The notes under the pieces are model-generated. The model had not been told where the DNA came from. It searched no databases and worked only from the letters and a program-made list of their open reading frames with translations. Position numbers and translations under genes: made by a program. From a virus: a stretch of 55,000 bases of DNA. Location: positions 1 to 55,000 of IMG/VR virus record IMGVR_UViG_3300046534_001090; one strand, given 5' to 3'. This document shows, one piece after another, positions 1-55,000 of the stretch. Numbering within the stretch: the stretch's first letter is position 1; each line of letters opens with the position of its first letter.

Positions 1-2
1 AA

Positions 3-305
3 CTTTTAGACGAGCTAGATGCTATGCCGGTCAAAAGGTTGATTGTCGAAGAACTGGAAATGGGCGGTGAGTTTTGCACCCTTGGAGTGATTGGAAAATC
101 CAGAGGTATAGATATGACAGCCCTACAACCAGAAGACACAGAGATAGTTTCTGAGAGGCTAAACCTTGCAGAGGCGCTAGTCAGAGAAATAGTTTACATG
201 AATGACGAGGCTGGGTACTTCAAAGAAACACCAGAATGCAGGTTTTCCAGAATGCGAGCGTGGGTAGCCGAGCAGATTAGGCCCGACACCCCAGTTAGCC
301 AATAG
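3..305 (+). CDS. Conserved phage protein, 5' end outside window
   Basis: The frame is open without a stop from base 3, and the residues before the first ATG (base 24) read as coding (LLDELDA), so the true start probably lies upstream of the window. The core, with GVIGKSRGIDM followed by an acidic and helical stretch, resembles a family of small proteins common in phages and prophages, without known function. It ends in PVSQ-stop, all encoded by the first copy of the intercistronic repeat. Function is not assigned. Confidence 0.75.
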   Translation, partial: LLDELDAMPVKRLIVEELEMGGEFCTLGVIGKSRGIDMTALQPEDTEIVSERLNLAEALVREIVYMNDEAGYFKETPECRFSRMRAWVAEQIRPDTPVSQ

Positions 306-317
306 GAGGCATTGATT

Positions 318-563
318 GTGAAAGAAGAATTTGAAGTTACAGACAAAGAATTGGCAGATGCTTTTAAGGGTACTAACTTTGGTAGTGCAGAGCCAAGAGA
401 GGTTATGAAAGATACCTTGCTTAAATGCGCTGGAGGTTACTGTACAGGCTACACAGCAGAACGGATTTCCATTGGGCTTGGACTAACAACTGTTAAATGG
501 AAGCTCACAAAGCGTGGCAAAGAAGTGCTTTATAGATCGTTTTGTATGCACATTAAACACTAA
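318..563 (+). CDS. Small conserved phage protein, possible helix-turn-helix
   Basis: An 81-residue protein starting at GTG 318, eight bases after AGGAGG; the alternative TTG at 312 is too close to the Shine-Dalgarno. The C-terminal half (LLKCAGGYCTGYTAERI through LTKRGKEVLY) looks like a winged or simple helix-turn-helix in which a target-sensing helix is followed by a basic wing; similar small proteins occur in phage accessory regions. DNA binding is inference. It sits in the second slot of the repeat-bordered gene array. Unlike its neighbours its stop lies just before the repeat rather than inside it. Confidence 0.7.
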   Translation: MKEEFEVTDKELADAFKGTNFGSAEPREVMKDTLLKCAGGYCTGYTAERISIGLGLTTVKWKLTKRGKEVLYRSFCMHIKH

Positions 564-590
564 CCAGTTAGCCAATAGGAGGCGACAGCT

Positions 591-756
591 AATTTATGTT
601 GAAAGTGGCGTTGCGTGATAACGCAAGAGCCTAGTGATTATCCGACGCGGAGTAGGGTTCGCCCCCGAAATAAAGCTGATAGATGAATGGAAATCTGAAA
701 ACGGTCTTTACAGGAAAAGGTGACTGTTAGCTACAGCGCCACTTTCAACATAAATT
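591..756 (+). ncRNA. Structured non-coding element closed by a perfect 20-bp stem
   Basis: Between junction repeats 2 and 3 there is no credible ORF. Bases 591-610 are an exact reverse complement of 737-756, giving a 20-bp terminal stem. Inside are a hairpin at 611-626 (TTGCGT, GATA loop, ACGCAA), a TCCG/CGGA hairpin near 642-652, and a CCTA/TAGG pairing around it. This layout fits a folded RNA or a short element with terminal inverted repeats. I could not match it to hammerhead, twister, group I intron or tRNA cores. It occupies a slot that elsewhere holds a gene. Confidence 0.65.
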
Positions 757-794
757 ATAGAACAAACCCAGTTAGCCAATAGGAGGCAGTGATT

Positions 795-1457
795 GTGAGC
801 GTTGAAGGAATGAGTTGTTGTGTTGGAAACTTTGATGATTGTGAATATCCCAACTGCAATGAAGGAACAGTAATTGTGAAAGAACGTCCAATTTTATTCA
901 ATGCAGAAATGGTTAATGCTGTTCGAGCTGGTCGAAAAACTCAGACACGCAGGATAGTTAAATCGTGCCCTCACCCCAACACGGAAAGAGTGCAAAACTT
1001 CTATGGTGAAACATGGGACTGGCTGCGCTATGACGGATTAAGGTTAGGCAGTTTCACATGCCCCTATGGAAAAATAGGTGATCAGATTTGGGTTAGGGAA
1101 ACTTTCTCCGAGACTGATTACAGGACCGCATATAGAGCAGATGTTAACGATGGCATCCACTGTATTGTTGAGAAATGGACCCCATCTATCCACATGCCGC
1201 GATCCGCCTCAAGAATTCAGCTAGAAATAACCCGCGTTCGCGTAGAGAGGCTGAATGATATTAGCGAGGAAGATGCTGCCGCCGAAGGGTGTGATAAATC
1301 TAAGTCAGTTGCAGCTAGGACTATTGGTTGGTGTGAAACCCCTCTCAGAGCATTCAACCGCCTATGGAAGCAAATATACGGTGCAGATTCTTGGAACGCT
1401 AACCCTTGGGTTTGGGTGGTCGAATTTAAAAAGATAGAAAACTCAACTAGCCAATAG
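795..1457 (+). CDS. ASCH-domain-like phage protein with Cys-rich N-terminal extension
   Basis: A 220-residue protein; GTG 795 lies eight bases after AGGAGG and is preferred to GTG 789. The segment KERPILFNAEMV, then AGRKTQTRR and the later WVRETF, is typical of ASCH/PUA-like proteins common in phages, which are thought to bind RNA or nucleic acid. Residues 1-27 are an extra Cys-rich segment (CC-x6-C-x4-C). A second in-frame start, GTG 876, has GGA-rich sequence before it and resembles a decayed copy of the array junction, so the ASCH domain may also be made alone. It ends in TSQ encoded by repeat 4. Confidence 0.75.
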   Translation: MSVEGMSCCVGNFDDCEYPNCNEGTVIVKERPILFNAEMVNAVRAGRKTQTRRIVKSCPHPNTERVQNFYGETWDWLRYDGLRLGSFTCPYGKIGDQIWVRETFSETDYRTAYRADVNDGIHCIVEKWTPSIHMPRSASRIQLEITRVRVERLNDISEEDAAAEGCDKSKSVAARTIGWCETPLRAFNRLWKQIYGADSWNANPWVWVVEFKKIENSTSQ

Positions 1458-1469
1458 GAGGCATTGATT

Positions 1470-1712
1470 GTGAAAAAGTTTGGCCCTACAAATGGATGGA
1501 AGCGTTTAGGCCGTGGTGTATATGAACATACAAATAATGCTCGTATTCACCGGCTTGGGGTTATCAGGCTTCCTGATATGACTTTCATATCCCTTCACTC
1601 ATGTAAAGCAGAATGCCAGCGAGGCAGGCAGCTTATTAAAATCAATGGTGGTAATCGTAAGCGAGGCTTAATGGCTTGGGCTATCGAACTTTCCACCCCA
1701 GTTAGCCAATAG
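1470..1712 (+). CDS. Hypothetical small basic protein in repeat array
   Basis: An 80-residue basic protein. GTG 1470 lies eight bases after AGGAGG in repeat 4; TTG 1464 is too close. It contains two cysteines in a helical, Arg/Lys-rich segment (HSCKAECQRGRQ) and ends in PVSQ encoded by repeat 5. No family is recognised. Its Lys/Arg content would allow nucleic-acid binding, but nothing more specific supports that. Confidence 0.65.
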   Translation: MKKFGPTNGWKRLGRGVYEHTNNARIHRLGVIRLPDMTFISLHSCKAECQRGRQLIKINGGNRKRGLMAWAIELSTPVSQ

Positions 1713-1720
1713 GGGGCAGT

Positions 1721-1945
1721 ATGACAGTTTATATGTACATAAAAATGTTGGGAGTAGTTATCAGCATTACAGGCACACCCTACACAATGGAAGAATGCGT
1801 TAAAAGTCTTCAGGTTTTGAAGCTACCAGTAGAACTTCAAGTAGAAGCGCACTGCTCATACGATACGCCACAGGTATACACACCTACACCAGAGCAGCAG
1901 AAAACAATTGATGATTGGACAGCCCTTCAACCAGTTAGCCAATAG
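1721..1945 (+). CDS. Hypothetical small protein, last gene of repeat array
   Basis: A 74-residue protein with an ATG start four bases after the variant AGGGGG of repeat 5. The N-terminus is hydrophobic (YMYIKMLGVVISI) and could be a membrane segment or a beta strand; the remainder is polar. It ends in LQPVSQ, with the last four codons and stop inside repeat 6. No family recognised. It is the only array member with an ATG immediately after the junction, so its border differs from the others. Confidence 0.65.
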   Translation: MTVYMYIKMLGVVISITGTPYTMEECVKSLQVLKLPVELQVEAHCSYDTPQVYTPTPEQQKTIDDWTALQPVSQ

Positions 1946-2049
1946 GAGGAATAAACAATAAACACCTAAAACTTGTATATTCCCCCAAAAATCAGTAACT
2001 TTAAGAATCTCGAAAGAGTTGCAGTTAATTAAAAAAGAAGGAGTAAGGC

Positions 2050-2379
2050 ATGAAAAAGATCTATTCGTTTTGGGTGTCGATTTTGCTAGGGATGGTACTG
2101 AGTATCAGCGCCCTAGCTGCGTCACCAATTCTAAACCTTGATTCTGACTCGTATCTGTACCGTCTCGACACATCGGCTGATTTGACTCCTGTGCTGCTTG
2201 CACAAGACGAAAGTATTGTCTTTTTGTTGAAAGACTTTGCAGACTTTGATGTTGGCATCCTGACAGAAAGCTACCTTATGGAACCGGCATTTCAAGTGCT
2301 TAAACCGGAAGGTTATTTAACATCTAGCTATCAAACGGCGCCAATCTTCAATTATGAAGTGGCTTGGCGAAGTTTATAG
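2050..2379 (+). CDS. Secreted hypothetical protein with Sec signal peptide
   Basis: A 109-residue protein with a classic signal peptide: MKK start, hydrophobic core SFWVSILLGMVLSIS and an ALAAS cleavage region near residues 23-25. The mature part is about 85 residues and acidic. Start is ATG 2050 with AGAAGGAG upstream. A rho-independent terminator follows immediately (2401-2435). It probably acts in the periplasm of the infected cell, but no domain is recognised. Confidence 0.75.
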   Translation: MKKIYSFWVSILLGMVLSISALAASPILNLDSDSYLYRLDTSADLTPVLLAQDESIVFLLKDFADFDVGILTESYLMEPAFQVLKPEGYLTSSYQTAPIFNYEVAWRSL

Positions 2380-2400
2380 GTTAGCTTAACGAGAGAGAAC

Positions 2401-2435
2401 AACAAAAGGCCGGCTGATAGTTGGCCTTTTTTGTT
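2401..2435 (+). terminator. Rho-independent terminator
   Basis: AACAAAAGGCC and GGCCTTTTTTGTT flank an 11-base loop, giving a stable hairpin whose 3' arm is a T-run. It lies after the secreted-protein gene and before ssb, so it should end the transcript of the accessory array. Confidence 0.85.
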
Positions 2436-2484
2436 AATTTCAACGCACCATAAACCATTTAATAAATTAAAAAGAGTAATGATT

Positions 2485-2979
2485 ATGGCATCAAGAGGCG
2501 TCAACAAAGTTATTTTAGTGGGCAATGTAGGTAACGATCCTGAAGTTCGGTACATGCCTAACGGCAATGCGGTAGCCAACATATCGATTGCTACCAGTGA
2601 AGTATGGAAAGACAAGGAAAATGGCGAGCAGCAAGAAAAAACTGAATGGCACCGGGTAGTCTTCTTCAATCGCCTAGCCGAGATAGTTGAGCAGTACATC
2701 AAGAAAGGCAGCAAGCTCTATATCGAGGGAAGATTGCAAACTAAATCCTATGAAAAGGATGGCCAGAATCATTATTCGACTGAAATAGTTGCCAGCGAAA
2801 TGCAGATGCTTGACACTAAGAGCACTCAAAAACAGGGTGAGTCCTACAATCAGGGATCCCCGGCTAGAGCCGAGAATAAGAAAAATGACTATTCTGCCGC
2901 AAGGGATGGTGATGCAAACAACCAAAGCCAGCCGGCACCAAGTAATTTCGATAACTTTGATGACGATATCCCGTTTTGA
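2485..2979 (+). CDS. ssb: Single-stranded DNA-binding protein
   Basis: A 164-residue SSB. Residues 1-110 form the OB fold, with the signature start [12 protein letters not shown], then [15 protein letters not shown] and the strand FFNRLAEI. A polar, Gly/Gln/Asn-rich linker leads to the acidic tip DDDIPF, which in bacterial SSBs recruits partner proteins. ATG 2485 gives the standard family N-terminus; ATG 2479 is a near alternative and the TTG upstream is not needed. It coats ssDNA during phage replication and recombination and would work with the RecT and exonuclease genes on the other arm. Confidence 0.97.
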
Positions 2980-3092
2980 CGGTTACCCAAAGGTTTGGCT
3001 CCGCTTATTATTTACCATTATTCGGGCTTAGTTACGCGGTTACGAATATTCTAAATACCAGGGGCATTTTATTACTTTTCTCTTATTCGGGA

Positions 3093-3118
3093 TTGATAGA
3101 TTCTCTTTAATAATCATT
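3093..3118 (+). promoter_or_regulatory. Promoter-like module upstream of the lysis/envelope genes
   Basis: TTGATAGATT (extended -10-like) at 3093-3102 is followed after three bases by TTTAATAATCATT at 3106-3118. The same 13-mer follows a TTGGTATAAT box at 8728-8755. Both precede a gene start, so this may be a shared late-promoter element. No convincing -35 box is seen. Confidence 0.4.
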
Positions 3119-3134
3119 ATGTTGTTTGACTATT

Positions 3135-3881
3135 ATGAGCATTGCAATCAATATAACGGGTATTAAAATTAGATGGGCCGGCCTAGTGAATGTTCCAACA
3201 ACTGTAGAAGAATATGCTGGATATCTTTTTGTATCCCTAACTACGTTTTTCTTCACTTGGGTTTTGAATCGAAAGAAAAACGAAGTTAAGAATGAACAGA
3301 TTGAAGAGAAAGATGATGAGATTAGAAATTTGAGAGCTGCCCTTGCTTATCGTGAGGGGAAGTTAGTACCAGTTCTTGATTGGTCAACGCAGGCCCAGAT
3401 AGACCGAAAGATCCAATTACTGAGGATTGATTTAAAAATCGAGAGAACTTTAATGCTATTTGCCTGCAATGGTAAGCAGGAGCCAACTGAAGTATCAAGC
3501 CTATGGATCAGAAACGATCACAACCAGAAAGAGGATAATCATTACAGGGTTACTTTAGATGATGATTACAGGGAAAGGCTGTATCTGATGAAGAAGTACG
3601 GGTATTTTTCTTTTCCTGCTGATGATGTTCCTGAAAACAGTTTGATAGCTGGTGTATATAAGGATCTAGGAGTTAAGCACTCGTTATGGACAATTCTTTA
3701 CTATGACGAAAACGAAAAGCTAGGAATAGCCGGTTATGTCTTTATGTCGTGGGTTAGGTTTGTTGACAATCCATTTACCGAAGAAGACATTCGGAAAGTA
3801 TTAGCAGTAGTTAATTTTAAATCTAGGAAGATGCTTGATAAAAAAGAGAAAGATCTAGCAATCCTCCTATCGAGGCACTAA
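3135..3881 (+). CDS. Membrane-anchored protein with GAF-like C-terminal domain
   Basis: A 248-residue protein; ATG 3135 is chosen over the TTG nine bases earlier. The Shine-Dalgarno is weak. A transmembrane segment lies near residues 30-45 (AGYLFVSLTTFFFTWVL), followed by a basic stretch and a short acidic coiled coil. The C-terminal 140 residues resemble a GAF/PAS-type fold, ending with FVDNPFTEEDIRKV and a long helix, a layout seen in GAF domains. The topology recalls a small sensor without an output domain. It overlaps the next gene by one base (TAATG) in the putative lysis module. The role is unknown; the GAF assignment is tentative. Confidence 0.6.
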   Translation: MSIAINITGIKIRWAGLVNVPTTVEEYAGYLFVSLTTFFFTWVLNRKKNEVKNEQIEEKDDEIRNLRAALAYREGKLVPVLDWSTQAQIDRKIQLLRIDLKIERTLMLFACNGKQEPTEVSSLWIRNDHNQKEDNHYRVTLDDDYRERLYLMKKYGYFSFPADDVPENSLIAGVYKDLGVKHSLWTILYYDENEKLGIAGYVFMSWVRFVDNPFTEEDIRKVLAVVNFKSRKMLDKKEKDLAILLSRH

Positions 3882-4423
3882 TGACACCAAAACTAGCGCA
3901 TAGCTTTCTTCTCCCTGCTTGTAGGCAATTATTCCCTGATGAGTTAATGGATGATAAGGCGCAGGCTGCAATGCTTACCATAGGAATGCAGGAGTCTGAC
4001 TTCTTGCACCGGCAGCAGCTGATTGGAAACCATAGAAACTGGTGGGAATCAGTTAGAGGACCGGCAACAAGTTTCTGGCAGTTCGAGAAAACCGGTGTTG
4101 CCGCGGTGCTTAGTCACCATAGAGCTGGACCAATGTTTGATGTAGCACTAAGAGCTCTTGGTTACCCAGCTGATGTTAATACGATCCACAAAGCCATTAC
4201 CCATAACGATATCTTAGCGGTAGCCATAGCTAGGTGCCTACTCTTCACTTTCCCCGATAGTTTGCCTGATTCAAATAATCCAGAAGAAGCCTGGCAGCAA
4301 TACCTATGGTGTTGGAGACCGGGAAAACCGAAAGAAAACAGATGGAATTCGCGCTATAATGCGGCTTGGGACATTGTTTCAGGTGTCAACGATAACCACT
4401 TATCACCCGAGATTGGTGAGTAA
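3881..4423 (+). CDS. Lytic transglycosylase-like protein, putative endolysin
   Basis: A 180-residue protein with lysozyme-like features: Glu38 in GMQESD fits the catalytic Glu-Ser of GH23-type transglycosylases, followed by GPATSFWQFEK, which matches the substrate-cleft glycine/glutamine region of this fold. No signal peptide or membrane segment is visible, so export would need a holin. It is translationally coupled to the membrane protein before it and followed two bases later by a lipase. It probably cleaves peptidoglycan at lysis; a virion-associated role is possible. Confidence 0.7.
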   Translation: MTPKLAHSFLLPACRQLFPDELMDDKAQAAMLTIGMQESDFLHRQQLIGNHRNWWESVRGPATSFWQFEKTGVAAVLSHHRAGPMFDVALRALGYPADVNTIHKAITHNDILAVAIARCLLFTFPDSLPDSNNPEEAWQQYLWCWRPGKPKENRWNSRYNAAWDIVSGVNDNHLSPEIGE

Positions 4424-4424
4424 T

Positions 4425-5141
4425 ATGAAAGATGTAATCAAAGCAGGCTTGTTTGCCGAAAGTGTTTACCACCAAGCTATCCCTAATATCCTAGCGAGCG
4501 AGGTTTTGTTCTATGATTCAATTCTGGACGAAGAAACGCAAACTATTGGGATGGCTTACTACACAGAAAATGCTATATGGCTATGTTTTGCTGGTACTCG
4601 CAATCGCCGTAACTGGCTATCTAACTTCAAGATTATTAAAAAAATGTACGGCGGCATGTTCAAGGCGCATAAAGGCTTTGCGGAATGCGCTGAAGCTCTT
4701 CAGGAGCAGTGTGAGGAAGCCATAGCAAAAAACAAAGATGCCGATATCTATATCGTAGGGCATAGTTTGGGAGGGGCTATAGCTGTTCTCATGGCTACAT
4801 TCCTCTATAAGCATTACGAAATCCGTAACTATACACTGATCACCTTTGGTCAGCCTTGTGTAACCTGGGGGAGAAACATTAAAAAGTATTTCCCTAAGAG
4901 ATATGTTCGCGTGGTCAATGGTAGTGATGCTATACCTAGAAGGCCTGGTATCGGCTATTCTCATGCTGGCTCGTTGCTATACTTAGATAACGATCAAAGG
5001 ACTTGGCGATTAAACCCAACTCGAGTAGGCACTTTTTTTGATAGGCTACCCACGCTATTCGGTCGATTTGGGGATCATTCACAGCAGTATTACAATAAAG
5101 TTTTAGGGCTAATGAAATGGAAAGACTATACTTCTTATTGA
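4425..5141 (+). CDS. Class 3 lipase-like alpha/beta hydrolase
   Basis: A 238-residue protein starting at ATG 4425, with GGTGAG upstream; the longer frame from 4359 would overlap the previous gene. The nucleophile elbow is GHSLGG with Ser114. Asp168 (GSDAIPR) and His218 (GDHSQQYY) complete a credible triad in the right order, and FAGTR supplies the oxyanion region. This is the lipase_3 (fungal lipase-like) family, which hydrolyses acyl esters of lipids. No signal peptide is present. Position between a transglycosylase-like enzyme and a lipoprotein suggests membrane or outer-membrane disruption during lysis, which is inference. Confidence 0.85.
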   Translation: MKDVIKAGLFAESVYHQAIPNILASEVLFYDSILDEETQTIGMAYYTENAIWLCFAGTRNRRNWLSNFKIIKKMYGGMFKAHKGFAECAEALQEQCEEAIAKNKDADIYIVGHSLGGAIAVLMATFLYKHYEIRNYTLITFGQPCVTWGRNIKKYFPKRYVRVVNGSDAIPRRPGIGYSHAGSLLYLDNDQRTWRLNPTRVGTFFDRLPTLFGRFGDHSQQYYNKVLGLMKWKDYTSY

Positions 5142-5365
5142 TTTTGTCGACACTGATAATTTCATGCACATCAGTTACTTATGATGATAATTCGGGCAAA
5201 TCAGTGCGAGTTGTCGACTTTCACCCTGTCGGCGGTGCTGTCGATCTTTTTATATTCAGGCCGGATGGGACCATACTTGAGGCTACCAGAAGCCAGCCAT
5301 CTAGCGAGGCTTTAGTATCTGCTGTGATTGAAGGTGCTATTGATGGCATTAGCCCGTTAGAATAA
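5117..5365 (+). CDS. Small lipoprotein, possible spanin-like
   Basis: An 82-residue protein whose N-terminus is a lipoprotein signal (hydrophobic YFLLILSTLI, then lipobox IISC with Cys17). The mature part is about 66 residues. It begins inside the last codons of the lipase gene (25-base overlap) and so is probably coupled to it. Outer-membrane lipoproteins in phage lysis modules are often o-spanins, but this one lacks the usual proline-rich stretch, so the spanin idea is weak. Confidence 0.65.
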   Translation: MERLYFLLILSTLIISCTSVTYDDNSGKSVRVVDFHPVGGAVDLFIFRPDGTILEATRSQPSSEALVSAVIEGAIDGISPLE

Positions 5366-5370
5366 TTGTT

Positions 5371-5439
5371 ATGCTTGATAATATAGTGAATACTGCTGTA
5401 ATCATCGTACTGTCGGCATCTTGTCTAAGGTACGCCTGA
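5371..5439 (+). CDS. Possible 22-residue hydrophobic peptide
   Basis: ATG 5371 opens a short frame coding for a mostly hydrophobic peptide (NTAVIIVLSASC core). It would insert in a membrane if translated. No good Shine-Dalgarno is visible and the start lies five bases after the lipoprotein gene. Chance is quite possible. Confidence 0.25.
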   Translation: MLDNIVNTAVIIVLSASCLRYA

Positions 5440-5463
5440 AGTTTAACCAATTGGAGAGAAATT

Positions 5464-5496
5464 ATGCCCAGAAAGGGTAAAGGATACGGAAAATAA
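5464..5496 (+). CDS. Putative 10-residue basic peptide MPRKGKGYGK
   Basis: A GGAGAG Shine-Dalgarno lies eight bases before ATG 5464, followed by ten codons, five of them Lys or Arg, and TAA. The strong initiation signal in front of so short a frame suggests real translation, either as a basic micropeptide or as a leader for the following TTG-start gene. Confidence 0.4.
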   Translation: MPRKGKGYGK

Positions 5497-5504
5497 ACCC
5501 GCAA

Positions 5505-5738
5505 TTGATTAAGGGTAACTACCCAATCTATGCGATCTTGGTACTGTTGACAGGCGGTAGCGGGTTTAATCTGATTAGTGAAAACGCAGAATCAGAAAAG
5601 ACTGGCGCTACCGCCACTAAATTTCAAGAAATAAATTACGTTCAAGATGTAAAATACGATGCCTTGTTGCAAAGGGTTAATGACTTAAACACTGAGGTAC
5701 AGGTATTAAAGGCTAAAATTAGTAGGAGTCAGCAATGA
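5505..5738 (+). CDS. Small membrane protein with C-terminal coiled coil
   Basis: A 77-residue protein from TTG 5505. Residues 5-22 (NYPIYAILVLLTGGSGF) form one membrane segment, and residues 45-75 form a heptad-like helix (YDALLQRVNDLNTEVQVLKAKI). This membrane-plus-coiled-coil plan resembles i-spanins or small holins and fits its place in the lysis module. The TTG start has no strong Shine-Dalgarno. Function is not certain. Confidence 0.5.
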   Translation: MIKGNYPIYAILVLLTGGSGFNLISENAESEKTGATATKFQEINYVQDVKYDALLQRVNDLNTEVQVLKAKISRSQQ

Positions 5739-5753
5739 AAGGGTTTTTGCAAA

Positions 5754-6197
5754 ATGATAAGTAATATTTTTCTTCCAGGGCTTTATCTTGCTTTCATTGT
5801 AGCGTGGGTATTCTGGCTATTTCAGCATGTTATTCCAGAATTTCTTTGTATAGCCCAAGCGAAGCCAATCCTTTTTATTGTGAGAAATGGTAACACTTGC
5901 TCTATCAAAGTCGGCGGGAGAGGCAAACCCCATTGTTTTGGTGTAGATATTGTCAGTGCTTCTCTCGACTTAACCCATGTTGATTATCAAAAATTTGATG
6001 GGCAGAAATACAGCAGGAGAATTGTTATTACTGGAAGAACGGTTACTTTTTGTCCTGAAATTAAACATAATTTATGCGTCCGGCATGATGCGCCTGCTAC
6101 TGTCGTATTTGGTTCCCCCGAACCGTTACGAGAACGACAGACAATAGTTAATCTGCAAGTCAAAGGTGAAGTGAAATCTTCCTTAATTTCTCGGTAG
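5754..6197 (+). CDS. Membrane-anchored hypothetical protein
   Basis: A 147-residue protein with an N-terminal membrane segment (residues 3-28, IFLPGLYLAFIVAWVFWLF) and a beta-rich, Cys-containing remainder. The only strong Shine-Dalgarno nearby (AGGAG at 5723) serves ATG 5735, which encodes a 9-residue peptide in another frame ending at 5764. That peptide may couple translation into ATG 5754. No family recognised. It is the last gene before the fibre block, so it may belong to either lysis or adsorption. Confidence 0.6.
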   Translation: MISNIFLPGLYLAFIVAWVFWLFQHVIPEFLCIAQAKPILFIVRNGNTCSIKVGGRGKPHCFGVDIVSASLDLTHVDYQKFDGQKYSRRIVITGRTVTFCPEIKHNLCVRHDAPATVVFGSPEPLRERQTIVNLQVKGEVKSSLISR

Positions 6198-6252
6198 GCT
6201 CGCCGGGGGCGAAAAGAGCCATATAGCAACAACTATTAATGGGATTAGCCAG

Positions 6253-7770
6253 ATGGCCAGCAGAGACATAGTAAGATTACCAGTGAGATTAGCAGTAAGA
6301 TTGGCGGTTAGATATCCGGTGTTGCGCTACTTCCTTCCGTTTGATCCTGTGCTTAACAGCTTCGGAGAACTTGCCACAGCTTGGACGCCAGCGGGTGATT
6401 TTAAAGCTGAGATAAACTTTTCATCTACTACGAGTTCTGGTATTTACACACTTTTTGAAAGCAGTGTTGATACGGAGCTTCTCTTTTGGATTAGGGACGG
6501 AAAACTTCAAGCGTATGTTGGTAATGGATCAGGTTGGGTAGTTTCAGCATTTAATGGCGTTGCCACTGTAACAGACGGCAAGTGGCGCAAAGCGGGGCTT
6601 AGTAAAGTTGGCAGCCTTTATACTATTTTTCTTGACGATGTAGCAGAAAGCACAGTAACAAACGCCACGGCTGTTACACCGTCTGTGAGCCTTGCAGGTA
6701 GAAGATGGTCCGGCGGTAACTACTTCCCAGGCGTACTAGCAAACCCCAAACTAACAGACCTAGACACCCCCGCCAACTCTTTAGAATTTAAGCTAAACAA
6801 AGCGACCGGAACCTACGAGTTGCCGGTTGGTAATGTGACGGGCACTGATAAAGTGGTTAACGGCGATTTTAGTCAGGGTACTACGGACTGGACTGTTGCT
6901 AATGCAGGTGCCCAAAACTTAATTTCAGTTGTAGATAGCCAGTTAAATTTTGTAGGAGATGGTTCAGCGGCTTTTGCTCTTGCAGGTAGTGCACCAATGG
7001 CCTTACCGGTCGGTGAAACATTCCTTATTACTGCCGACATAATAGCCTTTTCAGGGGCTATGCGAATGCTACTTGTTTCGGGTAACGCATCAAAAAACAT
7101 AACTTCGACTGGCAAATTTGAGTGGCTTTACACTTCTACAAATGGGGGTAGTCACCCGATGGGTCCATCGTTTAATAATGATGCCAACGCCTCTATAATT
7201 ATTGATAATATCAAAGTTCAGTCATTAACCAACGCTCTCCTGTACAACAACATTCCCGAAGCAAGCAGATTTCAAGCGGGGCTTGTCGGGCGGGATTGGG
7301 AGGGCACTACTACGCTAGTGGCTAATGGTACTTTTGATACCGGTAGTGACTGGTCATTACAGTCGGGGGTTACGATTTCGGGTGGTAAGTTAGTAATAGA
7401 CTCGTCCACAACTTTCGCACCACTAGCGACTCAAAATCTGTCTTTAGCAGACGGGGGCACCTTTAGACTTCGAGCTACTGCAAGCGGGTACGTGGAAGGC
7501 ACTGTTAACGTCCGGCAAGGCACTTCGGGCTCTGGCAATATAATTGAGATGGAAGCGAATGGGGACTTCACACAAAAATTTGGGGGCATAGCGGCATCTA
7601 CACTGGGTATCCGATCTAGCGCGGGTGACACCGAGGCAAACTTAGACACTCTTTCAATCAAATGGTTTTTAGAGGCACCACCCCTGCCAATAGCCTTGTT
7701 CAATTCAAGTGGTATAATGACGTGCGATGGCACACTTTCGTGCTCAGAAATAATACCTTGCGGAGATTAA
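6253..7770 (+). CDS. Putative receptor-binding or surface protein with lectin-like and CBM-like domains
   Basis: A 505-residue protein. Residues about 40-175 look like a LamG/concanavalin-type domain (FLDDVAESTVTN, then SLAGRRWSGGNYFPGVLANP). Two further copies of a carbohydrate-binding-module-like unit follow, one starting NGDFSQGTTDWTV near residue 201 and one starting NGTFDTGSDWSLQSG near residue 358. The C-terminus is Cys-containing. The basic N-terminus (residues 1-25) may anchor it to the virion. This layout suits binding of host surface glycans. It is not next to the tail genes, so placement on the particle is inferred. Confidence 0.6.
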   Translation: MASRDIVRLPVRLAVRLAVRYPVLRYFLPFDPVLNSFGELATAWTPAGDFKAEINFSSTTSSGIYTLFESSVDTELLFWIRDGKLQAYVGNGSGWVVSAFNGVATVTDGKWRKAGLSKVGSLYTIFLDDVAESTVTNATAVTPSVSLAGRRWSGGNYFPGVLANPKLTDLDTPANSLEFKLNKATGTYELPVGNVTGTDKVVNGDFSQGTTDWTVANAGAQNLISVVDSQLNFVGDGSAAFALAGSAPMALPVGETFLITADIIAFSGAMRMLLVSGNASKNITSTGKFEWLYTSTNGGSHPMGPSFNNDANASIIIDNIKVQSLTNALLYNNIPEASRFQAGLVGRDWEGTTTLVANGTFDTGSDWSLQSGVTISGGKLVIDSSTTFAPLATQNLSLADGGTFRLRATASGYVEGTVNVRQGTSGSGNIIEMEANGDFTQKFGGIAASTLGIRSSAGDTEANLDTLSIKWFLEAPPLPIALFNSSGIMTCDGTLSCSEIIPCGD

Positions 7771-7773
7771 ATA

Positions 7774-8340
7774 ATGGCAATCCCAAATATAGAATGTGGC
7801 GTAACTACTGGTGCGGAACTTGCGACTAGAAATAACGCTGCAAAAGATTTAGCAGAGAGGGCCACCACTACTTATTGGTTCGATGCAAACGATGCTGCAA
7901 CAGCGTCTTCACCCATAGCTCATAGCGCCAACTCAACTACTACTTTTTTAACCAATGACGCAGCAGGTTCTAGCACTACGTTCTATAACCCCGATTCAAA
8001 AGCGGCGCTGTGGAACACAGCTACAAACAAGTTTGATTTTAGTAGCTTAAAAACTGGTGATACTGTCGAATTTAGAATTGACGTAAACATAGCAAACGCG
8101 GCGGCGCAGGAGATTAATCTAGTCATGGACCTTGCTGAAGGCAGCGGTAATGAGTATAGCTTAAACGTCAACCATACTTATTTTAAAACGGCCTCGTCAG
8201 GCGATCAGATTACCGCGATGTTTCGCGTGTACATGGGCGATGAGGATACTAGGACGGGGACGGCAAGGTTTAGACTTACGTCAATTGCAGCAACTACTGT
8301 AGTTGTTAATGGCTGGTTTTACCAGATTACGTCGGTTTAA
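7774..8340 (+). CDS. Putative virion surface protein, beta-rich
   Basis: A 188-residue protein rich in Thr, Ser, Ala and Asn with alternating strands and no signal peptide, characteristic of beta-sandwich or fibre-tip phage proteins. GGAG precedes ATG 7774. The gene lies four bases after the lectin-like gene, probably in one operon, which suggests a partner or head-fibre role. No specific family recognised. Confidence 0.5.
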   Translation: MAIPNIECGVTTGAELATRNNAAKDLAERATTTYWFDANDAATASSPIAHSANSTTTFLTNDAAGSSTTFYNPDSKAALWNTATNKFDFSSLKTGDTVEFRIDVNIANAAAQEINLVMDLAEGSGNEYSLNVNHTYFKTASSGDQITAMFRVYMGDEDTRTGTARFRLTSIAATTVVVNGWFYQITSV

Positions 8341-8357
8341 TAAAGGGACTAAATCTA

Positions 8358-8708
8358 ATGTATTACGCGTATCATATTGGTTTTATACCCCCGCAGCTAA
8401 CAGCCCTATACCCCCATCACGCGGTGTACGGAGGCTTGGCAATATTCGGTGAATCGATTGAAGCAATCACCGGGATAGCTCTTAAGCCCGAAGAGATCAA
8501 CAGCTACATTCACATGGCCCAGTCAGGGAATGAAGCTGACGAAGAACAAGCACGTACTGCTGCCGAAGACGCAATAAGGGAAGCATTGCAACTAGCTTTG
8601 ATGGAACCCGACAGCCGCGAGATTCGAGTAAACGGCAGTCAAGCCCAAACGCTGCATTCGGACTGGATGGCCTCACAGCCAGAGCAATATACAGAGATAG
8701 AACCATAA
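8358..8708 (+). CDS. Hypothetical protein downstream of surface-protein genes
   Basis: A 116-residue acidic protein. The N-terminus (YHIGFIPPQLTALYPHHAVYGG) is hydrophobic and aromatic, and the middle is helical and rich in Glu and Ala. AAAGGGA lies upstream of ATG 8358. No family recognised. Being directly behind two surface-protein candidates, it could be an assembly helper, but the sequence itself gives no support. Confidence 0.5.
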   Translation: MYYAYHIGFIPPQLTALYPHHAVYGGLAIFGESIEAITGIALKPEEINSYIHMAQSGNEADEEQARTAAEDAIREALQLALMEPDSREIRVNGSQAQTLHSDWMASQPEQYTEIEP

Positions 8709-8727
8709 ATATGCAAATCACTGAATA

Positions 8728-8755
8728 TTGGTATAATTAGCTTTTAATAATCATT
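8728..8755 (+). promoter_or_regulatory. Extended -10 promoter candidate with shared downstream motif
   Basis: TTGGTATAAT at 8728-8737 contains a perfect TATAAT with the TGn extension. TTTAATAATCATT follows at 8743-8755, identical to the motif at 3106-3118. The site sits in the 70-base gap before the 8779 gene. Confidence 0.55.
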
Positions 8756-8778
8756 GATCAAATAAACAGGGCGATAAC

Positions 8779-9087
8779 ATGAGATATTTTACAGCCACGA
8801 TAGCAGACGGAGCCAGTGCGGATATAGATGTTTCCATGCTTGGCCATGAAAGTGGATTTCAAGTCAGTGCGGTTGGTGCTGGTGTCCTTACTGTCAGCAC
8901 TGAAGAAGCAAATTTTACTGGCTTTGTGGAGCAATCAACCCAAACGGCTCAAACTAAGATCTATGACTTAGTGAATGTCAATACGGTTCGCTTGGCTGCT
9001 GCAGGATCTTCAATCATTTATAAGATTACAATGCTAGACAACAAGGCCAGCACCCCAACATCAAATTGGGATAATGCCGGGGTATAA
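8779..9087 (+). CDS. Small beta-rich hypothetical protein, probably structural
   Basis: A 102-residue protein of alternating hydrophobic and Thr/Ser strands (SAVGAGVLTVSTEEANFTGFVEQ split over several strands), without signal peptide. It is the first gene after the promoter candidate at 8728-8755 and may be expressed at a high level. The composition suits a decoration or fibre-base protein. No family recognised. Confidence 0.5.
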   Translation: MRYFTATIADGASADIDVSMLGHESGFQVSAVGAGVLTVSTEEANFTGFVEQSTQTAQTKIYDLVNVNTVRLAAAGSSIIYKITMLDNKASTPTSNWDNAGV

Positions 9088-9134
9088 ATATTACGGTTTA
9101 ACAAGTATTAAATTCAATGCACCAGGAGAAATGT

Positions 9135-9914
9135 ATGAATGATCAAGAAGTAGAAAAAGAAATCGAAGAGAAGGGCTTAAACGCCCCTAGAATCAGCTTA
9201 GAGCACGTAAATTCATTGATATCGATAGTTGAGTATCATGTATTTGCTAACTCTACACTAACAGTCTGCTGCATTACCCTTGATAACGGGTTTACGGTAA
9301 CCGGCGAATCTGCTTGTGCCAGCTATGAGAACTACAACAAGCAACTAGGCGAGAAGATAGCCTATGAAAAGGCCAAGTCTAAGATCTGGATGCTTGAGGG
9401 CTATCTGCTAAAGGATAAACTGCATAACGGGCCTCAAAATGATGAGCCTGTTGATCCAGAGGCTGAATATAAACCCTCCAAACTTAGACGCTCCCCGCTT
9501 AAAGTCGGCCCGACTGCAATTAAACAGCGTTCGCAGAGTATTTATGATGATGTTGGAATGTCAACTATGGCTGCAGACTACTTTACGGATTTCGGCAAGT
9601 TCTTTCCGGAACAGGGATCAAAGCCGACAAAACCCGCTGAAGATAATGTAATGCCATTCGAGCAGACAGCTCTTTGTGTCGATGGTCCTATGCTCGGGGA
9701 TAGAGTTAGTGAATATAGAAAATCTTGGAAAGTCGAAGATGGTAATGGAAATATTGAATACCATTTAGTTCGTTTTATTACTGATGATGGGTTTTGGGTG
9801 GCATGGGCTACAAACAAACATATCAATTTTTTAAAAGCTGTTGCTGGTTTGACTCAAGCTCTTGCTATGCGATCGGGTCGAGATCATAGCGCGGGCTCTC
9901 GGATCAAGAAATGA
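9135..9914 (+). CDS. N4 gp49/Sf6 gp66-like protein with C-terminal extension
   Basis: A 259-residue protein; ATG 9135 lies six bases after AGGAGAAA. Residues 15-100 match the N4 Gp49/Sf6 gene 66 family: strands around NSTLTVCCITLDNGFTVTG, then GESACASYENYN, GEKIAYEKAKSKIW and LEGYLL. The usual protein is about 100-130 residues, so this one carries roughly 140 extra residues, beginning with a basic linker and ending in a small folded segment (YHLVRFITDDGFWVAWATNK). Family function is unknown. Overlaps the next gene by four bases (ATGA). Confidence 0.8.
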   Translation: MNDQEVEKEIEEKGLNAPRISLEHVNSLISIVEYHVFANSTLTVCCITLDNGFTVTGESACASYENYNKQLGEKIAYEKAKSKIWMLEGYLLKDKLHNGPQNDEPVDPEAEYKPSKLRRSPLKVGPTAIKQRSQSIYDDVGMSTMAADYFTDFGKFFPEQGSKPTKPAEDNVMPFEQTALCVDGPMLGDRVSEYRKSWKVEDGNGNIEYHLVRFITDDGFWVAWATNKHINFLKAVAGLTQALAMRSGRDHSAGSRIKK

Positions 9915-10234
9915 ATAGGCGTCAATTCATAAAGAAAGCAGCAATAGGGGTGACTGGTGCTATGGTAGCCGGTCCTTCTATTGCGGCTATGTCTGCTGAT
10001 AAAGATCCTTTTTATGAGCTAGATGCCATGATGAAGATTATGATGGATAATCTGTACTATGCTTCTAATCCACCATTGATTGCTGATCATGTTCACGATG
10101 CTATGAAATTCGGGACAGCTATATTCAAGACTCCTGGGACGGCTATATTGAAAACTCATGGGCATAGCCTATCTGTGTATCGATCGAGCGCAAAGATACC
10201 ACTATCAAAGTTCTTGGGTTTAGACGATGAATAG
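9911..10234 (+). CDS. Small protein with twin-arginine-type signal peptide (1)
   Basis: A 107-residue protein. The N-terminus MNRRQFIKKAAIG fits the Tat motif (RRxFIK), followed by an uncharged hydrophobic stretch (AAIGVTGAMVAGPSIAAM) and a likely cleavage site near residue 27. The mature part is about 80 residues, without recognised domain. It overlaps both neighbours by four to eight bases, so it is co-translated with the gp49-like gene and a second Tat-like gene. Confidence 0.7.
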   Translation: MNRRQFIKKAAIGVTGAMVAGPSIAAMSADKDPFYELDAMMKIMMDNLYYASNPPLIADHVHDAMKFGTAIFKTPGTAILKTHGHSLSVYRSSAKIPLSKFLGLDDE

Positions 10235-10517
10235 GCGTAAATTTCTTTCTATGGCTATACAGGGGGCGGTAGCTGCTATTGCTGCCCCAAGTCTATTGGT
10301 TGCTGAAACCATGTCTGTAGGCGATAACGTCATTACTTTAGAGAATTTAAGAAATATGATTAGAGTTCTTCATGCTAATAAAGCGACTCCAATTACTTAT
10401 CTTGCTCCAATTAGTGGGTTTGTCTTTATAAATTCTTATCTTGAAGAAAACGGTAACTTTTCTGGCGTAGGTTCGCTTGAAATGCCTTGTAGATTTATTG
10501 AGAATAAAAATGAGTAA
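10227..10517 (+). CDS. Small protein with twin-arginine-type signal peptide (2)
   Basis: A 96-residue protein starting MNRRKFLSMAIQG, again a Tat-like RRKFL motif, then a hydrophobic stretch (AVAAIAAPSLLVA) and a possible cleavage site near residue 26. The mature portion does not resemble that of the preceding gene, so only the leader type is shared. The gene overlaps the start of terS by eight bases. Function unknown. Confidence 0.7.
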   Translation: MNRRKFLSMAIQGAVAAIAAPSLLVAETMSVGDNVITLENLRNMIRVLHANKATPITYLAPISGFVFINSYLEENGNFSGVGSLEMPCRFIENKNE

Positions 10518-11217
10518 GCTAATGGATCAGTTGGCATCCATCACTACTAAGAAGCCTACCGTTAAGAAGCCTGCTGCTAAGAAAGCGGTGCCTCGTAAAC
10601 GCAATCCAACCAAACCAGCTGCTAAGAAGCCTGCGCCTAAGACAGTTCCCAAGAAGGCCAAGGTTACCACCAGAACTATCAAGAAGCCTGCACTGCCAAA
10701 GGTAGCTAAACCTGCCCAAGACAAAGCAGAGAAGAATACCGGCTTTAAATTCCCCAAGGGTAACAAATACTGGCATCTTAGGACTAAGACTGGTCGTAAT
10801 TCCAAGTGGGATAATCCTCAACAGCTGTTAGATGACTGCATTAGCTACCTGGAGTGGGTGGATATGAACCCGCTATGGGAAGAGAAGCCATTTTCTTACC
10901 AAGGCGATATTGTTATTGCCAATGTAAATGTTATGCGAGCCGCTACGCTGAATGGATTGCAGATGCACATAGGGATTAGTGATCAAGGATGGCTTAATTA
11001 CAGGGTCAAGCCTGACTTTGTTGGGGTCATAGAGTATGTAGAGAAAGCAATCTATGAGCAAAAGTTCACTGGTGCTGCGGCTAACCTATTGAATGCAAAC
11101 ATAATTTCAAGAGAATTGGGCTTGGCAGACAAAAAAGAGCTTACCGGCGCTGGTGGTGGACCAATAAAAAGCATTACTCGGCAGATAGTTCAGCCCGAGC
11201 AATCTAACAATAATTAA
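10510..11217 (+). CDS. terS: Terminase small subunit with Lys/Pro/Ala-rich N-terminal tail
   Basis: A 235-residue protein from ATG 10510; the longer frame from 10477 overlaps the previous gene without need. Residues 12-70 are a low-complexity tail of KKP, AAKK and PAPK units, similar to histone H1 or bacterial HU-tail sequences. Residues 78-210 match a phage terminase small subunit family: NKYWHLRTKTGR, PLWEEKPFSYQGD, then KFTGAAANLLNANIISRELG. It recognises the packaging site and loads the large subunit. A large-terminase gene follows at 11651. Confidence 0.85.
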   Translation: MSKLMDQLASITTKKPTVKKPAAKKAVPRKRNPTKPAAKKPAPKTVPKKAKVTTRTIKKPALPKVAKPAQDKAEKNTGFKFPKGNKYWHLRTKTGRNSKWDNPQQLLDDCISYLEWVDMNPLWEEKPFSYQGDIVIANVNVMRAATLNGLQMHIGISDQGWLNYRVKPDFVGVIEYVEKAIYEQKFTGAAANLLNANIISRELGLADKKELTGAGGGPIKSITRQIVQPEQSNNN

Positions 11218-11235
11218 AAAATACATGAGGTTTTT

Positions 11236-11610
11236 ATGAGAACAGAATTATTGAAAGAAGCTCAGTTGCCAAGCATCCATAACTTCAGTGACAGAGTTAC
11301 CATTATGCGGGCTGATTACCAACGCTTTGTAAAAAGCTATGGGGCTCTTCTTTATTTCGCCTCAAGGGTGATTGGTATCAAAGAAGACAAAGTTACTGTT
11401 GTAAGTATGGAAACGTTTGAGGTTACAAGATTTAACAATCATAACCGCTACATTGAAAACCTTTCTTTTCCAGTTAGCTCTTACATTGAGGAAATAAACA
11501 AGCTCAAGAAAGAGAACCAAAGACTTAAAACTATTGTTGCTAGAAATTGTTTAGATGAAGATGTTAATGAGGTTAGAAGTAGTAAGAACCTCAATATTGA
11601 CTACCCATGA
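11236..11610 (+). CDS. Hypothetical protein with coiled-coil segment
   Basis: A 124-residue protein between the terminase subunit genes. A beta-rich first half (DKVTVVSMETFEVTRF) is followed by a short Lys/Glu coiled coil (IEEINKLKKENQRLK). A GAGGT Shine-Dalgarno lies seven bases before ATG 11236. No family recognised; insertion between terS and terL suggests an accessory gene. Confidence 0.6.
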   Translation: MRTELLKEAQLPSIHNFSDRVTIMRADYQRFVKSYGALLYFASRVIGIKEDKVTVVSMETFEVTRFNNHNRYIENLSFPVSSYIEEINKLKKENQRLKTIVARNCLDEDVNEVRSSKNLNIDYP

Positions 11611-11650
11611 ATATATGGCTCCTTATCAATCAGAAGACTAGCGGCAATTA

Positions 11651-12976
11651 ATGAATTTACAGATACCTACTGCTGAAGTCTTTGTTCCGCTGCTTGATCC
11701 AGCTAGATATAAAGGCGCTGATGGTGGTCGCGGTAGTGGTAAGTCTCACTTCTTTGCCGGCTTAGGTGTAGAGGATGCACTAAGGTTCCCAGGTGAGGCC
11801 GGTGAAGGAATGCGCTGGCTATGTGGGCGCGAGATACAGAAGAGCTTGCAGCAGTCTGCCAAACACCTGATCGAGACTAAGATTAATGATTTTGGTCTAG
11901 GCGAGAAAGATGGTTTCAAGATATTCAAAGATGTTATCCAGCTACCGGGCGATGGCATCTGCCTATTCCAAGGTCTTCAGGACCATACTTCGGAATCTAT
12001 TAAGTCTTTTGAAGGCATCCATAGATTCTGGAATGAGGAAGCTCAGACTACTTCAGCCCAGACTTTAAAGCTGATTAGGCCCACAATACGTTGGGAAGAC
12101 AAAGTTAGAGGATTAAAGTCTGAACTATGGTTCTCATGGAACGGTCGCAGAAAACTTGATCCAGTTGATATAATGTTCAAGGGTGGCAATCCTCCTACTG
12201 GCTCAAAGCACGTAAGATCCAACTGGAATCATAATCCATGGTTCCCGGATATCCTGAATCAAGAGAGAATGGACTGCCTAAATAATGACCCGGATCAGTA
12301 CGATCATATATGGGAAGGTGATTATGTGTCGGTAATGGAGGGAGCTTATTTTGCCAAACATCTTAAAGAGGCTCGGGCGCAGGGTCGTATCGGTCGTGTT
12401 GGTCCGGACCCTCTCATTACCTACAGAGCTTTCTGTGATTTGGGTGGTACTGGCGCTAGAGCTGATGCGTTTACTATCTGGATTGCTCAATTTGTAAACC
12501 GTGAAATAAGGGTGCTCAACTACTACGAGGCCCAAGGTCAGGATATGGCTACTCATATCACCTGGCTTAGAGCTAATGGCTACAATGAGCAGAATACGGG
12601 TATTTGGTTGCCGCACGATGGCAGCACGAATGATCGGGTGCATGATGTATCGTTTGAGTCAGCATTCAAGTCAGCAGGATTTGCGGTCGAAGTAATACCT
12701 AATCAGGGCAAAGGTGCAGCAAAGGCAAGGATTGAAGCGGGTAGACGGTTATTCCCGTTAATGTGGTTTAATGAAGATCCCTGCAGTGGTGGCCTTGATG
12801 CACTAGGATGGTATCACGAGAAGAAGGATGAGAAGAGGGACATCGGTCTAGGACCGGATCACGACTGGTCTAGCCACGGCGCTGATGCTTTTGGGCTCAT
12901 GGCTGTAGCGTATGAACAACCACGACAAAAATCAAAAAGGAAGGTAAACTCAGTCACTGATCACATGAATATTTAA
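11651..12976 (+). CDS. terL: Terminase large subunit
   Basis: A 441-residue packaging motor of the PBSX/terminase_3 type. The ATPase half shows Walker A GGRGSGKS near residue 26 and a Walker B-like FWNEEAQ near residue 126. The nuclease half shows CDLGGTGARADAFTIW near residue 262, whose Asp is the expected metal ligand, and DHDWSSHGADAF near residue 401 as a later metal-binding site. It drives DNA into the prohead and cuts the concatemer. Length fits the family. Confidence 0.95.
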   Translation: MNLQIPTAEVFVPLLDPARYKGADGGRGSGKSHFFAGLGVEDALRFPGEAGEGMRWLCGREIQKSLQQSAKHLIETKINDFGLGEKDGFKIFKDVIQLPGDGICLFQGLQDHTSESIKSFEGIHRFWNEEAQTTSAQTLKLIRPTIRWEDKVRGLKSELWFSWNGRRKLDPVDIMFKGGNPPTGSKHVRSNWNHNPWFPDILNQERMDCLNNDPDQYDHIWEGDYVSVMEGAYFAKHLKEARAQGRIGRVGPDPLITYRAFCDLGGTGARADAFTIWIAQFVNREIRVLNYYEAQGQDMATHITWLRANGYNEQNTGIWLPHDGSTNDRVHDVSFESAFKSAGFAVEVIPNQGKGAAKARIEAGRRLFPLMWFNEDPCSGGLDALGWYHEKKDEKRDIGLGPDHDWSSHGADAFGLMAVAYEQPRQKSKRKVNSVTDHMNI

Positions 12977-12993
12977 TTACAGGACGCCCTAGT

Positions 12994-13350
12994 ATGCCTA
13001 AATATGACTTACCCCCATTGCCAAAACCTGAAAAGGATGAAGAAATGGTAGAGAATATGCCTACTACCGGCATGAGCTCTAGCCCTAAATCGCCAGATAA
13101 ATGGCAGAGAACCATTAGTTTGCCTGTTAATGCCGCTATTTTAGAATCCATTAAAGTGGGTGATAATGTCAGCGTTACGCTTATGGGCGAAGTCCACGGC
13201 ACTCAGGACAGTGAAACCAGTGACGATGACTATGACTACAGCAACAACAAATCAATCCGCGTCATGGTGACTTCAATCGAGGCGTATCCTGAAGATATGG
13301 ATGCCATCGAAGAAGAAGACAGCATAATGCAAGGCTATGATCAGGGCTAG
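12994..13350 (+). CDS. Hypothetical head-region protein, possible capsid-associated
   Basis: A 118-residue protein with a Pro/Lys/Glu-rich start, a beta-rich core (SLPVNAAILESIKVGDNVSVTLMGEV split across strands) and an Asp/Glu-rich end. Proteins with this core lie between terminase and portal genes in many podoviruses; I suspect a capsid staple or stabilising role but cannot confirm it. Start ATG 12994 follows ACAGGA. Confidence 0.55.
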   Translation: MPKYDLPPLPKPEKDEEMVENMPTTGMSSSPKSPDKWQRTISLPVNAAILESIKVGDNVSVTLMGEVHGTQDSETSDDDYDYSNNKSIRVMVTSIEAYPEDMDAIEEEDSIMQGYDQG

Positions 13351-13359
13351 GCTAACTCT

Positions 13360-15666
13360 ATGAACACTGAAGAATCTAATATGTTGAGCAGCCAAGAAGA
13401 TACGGCTATGGAAGATGATTTTGAGCTTGGTGAAGAAAATGCTCAAGAGCAGCTAAAGCAAAATCTTGAAGCATTAAGCTCGGTTCTTTCTGAATGGCGT
13501 TCGGAAGCTATTAGTTCCAGACAAGCCAGCGGCATTGAAACTGAGTGGACAGAGGACGAGGATTATTACGAAGGTATCGATGACCTTAATCGCAATAGCC
13601 AGCGCCCCAAAAACTCAAAGCCTACAGGTGTAGGATCCTCAGACAATAGCGATACTCAGACAAACAGCACCGGTTCAAAAGTATTCCCCAACATAACTAG
13701 ACCTTTTGTTGATGCGAGTTCAGATAGAACAGCTGATATGTTGCTGCCTGTTGATGATGTTGCCTGGGTTCTTAATCCTACCCCTATTCCTGAAATGGGG
13801 GAGATAGCTGATGGTGAGATACCCCCTGAGATCCTAGCCCAGATTCAGGCTGAAGGTGGCGATGAAGCTGTAATTGAGGCTAAAAAGCAGCAGCTAATTG
13901 AAGAGGTTAGCAAGATAGTTAAAGAAGCTAGAGAGACTGCTGCAAGGGCAGAGAAGCGCATTCAGGATTGGCATATAGAATGTCAGTACCACGCTCATGC
14001 TCGTAAAATGATCAAAGATTGCGCTCGTATCGGCACCGGTGTATTGAAAGGCCCGATAGTCACAAAGAAACAAGTGGTAGCGTATAAAGAAGGCAAGCTC
14101 ATTGTTAAGGAAGAGATTGTTCCTGTTACCCGTAGAATAGATCCAATTAATTTTTATCCTCATGGCGCTTGCGGCGAGTACGTTGATAACGGCTCTTATG
14201 CTATGGACCGTGACGATATTACCCGCAAGAAGCTGGAAGAACTTAAAGGTACGCCAGGTTACTTTGCTTTTCAGTTAGATGCCTGTTTAGAAGAAGGCCC
14301 GATTGAAACCACTGATGTAGCTACTACCGAGCGGCAAAACCGCAAGAAGAAAGACAATAAAGACCTTTTTGATATCTGGTATTTGTACGGCCAAGTTCAG
14401 GTTGAAGACTACCTAAGAGCCTTACAACTTAGACCGGACCTTGATAACGATGAGATAAATGAAGAGCTCAATGCTGTTGAAGGTAAAAAATCAGTCTACG
14501 TTGAGGCCACAATTGTTAATGATCGAATTGTTAAGCTGATTCAAAATACTCTTGATACTGGCGAATTCCCTTACGATTTAATGGTATGGCAGGCAAGGCG
14601 CGGATCTCCATGGGGTATCGGTGTTGGCCGGCAAGTTAGAACAGCTCAAGATATCTTTAAAGCTGCTTGGCGTAACATGATGGACAATGCCGGTAGAGCT
14701 TCAGGCCCACAAGTGATTTGGGATGAAGAGTATATTGAGCCAGCTATCGGTGAGATTTATCAAATCAAGCCATGGGGTCAATGGGTTCTTAAGAAGTCTT
14801 TATCCCAAGGCATGCGGATAGATCAGGTGTTTGCTTTCATTGAAGCCCCTATGTACCAGGCTGAAATGAGAAACATTATTGAAATGGCAATATCTTTAGC
14901 TCAAGAAGCGACTGGATTGCCTCTTATTATGCAGGGTCAAACCGATTCAGCTACGCCAGATACTCTAGGCGGCATGGTACTTCAGAACAATAATGCCTCA
15001 ACTGTTATGCGCGGGATAGCGCGAACCTTTGATGACCGGGTAACCGAGCGGAATGTGCGTAGACACTATACCTATCTGCTGATTTACGGTGAAGACAATG
15101 AGAAGGGCGATTTCAAGGTAGATGCTAAAGGCTCTGCTGGATTGGTTGAGCGTGATATGCAGGCTCCTATCCTTATGAATCTAATGACATTGTTTCAGAA
15201 TCCAGTTTACGGTAAGGATCCTAGGCGCGCAGCAGATGAGTTTCTTAAAGCAATGCGCTTTGATGCTACTCAGTTTGATTACGATGACGAGAAATGGAAA
15301 GAAATGGTTGCCAAGATCATGGAGCCAGTGCCTGATAATGCTGTTGAGATTGCCAATATCCGTAAAGAAATGAATTCTGAAACTCTTGCGAGCAAAGAAA
15401 ATATTGAGGCGTACAAATCTCAAGCTCAAGCTGCACTTAAAAATGCCGAGCAAGAGTTCGAGGTTCTTATGTCTACTGTTAATCAAGATGAGTTGGCATT
15501 TAAAGAGAGTGAGGCGTTTAAGCGCGTTACTGCTCAGATCAAGGGAAAACTGGCTGAAACCATGGCCAGTATTCAAGCCCAGCTTACGATGGGCGATACC
15601 GAAATAGCACCTACACCAGTAGAGCCGGCACAAAGAGCCCCTGCTGGGCAGGCTTATACACAGTAA
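13360..15666 (+). CDS. Portal protein
   Basis: A 768-residue portal, close in length to the P22-like portals. An acidic N-terminus is followed by the clip/wing region (RPFVDASSDRTADMLLPVDD), helical segments, and a beta-rich stem containing RRIDPINFYPHG. The crown/barrel region carries GVGRQVRTAQDIFKAAWR and TDSATPDTLGGM, which are typical of podovirus portals. The C-terminus is a Gln/Glu coiled coil. It forms the dodecameric vertex for DNA entry and tail attachment. Position directly after terminase supports it. Confidence 0.9.
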   Translation: MNTEESNMLSSQEDTAMEDDFELGEENAQEQLKQNLEALSSVLSEWRSEAISSRQASGIETEWTEDEDYYEGIDDLNRNSQRPKNSKPTGVGSSDNSDTQTNSTGSKVFPNITRPFVDASSDRTADMLLPVDDVAWVLNPTPIPEMGEIADGEIPPEILAQIQAEGGDEAVIEAKKQQLIEEVSKIVKEARETAARAEKRIQDWHIECQYHAHARKMIKDCARIGTGVLKGPIVTKKQVVAYKEGKLIVKEEIVPVTRRIDPINFYPHGACGEYVDNGSYAMDRDDITRKKLEELKGTPGYFAFQLDACLEEGPIETTDVATTERQNRKKKDNKDLFDIWYLYGQVQVEDYLRALQLRPDLDNDEINEELNAVEGKKSVYVEATIVNDRIVKLIQNTLDTGEFPYDLMVWQARRGSPWGIGVGRQVRTAQDIFKAAWRNMMDNAGRASGPQVIWDEEYIEPAIGEIYQIKPWGQWVLKKSLSQGMRIDQVFAFIEAPMYQAEMRNIIEMAISLAQEATGLPLIMQGQTDSATPDTLGGMVLQNNNASTVMRGIARTFDDRVTERNVRRHYTYLLIYGEDNEKGDFKVDAKGSAGLVERDMQAPILMNLMTLFQNPVYGKDPRRAADEFLKAMRFDATQFDYDDEKWKEMVAKIMEPVPDNAVEIANIRKEMNSETLASKENIEAYKSQAQAALKNAEQEFEVLMSTVNQDELAFKESEAFKRVTAQIKGKLAETMASIQAQLTMGDTEIAPTPVEPAQRAPAGQAYTQ

Positions 15667-15678
15667 CAGGAGAGATTT

Positions 15679-15972
15679 ATGTCAAAGATATTCCAGAATA
15701 AAGCAGGATTGGTTCTACCCCCTCACTTAGTTGAGGCAAAGGCGCGCAAGCCTGTAGTAGTGTTCTTCTTTAGGTCTGATGATATAGATAAGAATCCCAA
15801 TGATTGGGAGCCCGTTAAGCTCAAAGATGTGCCTAAATGGGTACAGGAAGAAGGTGTTGTTGCGGCTATGATGTTAGGCAACTGTATACAAGATGAAGCT
15901 AAAGATCCTCACTGGTGGGGAGCTAAACGTGTTGAGGTTCAGTCTTTGGAAGCGAATAGGGTGCTCCACTAA
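15679..15972 (+). CDS. Conserved hypothetical protein after portal
   Basis: A 97-residue protein with AGGAGAG upstream of ATG 15679. It has a Val/Phe strand (KPVVVFFFRSDD), then WVQEEGVVAAMMLGN and a Trp-rich WWGAKR. Overlaps the next start by one base (TAATG). Family members occur in the head block of several phages, but no function is recognised. Confidence 0.6.
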   Translation: MSKIFQNKAGLVLPPHLVEAKARKPVVVFFFRSDDIDKNPNDWEPVKLKDVPKWVQEEGVVAAMMLGNCIQDEAKDPHWWGAKRVEVQSLEANRVLH

Positions 15973-16193
15973 TGGCCGGATTACAGCTTGATAACAATGA
16001 TCTTAGCTCAAAGACCTGGGATAAAATCAAAACTTTCTTAGAAGAAAGCCTAATTAAACTAAGATTAGATAACGATAATAGATTAAATGACTGTGACACT
16101 GCGGAAATTCGCGGTAAAATCCAGTTTTGCAAGGATATGCTACGTGCCGGTAAAGACCGGCCAAACATACTGCCGGGTTCAGTAGAAAACTGA
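15972..16193 (+). CDS. Small helical head-block protein
   Basis: A 73-residue, mostly helical protein (TWDKIKTFLEESLIKLRLD, then TAEIRGKIQFCKDMLRAG). Similar short helical proteins with TAxIRGKI-like motifs lie between portal and scaffold genes in phages. It could be a head-tail or scaffolding helper. Coupled to the upstream gene (TAATG). Confidence 0.6.
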   Translation: MAGLQLDNNDLSSKTWDKIKTFLEESLIKLRLDNDNRLNDCDTAEIRGKIQFCKDMLRAGKDRPNILPGSVEN

Positions 16194-16252
16194 TCCTCGC
16201 TTTTACCAAAGAAGCGCATTAGCCCTTCGGAGAAGACCACAGGAGAGAATGA

Positions 16253-17200
16253 ATGGAAGTTGAAAATAACGAGGTTGAAGAGCAGCAGATAGACGCGGAT
16301 CAGGCCGCAATGGAAGAAGAGTCAGCACTAGAAATGGGTTACGAAGCCGATGATGATTCATCCGCAATAGTTATCCCAGATACAGGTGCAGGCACTGAAG
16401 ACCAGCCGCCTACTGACCAGGATGAAGATCCTGATGAAAACCCGCAAGCAAAGGTAGATGACCAAAAGCCGGATGATGCAAAGATTCCCGCGGAAACTGG
16501 TGACGATGCCTTTATGAAAAAATTTGAGAACCTGATTGATGGACGCTTGAGAAATTATTCAGGCCATATCAATAAGGTTATGGATCAAAAGTTAGAAGGG
16601 TTACAAAACAAAGCAACTGAAGCCGCTAAAGAAGCCGCTAAAGACGCTGGTGGTGATTTGCCCTCTAATCAAAGGATCCAAGCTGCCCTTAAAGATTCAA
16701 AGGCAATGCAAAGGCTAGAAGATGACTTTCCTGAATATGCAGAAGCTCTACGAGAAGCCCAGTCTATTGGTGCTACAGAGCTTAGAGCAGATATCATGGA
16801 AGACGTTAAAAAGCTCCAAAGCAATGCCGTTGATACTAGCGGGTTTGTTAAGTCTGATGACATAGCAGATCTAAAAGAAACCATCGTTACTATGACGCAT
16901 CCAACATGGATATCTGATATTAAGAGTCCTGAATTCTCTTCGTGGATTAATGGCCTAGAAGGTGAGCCTAAAAACCAGGCAAACCTTCTGGCCGCGAGTG
17001 AACGTCCGGCAGATGCTTCAGCGATGATGAAAATGTACTACGATAGTAAGACCTCATCTGAAGAAAAGCCTGCTGCACGTTCTAATTCCAGAAAACGACT
17101 TGAAGCAGCGGCAACCCCCACTGGTAGCAGTGGACATAGACCAACGCCGAAAGTCATGGACGAAGACGATGCAATGGCGCATGGCTACAATAACGGATAG
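16253..17200 (+). CDS. Scaffolding-type protein
   Basis: A 315-residue, strongly acidic protein directly before the major capsid gene. Residues 1-85 are disordered, rich in Glu, Asp and Gln. The centre is helical with heptads (KKFENLIDGRLRNYSGHINKV, about residues 88-110), and the end is basic (RSNSRKRLEAA). This charge pattern and position fit an internal scaffold that directs capsid assembly. AGGAGAG lies upstream. Confidence 0.75.
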   Translation: MEVENNEVEEQQIDADQAAMEEESALEMGYEADDDSSAIVIPDTGAGTEDQPPTDQDEDPDENPQAKVDDQKPDDAKIPAETGDDAFMKKFENLIDGRLRNYSGHINKVMDQKLEGLQNKATEAAKEAAKDAGGDLPSNQRIQAALKDSKAMQRLEDDFPEYAEALREAQSIGATELRADIMEDVKKLQSNAVDTSGFVKSDDIADLKETIVTMTHPTWISDIKSPEFSSWINGLEGEPKNQANLLAASERPADASAMMKMYYDSKTSSEEKPAARSNSRKRLEAAATPTGSSGHRPTPKVMDEDDAMAHGYNNG

Positions 17201-17215
17201 TCAGCCCTATAGCAG

Positions 17216-17233
17216 AAGTCTTCCCGGAGACTT
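17216..17233 (+). promoter_or_regulatory. Hairpin covering the major-capsid ribosome-binding site
   Basis: AAGTCT (17216-17221) and AGACTT (17228-17233) enclose a TCCCGG loop. The CGGAGA Shine-Dalgarno of the capsid gene falls partly in the loop and 3' arm. The stem is short (6 bp) but could tune translation or protect the mRNA. Confidence 0.4.
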
Positions 17234-17236
17234 AAT

Positions 17237-18283
17237 ATGGGTGGTAATACTTTACTAAATCCGGCTCAGAGAGTCGGCGTAACAAAAGGCGCAATACTTA
17301 AGCATGCAGAGCCTAAAGAAGCTCTTGGCATAACTGGCACACTTCACGATATGGCGAAAAATGTCGGTGATACTGTAAAGTATCGCAGATGGTTGCCTTA
17401 TGGTGGATCAACTACCAACGCTAACACTATCAATCGATGGTCGGTTACTGTTGCGGCACACCAGCTGCAAGAAGGCCAAAACCCTGAAGCTGATGGTTTA
17501 GAATCTCAAGATATCACTGTCACTATGCGTGACTACGGTGCTATCTACTACTACACCAACTACGTTGAAGATCTTTACGAAGATGATATCCCGCGCGCCC
17601 AAAAGATGGTCCTTGGTCAGCGTATGGGTCTTGTCCGTGAAATGATTCGATACGGCACGCTGCAAGGCTGTACTAACAAGTTCTATGCAAGCGGCGCCAC
17701 TCGTGCAACTGTTGCCGGTAAGGTCAGTCTAAATGCGCTTCGGGTTATCTCGAAGTCATTGAAGGGCAATCACTGTGAGTTCATCACTGAGGTTCTTAAG
17801 CCTGGTGCTGCTTATGGTACTACTGGTGTCGAGCAATCATTCCTTGTATTTGTTCACACAGATGCAGAGAACGATATTCGTAACCTTCCTGGCTTTAAAG
17901 AAACCATTATTTATGCCAGCGGTAAGCCTATTCACAAGTGCGAAATTGGTTCGGTGGATAATTATCGATTCCTTATGAGCCCTGAACTTAACCCGATTAT
18001 CAATTCGGGTGCTGCTGTTGGTTCAACTGGTTTGTATTCTACTGGTGGTACTAATGTCGATGTATATCCATTCATCGTTGTTGGTGCTGATGCTTGGGGC
18101 GATGTTGCACTCAAGGGTTCCAGAAGTTTTGATTATTCTCACTTGCCTCCTGGCCAGAAAGATAAATCAGATGTTCTGGGTAAACGTGGGTATGTCGGTG
18201 CAAGTTTCTACTCAGCGATGTTCATCCAGAACGATGGATGGATGGCGGTACTAGAAGCCGGTATCACTTCACTTTCTGCTTAA
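17237..18283 (+). CDS. Major capsid protein, N4-gp56 family
   Basis: A 348-residue HK97-fold capsid protein. Features of the N4-gp56 family include RYRRWLPYGG-like KYRRWLPYGG near residue 50, HQLQEGQNPEADG near residue 76, an MRDYGAIYYYTNYVED segment near residue 97 and a PFIVVGADAWGDVALKG strand near residue 277. Length is normal for the family. A hairpin terminator follows, separating it from the decoration-type gene. It should be the most abundant virion protein. Confidence 0.92.
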   Translation: MGGNTLLNPAQRVGVTKGAILKHAEPKEALGITGTLHDMAKNVGDTVKYRRWLPYGGSTTNANTINRWSVTVAAHQLQEGQNPEADGLESQDITVTMRDYGAIYYYTNYVEDLYEDDIPRAQKMVLGQRMGLVREMIRYGTLQGCTNKFYASGATRATVAGKVSLNALRVISKSLKGNHCEFITEVLKPGAAYGTTGVEQSFLVFVHTDAENDIRNLPGFKETIIYASGKPIHKCEIGSVDNYRFLMSPELNPIINSGAAVGSTGLYSTGGTNVDVYPFIVVGADAWGDVALKGSRSFDYSHLPPGQKDKSDVLGKRGYVGASFYSAMFIQNDGWMAVLEAGITSLSA

Positions 18284-18314
18284 TAGCAGACTTAACTTAA
18301 CCATTTAGCTAACG

Positions 18315-18334
18315 GCCTAGCTCGCTAGGCTTTT
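18315..18334 (+). terminator. Weak terminator or attenuator after the capsid gene
   Basis: GCCTAG (18315-18320), loop CTCG and CTAGGC (18325-18330) form a 6-bp stem followed by only four T residues. Partial read-through into the next gene is likely. Confidence 0.55.
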
Positions 18335-18347
18335 AGGGAGAAAACTT

Positions 18348-18833
18348 ATGAAACTGCCAATAGAAGGTTTGACAATGGCAATGGGTAAAGCTGGTGTTGT
18401 TGTCGATGCCGGCGCAACTACCTACGACATTGTTACTGCTTTTGATTTCTGTGTCGATGGAAAGGCTTTTACCAAAGCTACTGTCTCTAACGGTGCTACT
18501 CCGACTTTGGATGGCACTACTGGTGCGGCATTTACTGCTGTACTACCAGATGAGGCTTGCATTTTAGTAATGGCGCTAGACGCTGCCGGTGTTGTGTCTG
18601 TTCACCAAGGACCGAAAGTTACGGTTGATGGTACTAGCGATGAGCTGGATTTTGCAGCTCAACTACCAATGGTTGATCTTAGTGTGTACTGCCCTTTTGC
18701 ATACATTAAGTATCAAACTGCTGGCACTTCAGCTGCAGGCGGTCTAAGACCCGGCACTGATAACTGGAATGCTACTGGCCTAACCAGCACAGCTGTTGAT
18801 CTTATTGCTTATCCGGCTCGTCCGGTAGAGTAA
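18348..18833 (+). CDS. Putative head decoration protein
   Basis: A 161-residue protein rich in Ala, Gly, Thr and Val, with beta-sandwich character and no signal peptide. It lies between two terminators directly behind the major capsid gene, which is the usual position of a capsid decoration or cement protein. Start ATG 18348 follows AGGGAG. Residues VDLSVYCPFAYIKYQTAG and LRPGTDNWNATG may form loops. The role rests on position and composition. Confidence 0.55.
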   Translation: MKLPIEGLTMAMGKAGVVVDAGATTYDIVTAFDFCVDGKAFTKATVSNGATPTLDGTTGAAFTAVLPDEACILVMALDAAGVVSVHQGPKVTVDGTSDELDFAAQLPMVDLSVYCPFAYIKYQTAGTSAAGGLRPGTDNWNATGLTSTAVDLIAYPARPVE

Positions 18834-18847
18834 TTAAGTTATAATTG

Positions 18848-18880
18848 GGTTCCCGGCTTCGGCTGGGATCCTGTTTTTTT
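18848..18880 (+). terminator. Rho-independent terminator
   Basis: A near-perfect 10-bp stem (GGTTCCCGGC with GCTGGGATCC, one mismatch and one G-T pair) with a UUCG tetraloop is followed by TGTTTTTTT. This is the strongest terminator in the head block. Confidence 0.85.
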
Positions 18881-18922
18881 AATCTTTTAAATAGCTTTAA
18901 AACACATACAAGGAATTGCTAT

Positions 18923-19540
18923 ATGAAACTTTTTGATAAAATCGCACGATTGTTTATTAACGATCACATTATGATGAGTGCAGAAGCTACGTTTCGAGTA
19001 ACTAATCCTAATGGGACTACATCTACCGTTGCTCTTAGCCCTGCTGCTCAAAAGCTGGTTACTGAGGCTGCTGCTGGCGTTACTGGTGGCACTGGCACTA
19101 TCTACGCTACCAGTGTAGAGAAGTCAGGGGGATTCATAAGAACCACTATTCTGCTAGACCTAACAGGCCTGGCATCCTCTACTACTGATCTTGATATTAT
19201 CGGCCAAGGCGCTTTAGCTGCTTATTTAGGCCGGATAACTACCGCTCAAAACGGGACCATTCTTGGGGGCAAGGTAACTTGCTTAGAAGCTCCTGCTGGC
19301 GGTGTTACTGATATCGACTTGTATTCTGCTGTTGAAGGCACCGGTGTCTTTGATAGTGGTATTGCGGCTCTTGATGAGACTGCACTTCTAACAGCTGGTG
19401 GTGCTTGGACGCTGATGGAACAACTCGCGCTAGGCGCTGTTCCTGCCACAGATGAATACCTATACCTCACTTGTGGTGCCGCTGGCACTGCTGCTTCTTA
19501 TACCGCTGGCAAGTTCTTAATCGAGCTTGTTGGGTATTAA
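18923..19540 (+). CDS. Virion structural protein, possible head decoration or fibre
   Basis: A 205-residue protein; ATG 18923 follows AAGGA, and the longer frame from 18845 would run across the terminator hairpin. After a short basic helix, the rest is Gly/Ala/Thr-rich and beta-structured (GTGTIYATSVEKSGGFIRTT, LDIIGQGALAAYLG). Proteins of this kind follow capsid genes in many podoviruses and siphoviruses as structural components. Terminators flank it on both sides, so it may be expressed as its own unit. Confidence 0.6.
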   Translation: MKLFDKIARLFINDHIMMSAEATFRVTNPNGTTSTVALSPAAQKLVTEAAAGVTGGTGTIYATSVEKSGGFIRTTILLDLTGLASSTTDLDIIGQGALAAYLGRITTAQNGTILGGKVTCLEAPAGGVTDIDLYSAVEGTGVFDSGIAALDETALLTAGGAWTLMEQLALGAVPATDEYLYLTCGAAGTAASYTAGKFLIELVGY

Positions 19541-19557
19541 TCCCTAGTAGTACCTTA

Positions 19558-19579
19558 GCCCCTTCGGGGGCGTTCTTTT
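19558..19579 (+). terminator. Terminator or attenuator
   Basis: GCCCC and GGGGC with a TTCG loop form a short strong stem, followed by GTTCTTTT. It is the third hairpin in this 1.3-kb stretch. Confidence 0.65.
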
Positions 19580-19593
19580 AACAGGAGAAACGT

Positions 19594-20325
19594 ATGCCAA
19601 AGACAGCAACTAATAAAAACGCGGTTAATACTGCTGCGACCAAAACAACTGAACCAAAACTATCGCTTAAAATTCTAGCTGAGAAGCAGTCTGAAACAGA
19701 CAATAAGCTGGATAACATTCTTAACCTGATGACCGGTATTGTTGAAAAGCTAGAGCCAGGCAATGAACCTGAAGAGGTAGTTGATTTCTCAGAGTCGGAG
19801 CAAGGCCAAACTTTATCTAGGGATTCATCTAGTGATGCTATTAATCACCCGTCTATCTCTAAGAACTACGCCGAATCGGAAGATAACTTTACTGGCGGTC
19901 TAGGCGATGCCGAGATTGAGGAAGATAAAGACGGCAATCAGTTTATGCAACAGCCGTTAAATGCAGATGTATCATCCGCTTCATTTAAAGACTGGCTTGC
20001 TAATATGAAGCATGCGAATGAGAAAATATCGATAATGGTTCACCAGACAAGTGAAAATAATGCGGATAAGACCTTAGAGGTTTCTGTAAATGGTCACAGC
20101 ATGATATTCGAGCGAGGGATACAGTACGATAATATCCCAAGATACTTGGTTGAAGCTCTTATTCGCGCTAAGCCTATCCAGTACGACAATCACGAATATA
20201 AGAACAGCGAAGGCTTGCAGGAATACAAGTATGTTGCCCAGCGCGGCCTTAGATATCCCTTTAATATAGTTAATCCAACTTCTCGGGATGAGGGATGGTT
20301 TAAGAACCTACAGGCCCAGCCATAA
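19594..20325 (+). CDS. Hypothetical virion-region protein
   Basis: A 243-residue protein: Thr/Lys-rich start, short coiled coil (AEKQSETDNKLDNILNLM), acidic disordered centre, then a folded C-terminal domain with Tyr-rich segments (RYLVEALIRAKPIQYDN). CAGGAGA precedes ATG 19594. The C-terminal part looks like a small conserved domain of podovirus head proteins, but I cannot name a family. It overlaps the adaptor gene by one base (TAATG). Confidence 0.55.
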   Translation: MPKTATNKNAVNTAATKTTEPKLSLKILAEKQSETDNKLDNILNLMTGIVEKLEPGNEPEEVVDFSESEQGQTLSRDSSSDAINHPSISKNYAESEDNFTGGLGDAEIEEDKDGNQFMQQPLNADVSSASFKDWLANMKHANEKISIMVHQTSENNADKTLEVSVNGHSMIFERGIQYDNIPRYLVEALIRAKPIQYDNHEYKNSEGLQEYKYVAQRGLRYPFNIVNPTSRDEGWFKNLQAQP

Positions 20326-21047
20326 TGGATTTGCTCTCTCTGGTCAGAAGCACTGCTCTTGAATGTAATGTGATCGAGAGTGAAGACGAAATAGCATCCA
20401 CTGCCGGGCAGAGGGGTGATATTTTGCGTGTTATTAATTGGGTTATTGCTGCCTGGCGAGAGCTTCAAACAAGCAGAAGAACGTGGCGCTTTATGCGTTC
20501 GCGTTTCTCTGTTGATACTGTATCAGGCACTAAACGCTATGCTCCTACGGATTGCACAGACACTATTGACTCATCTGCTATTTCTGCCTTTAGGAATTGG
20601 TTTGTTGATAACCCTAGCAATCCACCAAAAATGTATCTTACTTCGGGTGGCGTAGGCAGTCAGTATTATGTTGAGTTTGTGTCATGGGATGATTTTCAGT
20701 CTATTTTTGAAATAGGCACTGTGTCTACTGGCCAGCCTCAGAATGTAAGCGTGGATCCTCAAAACAATCTTGTATTCTGGCCTACACCGAATGCTATCTA
20801 CACCTTCACTGGCGATTACCATAGGGGTGAGCAAGTATTTGTGGCAGGCACTGATGATGCGACTGAGCCTCTTGGCCTACCAAGCATGTTCCATTGGTCC
20901 ATTATCTATGACGCGATGCGTAAGTACGCTAGTGCTGAATCTGCTGATGAGATTCTATACAGATGCGATAACGAAGGCGCGGCACTAAAGAAAGACCTAT
21001 TGCGGGATCAATCGCCTCGATTTAAAGAAGGGAGCCCAATGGCGTGA
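20325..21047 (+). CDS. Head-tail adaptor, SU10-like (tail tubular A type)
   Basis: A 240-residue protein whose N-terminal helix bundle (GDILRVINWVIAAWRELQT) and following WRFMRSRFSVDTVSGTKRY strand region fit the podovirus adaptor group that includes phage SU10 and P22 gp4-like proteins. The central FVSWDDFQSIFE and the strand LVFWPTPNAIYTFTGDYH match the group. It forms the ring under the portal. Overlaps the nozzle gene by four bases (GTGA). Confidence 0.8.
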   Translation: MDLLSLVRSTALECNVIESEDEIASTAGQRGDILRVINWVIAAWRELQTSRRTWRFMRSRFSVDTVSGTKRYAPTDCTDTIDSSAISAFRNWFVDNPSNPPKMYLTSGGVGSQYYVEFVSWDDFQSIFEIGTVSTGQPQNVSVDPQNNLVFWPTPNAIYTFTGDYHRGEQVFVAGTDDATEPLGLPSMFHWSIIYDAMRKYASAESADEILYRCDNEGAALKKDLLRDQSPRFKEGSPMA

Positions 21048-23101
21048 GTGCTCGTTTTCAGCCAGATCAGATGAAATACTTGCCGTTTCAAGGCGGCAAT
21101 GATTTCACTACGCCTATTTTACAGCAGCCTCCTGGAAGACTACGGTTTTCAAGAAACATGGAGGTTGACGTTAATAGTGGCTATAACTATTCGCAAGGGT
21201 ATGAAAGATACGATGGCCGGTTAAAGCCGTCAGATGGCCGCTACCAGATATTGGCATGCACCATAACTGGCACAATAGCTGTAACCAATACGATCACTGG
21301 CGATACCTCGGGCGCTACTGGTGTTGTTATTGCAGTAGCTGCTGCCTACGTTATTGTCACCAAAGTAACTGGCACTTTTCAGGATGCTGAAGGCTTAGAG
21401 GTTTCTTCGGTAGTTCAGGCAACTACTACTGATGAGCCTTTTGATAATGACGCGCCTACCCCGCTACTTGATGTTACTTATAAGAATTTAGCTGCCGATG
21501 TTTACCGGGCAGATATTGCCGCTGTTCCGGGCTCTGGATCAGTGTTTGGCGTATTGCGTTACAACAATGTGCTTTACGCCTGGCGAAACAATGCAGGCGG
21601 CACTGCTGCTGTAATGCACAAATCCACAGCTGCTGGGTGGGTAGCTTTAGATCTAGGCAGAGAATTAGCTTTTACTAGCGGTGGCACTGTTGAGATTACT
21701 GAAGGTGCGACCATAACCGGCGCTACTTCGGGTGCGACTGCAGTTATTACCCGGGTAGTCCTTAATACGGGAACATGGGCCGGTGGTGATGCTGTAGGTA
21801 GGGTTATATTCGCAAGTCAGACAGGTACTTTTCAGGCTGAAAATCTTGATATCGGTGGCGATGCAAACGTATCGACTATAGCCGGTAACAGTACAGCTAT
21901 TACACTTTTGCCTAGTGGCAAGATAAGAACATATCAATTTAATTTCGGTGGCGCTGCCGGCACAAAGAGAGCGTATGGCTGTGATGGCGTAAACCGCGGC
22001 TTTGAATTTGATGGCACTGTATATGTGCCTATTAATACCGGCATGGTTACTGATATCCCTAGCCATTTAACGGCATTTAAGTATCAGCTATTTTTCTCCT
22101 TTGGATCCTCGGTGCAAAACTCATCTATAGGTGATCCCTATAATTGGAGCCCGGTGCTTGGCGCCTCAGAGTTTGGTGTTGGGGATGACGTTACCGGCTT
22201 TAGTATTGAGCGAGGGTCACAGACTGGCGGTGCATTAGCGGTATTTAGCCGAAACATCATTCACATGATATACGGGAATAATAGAACTGACTTTACTATG
22301 ATCCCATTAAAGATAGAGGTTGGAGCTCTTGAAGACAGTATTCAAATACTAACTAACACTATAATGTTTGACGATCGAGGAATTATAAACTTAAGAGCTG
22401 CACAAGAATTCGGTAATTTCCAAGATACTATTATGTCCCAGCAAGTAACTAGCTTTATAAAAGCCAAAAAAAGATTAATTACTGGCTCTTGCATAGTAAG
22501 AGAGAAGAACCAATACCGCATTTATTTTAGTGACAAGACAGCTCTTTATGTGACGATGGATGGCGGCGATGTATTAGGGATGATGCCGCAGCAACTAAAC
22601 CATTGCGTTGAAAGCATTACCTCGGTAGAGGGCGTTGAAGATGAAGAAATATTCTTTGGTTCAGATGATGGTTTTGTTTACCAGATGGAGCGAGGCACCA
22701 GTTTTGATGGTGATGATATAGAATGGTTCGGTATCCTTCAGTATTGGCACTGCGACACCCCTCGAGTCAAAAAGCGGTTTAAGTCTGCAGCTGTTGAGGC
22801 TGAAGGCAATGGTTACGCTGAATACGGCATAGGCTATGAGCTTGGCTATGGATCCTCTAATCACAATCAGCCGGACTACGATATTGATAGCCTAAGCGGT
22901 AATTTCGGTGATGCCAGGTGGGACGTATCAACTTTCGGTGATTTCTGGTGGGATGCCGATATAGCAAAATTACAACGTAAGAGATTAACCGGAAGCGCAG
23001 AAAACATATCCCTTATTCTTGCTGGTTCGAGTGATAAATTCGAGCCAATTAGGTTTAGTGGGGCAATCCTTAGATACAAGGTTGGGAGAATTATACGGTG
23101 A
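21044..23101 (+). CDS. Tail nozzle or tail tubular B-like protein
   Basis: A 685-residue protein starting at GTG 21044 in a GTGA overlap. It begins FLPF-like (YLPFQGGNDF) with PPGRLRFSRNMEVD, the typical opening of podovirus nozzle/stopper proteins that plug the tail. The rest is beta-propeller-like, with repeated IxGxTSGATGVV-type strands near residues 90-105 and 218-230. It follows the adaptor directly, as tail tubular B follows A. Confidence 0.75.
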   Translation: MSARFQPDQMKYLPFQGGNDFTTPILQQPPGRLRFSRNMEVDVNSGYNYSQGYERYDGRLKPSDGRYQILACTITGTIAVTNTITGDTSGATGVVIAVAAAYVIVTKVTGTFQDAEGLEVSSVVQATTTDEPFDNDAPTPLLDVTYKNLAADVYRADIAAVPGSGSVFGVLRYNNVLYAWRNNAGGTAAVMHKSTAAGWVALDLGRELAFTSGGTVEITEGATITGATSGATAVITRVVLNTGTWAGGDAVGRVIFASQTGTFQAENLDIGGDANVSTIAGNSTAITLLPSGKIRTYQFNFGGAAGTKRAYGCDGVNRGFEFDGTVYVPINTGMVTDIPSHLTAFKYQLFFSFGSSVQNSSIGDPYNWSPVLGASEFGVGDDVTGFSIERGSQTGGALAVFSRNIIHMIYGNNRTDFTMIPLKIEVGALEDSIQILTNTIMFDDRGIINLRAAQEFGNFQDTIMSQQVTSFIKAKKRLITGSCIVREKNQYRIYFSDKTALYVTMDGGDVLGMMPQQLNHCVESITSVEGVEDEEIFFGSDDGFVYQMERGTSFDGDDIEWFGILQYWHCDTPRVKKRFKSAAVEAEGNGYAEYGIGYELGYGSSNHNQPDYDIDSLSGNFGDARWDVSTFGDFWWDADIAKLQRKRLTGSAENISLILAGSSDKFEPIRFSGAILRYKVGRIIR

Positions 23102-24990
23102 CAAATCCATATTATGAAAATGGTAACCAGCCTGCTGATGCTACGAAAGCTGTTGCTAAACGTGTGCGAAATGAATTAGTAAATGTTCAGGCTGGGTTTG
23201 CTAACTTTCCCATTATTGCCGATATGCTTGTTGGCTTTACCTATACGGCAACTACTACAGGCACTGCTAACACCTATGTTGCGGCAGTAAGTGCAAAGGT
23301 AGTCTCATACCTAGATCACCTTAGATTGTCTCTTAGAGTCAACGCAACTAATACCGGCGCTGCCACTATCAATGTTAATGGCTTGGGCGCTAAAGCTATC
23401 AAGGCTACTGATGGATCTGATTTATCTATCGGTGACCTGGTAATAAACCAAGATATAGCAATTGAATACAATTCTGCTGCTGGCTACTTTGTGTACAACG
23501 GGCCTATATTTACTACGGCTACGAGTACAGCTATTGCTGCTGCTGCTGCGGCTGCCATTACTCCCCTTAATTATTCAAGCATAACGGTAGCTTCTACCAC
23601 TTCTGTTTCAGATATCTGGACGGTAGCAGGCAATCAAATTGATTTTACGGGTACTGCTACTGTTATTGCTTTCCCTGCTGCTACTCAGGCCGGGGCAGAG
23701 AGAGTTTTAATATGCGCTGGCGCACCTAGCTTTACTGCTGGTGCTAACCTTTTAATTGATGGGGTTGCTAGTGGCGATACTTATACTTGCGCTGCCAATG
23801 ATACTGTTCTGGTTCGGGCTATTACTACTACACAATTTAAACTAACCATTAGTAGATACAGTGGTAAATCTATTTCTCAAGGAATGCTTCTTAGCGAAAG
23901 AACATCAAACACCATTTTAGCCGCTGCTGATTCTGGTTATTTTGTTGATATAACAGCCAACAACTTTACCCAAACCTTTGATGATGTTGTATCCCTAGGT
24001 TCTGATTGGTTCGCTATTGTACGAAATTCTGGAACAGGAGACATTACTTTAGACCCTTACGGGGCTAACGAGATAGATGATCTTACCGGCTATATCATGT
24101 TCCCCGGCGAGTGTCGTTTAATTCAAGGTAACGGGTCAAAACTAACCTCTATTGTTTTAACTCCTTTTAGCAAAACCTTTACTTCTAGTAGCTCAATCCC
24201 AGCAGGAGGTTTACCTCCTGGATATGCTGGCGCGAATATCACAGGGCAAGGCGCTGGTGGCGGTGGAGGCGGAGGATTTAGAACTGCGTCAAGTAATAAT
24301 TATTCCGGGGGAGCTGGCGGTGGCGGTGGTCTATTAAGCAAAAGATTTATTGCAAAGGCCGAATTTCCCACAACTTCAATCACTGTTGCCATTGGCGCGG
24401 GGGGATTAGGTGGAGCAGCTCGAACAGCAGACGGGGCGGGAATAGATGGTACTGACGGAGGAACCACCACAATAGGGAATCTTGTTATAGGATGGGGAAG
24501 CGGTGGCGGCCAAGGCGGATTAGTAGCAACAACTTCCGTAGGTGGAGGCGCTGCGGGGCTCTCTACAGCAGGAGCAAGCCTAAGCAATGGAAGCGGCTAT
24601 ATAGTACAGCTACTCTCAACACAAGGTGGCGGTTCAAATTCCGGAGGCACAGGAAATAGTCAGTTGCAATGCTTGGATGGTGGAAATGGGGGCGCTGGCG
24701 GCGGCGGAATGAACGTAGCTTCAGTAACATTCTATGTAGGAGGCAGTGGCATAGACTCGGGCGGGAATATTTATGATGGTGGCGCTATTGGCACTGACGG
24801 ACAAAGCGCAACAAGACGCGGCGGTAGTGGTGGCGGTGGCGGGGCATCAAATACAGCAGATGCCGGTGATGGCGGTGATGGATTTCTAGGCGGTGGTGGT
24901 GGTGGCGGTGGGTCAAATGGTGGCGCGTATGATTCTGGCAAAGGCGGTGATGGCGGTGATGGTTACGCCGAATTTATAGGGGTTCTGTAA
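23098..24990 (+). CDS. Tail fibre protein with glycine-rich tip domain
   Basis: A 630-residue protein from GTG 23098 (GTGA overlap). Residues 1-30 probably attach it to the tail. Residues 50-155 carry a fibre motif (GAATINVNGLGAKAIK, GDLVINQDIAIEYNS), common in phage fibres. Residues about 380-625 are dense in Gly runs of the kind found in polyglycine-sandwich adhesins such as T-even gp38. This tip is likely to contact the receptor. An apparent assembly helper follows. Confidence 0.8.
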   Translation: MTNPYYENGNQPADATKAVAKRVRNELVNVQAGFANFPIIADMLVGFTYTATTTGTANTYVAAVSAKVVSYLDHLRLSLRVNATNTGAATINVNGLGAKAIKATDGSDLSIGDLVINQDIAIEYNSAAGYFVYNGPIFTTATSTAIAAAAAAAITPLNYSSITVASTTSVSDIWTVAGNQIDFTGTATVIAFPAATQAGAERVLICAGAPSFTAGANLLIDGVASGDTYTCAANDTVLVRAITTTQFKLTISRYSGKSISQGMLLSERTSNTILAAADSGYFVDITANNFTQTFDDVVSLGSDWFAIVRNSGTGDITLDPYGANEIDDLTGYIMFPGECRLIQGNGSKLTSIVLTPFSKTFTSSSSIPAGGLPPGYAGANITGQGAGGGGGGGFRTASSNNYSGGAGGGGGLLSKRFIAKAEFPTTSITVAIGAGGLGGAARTADGAGIDGTDGGTTTIGNLVIGWGSGGGQGGLVATTSVGGGAAGLSTAGASLSNGSGYIVQLLSTQGGGSNSGGTGNSQLQCLDGGNGGAGGGGMNVASVTFYVGGSGIDSGGNIYDGGAIGTDGQSATRRGGSGGGGGASNTADAGDGGDGFLGGGGGGGGSNGGAYDSGKGGDGGDGYAEFIGVL

Positions 24991-25415
24991 TGAGAGCACA
25001 CGAAATTGAGAACGGAAAAGTAACAAACACTATAGTCGTTGAAAGTTTAGACTCAAGACCTAATCTTATCAGTGCAGATAATGGGGGTACTATTGGCGAT
25101 AGCTTTGATGGTCAAACCTTCACAACGCCAGAAATAGTTATTAGCCCGCCAAATTCAGTGCCAAAATACGCAGCTATTAAGATTCTCAAGAAGCACGATA
25201 AATATGCTGCTGTAGAAACGATGATAAGTAATATCTCAGATGCTGATATTAAAGAGACTTTTGAGATACTATTCAAAGATCATCCCGAATGGAGTAGAAC
25301 AGGTCCATTTATGTCGATGATTATTGCGGCTAATATATTGACTGAATCTCAAATAGATGAATATTTCATAGAGGCCGATGATTTTGTACAAAGTATTAAT
25401 TTTTCTCAGGGGTAA
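24990..25415 (+). CDS. Putative tail fibre assembly or tip-associated protein
   Basis: A 141-residue protein overlapping the fibre gene by one base (TAATG). The start RAHEIENGKVTNTIVVESLD and IGDSFDGQTF resemble the N-terminal strands of phage proteins that sit downstream of fibres, where they act as chaperones or tip parts. The C-terminal half is helical (AIKILKKHDKYAAVETMI). Role inferred from position and opening motif. Confidence 0.6.
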   Translation: MRAHEIENGKVTNTIVVESLDSRPNLISADNGGTIGDSFDGQTFTTPEIVISPPNSVPKYAAIKILKKHDKYAAVETMISNISDADIKETFEILFKDHPEWSRTGPFMSMIIAANILTESQIDEYFIEADDFVQSINFSQG

Positions 25416-25418
25416 TTT

Positions 25419-27209
25419 ATGGTCGGCATTATAAACTCGGCAATAAACAAAGCAGATCCTTTATCTAGTATCAAAGGTTACAACGCTGCTACAGCTGGCT
25501 TTGATGAAGAAAAGGATACGGTTGAAGGCAGGCTTAATAGGCTAACCACTAATTCACAGCTTAAGACTGCTGCCAAAGGTGATGCTTTAAAGTTTGGTAG
25601 CGGTCGAGGAATGATCAATAGCAACATGACCGCTGCTGCCGGTGTAGACGCTTTCTACAACCGGGCTACCCCTATTGCTTCTCAGGATGCTGCTTCTAGC
25701 TTGCAGAGCAAACAGTTTGACACAGATCAGACCAATACTGGCTTTCAGTTTTCTGCCGGCGAAGCGAATAAAGGATCTATGTTACAAAGACAAGGCGAAC
25801 AATCTATTGAGCAGATTGGAGAGCAGGGGTCTCAAGAAAGGCTTAACATTTCAGCTAAGGGCACAGTTGATTCTAATCTTCAAAAAGACAAGTATGGCTT
25901 TGAAAACACATTGCAAACTGACCGCTATGGCCTTGAGACAAATCTTCAGACCGGCCTTCAGGTTCTAAGGGGTACGCAAGAAACTTCAAATATTGGTCAA
26001 CGCGGGGATATAGATAAAGATCTTCAGGATGACGCAAACGCAGCTGCCGCGGCTAGACTAGACACTCAAGGCGATCAATCTATAGCTCAAATAGGGGCTA
26101 GGGGAGATATAGAACTTACCTTGCAAGACAAGGCTGATATCGCTGCTGCCGAGAGACTTGTAACTCAAGGACAACAAACAATAGCGCAGATAACTGCCAA
26201 AGGTGACATTGATCTTAGTCTTCAGGATAAAGCCGACCTAGCTGCTGCCGAGAGACTTGTAACACAGGGTCAGCAAGCCATTGCTCAAATCACATCAAAA
26301 GGAGCTGTCGATAAAGACCTTCAGGCCGATGCTGATGCTGCTGCCGCTACTAGACTGGATACACAGGGTGATCAGTCAATTGCACAAATAGGCGCTAAGG
26401 GCGATATCGATTTAAGTCTTCAAGGCAACGCTGATTCAGCCGCTTTAAGTAGATTGGTGACTCAAGGTAATCAAACAATAGCGCAGATAACAGCTAAAGC
26501 CGTGGAAGATCGTACTTTACAAGACAAGGCAGATTTGGCCGCAGCTCAGAGGCAGGTTACTCAGGGTACTCAGGCTATTAATCAGATAAAAGAAAGAGGC
26601 ACAATTGACGCAGGGCTTCAATCTGATGCCGATACTGCTGCTGCTGCCAGGTTAGCCACGCAAGGTACTCAGTCAATTGCTCAGATTGAAGCTCAAGGTA
26701 CTGAAAATATTGCATTAGAAGGTATTCGGAACACCAATCAGACTGCTTTACAGGATCTAAAAAACACTAATGATAGATTAATTAGCGCCAATGGCGCCGC
26801 TGCCACTTTGTTTTCAAACTCTCAGATAGCTATATCTAACATATTGGCTAACTCGGATATGAATACTGCCGCAAAGCAATCGCTTGTTAATACTATTACT
26901 CGTGAGCTTGAAAATGGGCTAACGGCTATAGGCACATTTTCTGACGTTGATGTTACTGAGCTTATTGGTGGCAATACTTCTGTTGGCGGCGGCACTGATG
27001 GTGACGGTAACACTGACGGTAACACTGATTATGATATACCTGAAAACTACAACTGGTCTAATTTTATCAACAAGGAGGGTAATGAAGACTTGGCAGAAAA
27101 CTTCGCCGATCAAACATGGGCTGATACTCCTGAAGAGTGGGCAGAGATTTGGGTTAGAGGCGTATCGGATGGTTCCGATCCTAGATTTTTAGAAGAATTT
27201 GGCATATAA
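25419..27209 (+). CDS. Repeat-rich virion protein, possible ejection/core protein
   Basis: A 596-residue protein with an internal array of 33-residue repeats (residues 213 to about 443; units begin RLxTQG and contain QxIAQI and a KG or RG turn). Similar but looser Gln-rich units (RQGEQSIEQIGEQG) precede it. The C-terminus is Asp/Gly-rich and ends in a small acidic domain. The low-hydrophobicity, Gln/Ala pattern suggests an extended helical or fibrous rod. It lies between the fibre helper and a GNAT gene, where internal virion proteins are encoded in T7-like phages. Confidence 0.6.
   Translation: MVGIINSAINKADPLSSIKGYNAATAGFDEEKDTVEGRLNRLTTNSQLKTAAKGDALKFGSGRGMINSNMTAAAGVDAFYNRATPIASQDAASSLQSKQFDTDQTNTGFQFSAGEANKGSMLQRQGEQSIEQIGEQGSQERLNISAKGTVDSNLQKDKYGFENTLQTDRYGLETNLQTGLQVLRGTQETSNIGQRGDIDKDLQDDANAAAAARLDTQGDQSIAQIGARGDIELTLQDKADIAAAERLVTQGQQTIAQITAKGDIDLSLQDKADLAAAERLVTQGQQAIAQITSKGAVDKDLQADADAAAATRLDTQGDQSIAQIGAKGDIDLSLQGNADSAALSRLVTQGNQTIAQITAKAVEDRTLQDKADLAAAQRQVTQGTQAINQIKERGTIDAGLQSDADTAAAARLATQGTQSIAQIEAQGTENIALEGIRNTNQTALQDLKNTNDRLISANGAAATLFSNSQIAISNILANSDMNTAAKQSLVNTITRELENGLTAIGTFSDVDVTELIGGNTSVGGGTDGDGNTDGNTDYDIPENYNWSNFINKEGNEDLAENFADQTWADTPEEWAEIWVRGVSDGSDPRFLEEFGI
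26055..26747 (+). repeat. Tandem 99-bp coding repeats
   Basis: Units start at 26055, 26154, 26253, 26352, 26451, 26550 and 26649, exactly 99 bp apart, the last being partial. Each encodes 33 residues. Codon choices differ between units, so the array is not a recent duplication. Confidence 0.85.
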
Positions 27210-27212
27210 AAA

Positions 27213-27647
27213 ATGATTAGAAAAGCTACTCCTAGCGATACGCCGGCACTGGTCGATTTATGTATTGAGGCTCTTAACATTGATGCCTATAGCCAGCTTG
27301 TTCCTTCTAGGCAGAGAACATTTTTTGCGGTGCAAGAATGCGTTAATAGTGCTATGAACTTTGCTTGGGTTGCCGAGAAAGATGGTCAGATTATTGGTGG
27401 TTTAGGCGCGCTGGTCATGCCGTTTATGATGTATGAAAGAAATCAGTGCATTATAACTATGTGGTACTGCCGTAAGCCAGGTGACGGTATAATGTTACTC
27501 AATCAATTTATGAAGTGGATAGAAACTAGGCCAATCATTAAGCAGGTTATTTATACCGAAGAGCGCAAGTCTGATCCTAGAATTGCAAAAGCACTTAAGA
27601 AGGTGGGCTTTCAAGACAATCTGCCTATGCACGTTTTAACTAGATAA
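27213..27647 (+). CDS. GNAT-fold protein, T7 gp13-like position
   Basis: A 144-residue protein with a GNAT layout: MIRKATPSDTPALVDL opening helix, GQIIGGLGALV strand, and a VGFQDNLPMHVL ending. Instead of a clear acetyl-CoA P-loop (RxxGxG/A), the sequence there is RKPGDGIMLLNQFM, so catalysis is uncertain. A GNAT-like protein at this place, before the internal virion proteins, is common in podoviruses; T7 gp13 is an example. It starts four bases after the repeat-protein gene. Confidence 0.75.
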   Translation: MIRKATPSDTPALVDLCIEALNIDAYSQLVPSRQRTFFAVQECVNSAMNFAWVAEKDGQIIGGLGALVMPFMMYERNQCIITMWYCRKPGDGIMLLNQFMKWIETRPIIKQVIYTEERKSDPRIAKALKKVGFQDNLPMHVLTR

Positions 27648-27660
27648 GAGGTATACCCCA

Positions 27661-28464
27661 ATGAGTAAGGCACTCAAAAGTATAAAAAAGGTAGTCAAGA
27701 AGGCCTGGGATAATAAGATCATTAGAGGTCTTATTATTGCTGCCACTATTTATGTTGGCGGTGCAGCTCTTGGCGCATGGGGTTCACCTTTTTCAAGTAT
27801 TAATGGTGCATTGGTGAAGGGGGCGGCAGGAGCCGGAGCACCTGTTACCACCTCGGTTCCCGCCTTCACTGCTGGCGGAACATCTGCAGCAACTACAGCA
27901 ACCACCGCAGCAGGAGCCACTACGGGCGCCACTACGGGGGCTACTTTAGGTAATGTAGCTGCAACCGCAGCTCGTGCCGCTCCTACGGGCATTCCGGGGA
28001 TGACTGTTGTTCCCGGTGCTGGTGCTGGCAGTGTTACGGCAGGACAAGTGGCCGGCACAGTCGCACCAGTAGCAGCAGCCGCACCAGCCGCACCATCATC
28101 TATTGCATCATCTGTTGCCAATCCTGATGTTGCTATGGCTCCCGGCCCAACACAAAAGCCCGGAATCATTAGTCGCATGATGAGCGGCGTATCTGAATTG
28201 GGAACAATAGCCAAAGACAATCCTTTGGCTGCTGGAATGCTTGTTTCCGGTGCTGCCAGTGCTATGGGTCCGGATGAAATAGATCTTATGCGCGAGCAAG
28301 AGCGCCTTAGACAAGAAAAAGAAGATGAGGATCTTCAAAGAAGAAATGAGAATTGGGACGTAAGCGGTATTTCGCTTCCTCAATATCAGCAGAGTAATCT
28401 TAAGTTTGCCAGTACAGGCGAGCCAATATTTGCTAACGGCATCATTCAAAGGAGAATGACATGA
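27661..28464 (+). CDS. Ala/Thr-rich internal virion protein candidate
   Basis: A 267-residue protein: a basic amphipathic start (SKALKSIKKVVKKAWDNK), a hydrophobic segment (IIRGLIIAATIYVGGAALGAW, split here), and a long low-complexity Ala, Thr, Gly, Pro region of about 120 residues. The C-terminus is charged and helical (REQERLRQEKEDEDLQRRNE). This plan, with a membrane-active start and flexible centre, fits ejected podovirus proteins (gp14-type). Coupled to the next gene through ATGACATGATG. Confidence 0.6.
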   Translation: MSKALKSIKKVVKKAWDNKIIRGLIIAATIYVGGAALGAWGSPFSSINGALVKGAAGAGAPVTTSVPAFTAGGTSAATTATTAAGATTGATTGATLGNVAATAARAAPTGIPGMTVVPGAGAGSVTAGQVAGTVAPVAAAAPAAPSSIASSVANPDVAMAPGPTQKPGIISRMMSGVSELGTIAKDNPLAAGMLVSGAASAMGPDEIDLMREQERLRQEKEDEDLQRRNENWDVSGISLPQYQQSNLKFASTGEPIFANGIIQRRMT

Positions 28465-29138
28465 TGGAAGGTGGCATGATTAATTCCCGTATGGGTCCAG
28501 AACAAGATCAGCTCGCGAGTAGCCAGACTTCTCCTGGTGATGGTGAAAGCGAGTCTGATCTTTCAAATCAAGATACCGAGCAGGCATCCGAGCAGCAGTT
28601 AGCCATTGAGGAAGCAGGTAAGACTATCCTTTATGATGATAATTCTAACCAGGCTATTCTTAAAAACCTTGAAGGTGGCGCCGAAGATCCTTATAGGGCT
28701 GTAGCTCAGACTGCCTTTATGCTGGTAGTTGACCTTGATAAAAGATCTGGCGGTAAATTACCGGAAGAAGACCTTGTTCCCGCGGCTATAACCATAATGA
28801 ATGAGATTGCTCTTATCGGATCTATGTCTGGTGCTGTTGAGTTACCGGGCGTGACTATGGATGAGCAGACAAATCAGCCTATTTTAGATGAAGCGGTTGA
28901 AGGTAAGTTAATTCAGAATCTAGTAGTATTGGCCTTAGAAAACGGGGTGATAAGCCCGGAACAGATTCAAGAGCTCGCTAATGATATGGGTGATGAAGAG
29001 CTTCAGGCTATAATTGCACAGCAAGAACAGATTGCCGGTGGCCAACAGGGTCAGGCGCCAGTATCACCGCAAGAACAAGCACCACCACAGCAGGAACAAA
29101 TTGCAGGCACACAGCCGCAGGGGGCTATGAATGGCTAG
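28461..29138 (+). CDS. Acidic Gln-rich protein of the ejection cluster
   Basis: A 225-residue protein. N- and C-termini are disordered and Gln/Pro-rich (final 45 residues with repeated QQEQIAG units). The centre is a helical domain (AQTAFMLVVDLDKRSGGKLPEE, split) similar to proteins preceding large internal virion proteins in other podoviruses. AAAGGAG lies upstream of ATG 28461. Function inferred from position only. Confidence 0.55.
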   Translation: MMEGGMINSRMGPEQDQLASSQTSPGDGESESDLSNQDTEQASEQQLAIEEAGKTILYDDNSNQAILKNLEGGAEDPYRAVAQTAFMLVVDLDKRSGGKLPEEDLVPAAITIMNEIALIGSMSGAVELPGVTMDEQTNQPILDEAVEGKLIQNLVVLALENGVISPEQIQELANDMGDEELQAIIAQQEQIAGGQQGQAPVSPQEQAPPQQEQIAGTQPQGAMNG

Positions 29139-29814
29139 AGGTATCGCTGGTAAATTTCTACGGGGTGTTAATGCTGTAGCTGCTCCTGCTGCTCTTGCAC
29201 AGCAGCAATCCAATATTGAACAGAAGCGCATGCAGATTCTGCAAGGTTATGCACAGCAAAATATGCAGGCCCAGCAAGATTTTAATGTTGCCAGTGATGA
29301 CCGCAGGCAGGGTTATGCTGTTGAGAATCTTGAGACTGCTCAAGGGTATGCAGAAGATAACCGGGCGGCAGATCAAGCATTTAGTAGAGTTGAGAATGCT
29401 GCCGATCGATCCTTGCAAGTCGAAAGAAACGAGATGGCAGGCGAGACTTTAGATATTGAAAGAGATAGATTTGAAATTGCCAAAGAGCAGGCAGTTGTTG
29501 CGCTGGAAAGTGCCGAACTTGGTCTTGCTGACAAGAAGAGGCTTGAGGGTTTATATCAAATTGTTGCAGATGTTAATTCTGCTGAAGAGGCGAGAGATCA
29601 AGCTGCAGAAGCTATTAATCAACTTACCGGGAAAGGTGGTAATGAAAGCTATAGCGCAATAACGGCATTTAGTGAGCCTAATGAATATGGCGAGCAAACC
29701 AAGGCTGCGGGTGTTCTCAATAGAAGAACTGGCGAACAAGAGTGGATATCCCCAAGTTATGGCAATAACCAAGATGATGATCCTTTAGGTATACGGTCGA
29801 GAATCAGAAAATAA
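29131..29814 (+). CDS. Helical internal virion protein candidate
   Basis: A 227-residue, nearly all-helical protein rich in Gln, Ala, Glu and Asn (QQQSNIEQKRMQILQGYAQQ, then RVENAADRSLQVERNEM). The Gly/Ala-rich start (ARGIAGKFLRGVNAVAAPAA) could contact membranes. It overlaps the upstream gene by eight bases and the giant gene by one base (TAATG), so the cluster is translated as a unit. Probably ejected with the genome. Confidence 0.6.
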   Translation: MARGIAGKFLRGVNAVAAPAALAQQQSNIEQKRMQILQGYAQQNMQAQQDFNVASDDRRQGYAVENLETAQGYAEDNRAADQAFSRVENAADRSLQVERNEMAGETLDIERDRFEIAKEQAVVALESAELGLADKKRLEGLYQIVADVNSAEEARDQAAEAINQLTGKGGNESYSAITAFSEPNEYGEQTKAAGVLNRRTGEQEWISPSYGNNQDDDPLGIRSRIRK

Positions 29815-32800
29815 TGACATTAGAAGAAATCCGGCAGAAGTATCCTCAGTATGCTGATCTGAGTGATCAGGTACTTGCGGATTCCTTGTATGAAAGCTCT
29901 TACTCAGATATTGAACGTCCTGAGTTTGATTCCCTTGTGGGTTTTCAGGCTAAACCTGATGCTCCTAATGCCAGCATTATTGATACCGCTCTTGATTATG
30001 GTATCGATTTTTCATCCGGCGCTGTTAGCTTGGGCGAATCGGTTGTTGGTATTGGTGATCTGCTAACAGGGAACTTAGTTGGCAAAGGTCTATCTTCTAT
30101 TGGCTATGACCCTGAAAAGACTAGAGAAATACTCAAGTCAGGCTATAGCCCTGAAAGAAAGCAGCAACTAGAAGAAGTTCAAGCTGCTGAAGGCTTTCTT
30201 AATACTGTTATTGCAGCAATTCAAAATCCCGGTGTGGCCATTGGCACAATCATTGAATCAACTCCTTATTTGCTAGGTAGTGCTGCACTGGTTAGATCTG
30301 CCGGCACTTCAATGCTGGCAAGCAAAGGCATAACGCCTGGAACAAAAGCCGCACAGATATTCTTTAAAGACCCCAAAGTTCTGACTAAGTTGGCTACTAT
30401 CGGCGCCATTAGTGAAGGAGCTATGGCCGCGGGCAGCATCCAAGAACAGGCAAGGCAGGAAGGGCAGGGCTATTTTGATTCAGCTGGCTATGCTCTTGCG
30501 GCGGGAGCCGGCACAGCTCTTATAGGCAGGCTTGCATCCAGAATACCGGGCTTTGGTGATTTGGAAACCACTGTTGGTACTGCCGGCTTAGGTGCAGGCG
30601 AAGGGTTTACTACCGGCAGACTCAAACAAGCCATTATGGATATCGGCAAGGGTGCTATTCAAGAAGGTGTGCTCGAGGAATTACCTCAGTCTGCACAAGA
30701 GCAAGTATTCAGTAACCTAGCACTTGATAAGCCATGGAATGAGAACGTGCCTGAAGCTGCTGCCATGGGCTTGATAGCCGGTGCCGGCATGGGTGGTGGT
30801 GTAGGTATTATCCGCACTGCTATGCGTAGAAAAGATATCGAAGAAACAATTGCAGGGATTACCGACCCTGATAAATCAATCGATGACGCTATCTCAGAAG
30901 CTGATCAGATCCTTCAGGGTAATGAGGTTGAGTTTAACGCGGCTATTGAATCATCTGCTATTGAGTCTCAGGCCAAAGAGCGAAGCGATATCATTCAAGA
31001 TATCCAAAACCAGATAGCCGAAGCTGACAAGAAAATTGAGAAGGCCCGCGGTGATAGAAGCCAATCTGATATTGATACGGCCACTACTGAAAGGCAGGGA
31101 TTAAGGTCAGAGCTATCGAACATGATAGGCATGGACCTTGATACAACTTTTAACCCTACTGTTAGCAACATGGAAGCTACTCTTATTCCGGGCGAGCAGA
31201 TACCTGGCATTGATATAGTTAGACAGGCACTAGGTCTTGAGATAGAAACAGATCAGCAGTCTCAGGCCCGTCTAGATGGCACTCTTGGCAATGTAGACTT
31301 TACCCCTACTGCTAACACCGATTTATCAATAGCTCCACGTGAAACCGCAGAGGATACGGGAGGCATAGACTTTGAGCGCCCCGAGATAACTACTAGCAGG
31401 CTAGAGCCTAGCGCAAATATACAAACCAGCCCTATTGAATCTGTTGACTTCAAAACAACGGATCTTGCTATTGAGACTAACGATCAGGCTAATAGCCGGT
31501 TATCTTCCAATAATACAACCGTAGACTTCCAGCCTAGCAAGACTTCCAGCATGGAGTTAGCGCCTAAAACCGCTCCTACCACTGGCAGTATCGACTTTGT
31601 TCGGCCAGAAAGGACTACAAGCCAATTAGATGGTGCCGAAACACAGCGCCCCGGCGAGCAGATACCTTCCGTTGATTTTGAAAGGCCAACTGCTTTATCT
31701 ACTACCGATATTCCCGCTACAAATCAGGATGCTACTACCAGCGCCCCAGCTGTCGATTACAATCCAGATAGACTACCTCTTGTTAAAAGCGATGGGACCG
31801 CATTTAAAACAGAAAAATCGGCCACTATGTCAAAGCAGTTTAAATCTGTACCTGGTGCGACTGTTATTCCTGTAGACGGTGGTTTTGCTGTTAAGCCTCC
31901 TACCGCCGAGCAAGTTCAGGCTACTAAAGATCAAGCTGCTGAAGCTGACAAGGCTTCTACCGAACTATCCACAAAGATTAGAGGTATTGTAGGGCGATCA
32001 GAAAAGCTAAGCGATGCAAGAACCGCTGTTGCTCGAGAGCTTGGCAATGAAGTTACTCAGCAGCAAGAACAGAATATCAAGTCTTACTGGAATCAGGATC
32101 AGCAAAAAGCCCGTAAACAGATTAAGGAAAGCGATTCACTAGCTGTTGCAATAGCGAAGCTAGGCGGCATTGATATGAGCTACCGCGAGGATATGACTCG
32201 CGATACTACTGAAAACAAGATGGTTCCCGGTGTCGGCGCCATGTTTAACAAGAAAGGTACTAGCCCTGATGATATGGCTACTGCCTTGCTGCAGTACAAC
32301 TACCTTACTCAGTCTGAAATTGATAACGCGATGGATAACGGGGGTGTTAATGCGCTTGCCGATCTAATCAATGAAGAGCTTGCTGGCGGGAAGAAGCGGT
32401 ATCAGGTTGGATCTGCTTTTGAGCAAGAGCAGATGAATGCTGAAATTGATGCCGAGTACCTTGAACAGAAACAAATTGTTGAAGAAGATCGTGACGATGT
32501 ATATTCTGAGATTGCTGCCGAATACGGCCAAGAAATAGCTGACCAGGCTAGGGTTTATGATCAAGATACTGAAGACTATGTTTATACGCTAGAATCTGAC
32601 CTTGATTCTCAGATGGAATCTCAAATTCAACAGGAGAGGGATTTAGAAAATGAAACAATCAACCAAGACGCGGCAGAGGCCAGCACCACCACCAGTGATG
32701 AGTCCATTGGGCAAACTGCTGACCAACAGAGCGGATTCGCTAGAACAGAGGATCAAAACGCTCAAGAAGAAGACTTCCAGCTAGGCCAGCAATCAGATGC

Positions 32801-35800
32801 TGATATCTTGGCTCAAGAGCGCGCGCAGAAAGCTGCTGACGATACCGCCAAAAAAGCTGAAGAAAAGCAAAAGGCTGACGATGAGTTAGGTGATTTTAAT
32901 CTTGCCGGCTCAAATTCGGCGGTAGACCAGGCTGAATCTCGCGGCCAAGGCAATATGTTCGATGCCATGGGCCGGGCTCCTGTCTCTGATACTGAGGCAG
33001 AGGTTCAAAGACTAACTAAGCAAGTAAACAAAGGCGAAGGAACAGATCAGCTTAGAGCTAAAGCCGGTGGTGAGTTTGGCCCTAATGGGGAGTGGTATGA
33101 AGGTGGTAAGTTTATCGCTACTACAAACCTTCCTAAAAGAATGCAAGTGTGGCTAAAAAACGCTACTAGAAATACAGAAGTTCTTACCGAGTTTGCGACT
33201 GACGATACCCCTGCCAAAAAATCTATTCCTCGTATTGGTCAATTCCCGATTGTTTCTGGCATTGCTGATGCTTATGGGGCGTTTGGTCCTCAGGGGAAAA
33301 CAAGCGATGGCCGCGAAGAGTGGATGAGAGAAAACTATAGCCCGGATCTTTATGCTGAAATAGTGAAAGCCAGGGATTTGTATATCAGTGGCGATAGATG
33401 GGTAAGCGTGCTTGATTTTCCTCTTTCTGCCAATGTATCCGATCTATCTCGAATGATTGTCAACGATATTGCTGTGCCAGAAGAGGCAATAATTAACAGG
33501 GACCAGAAAGTTCAAGACAATATTCGCGCTGTGCAGAAAGCGTATGAAAATGAGTTTTCAGATATTGTCACCACTCCCGCCGAAACATCTAGCGCCGAAT
33601 TAGTAGATGCTGATATCTTTGAAGCTATAGATAATGCCGCAGATTACAACAAGAAATTAGAAAATAGCTACGTAGAGCGCAATTTCTCAGACCAGATTTC
33701 TGCTGAATTCTTAAAAATTCGCACTAGGACAAAGCGCAACGAATGGTTAGACGATAATCTAACCGGCGACCAAGAAAATGAATTGCAGGATTTGTATAAT
33801 TTAGATGAGGATAGGCTTAACGAATTGTCTCAATACGTGGGTCAGTTTGATGATAGCTCCCCGCAAGCCATGGGAAAAAGCATTGCCTTGTGGTTTAAAG
33901 ATGTTGATTCTAAAAATTTCAAAGATACCCCGCAATACGCTGGAATTCTTAGTGCGCTAGAGTTTGCGAAATCAAAAAACTGGGACTTAAATACGGTAAT
34001 GGTTGGCGCTACTGATCGAATTAATGAGTGGGCTGGTAGCGATGCGGCTGAATTATTCCCTAGATTCTTCGGGCAAGATGCCGACAATACCCGCACCATA
34101 GAGCAGGTCCAGCTTGAATATCAAGCTGTAGAGGTTCTTAACGGCGATGATATGACTGAGTCTCGCCTTGAACAACAAGATACCTTGAGAGAGGAAGCTA
34201 AGGATCTACAGGTAGAAAAAGCTCAATCCATGCTTGATGAGGGCAAGGTTCCTGTATTTCAGGAAGGTGATCTTTATTACACAATTACCCCTTCTACCAG
34301 ATCACAAGGCAAGTACCAGCTTACTACCTACAATAAGACTGGTGCGCTTGGTGACACTACCCTTAATTCCCTTGAAGCAATCAATCGAGAACTTCAGTTA
34401 GCCTCGGCTACCATATTGCCAGAATCAGAAGCTGATAAGGTTATGGGCGATATAGCGATTGCTGAAGGTGAGTTTCAGGAGAGAAGAACTAAATCACAAG
34501 AGCAGGCGAATGATCCTGCCAGTCAAGCTATCTCACAATTTACCACTGCCATTAAGGATCTCACTGATCAATTAAAGGCTCCTGCTGCTACGGGTCAAGC
34601 TACTCAAACTGTTGCCGAACCAGATGTAAAATCAACTCCATTAAGTCAAGCCGATGAACAAGTTTCTAAAATACCTGATGGCGACTTGCCTATTGATGAG
34701 TTTAAGGCGGCTTTTGAATTCGTTGTTGAAAACAAGGAAGCTATTAAAACTGAACTTAGCAGTAGTATGACTAAGGCTCAATTGCTAGACAGACTAGGCG
34801 CTTACGAATCCTCTCGCTATAAAAATGAAAAAAAGTCGATGGTTGTATCTACTGTTTTTGACGATATTTTAAGCGACTTCTTGGCGCCCACTGCTGGCGA
34901 ATCTGGAATGATTAGCTACTCTATTGGCATGGGCGGTGATGCTACTCAATCTAAGAGGAATAAGATAAATGCGCTTACTCAGGAAGATTTAGATAACCAT
35001 GCTACTCGCATAGAGCAAAGCAGGAAAGACCGCGCCAAAGCTCTTGAGGAAAAAGAAGAAGGCATTGAAAACCCTGAAAGTATTCAGGACTATGAAAATT
35101 TACTTAATAAGCTTGCTCGTGAAAATGAAGTAAAAACCTTTGCTGAGGCTCGTAACTTACTACCGTTAGATCAGCGTATGGAATTTGATGTGTTAAAGGC
35201 CGCTGAATCAAGAGGTAAGCGCGTTGATAATAAGGATGCAGAAAAAACAAGACTTCAAACTTCGGATATAGCTCAAGTTGGTGAAATTATTGAAACTACT
35301 CACACCAAGAAAGGCTATGACCTTTTTGTTATTCAGCTCGAAGACCGTATTGAAAAGGAAGAATATCAAAAACTAAATGCGTCTGCTAAAAAACTGGGCG
35401 GTCGTTACTCATCGTTTAGAGGGAGTGGGGCTATACCAGGCTTTACTTTTACTGAGCGTGATAATGCTGAAGCATTTCAAAAGCTGGTTGGTGGTGATAC
35501 TGATCAAGCGCAAGAAGTCGCGCAGGCCCGTAGGGATGAGTTTAAAGATGATAAGTCACAGTCTGCTGTCGAGCGCCTTAGAACTATGGCAGATTCCCTT
35601 GAAGAAAGAGCTAATACGTCATTAAATCAAGACAGAAAAGAAAATACGGCTCGCAGGGCAGGGATGGCAGCTAGTGCTACTGCTAAAGCTGAAGCTGAAA
35701 TTGCTATGGCTCAAACCATGAATAATATTGCCAACTCTATTGAGTCTGGTGATGCTCAATTTTTAGATCAAGTTAGAACTAAAACCCAAGTAGAAATGCT

Positions 35801-38800
35801 GGATTCTTTTATTCATATTGCCAAAAGTGAACAGGCGTATGAAATGTTCCCCGGCGATTACACTAAACAGCAAAATTTTAAATACTCAGAGCCAACAGCC
35901 GAAACAGCTGAGAAAGCGGTTTTCCCTGCTTACGTTGCTTGGAGGTCTGATCTAGCCAAGTTAGGAAGACAGCTCCAAGAAATACCAGGCACTAAGCGCA
36001 TGGGCGACAATCTAATAAAAGTTGCTGATGATGTTAGTTCTCAATATACAAAATGGGCAAAAGATAATTTAATCGAAGCATCTGTGTTTAAAAAAGCTGA
36101 TGGTTCTTTAGCGGCATTTTCTACAAAGAAAGCCGCTCTAGCTTCTATATATGTTTCTGGGTTTAGCGGGCAGGCCATTCCATTCCAGGTCAAAAGAGGT
36201 GAGCATGTTATAGTTTTGAGCCCTTCTGAAGCTCAAAAAAGGGGAATATGGGAAGGCCAAGAGGATAAAAAAATATCCTTGTCCAAAGATTTTTCAAGCG
36301 AGCTAATTACAAAGTTAAATCGCAAGTCGGTTGATGTTCCTTGGATACTTGATTCTGCTCACGCCAAACGCAAGCGGCTTTCTGCGATGAACATTGAAAC
36401 CCCTGCTGAATTTAGATCGATGATGCAAGAATACATTGCAAGCAAGTCTCAAGCCAAAGAGCCAAACAAAATCAAGGAACTTGAGAGGGCTATGGTTGGG
36501 CGCCGTAATGATGGTTTAGATTTTTTCCCAACTCCTGCTCTTGTTGCTGGCGAAATGATTGATGCTGCTGGCATTGAAGAGGGAATGACAGTTTTAGAGC
36601 CTTCTGCGGGCATGGGTCATATCGCAGACCAGGTACGCCAAGCAGGTTTCGAGCCTGACGTTGTTGAAATATCTGGCGATAGACGAGAACTGTTAGAAGC
36701 TAAGGGTTATAACGTAATCGATACAGATTTTCTTGAGACTACGGATAAGTATGATCGCATAATAATGAATCCTCCTTTTTCTGACCGCAGGGATTTTGAG
36801 CATGTTCAACACGCCTATTCTCTGCTCAACGAAAATGGTCGCTTAGTTGCCATTGTTGGTGAAGGTGTTTTTTTTGGCAGTGACAAGAAAGCAAAAGAAT
36901 TTAGAGACTGGTTTGAATCTACTGGTGGTACTGATGAGAAATTAGCAGAAGGTACTTTTCAAGATCCGTCTTTGCCAGTAACAACTGGTGTTAATGCCCG
37001 CATGATCGTAATAGACAAATCTTCTGATGAAGATGTTCTATTTAGCGATGATGATATCCTTCAAATATCCAAACTTCAGGCAGATCCTGATGTTAGAGGA
37101 TTAAAGGTAGAGAAGATCAGGGGGTCACTAGCCCCGGCTCTTGCGAATCTAAATCAGATAGATGGCTTTGATGTAGAGATACTTCAATCGGTTGGTGATC
37201 TTCCACCAGGCGCGTTAAACCAGACTGACAAGAATGGCCGGTACAAAGGCGCATTCTACCAAGGCAAGGTGTATCTATTCGCTGATAACCTGAATAGCCG
37301 GCGCGATGCCGAGACTACACTCGCGCATGAGCTGGTAGGCCATAAAGGGGTGCTTGTTGGCGCCACTGCTGAAGAGTGGTCAGGCATTAAGAAAGATATA
37401 AATAACCTTCTAAAATTGAAGAATGCTACTGCTGTAGATATTGCCAGTGAGACTAACCGCAGATACAAGAATTTAAAGCAAGGCAGTGAAAACTGGAATA
37501 AAGAATTTCTGGCCATTGCTGCCGAGCGTAGATCATTGCGCGGCACTTTAAAAGATATGGTAGAGCGGGTTAAGGCCATTGTTCGCAGATACATGAAAGA
37601 GCTTGGCTTTAAAGGTCCGTTCGCTGAATCAGATATCGAATCAATACTTCAAAACTCTGAGCAGAATCTTCGCAATCGTAGGGGTGATCCTAGAGCTAAT
37701 CCTAATGACTCATTTTTGGGTGTTAGTGATTTACCAATGGACACAGAATCGCGACTACAGAGAGCCAGGGATATGGGCTTTGATACAGATACTGTTTATT
37801 ACCATAAATCAAAAAACGACTTTGAGGAATTTTCTAGGGACGCTGAATCAGGCTGGACGATCGACAAGAAAACAAATGGGATTTATTTCGCCAGCGATCG
37901 TGATTATGTAAATATGTATTCTGGAACTACTGTTTACCCTACATATTTAAAGAAGGGAGCAAGGATTAAAGACGTTAGCTCTAACTTGGAGCTATCAGAT
38001 CAGCACAAAGAAACCAGAAAGGCTGAACAAGACGGATTTACGGCTGTAAGAATTACAGACAATTCTTTGGGTGAGTTTATTGTTTTTGACCCTTCCCAGA
38101 TACGCTCAGTCAACGCAGAGTTTGATCCAGATTTCTCAGATAGCGGCAATATCTTAATGAGCCAGGAAGAGCCCGATAGCGCATTAAAAGAAATAGCTGA
38201 TCGAGTATTGGCTAAAACTAATCGGGGATCCTTTGCAAACACTTTAAAGCAGTCTATTGAAGACCATAAGGACAATTGGCAATCAACTATGCGAAGAGGT
38301 TTGGTTGATGAGTACCAGTCTATCGCTGACCTTGAAACAGCCCAATATGGGGAGCTTAGGGATGCCACAGATTCGGCATACAAAGCGGCTACTTTCAGCA
38401 AGAAAAGTGGAACAGTATTAGATTCGGTTATGACCTATGGTGCGCCAGTGTATAAGGATGGCGGCATAGAGATTGATGAAAGCATGCCAGGTCTAGTTAA
38501 AATCTTTGAGCCCTTGGCTATGCGCGGGATGGTTCGAGAATGGGAATTGTGGGCCGGTGCTGTTAGAGCTAAGAGGCTAATGGCTGAAGGCCGCGAAAAC
38601 CTATACACGCAAAAAGATATCGATACTATTCTTGGGTCTGTTACCGGCAAGAAGTTAGAGCTGTATCAAAAGATTCAGCGTAACTGGACCGCATTTAATA
38701 AGCGCATGCTAGATTTTTCTGAAGCAGCTGGCCTGATCAATCCTGAAGAGCGACAACTATGGGAAAGTGATGATTATGTGCCTTTCCATCGCATATCAGA

Positions 38801-40778
38801 ATTGCCTACAGATAACCCAAAGAACAAAAGCGGTAACACTAAAGGTTTGGCCGGCAAGAAGTCTGGGATTACCCAGCTTAAAGGTGGCGTAGAGCAGATT
38901 AGTATCATGGAATCTATCGTGCGTAATACAACAAGCATGATCGATGCGTCCATGAAAAACATTGCCATGCAAAGAACTATTGAATTAGCTGAAAAAACAG
39001 GAGTTGTTGAAGAGGTTAGCGATGCGACTATCAGTGATGAAGAGGCTATTAAGCGGCTTGATGATTATGGGATTCAGTACACTGACAAGAATTTAGGCGC
39101 CTACAAGAGTCTACTAGCTAAGAACGATGCTAGAAACGGCACTGTTAGCGTTAGTGTTAATGGCAAGCCTAAGAGATACCTGGTTAATGATCCTGTCCTA
39201 CTGCGAGCGATGAACGGACTAGGACCGACCGGGATAGAAGGCGTAATGAAGATCTTTAGAATGCCAAAGATGCTGCTGACTGAATTGATAGTAGCGGATC
39301 CATCATTCTCGTTAAGAAACTTCACGCGAGATACTTTGTCTACGTGGGTAACCGTCAACGGGATTAAGAGAAATCCTATTTCCGATGCAGTTAAAAATGT
39401 GCGTAATGCTTACAATGAGACTGATACGTTAAAGAGCATGCGTATTCAGGGTGTTGGTGGCGGCTCATTCTACGATGTAACACCTGAAGGCGTTAGGTCG
39501 CACTTAGAAAAAGTAAGCGGTGATGCGTCTATTGGGACAAGTGTTGCTGAATTTTGGCAATCATACAAAAAAGTCCTTGGCACAACTGAGTTAGCAAACA
39601 GAATGGCTGTGTATGACGCAGTGATTAAGGCCGGTGGTTCTAAAGCGGAGGCTGCTTACCAGGCAGATGACGTACTAAACTTTACTAGGCATGGTGAATG
39701 GAAAGCTATTAACTTCCTCATCCAGTCAGTACCGTTTATGAATTCCCGTATACAGGGCTTAGACAGGCTTGCTAGAGGCGCTAAAGAAGGAACTACTAAA
39801 GCTCACCAGTTCAATCAGCAATTTATGATGAAAGGCGCTGTGTACACCGCAGCGACATTGGCGCTATTGGCCGCTAATTGGGATAACGAAGACTATTGGG
39901 ATCTTGAGGAATGGGAGCGAGATACTTATTACCATTTCTACACGCCTGGTGGCGGGCATTTCCGTATGCCTAAACCTTTTGAGGTTGGCGCTATATTTTC
40001 TACTGTTCCTGAGAGACTGTTTGAGCAGTTCAGGGAAGATGCCAATATGAAGCTGCTAGGCAAGCGCATGCTTAGCATGTTCGCCAATACCTTCGCTTTT
40101 GATCCTGTTCCTCAGATTTTCAAGCCTGCTTATGAAGTGGCAAAGAATGAGAGCAGCTTTACCAAGAGACAGATTCTTAGTCAGGGCATGAAGTATGCTT
40201 CACCAGAAGCTCAGTACACGCCTTATACCAGCAAAACTTTTATTGAACTCGCTGATGCTATGCCTGATTCCGCTCCCGAGTGGATGCGCTCACCAGCTCG
40301 CCTAGAACACCTTTACAGGGGTTATTTAGGAACTCTAGGGGGATATGTCCTGTTAGGCAGTGATTTCATAGCTAGGCAGGCTACAGGTGCTCCACCACGG
40401 CCAGAAGCGCGAATAAGAGACATACCTGTACTGAATTCTTTTATCCGGGATGGCGTTCAAAGCAATAAGCAGCTAGGCAAGATCTATGATCTGTCGAACG
40501 ATATTAATGAAATATACACTGCCATGAACAAGTACCGTAAGGAAGGCGCCTCTCAAAAAGCGATTAGTCTTCTAACTAACAACAAAGAAAAACTAAGGTT
40601 GCGTATAGCTCTGAACAAGACAACTACGCAGATGGGAAATATCGGTGCTCAAATCAGGAAGGCATACGATAGCAAAACTCTTAATCCAGCAGAAAAGAGA
40701 AAGATGATTGATGATCTAACAACGAGAAGGAATGCTATTGCTAAAAATGCCGAGAAAAGGTTTAGAGATTTCTTCTAA
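29814..40778 (+). CDS. Giant polyvalent internal virion protein (methyltransferase, zincin-like, ART-like, LPD38-like)
   Basis: A 3,654-residue protein, a fifth of the window. Order seen: hydrophobic Gly/Ala-rich segments (about residues 135-345); Thr/Pro linkers with VDF and IDFxRPE repeats (about 455-640); helical and acidic regions; an adenine-methyltransferase with EPSAGMGHIAD at 2262 and NPPF at 2319; a zincin-like HELVGH at 2505-2510; an ADP-ribosyltransferase-like domain from H2664 (YYHKS) to E2754 (EFIVFDPSQIRS); then an LPD38-like region, about 2800-3654 (VADPSFSLRNFTRDT). This is the polyvalent-protein architecture described by Iyer, Aravind and colleagues (2017), thought to enter the host with the DNA and counter host defences. 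DarB of P1 is a distant functional analogue. Each module's activity is inferred. Confidence 0.9.
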   Translation: MTLEEIRQKYPQYADLSDQVLADSLYESSYSDIERPEFDSLVGFQAKPDAPNASIIDTALDYGIDFSSGAVSLGESVVGIGDLLTGNLVGKGLSSIGYDPEKTREILKSGYSPERKQQLEEVQAAEGFLNTVIAAIQNPGVAIGTIIESTPYLLGSAALVRSAGTSMLASKGITPGTKAAQIFFKDPKVLTKLATIGAISEGAMAAGSIQEQARQEGQGYFDSAGYALAAGAGTALIGRLASRIPGFGDLETTVGTAGLGAGEGFTTGRLKQAIMDIGKGAIQEGVLEELPQSAQEQVFSNLALDKPWNENVPEAAAMGLIAGAGMGGGVGIIRTAMRRKDIEETIAGITDPDKSIDDAISEADQILQGNEVEFNAAIESSAIESQAKERSDIIQDIQNQIAEADKKIEKARGDRSQSDIDTATTERQGLRSELSNMIGMDLDTTFNPTVSNMEATLIPGEQIPGIDIVRQALGLEIETDQQSQARLDGTLGNVDFTPTANTDLSIAPRETAEDTGGIDFERPEITTSRLEPSANIQTSPIESVDFKTTDLAIETNDQANSRLSSNNTTVDFQPSKTSSMELAPKTAPTTGSIDFVRPERTTSQLDGAETQRPGEQIPSVDFERPTALSTTDIPATNQDATTSAPAVDYNPDRLPLVKSDGTAFKTEKSATMSKQFKSVPGATVIPVDGGFAVKPPTAEQVQATKDQAAEADKASTELSTKIRGIVGRSEKLSDARTAVARELGNEVTQQQEQNIKSYWNQDQQKARKQIKESDSLAVAIAKLGGIDMSYREDMTRDTTENKMVPGVGAMFNKKGTSPDDMATALLQYNYLTQSEIDNAMDNGGVNALADLINEELAGGKKRYQVGSAFEQEQMNAEIDAEYLEQKQIVEEDRDDVYSEIAAEYGQEIADQARVYDQDTEDYVYTLESDLDSQMESQIQQERDLENETINQDAAEASTTTSDESIGQTADQQSGFARTEDQNAQEEDFQLGQQSDADILAQERAQKAADDTAKKAEEKQKADDELGDFNLAGSNSAVDQAESRGQGNMFDAMGRAPVSDTEAEVQRLTKQVNKGEGTDQLRAKAGGEFGPNGEWYEGGKFIATTNLPKRMQVWLKNATRNTEVLTEFATDDTPAKKSIPRIGQFPIVSGIADAYGAFGPQGKTSDGREEWMRENYSPDLYAEIVKARDLYISGDRWVSVLDFPLSANVSDLSRMIVNDIAVPEEAIINRDQKVQDNIRAVQKAYENEFSDIVTTPAETSSAELVDADIFEAIDNAADYNKKLENSYVERNFSDQISAEFLKIRTRTKRNEWLDDNLTGDQENELQDLYNLDEDRLNELSQYVGQFDDSSPQAMGKSIALWFKDVDSKNFKDTPQYAGILSALEFAKSKNWDLNTVMVGATDRINEWAGSDAAELFPRFFGQDADNTRTIEQVQLEYQAVEVLNGDDMTESRLEQQDTLREEAKDLQVEKAQSMLDEGKVPVFQEGDLYYTITPSTRSQGKYQLTTYNKTGALGDTTLNSLEAINRELQLASATILPESEADKVMGDIAIAEGEFQERRTKSQEQANDPASQAISQFTTAIKDLTDQLKAPAATGQATQTVAEPDVKSTPLSQADEQVSKIPDGDLPIDEFKAAFEFVVENKEAIKTELSSSMTKAQLLDRLGAYESSRYKNEKKSMVVSTVFDDILSDFLAPTAGESGMISYSIGMGGDATQSKRNKINALTQEDLDNHATRIEQSRKDRAKALEEKEEGIENPESIQDYENLLNKLARENEVKTFAEARNLLPLDQRMEFDVLKAAESRGKRVDNKDAEKTRLQTSDIAQVGEIIETTHTKKGYDLFVIQLEDRIEKEEYQKLNASAKKLGGRYSSFRGSGAIPGFTFTERDNAEAFQKLVGGDTDQAQEVAQARRDEFKDDKSQSAVERLRTMADSLEERANTSLNQDRKENTARRAGMAASATAKAEAEIAMAQTMNNIANSIESGDAQFLDQVRTKTQVEMLDSFIHIAKSEQAYEMFPGDYTKQQNFKYSEPTAETAEKAVFPAYVAWRSDLAKLGRQLQEIPGTKRMGDNLIKVADDVSSQYTKWAKDNLIEASVFKKADGSLAAFSTKKAALASIYVSGFSGQAIPFQVKRGEHVIVLSPSEAQKRGIWEGQEDKKISLSKDFSSELITKLNRKSVDVPWILDSAHAKRKRLSAMNIETPAEFRSMMQEYIASKSQAKEPNKIKELERAMVGRRNDGLDFFPTPALVAGEMIDAAGIEEGMTVLEPSAGMGHIADQVRQAGFEPDVVEISGDRRELLEAKGYNVIDTDFLETTDKYDRIIMNPPFSDRRDFEHVQHAYSLLNENGRLVAIVGEGVFFGSDKKAKEFRDWFESTGGTDEKLAEGTFQDPSLPVTTGVNARMIVIDKSSDEDVLFSDDDILQISKLQADPDVRGLKVEKIRGSLAPALANLNQIDGFDVEILQSVGDLPPGALNQTDKNGRYKGAFYQGKVYLFADNLNSRRDAETTLAHELVGHKGVLVGATAEEWSGIKKDINNLLKLKNATAVDIASETNRRYKNLKQGSENWNKEFLAIAAERRSLRGTLKDMVERVKAIVRRYMKELGFKGPFAESDIESILQNSEQNLRNRRGDPRANPNDSFLGVSDLPMDTESRLQRARDMGFDTDTVYYHKSKNDFEEFSRDAESGWTIDKKTNGIYFASDRDYVNMYSGTTVYPTYLKKGARIKDVSSNLELSDQHKETRKAEQDGFTAVRITDNSLGEFIVFDPSQIRSVNAEFDPDFSDSGNILMSQEEPDSALKEIADRVLAKTNRGSFANTLKQSIEDHKDNWQSTMRRGLVDEYQSIADLETAQYGELRDATDSAYKAATFSKKSGTVLDSVMTYGAPVYKDGGIEIDESMPGLVKIFEPLAMRGMVREWELWAGAVRAKRLMAEGRENLYTQKDIDTILGSVTGKKLELYQKIQRNWTAFNKRMLDFSEAAGLINPEERQLWESDDYVPFHRISELPTDNPKNKSGNTKGLAGKKSGITQLKGGVEQISIMESIVRNTTSMIDASMKNIAMQRTIELAEKTGVVEEVSDATISDEEAIKRLDDYGIQYTDKNLGAYKSLLAKNDARNGTVSVSVNGKPKRYLVNDPVLLRAMNGLGPTGIEGVMKIFRMPKMLLTELIVADPSFSLRNFTRDTLSTWVTVNGIKRNPISDAVKNVRNAYNETDTLKSMRIQGVGGGSFYDVTPEGVRSHLEKVSGDASIGTSVAEFWQSYKKVLGTTELANRMAVYDAVIKAGGSKAEAAYQADDVLNFTRHGEWKAINFLIQSVPFMNSRIQGLDRLARGAKEGTTKAHQFNQQFMMKGAVYTAATLALLAANWDNEDYWDLEEWERDTYYHFYTPGGGHFRMPKPFEVGAIFSTVPERLFEQFREDANMKLLGKRMLSMFANTFAFDPVPQIFKPAYEVAKNESSFTKRQILSQGMKYASPEAQYTPYTSKTFIELADAMPDSAPEWMRSPARLEHLYRGYLGTLGGYVLLGSDFIARQATGAPPRPEARIRDIPVLNSFIRDGVQSNKQLGKIYDLSNDINEIYTAMNKYRKEGASQKAISLLTNNKEKLRLRIALNKTTTQMGNIGAQIRKAYDSKTLNPAEKRKMIDDLTTRRNAIAKNAEKRFRDFF

Positions 40779-40873
40779 AGGCCAGATCCGGTTAGGTATA
40801 GGGCAATCTGAATCAACATGCCGATGATTGCCAATACCAGTATTACCCCCATCCAAAAATTCCACTTCTTCAT
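40775..40873 (-). CDS. 32-residue single-pass membrane protein
   Basis: Begins MKKWNFWMGVILVLAIIG, continues hydrophobic through IALYLT, and ends GSGL. The ATG overlaps the TGA of the upstream gene (ATGA), which suggests translational coupling, and its stop overlaps the end of the giant gene on the other strand. A charged start with a 20-residue hydrophobic core is what a small membrane protein should look like. Function unknown. Confidence 0.65.
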   Translation of the reverse strand: MKKWNFWMGVILVLAIIGMLIQIALYLTGSGL

Positions 40874-41217
40874 TCTATGTGCTTCCCTGTAACTAGGGTT
40901 TGTACGTTGTATGTAAAGCCATTATGGTTAAATTTCATTTCTCCAAAATGTGCAGTTTTAGGCTTTATACGTGTGCATCTTTCGCCTTGATTGATCGCAT
41001 AATCACAAACTATATTTGAATTAAAAATTTCTTTAGCCCAATCTCGCACTGTGCATAGCCCGGTAGAATCTTCTGGCTCAACTTCTGCGCTTGGCAGCAT
41101 CCAATAATTGAAAGTAGATTTAATCGATAGACAATTAACGCAAATCATAACGGCTTTACTGCCATCTGTTAGGTCTACTGCTGGGATATTAAATGTGTGA
41201 ATATGTTTGCATTTCAT
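40870..41217 (-). CDS. Hypothetical Cys/His-rich protein
   Basis: A 115-residue protein starting MKCKHIHTF. Cysteines and histidines are arranged as C-x-H-x-H near the start and C-x2-C later (MICVNCLS), with two more further on, so metal binding is possible. The ending (HNGFTYNVQTLVTGKH) is beta-rich. Last but one gene of the leftward operon. No family recognised. Confidence 0.6.
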   Translation of the reverse strand: MKCKHIHTFNIPAVDLTDGSKAVMICVNCLSIKSTFNYWMLPSAEVEPEDSTGLCTVRDWAKEIFNSNIVCDYAINQGERCTRIKPKTAHFGEMKFNHNGFTYNVQTLVTGKHIE

Positions 41218-41296
41218 AAGACTTATATCCTAGTGTTTTTCATACCTTTGGTGATAGACTTGATCATTCTATATGTTGTGTATATCTCTCAGTTTA

Positions 41297-41320
41297 GCCG
41301 GGGTCAGACCCGGCTTTTTT
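41297..41320 (+). terminator. Strong rightward rho-independent terminator
   Basis: GCCGGG (41297-41302), loop GTCAGA, CCCGGC (41309-41314) and six T residues. Only the plus strand has the T-run, so it stops late transcripts from the giant gene after they run about 520 bases antisense to the leftward genes. Confidence 0.85.
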
Positions 41321-41343
41321 ATGCGCGTTAATAAACTATTAAA

Positions 41344-41583
41344 TTAAAGGCTTGCCGATCGAGCAATTTTCTTAAGTCTAAGTTTTAATTTATCGTTTTC
41401 AGTTCTAAGCGAGTCCTGAACAGCAAATAGCTGGGCTACTGAAGCTCTTGTAGGAACAAGCATATAAGATCTTATTAGCCTATTCTTATCCTTTACTTCA
41501 GTTACAAAGTCATTTTCACAATCTTTTAAAAACCGATTTGCCCTATCGAATTGCTGTATTGTGTATTGCTGTCCGTTGCTCAC
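41344..41583 (-). CDS. Hypothetical protein with C-terminal coiled coil
   Basis: A 79-residue protein from GTG 41583, which overlaps the stop of the upstream gene (TAGTG). An earlier GTG at 41610 would add nine residues and overlap by 28 bases; I prefer the coupled start but am unsure. The end is a basic Leu-rich helix (LRTENDKLKLRLKKIA). No family recognised. Confidence 0.55.
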   Translation of the reverse strand: MSNGQQYTIQQFDRANRFLKDCENDFVTEVKDKNRLIRSYMLVPTRASVAQLFAVQDSLRTENDKLKLRLKKIARSASL

Positions 41584-41876
41584 TAAGTACAAACCTGCTG
41601 GTTTACCCACTTACCGTTAAGGTAAACCCTTTCCATTCTGCACCGAGTAGTGCCAACAGGTGGCACCGTAGGGATACGGATAGGCTTAAAACTTGGCGAT
41701 TGGATTGGCCTAACAGATGGCGGTCTAACTGTTGGAACCCGGATAGCGGAGTCGCATATCTGCTTTTGGATAGCCGGTGTCGATAACTTAAAATCGTGAT
41801 CTACCCAAACCCATTTACATGCAGCCAGGCTAGATTGCGAAATTAACATAATCGTTATTGCTAGTAGTATTTTCAT
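41583..41876 (-). CDS. Secreted Pro-rich small protein
   Basis: A 97-residue protein with a Sec signal peptide (MKILLAITIMLISQSSLAA; cleavage near residue 19). The mature part has a Pro/Arg/Val/Ser-rich stretch with repeated IR(V/I)PTV-type units, and ends with Cys pairs (CRMERVYLNGKWVNQQVC). Four cysteines in the mature part could form disulfides in the periplasm. Start overlaps the upstream stop (ATGA). Function unknown. Confidence 0.65.
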   Translation of the reverse strand: MKILLAITIMLISQSSLAACKWVWVDHDFKLSTPAIQKQICDSAIRVPTVRPPSVRPIQSPSFKPIRIPTVPPVGTTRCRMERVYLNGKWVNQQVCT

Positions 41877-42322
41877 GGTTCTTCCTTATCGGTGGTTGGG
41901 GTGTTCTTGGCTAACTTCTGGCTATTAAGTTGTGCAACGATATCGCAAAGTGATGCTTGCTTTGCGGCTCCATCGTCACCATTTAACAGCACATCAATCT
42001 CTCTAACCAATCGCTTATTGTCGATGCTTATCAACGCATAGTCTTTAATCAATTCCATCAGCTTGGCCTTGTCTTGCTCTAGCTGCTTCTCTATGAGCAA
42101 AAGCCTGTCCTGTTCTTCGCTTGCTGTCTTATATAAATCAGTTAGCGCCTGAACTTCTCGCTCTAGCTTCTCTATTTTAGATGTAACGCTTTTAAGGAAT
42201 TCACGAGATTCCCTCGGCATTTCAACATTTACTCTATCTGAGGCTATGCCCTCTAAAACACTCGCGGTGGAAATTTTAAATTCACCAACAAACATCTTCC
42301 TAAACTGTTTTCCGTTAATCAC
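41873..42322 (-). CDS. Coiled-coil hypothetical protein
   Basis: A 149-residue protein from GTG 42322, with AGGAGG five bases upstream. Residues 45-95 form a long heptad coiled coil (TSKIEKLEREVQALTDLYKT, continuing in the same register). The rest is polar with a Lys/Thr tail. Resembles early accessory proteins of lambdoid phages such as Ea22 in style only; no family is established. Confidence 0.55.
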   Translation of the reverse strand: MINGKQFRKMFVGEFKISTASVLEGIASDRVNVEMPRESREFLKSVTSKIEKLEREVQALTDLYKTASEEQDRLLLIEKQLEQDKAKLMELIKDYALISIDNKRLVREIDVLLNGDDGAAKQASLCDIVAQLNSQKLAKNTPTTDKEEP

Positions 42323-42426
42323 ACAGACCTCCTGTTACTTGCATTGGGGCTCTAATTTAATATCTCTTTATATCAATGACTTATGCTATCTTTTTTTATA
42401 AAGTTTCGTTTAAATAGCGTTTGGGC

Positions 42427-42858
42427 TTAGGGTTTAAGGGCTTGCTCTATCTCTTGCGTTAGAGTGTATTTTCTCTTCACGTACTCGATGGGTATTTCTA
42501 GCTCGTTAATCATGGCCAAGGCGATCGCGTCTTCCTTCTTCATGCAAAGCACTGCGTATTCAGCGCAGTCTCTACTAATGGTCACGCTATCGCTAGAGGG
42601 TAGGGCATCGCGCTGGTCAATCAGTGATGCGGCTCTTTTTCCTAGCATTTCTCTACCTGCCGCGTCATTAGGGCAGGCTAAATCAGCAACTAAATCCCAT
42701 GCCAGATTGTTAAGAACTTTATCCTCGCTGGCAGCTTGTGGGGCGGGGGTGTTGTTAGTTTGTCGATCTTTATGCCCGCAATCCTGCCTACCGCATTGAT
42801 TCAATCCGGCGCTGTCTGGGACATTGCAAGCAGGGCAGCTGTACTCTTTATCACTCAT
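42427..42858 (-). CDS. Small zinc-ribbon hypothetical protein
   Basis: A 143-residue protein. The N-terminus has CPAC and a later CGRQDCGH, a zinc-ribbon-like set of cysteines within 30 residues. A disordered Ala/Pro/Asn linker follows, then a helical domain (DLVADLACPNDAAGREMLGK) ending with a Glu/Lys-rich tail. AAGGTGAG precedes ATG 42858. Nucleic-acid binding is a guess. Confidence 0.6.
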   Translation of the reverse strand: MSDKEYSCPACNVPDSAGLNQCGRQDCGHKDRQTNNTPAPQAASEDKVLNNLAWDLVADLACPNDAAGREMLGKRAASLIDQRDALPSSDSVTISRDCAEYAVLCMKKEDAIALAMINELEIPIEYVKRKYTLTQEIEQALKP

Positions 42859-42879
42859 AGTCTCACCTTGATGTTTGGG

Positions 42880-43098
42880 TTATAAATAAATATGCCCGCC
42901 AGTTCTGACTAGGGTTGCTTGCTTCTCTTCATCACTAAGGGCGTTCCAATCGTTAAACAATCCCCAAAAGCTATCGGGGATATTCTGTACTGGGTCACCT
43001 TTCTTATTTAGCGGGCAAGGACCGCAGTAAGGATGTAACTCAAATTGCTGGCCCTCGTATTCGTAATCGTTGCCGCCCATATTTAGATGAATTGCCAT
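42880..43098 (-). CDS. Hypothetical small Cys-containing protein
   Basis: A 72-residue protein. ATG 43098 follows AGGTGAG; GTG 43107 is possible but lacks a Shine-Dalgarno. It contains HPYCGPCPLN, a C-x2-C pair, and an acidic helical end (FNDWNALSDEEKQATLV). No family recognised. Confidence 0.55.
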   Translation of the reverse strand: MAIHLNMGGNDYEYEGQQFELHPYCGPCPLNKKGDPVQNIPDSFWGLFNDWNALSDEEKQATLVRTGGHIYL

Positions 43099-43113
43099 AT
43101 CTCTCACCTTACA

Positions 43114-43410
43114 TCAAAACAAATTTTTCTGACCAGGCTGATCTGCTCTGATCACTCGATAACGGTACAATCCATTGCCGACAAATTCCTTGGTCACATC
43201 ATGGCCACCAAATCTAGGCTTTCTTAGATGCCTTAGTTGAGCAGATACCGATGCTTCTGGATCACCAGTTTCATCTGATATCTGCCCAAGTGTGCGCCAG
43301 CTACTATCTTTCATGCAATCCCATACACGTTTGATCTGACCTGTTAGCCGAGCATCATCGCGCTTAGGCTGATAGTCAGCACCATTAAACATCTGTTTGT
43401 ATACGACCAT
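43114..43410 (-). CDS. Winged-helix-like phage protein
   Basis: A 98-residue protein of a family often found in phage early regions: GADYQPKRDDARLTGQIKRV, then WRTLGQISDETGDPEASVSA, then QLRHLRKPRFGGHDV and a short beta wing with YRYRV. The middle reads as a helix-turn-helix that senses or binds DNA, and the whole resembles a small winged-helix regulator. Function in the family is not known to me. Confidence 0.75.
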   Translation of the reverse strand: MVVYKQMFNGADYQPKRDDARLTGQIKRVWDCMKDSSWRTLGQISDETGDPEASVSAQLRHLRKPRFGGHDVTKEFVGNGLYRYRVIRADQPGQKNLF

Positions 43411-43431
43411 AATCCAAGCCTTTCGTTAGTA

Positions 43432-44559
43432 TTAAATCGTCCAGACTTTATTAACCGCCATCAAGAAAACGTTCTTGCCGTATCCGGCATAGAACTCTGC
43501 GCCTGCAAAATCAGTGGTAAAGTTGGGTTGGTAAGTAACCAGGCTAAGTAGGTTTATTTTCTTGAGGGGATAGTCAGTTAGAAAAGGAACAACCCCCTGC
43601 TCTATAGGAAGCCACGAGTCATCCCCCTGATTGTGCTTGATAAGAGCTTGTCCATTAGGTAACACGGCACCCGCCCAAATATTAGTAGTGGTGCCTATAA
43701 GATCATCGGGAACTTGCAGCCTCGCGGAAAAAGCACTTGGTGTTAGCAGGTTCTTAAATATGCCGGAGCGTTCAGGTGTCCCAACCCCTTTAAAGTATCT
43801 AATGCACCACGCTTCTGGGCGCAAAGAATTAACGACTGAAAACGGTAGGCCCGTATAGCCTTTATCTCCGTGACCTTGCCCCCACCAGTTGGCGAGTAGG
43901 AACATTTGCAACTCCATGTCGTAGCCCACAATATACATATAGTGCCTTCCAATGGCTGGGTTTTCAGCGTCTTCAACCTGATATTTATGTTCGGTCCAAT
44001 GACCTTTAAGGCTGAAAATTGAGTCTGTAACGCGTATACCCAAGCCTACTATCATCCCCTCATTTAAAGCGGAGCAAACGCGATGAACTTTTTCTTCTTC
44101 GGTGTACTGGGGCCCTACTGGAATTACAGCCTCGTAATCAGCTATCAAGTTTGGCTTTGCTAAAGCGTATGTTTCTGGGCTGGGTATTGTGTTATTTGCT
44201 TCTTCAAGGTACGGATACTCATGCTCTTGGCATACCCCAACAGTTGAAAGCGCCTGCAACGCATCACGGATGTAAACGCCATACTGCCCCACATAGCCAC
44301 CCAACACCTTGGTTGAGTTGTGCATAAACTGCCTAGATGGGATAAATAGTCCTCCATCGCCATCTATTTTGCGAGCAAGATCAAAGTAATTGCCATTGGC
44401 TACACAAGCGCCTTGCGCTAACTGATTAACCAAACCAACACATGACCATCGAAGGTCTAGGGATTTTGGCAACTCTTCGGGCATGAAGGGCGAAATGTAG
44501 TCGTGGTCCCTTGGATCGACTGTAGGTACTGCGTTTCCTGCTAACTCAAACTTTTGCAT
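43432..44559 (-). CDS. Papain-family (C1) cysteine peptidase
   Basis: A 375-residue protein. Start set at ATG 44559, nine bases after GAGG; GTG 44574 and two other ATGs are in frame. Q46 and C52 (NQLAQGAC) match papain Gln19/Cys25 in spacing. GRHYMYIVGYD supplies the catalytic His, and ANWWGQGHGDKGY matches the papain Asn motif NSWGxxWGxxGY. No signal peptide, propeptide or membrane segment is visible, so it probably acts in the host cytoplasm. The C-terminal 100 residues are an unassigned beta-rich domain. It follows a 36-residue Cys-rich gene that overlaps its start. Confidence 0.85.
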   Translation of the reverse strand: MQKFELAGNAVPTVDPRDHDYISPFMPEELPKSLDLRWSCVGLVNQLAQGACVANGNYFDLARKIDGDGGLFIPSRQFMHNSTKVLGGYVGQYGVYIRDALQALSTVGVCQEHEYPYLEEANNTIPSPETYALAKPNLIADYEAVIPVGPQYTEEEKVHRVCSALNEGMIVGLGIRVTDSIFSLKGHWTEHKYQVEDAENPAIGRHYMYIVGYDMELQMFLLANWWGQGHGDKGYTGLPFSVVNSLRPEAWCIRYFKGVGTPERSGIFKNLLTPSAFSARLQVPDDLIGTTTNIWAGAVLPNGQALIKHNQGDDSWLPIEQGVVPFLTDYPLKKINLLSLVTYQPNFTTDFAGAEFYAGYGKNVFLMAVNKVWTI

Positions 44560-44656
44560 CTTCATCATCCTCACAAATACAGTTAGTTTCTAATTCACCA
44601 CAGCTTTTACACTTTTTATGCTCAGCCTGGTAATCATCTTCTTCTACAGGTTTCAT
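44546..44656 (-). CDS. 36-residue acidic protein with four-cysteine zinc-knuckle-like motif
   Basis: Short frame MKPVEEDDYQAEHKKCKSCG, then a CIC pair and an acidic end. C-x2-C and C-x-C spacing suggests one zinc site. It overlaps the start of the peptidase gene in another frame by 14 bases, which suggests translational coupling. A small acidic partner of the peptidase, for example an inhibitor or targeting subunit, is speculation. Confidence 0.6.
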   Translation of the reverse strand: MKPVEEDDYQAEHKKCKSCGELETNCICEDDEDAKV

Positions 44657-44672
44657 ATTTCTTCTACCATTT

Positions 44673-45578
44673 TTATTCTTTGAGGCCGGACCCGCCAAGC
44701 GCACTACAAAGAGAAAGTATTATTTTTGAGATATTGCTAATTGATAAAAGAATATCTGCCTGGGCTCTTTGCTCATCAGACTCATCTGGGTTTTCTTCAA
44801 GAGTATCTTCTTCTTTAAATTCAAGAAACTTAATGCCCTTAATTCCTAGTGATTTAGTAAATACGACCCTTACCAGATTCTGATAGATAAGCTCTATCTC
44901 GGCGCCATACATATTATGCTCGGCAATAAGTTCGCGGCCCATAGGGATTAGTTCTGGCTCACCCTTTAATGTGTGAACTTCGCCGCCGTTGCCAGCTAAC
45001 CTTGCATACTCACCAATACGAAAAGCAGAAGGAAGATTGTTATCGATTGCGTTAGCGTTAAACCATCCAGCTATACCCATATCAACTGGATACTTACACT
45101 CAATAGGCTTGACCGGCAGACTGCCAGTGCAGCTTCTAATAAGGTTAGTCATCTTATCAGCCTGATTCTCTGAGCTGGCATCCACAATTAGCAGGTGATT
45201 CTTTAAATCAAATACCGCATGGATTCTTTTGTGCTTAGTAAACGCTTGGGGTAGCAATGATGCAGTAACATCATCTTGAATTTGCTTGCGCTCTTTGCGA
45301 TACATTTTACGTTGTTCTTTTTCTTCTATCCGCTCAATAATTTCATCCGCTTTTCTGCGAACGACTTCAGCGGGAAGTATCTTCTCTTCGATATTGATGC
45401 AAAGAAGAGCTAGATCACCGAACAAGTTTAAATGAGAGGAAAACCCAAGAGGCACTACAAAGCCGGCAGAGCTAAACTGGTAGTCGCTGCAAGGCACAAA
45501 CATCTGCTCTTCAAACATGGCCTCATCCATTTCTGGAAGGGTTGAATAGGTAAAAATACTTGCGTTTTTAAAGAACAT
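44673..45578 (-). CDS. rdgC: RdgC-like nucleoid/recombination-associated protein
   Basis: A 301-residue protein, matching bacterial RdgC (about 303) in length. The opening MFFKNASIFTYS corresponds to the family's WFKN-type start, FVPCSDYQFSSAGFVVPLG to the following conserved strand, and the central RKERKQIQDDVTASLLPQAF is a highly typical RdgC helix. RdgC rings bind dsDNA and dampen RecA loading. In a phage with its own RecT it could shield phage DNA from host recombination. Overlaps its upstream gene by 11 bases. Confidence 0.9.
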   Translation of the reverse strand: MFFKNASIFTYSTLPEMDEAMFEEQMFVPCSDYQFSSAGFVVPLGFSSHLNLFGDLALLCINIEEKILPAEVVRRKADEIIERIEEKEQRKMYRKERKQIQDDVTASLLPQAFTKHKRIHAVFDLKNHLLIVDASSENQADKMTNLIRSCTGSLPVKPIECKYPVDMGIAGWFNANAIDNNLPSAFRIGEYARLAGNGGEVHTLKGEPELIPMGRELIAEHNMYGAEIELIYQNLVRVVFTKSLGIKGIKFLEFKEEDTLEENPDESDEQRAQADILLSISNISKIILSLCSALGGSGLKE

Positions 45579-45741
45579 CTAAACTCTCCGTAATATTCTC
45601 AGCCAGTTTCACAGAATCAACTTTCTTCTGCTTTATATAGGTAAGCAATCTTCCTTCTGCTATTTCTCTTGATCTATTAAAGAAGGCTGCTTTACCTAAT
45701 TTTGCCATATACCAATTTGGCGCTAATTCTTTTGTTATCAC
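45568..45741 (-). CDS. 57-residue hypothetical protein
   Basis: GTG 45741 follows AGGAGAACAAA, a strong Shine-Dalgarno. The protein begins MITKELAPNWYMAKLG, is basic in the middle (FNRSREIAEGRLLTYIKQKK) and ends inside the rdgC start (11-base overlap). It is compact and helical in appearance. No family recognised, but context shows it is translated with rdgC. Confidence 0.6.
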   Translation of the reverse strand: MITKELAPNWYMAKLGKAAFFNRSREIAEGRLLTYIKQKKVDSVKLAENITESLDVL

Positions 45742-45756
45742 TTTGTTCTCCTAGTG

Positions 45757-45963
45757 TTAGTCCACTTTTTCGGATTGAATTTTTTCGTGAACTTCCATTC
45801 TGTTCACTGGAACAGATTTGTCAGCAATTATACCTATCCTTGCTCGACCATTCTTTATATCCAAAACAGTTATTGTAATTTCAGCATTTTCACCTATCAC
45901 AAAACTTTCGCCTATTTTTCTAGTGAGCAGTAGGCATCCTTTTTCGTAATGATTATCGTCCAT
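45757..45963 (-). CDS. csrA: CsrA-like RNA-binding regulator
   Basis: A 68-residue protein from ATG 45963, with AGGTG upstream; longer frames reach into the non-coding leader. LLLTRKIGESFVIGENAEIT, then LDIKNGRARIGIIA and the RMEVHEKIQ helix match CsrA/RsmA throughout, including Arg in the RxEVxxKI segment used for RNA contact. CsrA dimers bind GGA in mRNA leaders and change translation or stability. A phage copy could reprogram host carbon, motility or biofilm control, or its own messages. A hairpin with GGA in the loop lies just upstream. Confidence 0.93.
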   Translation of the reverse strand: MDDNHYEKGCLLLTRKIGESFVIGENAEITITVLDIKNGRARIGIIADKSVPVNRMEVHEKIQSEKVD

Positions 45964-46012
45964 TTTAACACCTATGTTTCTAATCTTGATTGGGTAGTTA
46001 TTAAAGGTGATA

Positions 46013-46042
46013 GAACAGCTTGTAATAAATCCCAAGCTGTTC
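46013..46042 (-). promoter_or_regulatory. Inverted repeat in csrA leader, GGA in loop
   Basis: A perfect 10-bp inverted repeat (GAACAGCTTG and CAAGCTGTTC) with a 10-base loop. On the minus strand the loop begins GGATTT. CsrA prefers GGA exposed in hairpin loops, so this may be an autoregulatory site. No T-run follows on the minus strand, so it is a poor terminator. Confidence 0.45.
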
Positions 46043-46059
46043 TGCAGTCCACTTTTTTG

Positions 46060-46638
46060 CTAGACCGCCCCAATATCTTTAAGGGCAAAATAAACTTCCT
46101 TGGCGCCAATGGTGTCAGCGAGAGCTCTATGAGTTTCCTTGAATACGTCTTCACCAAAGAAGTGAGCATGAGCCTTTACCAGAGAAGGTGTTTTACCGCC
46201 GATATGCTTTTGAGCTAATCTCATAGCGCAAACATAAAGATCCTTGTCTTCTTTCCAGCTTCTCATTGCTTCAGGATCAAACCGATATCGCATCTGAGCT
46301 ATCCGCAAAATTCTGTTATCGAAGACAGTGTTGAAGGCCATACGAACATCGCAACGCTCGTACATGACCATGAACTGATCTAAGGCACTAATCTCGGGAA
46401 TACCCTCATCCATCGCTCTTTCCATGGTAATGCCATGCTTTTGAAACGCTTCAGAGCTTTCATCCCATGACCAGCCATCTGGCTTAATAATGAATGACAT
46501 TTCATCAAGAGTTTCACGAGTAGAGGTATCCACTAACTGAGCTGCTATCTCAACAAGGTGTGGCTGGGCAGCATCATTACTTGGGATTCCCCAATTAGGA
46601 AGGCCGGTAGTCTCTGTATCAAACGAAAGTAATTTCAT
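46060..46638 (-). CDS. DnaQ-like 3'-5' exonuclease (DEDD family)
   Basis: A 192-residue exonuclease: Exo I motif SFDTETTG near residue 5 (Asp and Glu metal ligands), Exo II region around AFNTVFDNRIL (Asn and Asp), and Exo III near HRALADTIGAKEV (His and Asp). Spacing and length fit proofreading-type or RNase T-like stand-alone exonucleases. It may remove 3' ends during phage recombination with RecT and the YqaJ exonuclease next to it. AGGA lies upstream. Confidence 0.85.
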   Translation of the reverse strand: MKLLSFDTETTGLPNWGIPSNDAAQPHLVEIAAQLVDTSTRETLDEMSFIIKPDGWSWDESSEAFQKHGITMERAMDEGIPEISALDQFMVMYERCDVRMAFNTVFDNRILRIAQMRYRFDPEAMRSWKEDKDLYVCAMRLAQKHIGGKTPSLVKAHAHFFGEDVFKETHRALADTIGAKEVYFALKDIGAV

Positions 46639-46665
46639 AACTTATAGTCCTGGCTCTAGTGAGTT

Positions 46666-48609
46666 TTAAAGGTTTTCTATGTCGCTGGCAGTAATGGTTA
46701 TCAGAGTATAATTGCACTCGTTTGTTCGAGTTCCTATATGGATGCCTTTACCAGATAGATCTTCTATCTCAATAAATTGAGATTTGGGTCCATTTTCAAC
46801 CAAGCGAATAACAATACCCTTCTCTTTAAACAACCGATCAAAGAGAACTCTATTATCAGAATCAGGGATATCAGCAGCCTCACTAACAGGAGCAGTAGTT
46901 GCAAATTGCATAGGCTTAGGAGTTTCAATAGCCGGCTTAATGGATTCAGCAGGATTGACAGTCTGGGTAGGCTTCTCTTGTTCTTTAGCCTTAAGATCAT
47001 CAAGTGCTTTCTGATCATCTAGCGCCTTTTGATCATCCAATGCTTTCTTAACGTCAACAAGTTCTTGCCTGGCATCCTGATACACCTGAATGGCATCATC
47101 AATCAACTTCAAAGCACCTATTTTCTTATCGTTAACTTCGATAGAAAATTCTTCCATGCTGGTTGGGTCTATTGCTGAAATATTAGATTTAGCAACAGCA
47201 AGGTGCGCTTCTTCCATTTCTGGGATCATAGAAACAGTGATATCTATCGTGCTCAAAACATCTTTATGTTTCTGGATACGCTCACTATTTAAACGATCCA
47301 GTTCTTCTTTGTAAATTCTAATTTCAGACAAAATGTGCAGTGTCAAATGCTCACTACCCATCTGGCATAGAGATTGAAGATCTTGAAATAAAGGCTGGTA
47401 AACCGCTTCGATCTTTTTAATGCGAGCAAGGTTAGCTCTAATCAAATCGCGCTTTTCGGTTAGCGATATCTTTACTTCTGCTATCTCATCATTAATAGCA
47501 CTTTGCATATTATCCAAAGAACGCTTGCCCTTGATCACTTCTGAGAAATCGGGAACTTTAAAGCCAGGGACAAAAACACCATCGGCAGAAAACTCTTTGT
47601 TGGCTTGAGCTACAGCTTCTCTGAATACGGATACAGCAGACTCAATTAGCTTTATTCTACGGCTTTCTTTTTGATCTTTAATTTGCCGCTGAAGATTAAG
47701 CCGAGTTTGGCGAGCCATGTTTTCCCTAATATCTTCTACAGCCGATATAATTGAATCAAGGTTAGCCTTGCTAGTTAGCTGCTCTTTAATGCCAACACAC
47801 TTACCCTCTATATCCTGAAGCCACTTAACATCTTGTTCGGCATTGGCAAAGTCTTGATCACTATCTAGCTCAACAGGGATCTGGCTTATGATTAACGCAG
47901 CCTGCTCTTTAAACTGCTTGATATTGTCTTCGGTAACTAACTGGCCACTAACGTCAACGCGAAGAACTGGAAGTGAATCAGTACGCTTACGGCCTATTAC
48001 CTGCTCTACCTTAGCCGTAGGAACATAATCAGCAACATCTTTATCTAATTGCGCCCAGGCCTTGATAAGCTGCTCTCTTCTTCCAGCAACCGGCCTATAG
48101 TCCATCCAAGCAAAGTTTTCTTGAGTGCCATCAGAGCAAACAAAAATACAACGCTGCATGTTTTGATTAACTAGGAACTGGTGCTCTAACTGCCAGAAAA
48201 TATATGGCGGTAGATCCTTTTCCTTAACAGCATTGAAAAGGCCGACATTGAACTGCTTATGCTCAAAAGTAGTATCGTTAGCATCCAGCGAATTAACACC
48301 ATCATAAGACGCTAGATATTCGCCTAGTGTGCAGGTAATTGGGTATAGATCTTCGCCAAATATTTCTTCAACAACCGCTCTTGCTTTGGCTTCAGTCTCA
48401 TGGCCGCGGGTAAATACAACTCGCTCAACATAGTCGCTGTATTCTTTAGGCTCCAAAGTAGCCTTTTGATGGATCAACTCATCGCGCTTAACATTGGGAT
48501 GACAACCCATCATCATTGGCGCCTCACTAGCTGTTTTAGTCTTTGGAATAGCTCTTAAAGCATGCCATTCGGCAGATCCTTGGGGGCATGTATGCGTTAT
48601 CATTTCCAT
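46666..48609 (-). CDS. YqaJ-type recombination exonuclease with long coiled-coil C-terminus
   Basis: A 647-residue protein; ATG 48609 follows AAAGGAAACAGC, whereas TTG 48627 is unneeded. Residues 1-195 are a PD-(D/E)xK nuclease: QGSAEWHALRA, TRGHETEAKAR (GxExE), SYDGVNSLDANDTTFEHKQF (Asp, then Glu-x-Lys) and WQLEHQFLVN (QxxHQ). Such enzymes resect double-stranded ends for RecT. The remaining 450 residues are mostly coiled coil with a DDQKA repeat and a small C-terminal domain. Typical YqaJ exonucleases are about 200-350 residues, so the tail is unusual. Partner RecT lies just upstream. Confidence 0.8.
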   Translation of the reverse strand: MEMITHTCPQGSAEWHALRAIPKTKTASEAPMMMGCHPNVKRDELIHQKATLEPKEYSDYVERVVFTRGHETEAKARAVVEEIFGEDLYPITCTLGEYLASYDGVNSLDANDTTFEHKQFNVGLFNAVKEKDLPPYIFWQLEHQFLVNQNMQRCIFVCSDGTQENFAWMDYRPVAGRREQLIKAWAQLDKDVADYVPTAKVEQVIGRKRTDSLPVLRVDVSGQLVTEDNIKQFKEQAALIISQIPVELDSDQDFANAEQDVKWLQDIEGKCVGIKEQLTSKANLDSIISAVEDIRENMARQTRLNLQRQIKDQKESRRIKLIESAVSVFREAVAQANKEFSADGVFVPGFKVPDFSEVIKGKRSLDNMQSAINDEIAEVKISLTEKRDLIRANLARIKKIEAVYQPLFQDLQSLCQMGSEHLTLHILSEIRIYKEELDRLNSERIQKHKDVLSTIDITVSMIPEMEEAHLAVAKSNISAIDPTSMEEFSIEVNDKKIGALKLIDDAIQVYQDARQELVDVKKALDDQKALDDQKALDDLKAKEQEKPTQTVNPAESIKPAIETPKPMQFATTAPVSEAADIPDSDNRVLFDRLFKEKGIVIRLVENGPKSQFIEIEDLSGKGIHIGTRTNECNYTLITITASDIENL

Positions 48610-48651
48610 TGCTGTTTCCTTTTTCAATTTAAAACGGATTAATTAGTTGGT

Positions 48652-49578
48652 TTAGCTTTGCTCTTGATCGCTGGCCGGGGCTTCCTCAGTCGGCGCAGGC
48701 TTGGGTTTTAGTGTATTGATACCGGCCAGCTGCTCTTCAGTGAAGTTATACATAGTCCCAACAGTATCAATTATTGACTTGGTTGTTTTGCCGGCCTCAA
48801 CCGCTTTAGCCCATTTAGGAAGATTAGTTTTAAACTTTTCATCCGAGTAAAAGGGCAGCTCATTTTCTGGCACAGACTCACCTGGTATATCTGTCTCAGG
48901 ATCAGGTTCTATTCTGCCTGCACTATCATCAAGCTCTTCAGCTGCATAAACACCCATCAATGACTGAGGCGCAAAACGTCTAATGTACTTGCGAACTGCG
49001 GCATAGGTAATCTGCTGCTGGGGATCCAAGGCCCATCCGGTCGAGAAGCGCGGGTAACACTGGGCCAGTAAAACGGTTATCTCTCTAGGCTCAGTCTCGC
49101 CACTAAGAGTAGCGGTAACTTTAACGCCTAGACCTTCTTCGTCCTTTTTGTCCCAACCAGGCACGTAGTATTTCTTGTCATTTTTTTCGCTTGTCTGTTC
49201 CTTTACCTTGCCAAGTATCTTTTTCCAATCACCAATGAACTCAAAATTAGGCTGGGTCTTAAGCGCACCAGATGAAACAGCCACTGAGTTAATCAACTGA
49301 GCTTCATAACCTATGATGCCGCCAGGTGTAACAAACGTCTTCTGAGCCACTACATGAGGCAGCATGCCCCATTGCATGGCCTGCATTACCACCGCTAGGC
49401 AGTCTGAAGGCTTGCCGCGAAAGTGAATAGGGATAGTGGCAACACCTTTAGCCATAAAATCAGCAAACGTCATCATTGATTGAAGATTTTGCGGATTCAT
49501 TATCGACTGAGCTGTGCTCGGGCCTCTATCGTAAGTGCTGATAGCTGTTGAGTTGTTGTCTTCTGTGTTATCTGACAT
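48652..49578 (-). CDS. recT: RecT-family ssDNA annealing protein
   Basis: A 308-residue recombinase. The family segments are FRGKPSDCLAVVMQAMQWGM, then GIIGYEAQLINSVAVSSG, PREITVLLAQCYPRFSTGW (split) and QQQITYAAVRKYIRRFAP. RecT-type proteins anneal complementary single strands after 5'-end resection. Length fits. The C-terminus is Pro/Glu/Ala-rich and acidic. AGGAG precedes ATG 49578. It forms a recombination pair with the following exonuclease and needs SSB (2485-2979). Confidence 0.9.
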   Translation of the reverse strand: MSDNTEDNNSTAISTYDRGPSTAQSIMNPQNLQSMMTFADFMAKGVATIPIHFRGKPSDCLAVVMQAMQWGMLPHVVAQKTFVTPGGIIGYEAQLINSVAVSSGALKTQPNFEFIGDWKKILGKVKEQTSEKNDKKYYVPGWDKKDEEGLGVKVTATLSGETEPREITVLLAQCYPRFSTGWALDPQQQITYAAVRKYIRRFAPQSLMGVYAAEELDDSAGRIEPDPETDIPGESVPENELPFYSDEKFKTNLPKWAKAVEAGKTTKSIIDTVGTMYNFTEEQLAGINTLKPKPAPTEEAPASDQEQS

Positions 49579-49619
49579 TATTTTCTCCTGAAAAATAAAG
49601 TACGGGTTAGATAGTTTGG

Positions 49620-49787
49620 CTATTTGCCATCATCGATGAAGAATTCATCAAAGGCATCCATTGCACTGGACATAAGATCGGCGTCATCTGAATCTATTTC
49701 GACAGGGGAATGATAATTGTCGTTCGGGGCTTCGCCGGGAGAGGCAACGCGATTGGGGTCATCCGGTATATCGTATTTTCTTGGCAT
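49620..49787 (-). CDS. 55-residue acidic hypothetical protein
   Basis: ATG 49787 is preceded by AGGAGG, the best Shine-Dalgarno of the leftward operon. The protein starts MPRKYDIPDD and is strongly acidic at the end (DSDDADLMSSAMDAFDEFF). It is the first gene after the leftward promoter, so it is probably expressed early and strongly. No family recognised; DNA mimicry or a recruitment peptide is conceivable, but unsupported. Confidence 0.6.
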   Translation of the reverse strand: MPRKYDIPDDPNRVASPGEAPNDNYHSPVEIDSDDADLMSSAMDAFDEFFIDDGK

Positions 49788-49828
49788 TTCCTGCCTCCTA
49801 ATTCCATTAAGATCAAACTACGGAGTGA

Positions 49829-49858
49829 ATTATGGTCCTAATGAATGCTTGCTGTCAA
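49829..49858 (-). promoter_or_regulatory. Leftward early promoter candidate
   Basis: On the minus strand TTGACA (49858-49853) and CATAAT (49834-49829) are 18 bases apart. The -35 is perfect and the -10 has one change. It would drive the recT-rdgC-peptidase operon. Confidence 0.75.
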
Positions 49859-49877
49859 CACTTTTGCGCTAAATAGT

Positions 49878-49907
49878 TTGCGTGTAGAAAATATACCATG
49901 CTAAGAT
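49878..49907 (+). promoter_or_regulatory. Rightward early promoter candidate
   Basis: TTGCGT (49878-49883) and TAAGAT (49902-49907) are separated by 18 bases, and TGC extends the -10 box. Two TTTGCG words, at about 49863 and 49877, lie beside it and could be operator half-sites. It would drive the small regulator and replication genes. Confidence 0.55.
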
Positions 49908-49935
49908 TCGCTTGAAATTTACTAAGGAGCTATTT

Positions 49936-50169
49936 ATGACCATTAAGCTAAAAGACAAGCCAGCCTTCAAAGCATTAGCTGCCTTGAAGAAAGAGAGATA
50001 CACCCTTACAAATATTGTTGCCAAGATGCCAAAGGCAAAGGCTTGCAGTATTTCTAACCTAAGTCGCATTGCGAAGGGAAAGCAGGATTGCTGGCCTGAA
50101 CTGGAAAAAACCATTATTGCCGTAAAAATCAAACTTATTGGACCTGATAGCAAAGCAACAAAGGATTAG
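49936..50169 (+). CDS. Putative helix-turn-helix regulator
   Basis: A 77-residue basic protein from ATG 49936, with AAGGAG seven bases upstream; the TTG 24 bases earlier is not needed. The middle (TLTNIVAKMPKAKACSISNL with SRIAKGKQDCW) reads as a helix-turn-helix, similar to small Cro-like repressors. It is the first gene behind the rightward promoter in the divergent control region, which is where such regulators sit. DNA binding is inferred. Confidence 0.55.
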   Translation: MTIKLKDKPAFKALAALKKERYTLTNIVAKMPKAKACSISNLSRIAKGKQDCWPELEKTIIAVKIKLIGPDSKATKD

Positions 50170-50171
50170 TA

Positions 50172-50975
50172 ATGCACTTTTACTCTTGGAATATTGGTGA
50201 CTTTAATCTCCATACATCGCATTTAACCCTTGAGGAAGAGGGGGTTTATCGCCGTCTTTTGGATTTCTATTACGACACAGAGCTGCCGATACCAATAAAA
50301 ACCCAGCCGGTTATTCGTAGGTTACGATTGCTTTCTTACGAGCCTATAGTGGCATCTATTTTGGAAGAGTTTTTCTTTAAGCAGGCTGATGGGTGGCACA
50401 ATTTAAGGGCTGATATTGAGATAGATGACTATCACGCCAAGGCTAGGACAGCTAGGGTAAACGGCAAAAAAGGAGGAAGACCCAAGAAGAATGGGGCTCC
50501 TAAAACCCAATCGGTTATTTTAAATAACCCAGAAGAAACCCAGCCGGTTATTTTAGCTAACCCAGACCTAACCCAGACGAAAGCTAAACAAGAACTAATA
50601 ACTAATAACGAAGAACTAATAACCAATAACTACGTTAATCCGTTTCCACGGCTTAAAAGTTTGAATGGAATAGATTTTTCTCTATGGCCTAATCTTCCAG
50701 GCGATAAGACCATGGCATCTTGGCTTAAGTGCCGAGCAAAGAAAAAACTCGTTAATAGCCAAGAGGCGATGGATCTTACTTTGCGCGAAGTTATCAAGGC
50801 TAGTGAGTTTGGGGCAAGCGCAAATGACTGCATCTGGATGGCTGCAGCTAGAGGTTGGGGAGGATTTAAGGCAGATTGGATTAAGAAAGATATTGCGAGC
50901 GATAACCCTAGTTACCAGGGCAATCTACTGAAATCTAAAATTGGATCAATAATGGACAGGAGCTGGGCCGAATGA
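50172..50975 (+). CDS. DUF1376 replication-associated protein
   Basis: A 267-residue protein with a clear DUF1376 domain at residues 1-100 (FYSWNIGDFNLHTSHLTLEE, EGVYRRLLDFYYDTE, ILEEFFF). DUF1376 proteins occupy the replication-initiation slot of many phages. A Lys/Arg linker (KKGGRPKKN) and Asn-rich repeats (TQPVIL, ELITNN twice) follow, then a small C-terminal domain with FSLWPNLPGDKTMASWLK. Likely a replisome organiser or helicase loader. The stop overlaps the methyltransferase start (ATGA). Confidence 0.8.
   Translation: MHFYSWNIGDFNLHTSHLTLEEEGVYRRLLDFYYDTELPIPIKTQPVIRRLRLLSYEPIVASILEEFFFKQADGWHNLRADIEIDDYHAKARTARVNGKKGGRPKKNGAPKTQSVILNNPEETQPVILANPDLTQTKAKQELITNNEELITNNYVNPFPRLKSLNGIDFSLWPNLPGDKTMASWLKCRAKKKLVNSQEAMDLTLREVIKASEFGASANDCIWMAAARGWGGFKADWIKKDIASDNPSYQGNLLKSKIGSIMDRSWAE
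50956..50975 (+). repeat. Direct repeat, left border of methyltransferase gene
   Basis: ACAGGAGCTGGGCCGAATGA. It carries the Shine-Dalgarno and start codon of the 50972 gene and differs from 51676-51695 by one base. Confidence 0.85.
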
Positions 50976-51670
50976 TCGAACTATTACACATTGACTGCAT
51001 GGAATACCTGAAAGGCCTTGAGGATAACGCTTTCGAGTTGGCGATTGTAGATCCTCCCTATGGGTTGGGGGAAGACGGGGGCACTAACCGTAACCATGGT
51101 GTAAAGCAAGCCAATGGAACGGTCCTAAACTGTTTTGATGGACAGTATAAAAATAAAAATTGGGATAAAGAGCCTCCATCGGAAAAATATTTTTTAGAGC
51201 TTTTTCGAGTTTCCAAAAATCAAATCATATGGGGGGCTAATTACCACCCGGTTGCACTTCAGGGCGGGGCTATTGTTTGGGATAAAGTTAATGATGGCGC
51301 TGATCAGTCAGGTGCAGAGATAGCGTTTTGCAGTCTTAATAATCGCGTGGATATAGTTAGATTTATGTGGCGCGGGATGATGCAAGGTTTGTCTGTTGAA
51401 AAAGGAACGGTGCAGCAAGGCAATAAAAAACTCAACGAGAAAAGAATTCATCCTACCCAAAAGCCTATAAAACTCTATGAATGGCTCTTAAAAAATTACG
51501 CCAAAGAAGGCGATGGGATCCTCGACACTCACCTAGGCTCAGCCTCGAGCGCAATAGCAGCACATTACGGCGGGTTTGATTTTGTAGGGTGCGAGCTTGA
51601 CGAAGATTACTACAAGGCGGCGGTAAAACGCTTTGACGCAGAAACAAAACAGCAGGCCATGCAATTATAA
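50972..51670 (+). CDS. DNA methyltransferase, N6_N4 type (DPPY)
   Basis: A 232-residue enzyme. DPPYGLG near residue 27 is the catalytic motif IV, following IELLHIDCMEYLKGL, a typical opening. Motif I-like GDGILDTHLGSASSAIAAH and FVGCELDEDYYKAAV lie near the C-terminus, giving the DPPY-before-SAM-motif (beta class) order. HPTQKP at residue 164 is also typical. GGGILDPF is altered to DTHLGS, so the cofactor motif deviates somewhat. It probably methylates adenine or cytosine in phage DNA, giving protection or regulation. The gene lies between two near-identical 20-bp repeats. Confidence 0.9.
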   Translation: MIELLHIDCMEYLKGLEDNAFELAIVDPPYGLGEDGGTNRNHGVKQANGTVLNCFDGQYKNKNWDKEPPSEKYFLELFRVSKNQIIWGANYHPVALQGGAIVWDKVNDGADQSGAEIAFCSLNNRVDIVRFMWRGMMQGLSVEKGTVQQGNKKLNEKRIHPTQKPIKLYEWLLKNYAKEGDGILDTHLGSASSAIAAHYGGFDFVGCELDEDYYKAAVKRFDAETKQQAMQL

Positions 51671-51675
51671 TTAAT

Positions 51676-51695
51676 ACAGGAGTTGGGCCGAATGA
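51676..51695 (+). repeat. Direct repeat, right border of methyltransferase gene
   Basis: ACAGGAGTTGGGCCGAATGA, one base different from 50956-50975. It provides the Shine-Dalgarno and start of the 51692 gene. Confidence 0.85.
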
Positions 51696-51904
51696 GCAAA
51701 AGTAGCTTTATAGAAGATCTAGGACTGTCTAAAGTAGGCGCTCGGATTACAGGAATACACAAAGGAGTCTATATAAACCTACCGATTCCTTCTTGTAGTG
51801 ATCAAGACTGGCCGGCTGAGATTATAAAGGGACTAAATCAACAGCTTCAACAGACCTCTCAAGCCCAGCGACCAGCGAAGGAGCAGTGCCTAGATGAAGA
51901 CTAA
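51692..51904 (+). CDS. Hypothetical small protein
   Basis: A 70-residue protein. ATG 51692 lies nine bases after AGGAG; TTG 51683 directly touches it. It contains SKVGARITGIHKGVYINLPI and a Gln-rich acidic end. It overlaps the next gene by 11 bases. No family recognised. Confidence 0.55.
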   Translation: MSKSSFIEDLGLSKVGARITGIHKGVYINLPIPSCSDQDWPAEIIKGLNQQLQQTSQAQRPAKEQCLDED

Positions 51905-52295
51905 ACCAGATTTCAAGATTGGAGAGAACTACCTGCACCGTTGGTGGATATTGCCTAGAAACCGATATTTCAATATTTATCTTCATCGCTTCTATCGCTC
52001 GGATGATGATAGAGCTCTACATGATCACCCTTGGTGGAACTGCAGCATTATCTTGAGTGGATCTTACCGGGAGCATTTTAAGGCTCGAAGTGTCATTAGA
52101 AAGGCCGGTGACATTATATTTCGATTTCCTAAGACTGCTCATAGGATCGAATTATTAGATGGTCCAGTAACTACACTATTCCTTACAGGCCCGAAGATAA
52201 GGGATTGGGGGTTTCATTGCCCGAAGGGATGGCGGCATTGGAAAGATTTCACTAATCCAGAAAACAGCGGATTACCTGGCAGGGGTTGCGATTGA
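51894..52295 (+). CDS. Cupin-like phage protein
   Basis: A 133-residue protein. HDHPWWNCSIILSGSYREHF looks like cupin motif 1 with its His-x-His pair and later Glu/His, and AGDIIFRFPKTAHRIEL fits motif 2 with a metal-binding His. The ending GFHCPKGWRHWKDF is Trp-rich. Similar proteins are frequent in phages, without known function; a 2-oxoglutarate or metal-dependent role is possible. Confidence 0.7.
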   Translation: MKTKPDFKIGENYLHRWWILPRNRYFNIYLHRFYRSDDDRALHDHPWWNCSIILSGSYREHFKARSVIRKAGDIIFRFPKTAHRIELLDGPVTTLFLTGPKIRDWGFHCPKGWRHWKDFTNPENSGLPGRGCD

Positions 52296-52795
52296 AAAAT
52301 ATACACCTTAAAAAAACTCAGTACGGATTTGAGGCAGCTACCGAAGAAGACCTTGAAGCTATCAGCTTGTACCCAGAAGGTTGTTTTTGTGTTGGCGATA
52401 TCGTTAAGCCCCGGAACGCTGAATTCCATAGATTGGGAATGGGATTACTGAGGTTTGGCTATAAGTATTTTGATCCACCAGGAAGCGTAATGGTCGATGG
52501 TGTTGAGGTTCCGGTAACAAAGAGCTTTGAGGCATACCGGAAACTGGTGACTATTAAGGCTGGATACTATGACGCAGTATCTACGTTCGATGGGAGAGGA
52601 ATAGTCTTAGAAGCTCACTCAATCAGTTACAGCGGCATGGAAGATGGCGAATTCCGAGAGTATTACAAGAATGTTAAGGATCTATTGTGGAGTGAGATAT
52701 TCAGCTCTTACGATGGATGGACAGAAGATCAGTATAACGAAGCAGTACAAAACTACATGGACGGTAAATACGGGAATATCAATGCCAAAAAGTAA
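52292..52795 (+). CDS. DUF1367-like protein
   Basis: A 167-residue protein; TTG 52292 is favoured because AGGGG lies seven bases upstream, while TTG 52286 is too close. It resembles DUF1367 of lambdoid phages: VKPRNAEFHRLGMGLLRFG, then FEAYRKLVTIKAGYYDAV, and the ending EIFSSYDGWTEDQYNEAVQN. In lambdoid genomes these genes neighbour nin-region recombination genes, and here a Ref-like nuclease and RusA follow. Biochemical function unknown. Confidence 0.75.
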   Translation: MKNIHLKKTQYGFEAATEEDLEAISLYPEGCFCVGDIVKPRNAEFHRLGMGLLRFGYKYFDPPGSVMVDGVEVPVTKSFEAYRKLVTIKAGYYDAVSTFDGRGIVLEAHSISYSGMEDGEFREYYKNVKDLLWSEIFSSYDGWTEDQYNEAVQNYMDGKYGNINAKK

Positions 52796-53162
52796 AACAT
52801 CAGGGGTCAATAAAAAGTTAAGCCAAGCAGGGATTGCAGCCTGGTTAGGAAGTGTAGCCGATTACGGCTGTGTTGTTTCAAGGGAGTCTAGTGTCGAGGT
52901 TCATCATGTATATGGCCGAACGTATAAGCACAACAAAACATTGATTGGCCATTTATATGTTTTGCCATTAGCTATCAGATATCACAATGTTCACAGCAAT
53001 CACTTTGCCAATGTTACGCACTGGCCCAAAAGGTTTGGTATTGAGTTTGGTTATCAGCGCGACCTGTTTAAAAATATGTGTCTGTCAATGATCGAAGATG
53101 GCATTGATGTTCCTATATCCGCAGAAGAAATGGATGCAATACTCGATTCACCACTTAGGTAA
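52782..53162 (+). CDS. Ref-like (RecA-dependent nuclease family) protein
   Basis: A 126-residue protein from ATG 52782. VEVHHVYGRTYKHNKT, then HLYVLPLAIRYHN and a C-terminal helix around GIEFGYQRDLF, resemble the HNH-like fold of P1 Ref, which cuts DNA at RecA filaments. The His-His pair could bind metal. P1 Ref has a longer N-terminus, which is missing here. Neighbours (DUF1367, Dam, RusA) support a recombination setting. Confidence 0.65.
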   Translation: MPKSKTSGVNKKLSQAGIAAWLGSVADYGCVVSRESSVEVHHVYGRTYKHNKTLIGHLYVLPLAIRYHNVHSNHFANVTHWPKRFGIEFGYQRDLFKNMCLSMIEDGIDVPISAEEMDAILDSPLR

Positions 53163-53167
53163 TAAAA

Positions 53168-53656
53168 ATGAAAGGAATGAGCGGGCATCAAAGCCATGCA
53201 ATGTTAAAAGATGAGTGGCTAACCCCACCAAGTATAATTTCAAAATTAGGTTCTTTTGATTTAGACCCTTGTTCACCTATAGATCGACCCTGGGATACAG
53301 CCAAAACACATTACACGCTAATCGATGATGGATTGAACAAAGATTGGTTTGGCCGCGTTTGGTGTAATCCTCCCTATGGTAAAGAGGCTGCAGTTTGGCT
53401 TTCAAGAATGGCTTTTCATGGAAGTGGAATTTCATTGATTTTTGCAAGAACAGAAACAAAAATGTTTTTTGACCATGTTTGGGGGAAAGCCACCGGACTG
53501 CTTTTTATTAAAGGAAGATTATATTTTCATCATGTTAATGGCTCAAAGGCAAAATCTAATGCTGGTGCGCCTTCTGTGCTTATTTCCTATGGTGAAAATG
53601 ATGCTAATTATTTAATGAATTGCGGTATTGATGGAAAATTTATTGATCTGAGGTAG
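53168..53656 (+). CDS. dam: Phage N-6-adenine methyltransferase (Dam-like)
   Basis: A 162-residue protein of the phage Dam family. DEWLTPPSIISKLGSFDLDP opens the domain, RVWCNPPYGKEAAVWL is the catalytic NPPY motif, and IFARTETKMFFDHVWGK followed by FIKGRLYF are typical of this short family. It methylates adenine in phage DNA, probably to resist restriction. It is separate from the enzyme at 50972, so two free methyltransferases plus one domain in the giant protein are present. Confidence 0.92.
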   Translation: MKGMSGHQSHAMLKDEWLTPPSIISKLGSFDLDPCSPIDRPWDTAKTHYTLIDDGLNKDWFGRVWCNPPYGKEAAVWLSRMAFHGSGISLIFARTETKMFFDHVWGKATGLLFIKGRLYFHHVNGSKAKSNAGAPSVLISYGENDANYLMNCGIDGKFIDLR

Positions 53657-53658
53657 AT

Positions 53659-54000
53659 ATGCCAAGAATTAACATTAAGCCACTAAGCGTAAACGAAGCA
53701 TGGAAAGGCCGGCGATTCAGAACGGATAAATACAAAGCCTACCAGCAGCATTGCTCGCTAATACTGCCTAGAAAGATCGATGTGCCTGAAGGCAAGTTGA
53801 AGCTCACTTTGATATTCGGCCTATCTAATATGGAAGCTGATTACGACAATCCCATTAAACCCTTTCAGGACATTATTTCAGCTAAGTACGGATTTAATGA
53901 CAATAGGATCTATGCGGGCTATCAGGAGAAGGTTGAGGTTGATAAAGGGAGTGAATTTATAGCCTTTAAGCTAGAGGCTTTCAAATCTTCATTAAAATGA
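53659..54000 (+). CDS. rusA: RusA-like Holliday junction resolvase
   Basis: A 113-residue protein, near the 120 residues of E. coli RusA. The conserved acidic core is ADYDNPIKPFQDII followed by GFNDNRI, which supplies the catalytic Asp residues. SVNEAWKGRRFRTDKYKAY matches the N-terminal RusA strand-helix with basic residues. It cuts branched recombination intermediates before packaging. Starts two bases after dam. Confidence 0.93.
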   Translation: MPRINIKPLSVNEAWKGRRFRTDKYKAYQQHCSLILPRKIDVPEGKLKLTLIFGLSNMEADYDNPIKPFQDIISAKYGFNDNRIYAGYQEKVEVDKGSEFIAFKLEAFKSSLK

Positions 54001-54077
54001 CGCAAAAACACTTGCGGTATAGTTAATATTAGAATACTCTTAAATCCTAGATCGAAAATTAATAGCAGGAGAGCTAT

Positions 54078-54383
54078 ATGAAAATCGTAAGTAACCATTA
54101 CCCCAAAGTATGTCATGCCAAGCCCGGCGATATAATTCAGCTTCTTGAAGATGATAGTGAGCCCGGCAAAGGTTTGTATATGGTTTGTATTTATTGGCGA
54201 GAAGGCCAAAAGAAAAGCAGAAAACCGCTTAACGGCTTGAATGGCCTTTATAATATTGAGCAGCCATTGTTTTTGGTAAATATTGAAACTGGTGAAGCCA
54301 AGAACATGATTCACTTATCAGAAAGAGCAAGCATTATTAATGATGCTGAGTTGGTTGTTCCTGGTGTGACATTGGAATCTTGA
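54078..54383 (+). CDS. Hypothetical protein
   Basis: A 101-residue protein with GCAGGAGAG upstream of ATG 54078. Beta-rich with an IIQLLEDDSEPGKGLYMVCI segment and a basic turn (QKKSRKPLN). The 77-base gap before it carries TTGCGG and an AT-rich stretch that might be a promoter. No family recognised. Confidence 0.6.
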   Translation: MKIVSNHYPKVCHAKPGDIIQLLEDDSEPGKGLYMVCIYWREGQKKSRKPLNGLNGLYNIEQPLFLVNIETGEAKNMIHLSERASIINDAELVVPGVTLES

Positions 54384-54490
54384 TTAATTAAACAATCTCA
54401 AACAAGCCTCTTAATTGGGGCTTTGTGGGTGAAAGACATAAGAGTTTTAAAATTCCCGGCAACGGCCTTAACTACTTAAAAGACTGATCA

Positions 54491-54769
54491 ATGCCTAATA
54501 AAAAATGCAGGGAGCTAACTAAAAAAGAATTTAGCGATTACGCCAGCGGCATGAGCGTTAAAGAAATAGCAGTTGGCAAAGACATAAGTCATTCCAGTAT
54601 TAATAAAAAACTGAAAGAGGTCGGTGTTATAAGAAGTAAAGAAGATGCCGTAAAACTTGCTCGGTCGCGTAATTCAGATGTAACTAGCCAAAGTAATTTG
54701 ACCCCAAAAGGGAAAGGCAATTCTTATAATGGCTTCCTTTCGCAAGACTGGCTTAGTCGCAAGCTATAG
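54491..54769 (+). CDS. Putative helix-turn-helix protein
   Basis: A 92-residue basic protein. ELTKKEFSDYASGMSVKEIA, then HSSINKKLKEVGV, reads as a helix-turn-helix of the resolvase/HTH_23 kind, followed by a Ser/Asn-rich tail. The Shine-Dalgarno is weak. A weak hairpin (AAGCCTC/GGGGCTT, 54404-54423) lies in the gap before it. Regulation of nearby genes is possible. Confidence 0.55.
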   Translation: MPNKKCRELTKKEFSDYASGMSVKEIAVGKDISHSSINKKLKEVGVIRSKEDAVKLARSRNSDVTSQSNLTPKGKGNSYNGFLSQDWLSRKL

Positions 54770-54789
54770 ACAAATAAGGAATGATGACA

Positions 54790-55000
54790 ATGCAGACCCA
54801 TTTAACTCAGCAGCATTTAAAGAATAACCCAGAGAAACTAGCTCGGTTCAATAAAGTAATAATTCGATCAGGGCAATGGGGGTATTGGTGGCGCGCAAAT
54901 GGGGCCGGATACACGGAGAGAATTGAGGAAGCAGGAATTTACGAAGTAAACGATGCTTGGCTTTCCGTCAAACACTGCGGGCCTGAAAAGAAAATCGTAC
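54790..55000 (+). CDS. Hypothetical protein, 3' end outside window
   Basis: The frame is open to the end of the window for 70 codons. ATG 54790 is nine bases after AAGGA; ATG 54781 and 54784 are in frame but too close. The protein begins MQTHLTQQHLKNNPEKLARF and has Trp-rich QWGYWWRANGAGYTERIE. It resembles short accessory proteins of phage early regions, without known function. Confidence 0.55.
   Translation, partial: MQTHLTQQHLKNNPEKLARFNKVIIRSGQWGYWWRANGAGYTERIEEAGIYEVNDAWLSVKHCGPEKKIV

Follow-up and report, generated by a model that had tools for sequence, protein, structure and literature searches.

The locus and its question

What might a papain-family (C1) cysteine peptidase do for a bacterial virus that encodes it among genes for DNA recombination? 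The question is raised by a 55,000-nucleotide stretch of viral DNA, positions 1 to 55,000 of the IMG/VR record IMGVR_UViG_3300046534_001090 (hereafter the window). A preliminary description of this DNA had proposed that a C1 peptidase and a 36-residue protein overlapping its start together form a small unit for proteolytic takeover or counter-defence. An earlier paper (PMC10380794) already described xylellain-type C1A peptidases in Myoviridae and Siphoviridae and attributed them to horizontal acquisition by tailed phages. C1A peptidases are also annotated in public phage structures, and in the open-access literature searched we found no paper that assigns any phage protease of the papain family a function. 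The same description called C1 peptidases rare in phages, which fits the roughly two dozen cases among 50,697 isolate records but not IMG/VR, where one motif scan returned at least 92 C1-type ORFs.

A predicted xylellain-type peptidase with a second domain

The peptidase and the small ORF at its start comprise the following features.

43432-44559, minus strand: C1 peptidase gene, 375 aa
43789-44559, minus strand: catalytic C1A (xylellain-type) peptidase domain, residues 1-257, predicted from PF00112, the 3ois match, AF2 and Foldseek
44422-44424, minus strand: predicted catalytic Gln46
44404-44406, minus strand: predicted catalytic Cys52
43942-43944, minus strand: predicted catalytic His206
43888-43890, minus strand: predicted catalytic Asn224
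43435-43788, minus strand: C-terminal domain, residues 258-375, phage-family-specific and of no known family, shared by G001 and 12 other IMG/VR contigs
44546-44656, minus strand (ATG 44656, stop 44546): acidic 36-aa ORF with a CxxC...CxC pattern, four Cys, net charge -7 and a gene-like codon score

The peptidase ORF has its stop end at 43432 on the minus strand, and its start codon is likely the ATG at 44559 (MQKFELAG...) because the G001 relative begins at the aligned position and a GAGG lies 9 nt upstream. Pfam assigned Peptidase_C1 (PF00112) to the protein with E=6.9e-6, over the gathering score, and all nine two-domain family members described below matched the same model, the best at 1.1e-21. 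The nearest solved structure found by phmmer in the PDB was xylellain (3ois, 1.1e-14). An AF2 model based on 56 phage C1 sequences had pLDDT mostly between 80 and 97 for residues 10-250, and its best PDB matches in Foldseek were xylellain and cathepsins, with a TMt of 0.73 for 3ois; the modelled peptidase has the papain fold. The residues Gln, Cys, His and Asn occur in this order with the Q-x5-C spacing. Gln46, Cys52, His206 and Asn224 are invariant in the nine-member family and in the alignment of 56 phage C1 proteins, for which the search motif partly dictated His and Q-x5-C served as a filter on candidates, while Asn was unselected. The claim that all C1 catalytic motifs are intact was thus borne out, and neither Cys nor His has been lost in the aligned relatives. 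The peptidase had also been described as free of signal and propeptide, which holds because the N-terminus has no hydrophobic segment and the alignment with xylellain, from residue 41 of 3ois onward, begins after only 13-14 residues. The window ORF is accordingly predicted, from sequence and fold, to be an intact C1A peptidase of the xylellain type (MEROPS C1A), sharing the catalytic fold and residues of xylellain without its N-terminal stretch.

The preliminary description did not mention a second domain at residues 258-375. The window peptidase does not end soon after the Asn motif, as single-domain enzymes do: 114-115 residues follow this motif in the window and G001 proteins, compared with 0-18 in the other 54 of the 56 aligned phage C1 proteins, among which the extension is therefore unique to these two. 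Residues 258-375 gave no match in Pfam, NCBIfam or PHROGs and none convincing in the PDB. A WD40 or other known domain was considered and rejected, since the PDB matches were summed weak repeats with no significant stretch and disappeared with a nine-sequence profile. In the AF2 model from 56 sequences, only the catalytic domain was modelled, the C-terminal domain having pLDDT below 50. The two domains are similarly conserved between the window and G001, with identities of 75.3% (N domain) and 73.3% (C domain). PHROG 16701, annotated as 'peptidase', matches the catalytic part, at E=2e-4 in the window protein and with values as low as 3e-22 in other phage C1 proteins, but its model stops with the catalytic domain and its other members lack the C-terminal domain of the window family. 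Burkholderia phage FLC9 and the 595-kb uncultured phage LR756511 likewise have the phage C1 catalytic domain, with about 25-31% identity to family members; their peptidases are single-domain proteins of 263 and 261 aa and lie outside the family clade.

A single-origin family under purifying selection

The two-domain architecture is not confined to the window and G001. With a motif designed by hand for the His/Asn region, we retrieved another 12 contigs of the two-domain type, of which two are cut short by the contig end. This brings the architecture to 14 IMG/VR contigs and rules out a family of two. A C-terminal profile made from two sequences matched at least nine of the 12 contigs at 1e-12 to 1e-15. 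In a tree of the catalytic domain, nine two-domain representatives formed one clade with 98/85 support, and a single change sufficed to explain the architecture in 98% of bootstrap trees, supporting a single origin of the two-domain family. The nearest outgroup, on a long branch, is a more distant C1 protein found in L140 (7166-8041, minus strand) and L151 (6977-7852, minus strand), which lacks the C-terminal domain and is located beside structural-looking genes. Scans of bacterial-genome contigs using narrow peptides found no bacterial relatives of the peptidase.

Both domains are under strong purifying selection. For three pairs of intermediate divergence (L138/L139, L138/L141 and L139/L141), dN/dS was 0.08-0.14 with both domains constrained, and the L143/L150 pair gave 0.12 overall; between the window and G001, dN was 0.20 with dS saturated. 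Cys52 is the only invariant Cys in the nine-member family, so no disulfide is conserved, which would fit a reducing cytoplasm.

Genomic context

In the window, the peptidase stands at the end of a leftward recombination module, in the gene order RecT, RecE-like exonuclease, DnaQ-like exonuclease, CsrA-like, RdgC, 36-mer, peptidase.

44673-45578, minus strand: RdgC-like recombination-associated protein directly upstream of the small ORF and peptidase (PF04381 E=8e-60, phrog_724)
45757-49578, minus strand: rest of the leftward recombination module, with RecT-like, RecE-like exonuclease, DnaQ-like exonuclease and CsrA-like genes (PHROGs)

A promoter-like match of 11/12 positions, by consensus only, is found at 49858-49829 at the head of this module, and the CsrA-like post-transcriptional regulator within it occupies 45757-45960 on the minus strand (phrog_9500, E=3e-14). 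Elsewhere on the plus strand of the window, a 3654-aa ORF (29814-40778) with a stretch resembling a DNA methyltransferase by eye ends the structural gene block, and a lipase-like ORF (4359-5141) with a GHSLGG motif by eye overlaps the end of the preceding ORF.

Among the other family members, the G001 peptidase follows primase/helicase, PolA and small ORFs, a T7-like replication block as read from the sequences. At six loci it comes after the class I ribonucleotide reductase (RNR) small subunit, either directly or behind one or two small ORFs; in L146/L148 it comes after a metallophosphoesterase and DUF3310, and in L138/L145 after a lysozyme. The two-domain peptidase is thus usually located among genes for recombination, replication or nucleotide metabolism. 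A separate observation concerns L143, where a 433-aa ORF lies on the opposite strand, 1521-2822 nt downstream as counted from the start of the peptidase; the strand was read by script only, and translating the region in the direction of the peptidase ran into stop codons. The ORF opens with a signal-like sequence and contains a CVVCH motif of the haem type; it also occurs in L150, beside small lipoprotein-like ORFs, and is not usual on a phage contig.

Other phage C1 peptidases have different neighbours. In a comparison made without formal control, 116 ORFs adjoining them matched mainly tail and virion families among the best 25 families listed, and 15 of the 21 PHROG families with at least two matching neighbours in that list were tail, baseplate, collar or virion-structural. 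A virion role is therefore the class default for phage C1 peptidases, and the window enzyme might analogously be a virion- or tail-associated or lysis-released peptidase that degrades cell-surface proteins or aids passage through the envelope, its present location being incidental. Tail fibre, sheath and virion genes near the other enzymes point in this direction, as do the C1 peptidase directly after the endolysin in THSA-485A and the one forming part of the annotated endolysin in MMB025; the L138/L145 subgroup, which adjoins the lysozyme, could naturally act late or in lysis. However, the window, G001, the RNR-adjacent loci and L146/L148 are outside structural modules, and the peptidase has neither a signal peptide nor a conserved disulfide pair, which makes such a role unlikely for the window enzyme. 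The position of several members directly after RNR genes could instead suggest general proteolysis for nutrient supply, in which unspecific breakdown of host proteins would parallel the contribution of RNR and nucleases to DNA synthesis. Any early gene would be expected near RNR, phage proteins would themselves be damaged by an unspecific protease in the cytosol, and the conserved extra domain speaks for directed cleavage; we regard this explanation as improbable.

Movement between unrelated phages

We compared the window all against all with seven carriers of the gene (G001, G002, G003, G006, G007, G008 and G009), and the peptidase was the only protein common to the window and each of them. 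Nucleotide similarity between the window and G001 stops at the borders of the peptidase gene. G002 and G003 have peptidases that are 85% identical, whereas their RNR subunits are 55-56% identical, from which it follows that the peptidase gene moves horizontally; its placement also differs between the two, after a lysozyme versus after NrdB. The carriers include podovirus-like (window), T4-like (G008) and T7-like DNA polymerase phages (G001 and G007). A scan of G007 and G008 found tail sheath, UvsX, clamp loader, portal and major head protein; G002, G003 and G009 have replication and RNR genes with no structural hallmark among the best 25 families listed, and their phage status rests on IMG/VR. 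The terminase of the window is closest to those of EBPR podovirus 2 and Sulfitobacter phage phiGT1. The latter has the same overall layout including the leftward recombination module, but no peptidase. An RdgC scan for phages syntenic with the window found none.

The gene is thus exchanged as a single unit between otherwise unrelated phages. Such movement between unrelated bacterial viruses suggests a portable tool working inside the infected cell, even though gene mobility occurs also for genes without an anti-host role. The same observations bear on the idea of a polyprotein or maturation protease processing the phage's own proteins. Viruses commonly use papain-like enzymes on their own proteins, and one protein of the window phage is 3654 aa long. 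However, there can hardly be a common phage substrate because beyond the peptidase the tested carriers and the window have no protein in common, and phiGT1 maintains the same layout without the gene; self-processing is therefore very improbable.

The small upstream ORF

The 36-aa ORF is probably a real small gene, judging from its codon usage, which lies at the 48th percentile of true 36-codon windows and is exceeded by 0.26% of wrong-frame windows. It was correctly described as an acidic, four-Cys protein, and its overlap with the start of the peptidase is 14 nt. The further proposal that it is a dedicated inhibitor, activator or targeting factor fails because the slot upstream of the peptidase is filled across the family by six kinds of small ORF that are unrelated to one another: the window 36-mer, the G001 70-mer, the 'CYNE' type, the 'EGNLV' type, DUF3310 and the L149 type. 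In each case the small ORF either overlaps the start of the peptidase or abuts it. The small ORF is accordingly not conserved with the peptidase in other phages, and our searches found no homologue of the 36-mer. Knuckle-like spacing of four Cys, or of Cys plus His, is present in the small ORFs of the window and G001 and absent from the other slot types.

A two-gene unit, in which the zinc-knuckle-like 36-aa protein would control or target the peptidase, could draw on the start overlap and the gene-like codon usage. In L138, L141, L145 and L147, a different ORF of 71-73 aa, with the motif CYNE(I/V)FTK, travels with the peptidase across two genomic contexts, which leaves open a local linkage in one subgroup but provides no family-wide partner. 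With six unrelated occupants of the slot and no relatives of the 36-mer, we give the two-gene explanation very little probability.

A possible intracellular effector protease

An intracellular proteolytic role is plausible because the enzyme is intact, has no signal or propeptide, is encoded among recombination genes and is under strong purifying selection. Its catalytic residues and fold, the single-origin two-domain family, the mobility of the single gene and the mostly DNA- and nucleotide-metabolism contexts are the observations behind our preferred reading; from them we infer activity, cytosolic location, timing, a role for the C-terminal domain and a host target. On this reading, to which we assign a probability of about 0.5, the peptidase would be a horizontally mobile, intracellular phage effector protease acting against the host early in infection and aimed by its C-terminal domain. 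The xylellain-type C1A cysteine endopeptidase, free of signal and zymogen propeptide, would be made alongside the DNA recombination and replication genes during infection and might be active in the cytosol in the early or middle phase. The C-terminal domain, of about 115 residues here, could select or position the substrate, and the Cys52-His206-Asn224 triad would cleave a host protein or a small set of them to the advantage of the phage, either in takeover or in counter-defence, for which the mobility of the gene is the one indirect argument. The peptidase had no sequence matches in PADLOC or among defence components, a result that speaks neither for nor against counter-defence.

Compared with the xylellain-type peptidases known before, what is new here is the added C-terminal domain, its single-origin family in a separate clade, the movement between unrelated phages and the different genomic niche among replication and recombination genes. 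More tentatively, the family might be dedicated to counter-defence or takeover, with the new C-terminal domain recognising a conserved host or defence protein for the papain-type domain to cut, and with the gene exchanged singly among podovirus-like, T4-like and other phages; we consider this wider proposal possible but doubtful. Being kept in otherwise unrelated phages and carrying a targeting-like, uncharacterised domain, this one gene makes a good candidate for a tool by which phages act on a host or defence protein that is widely conserved.
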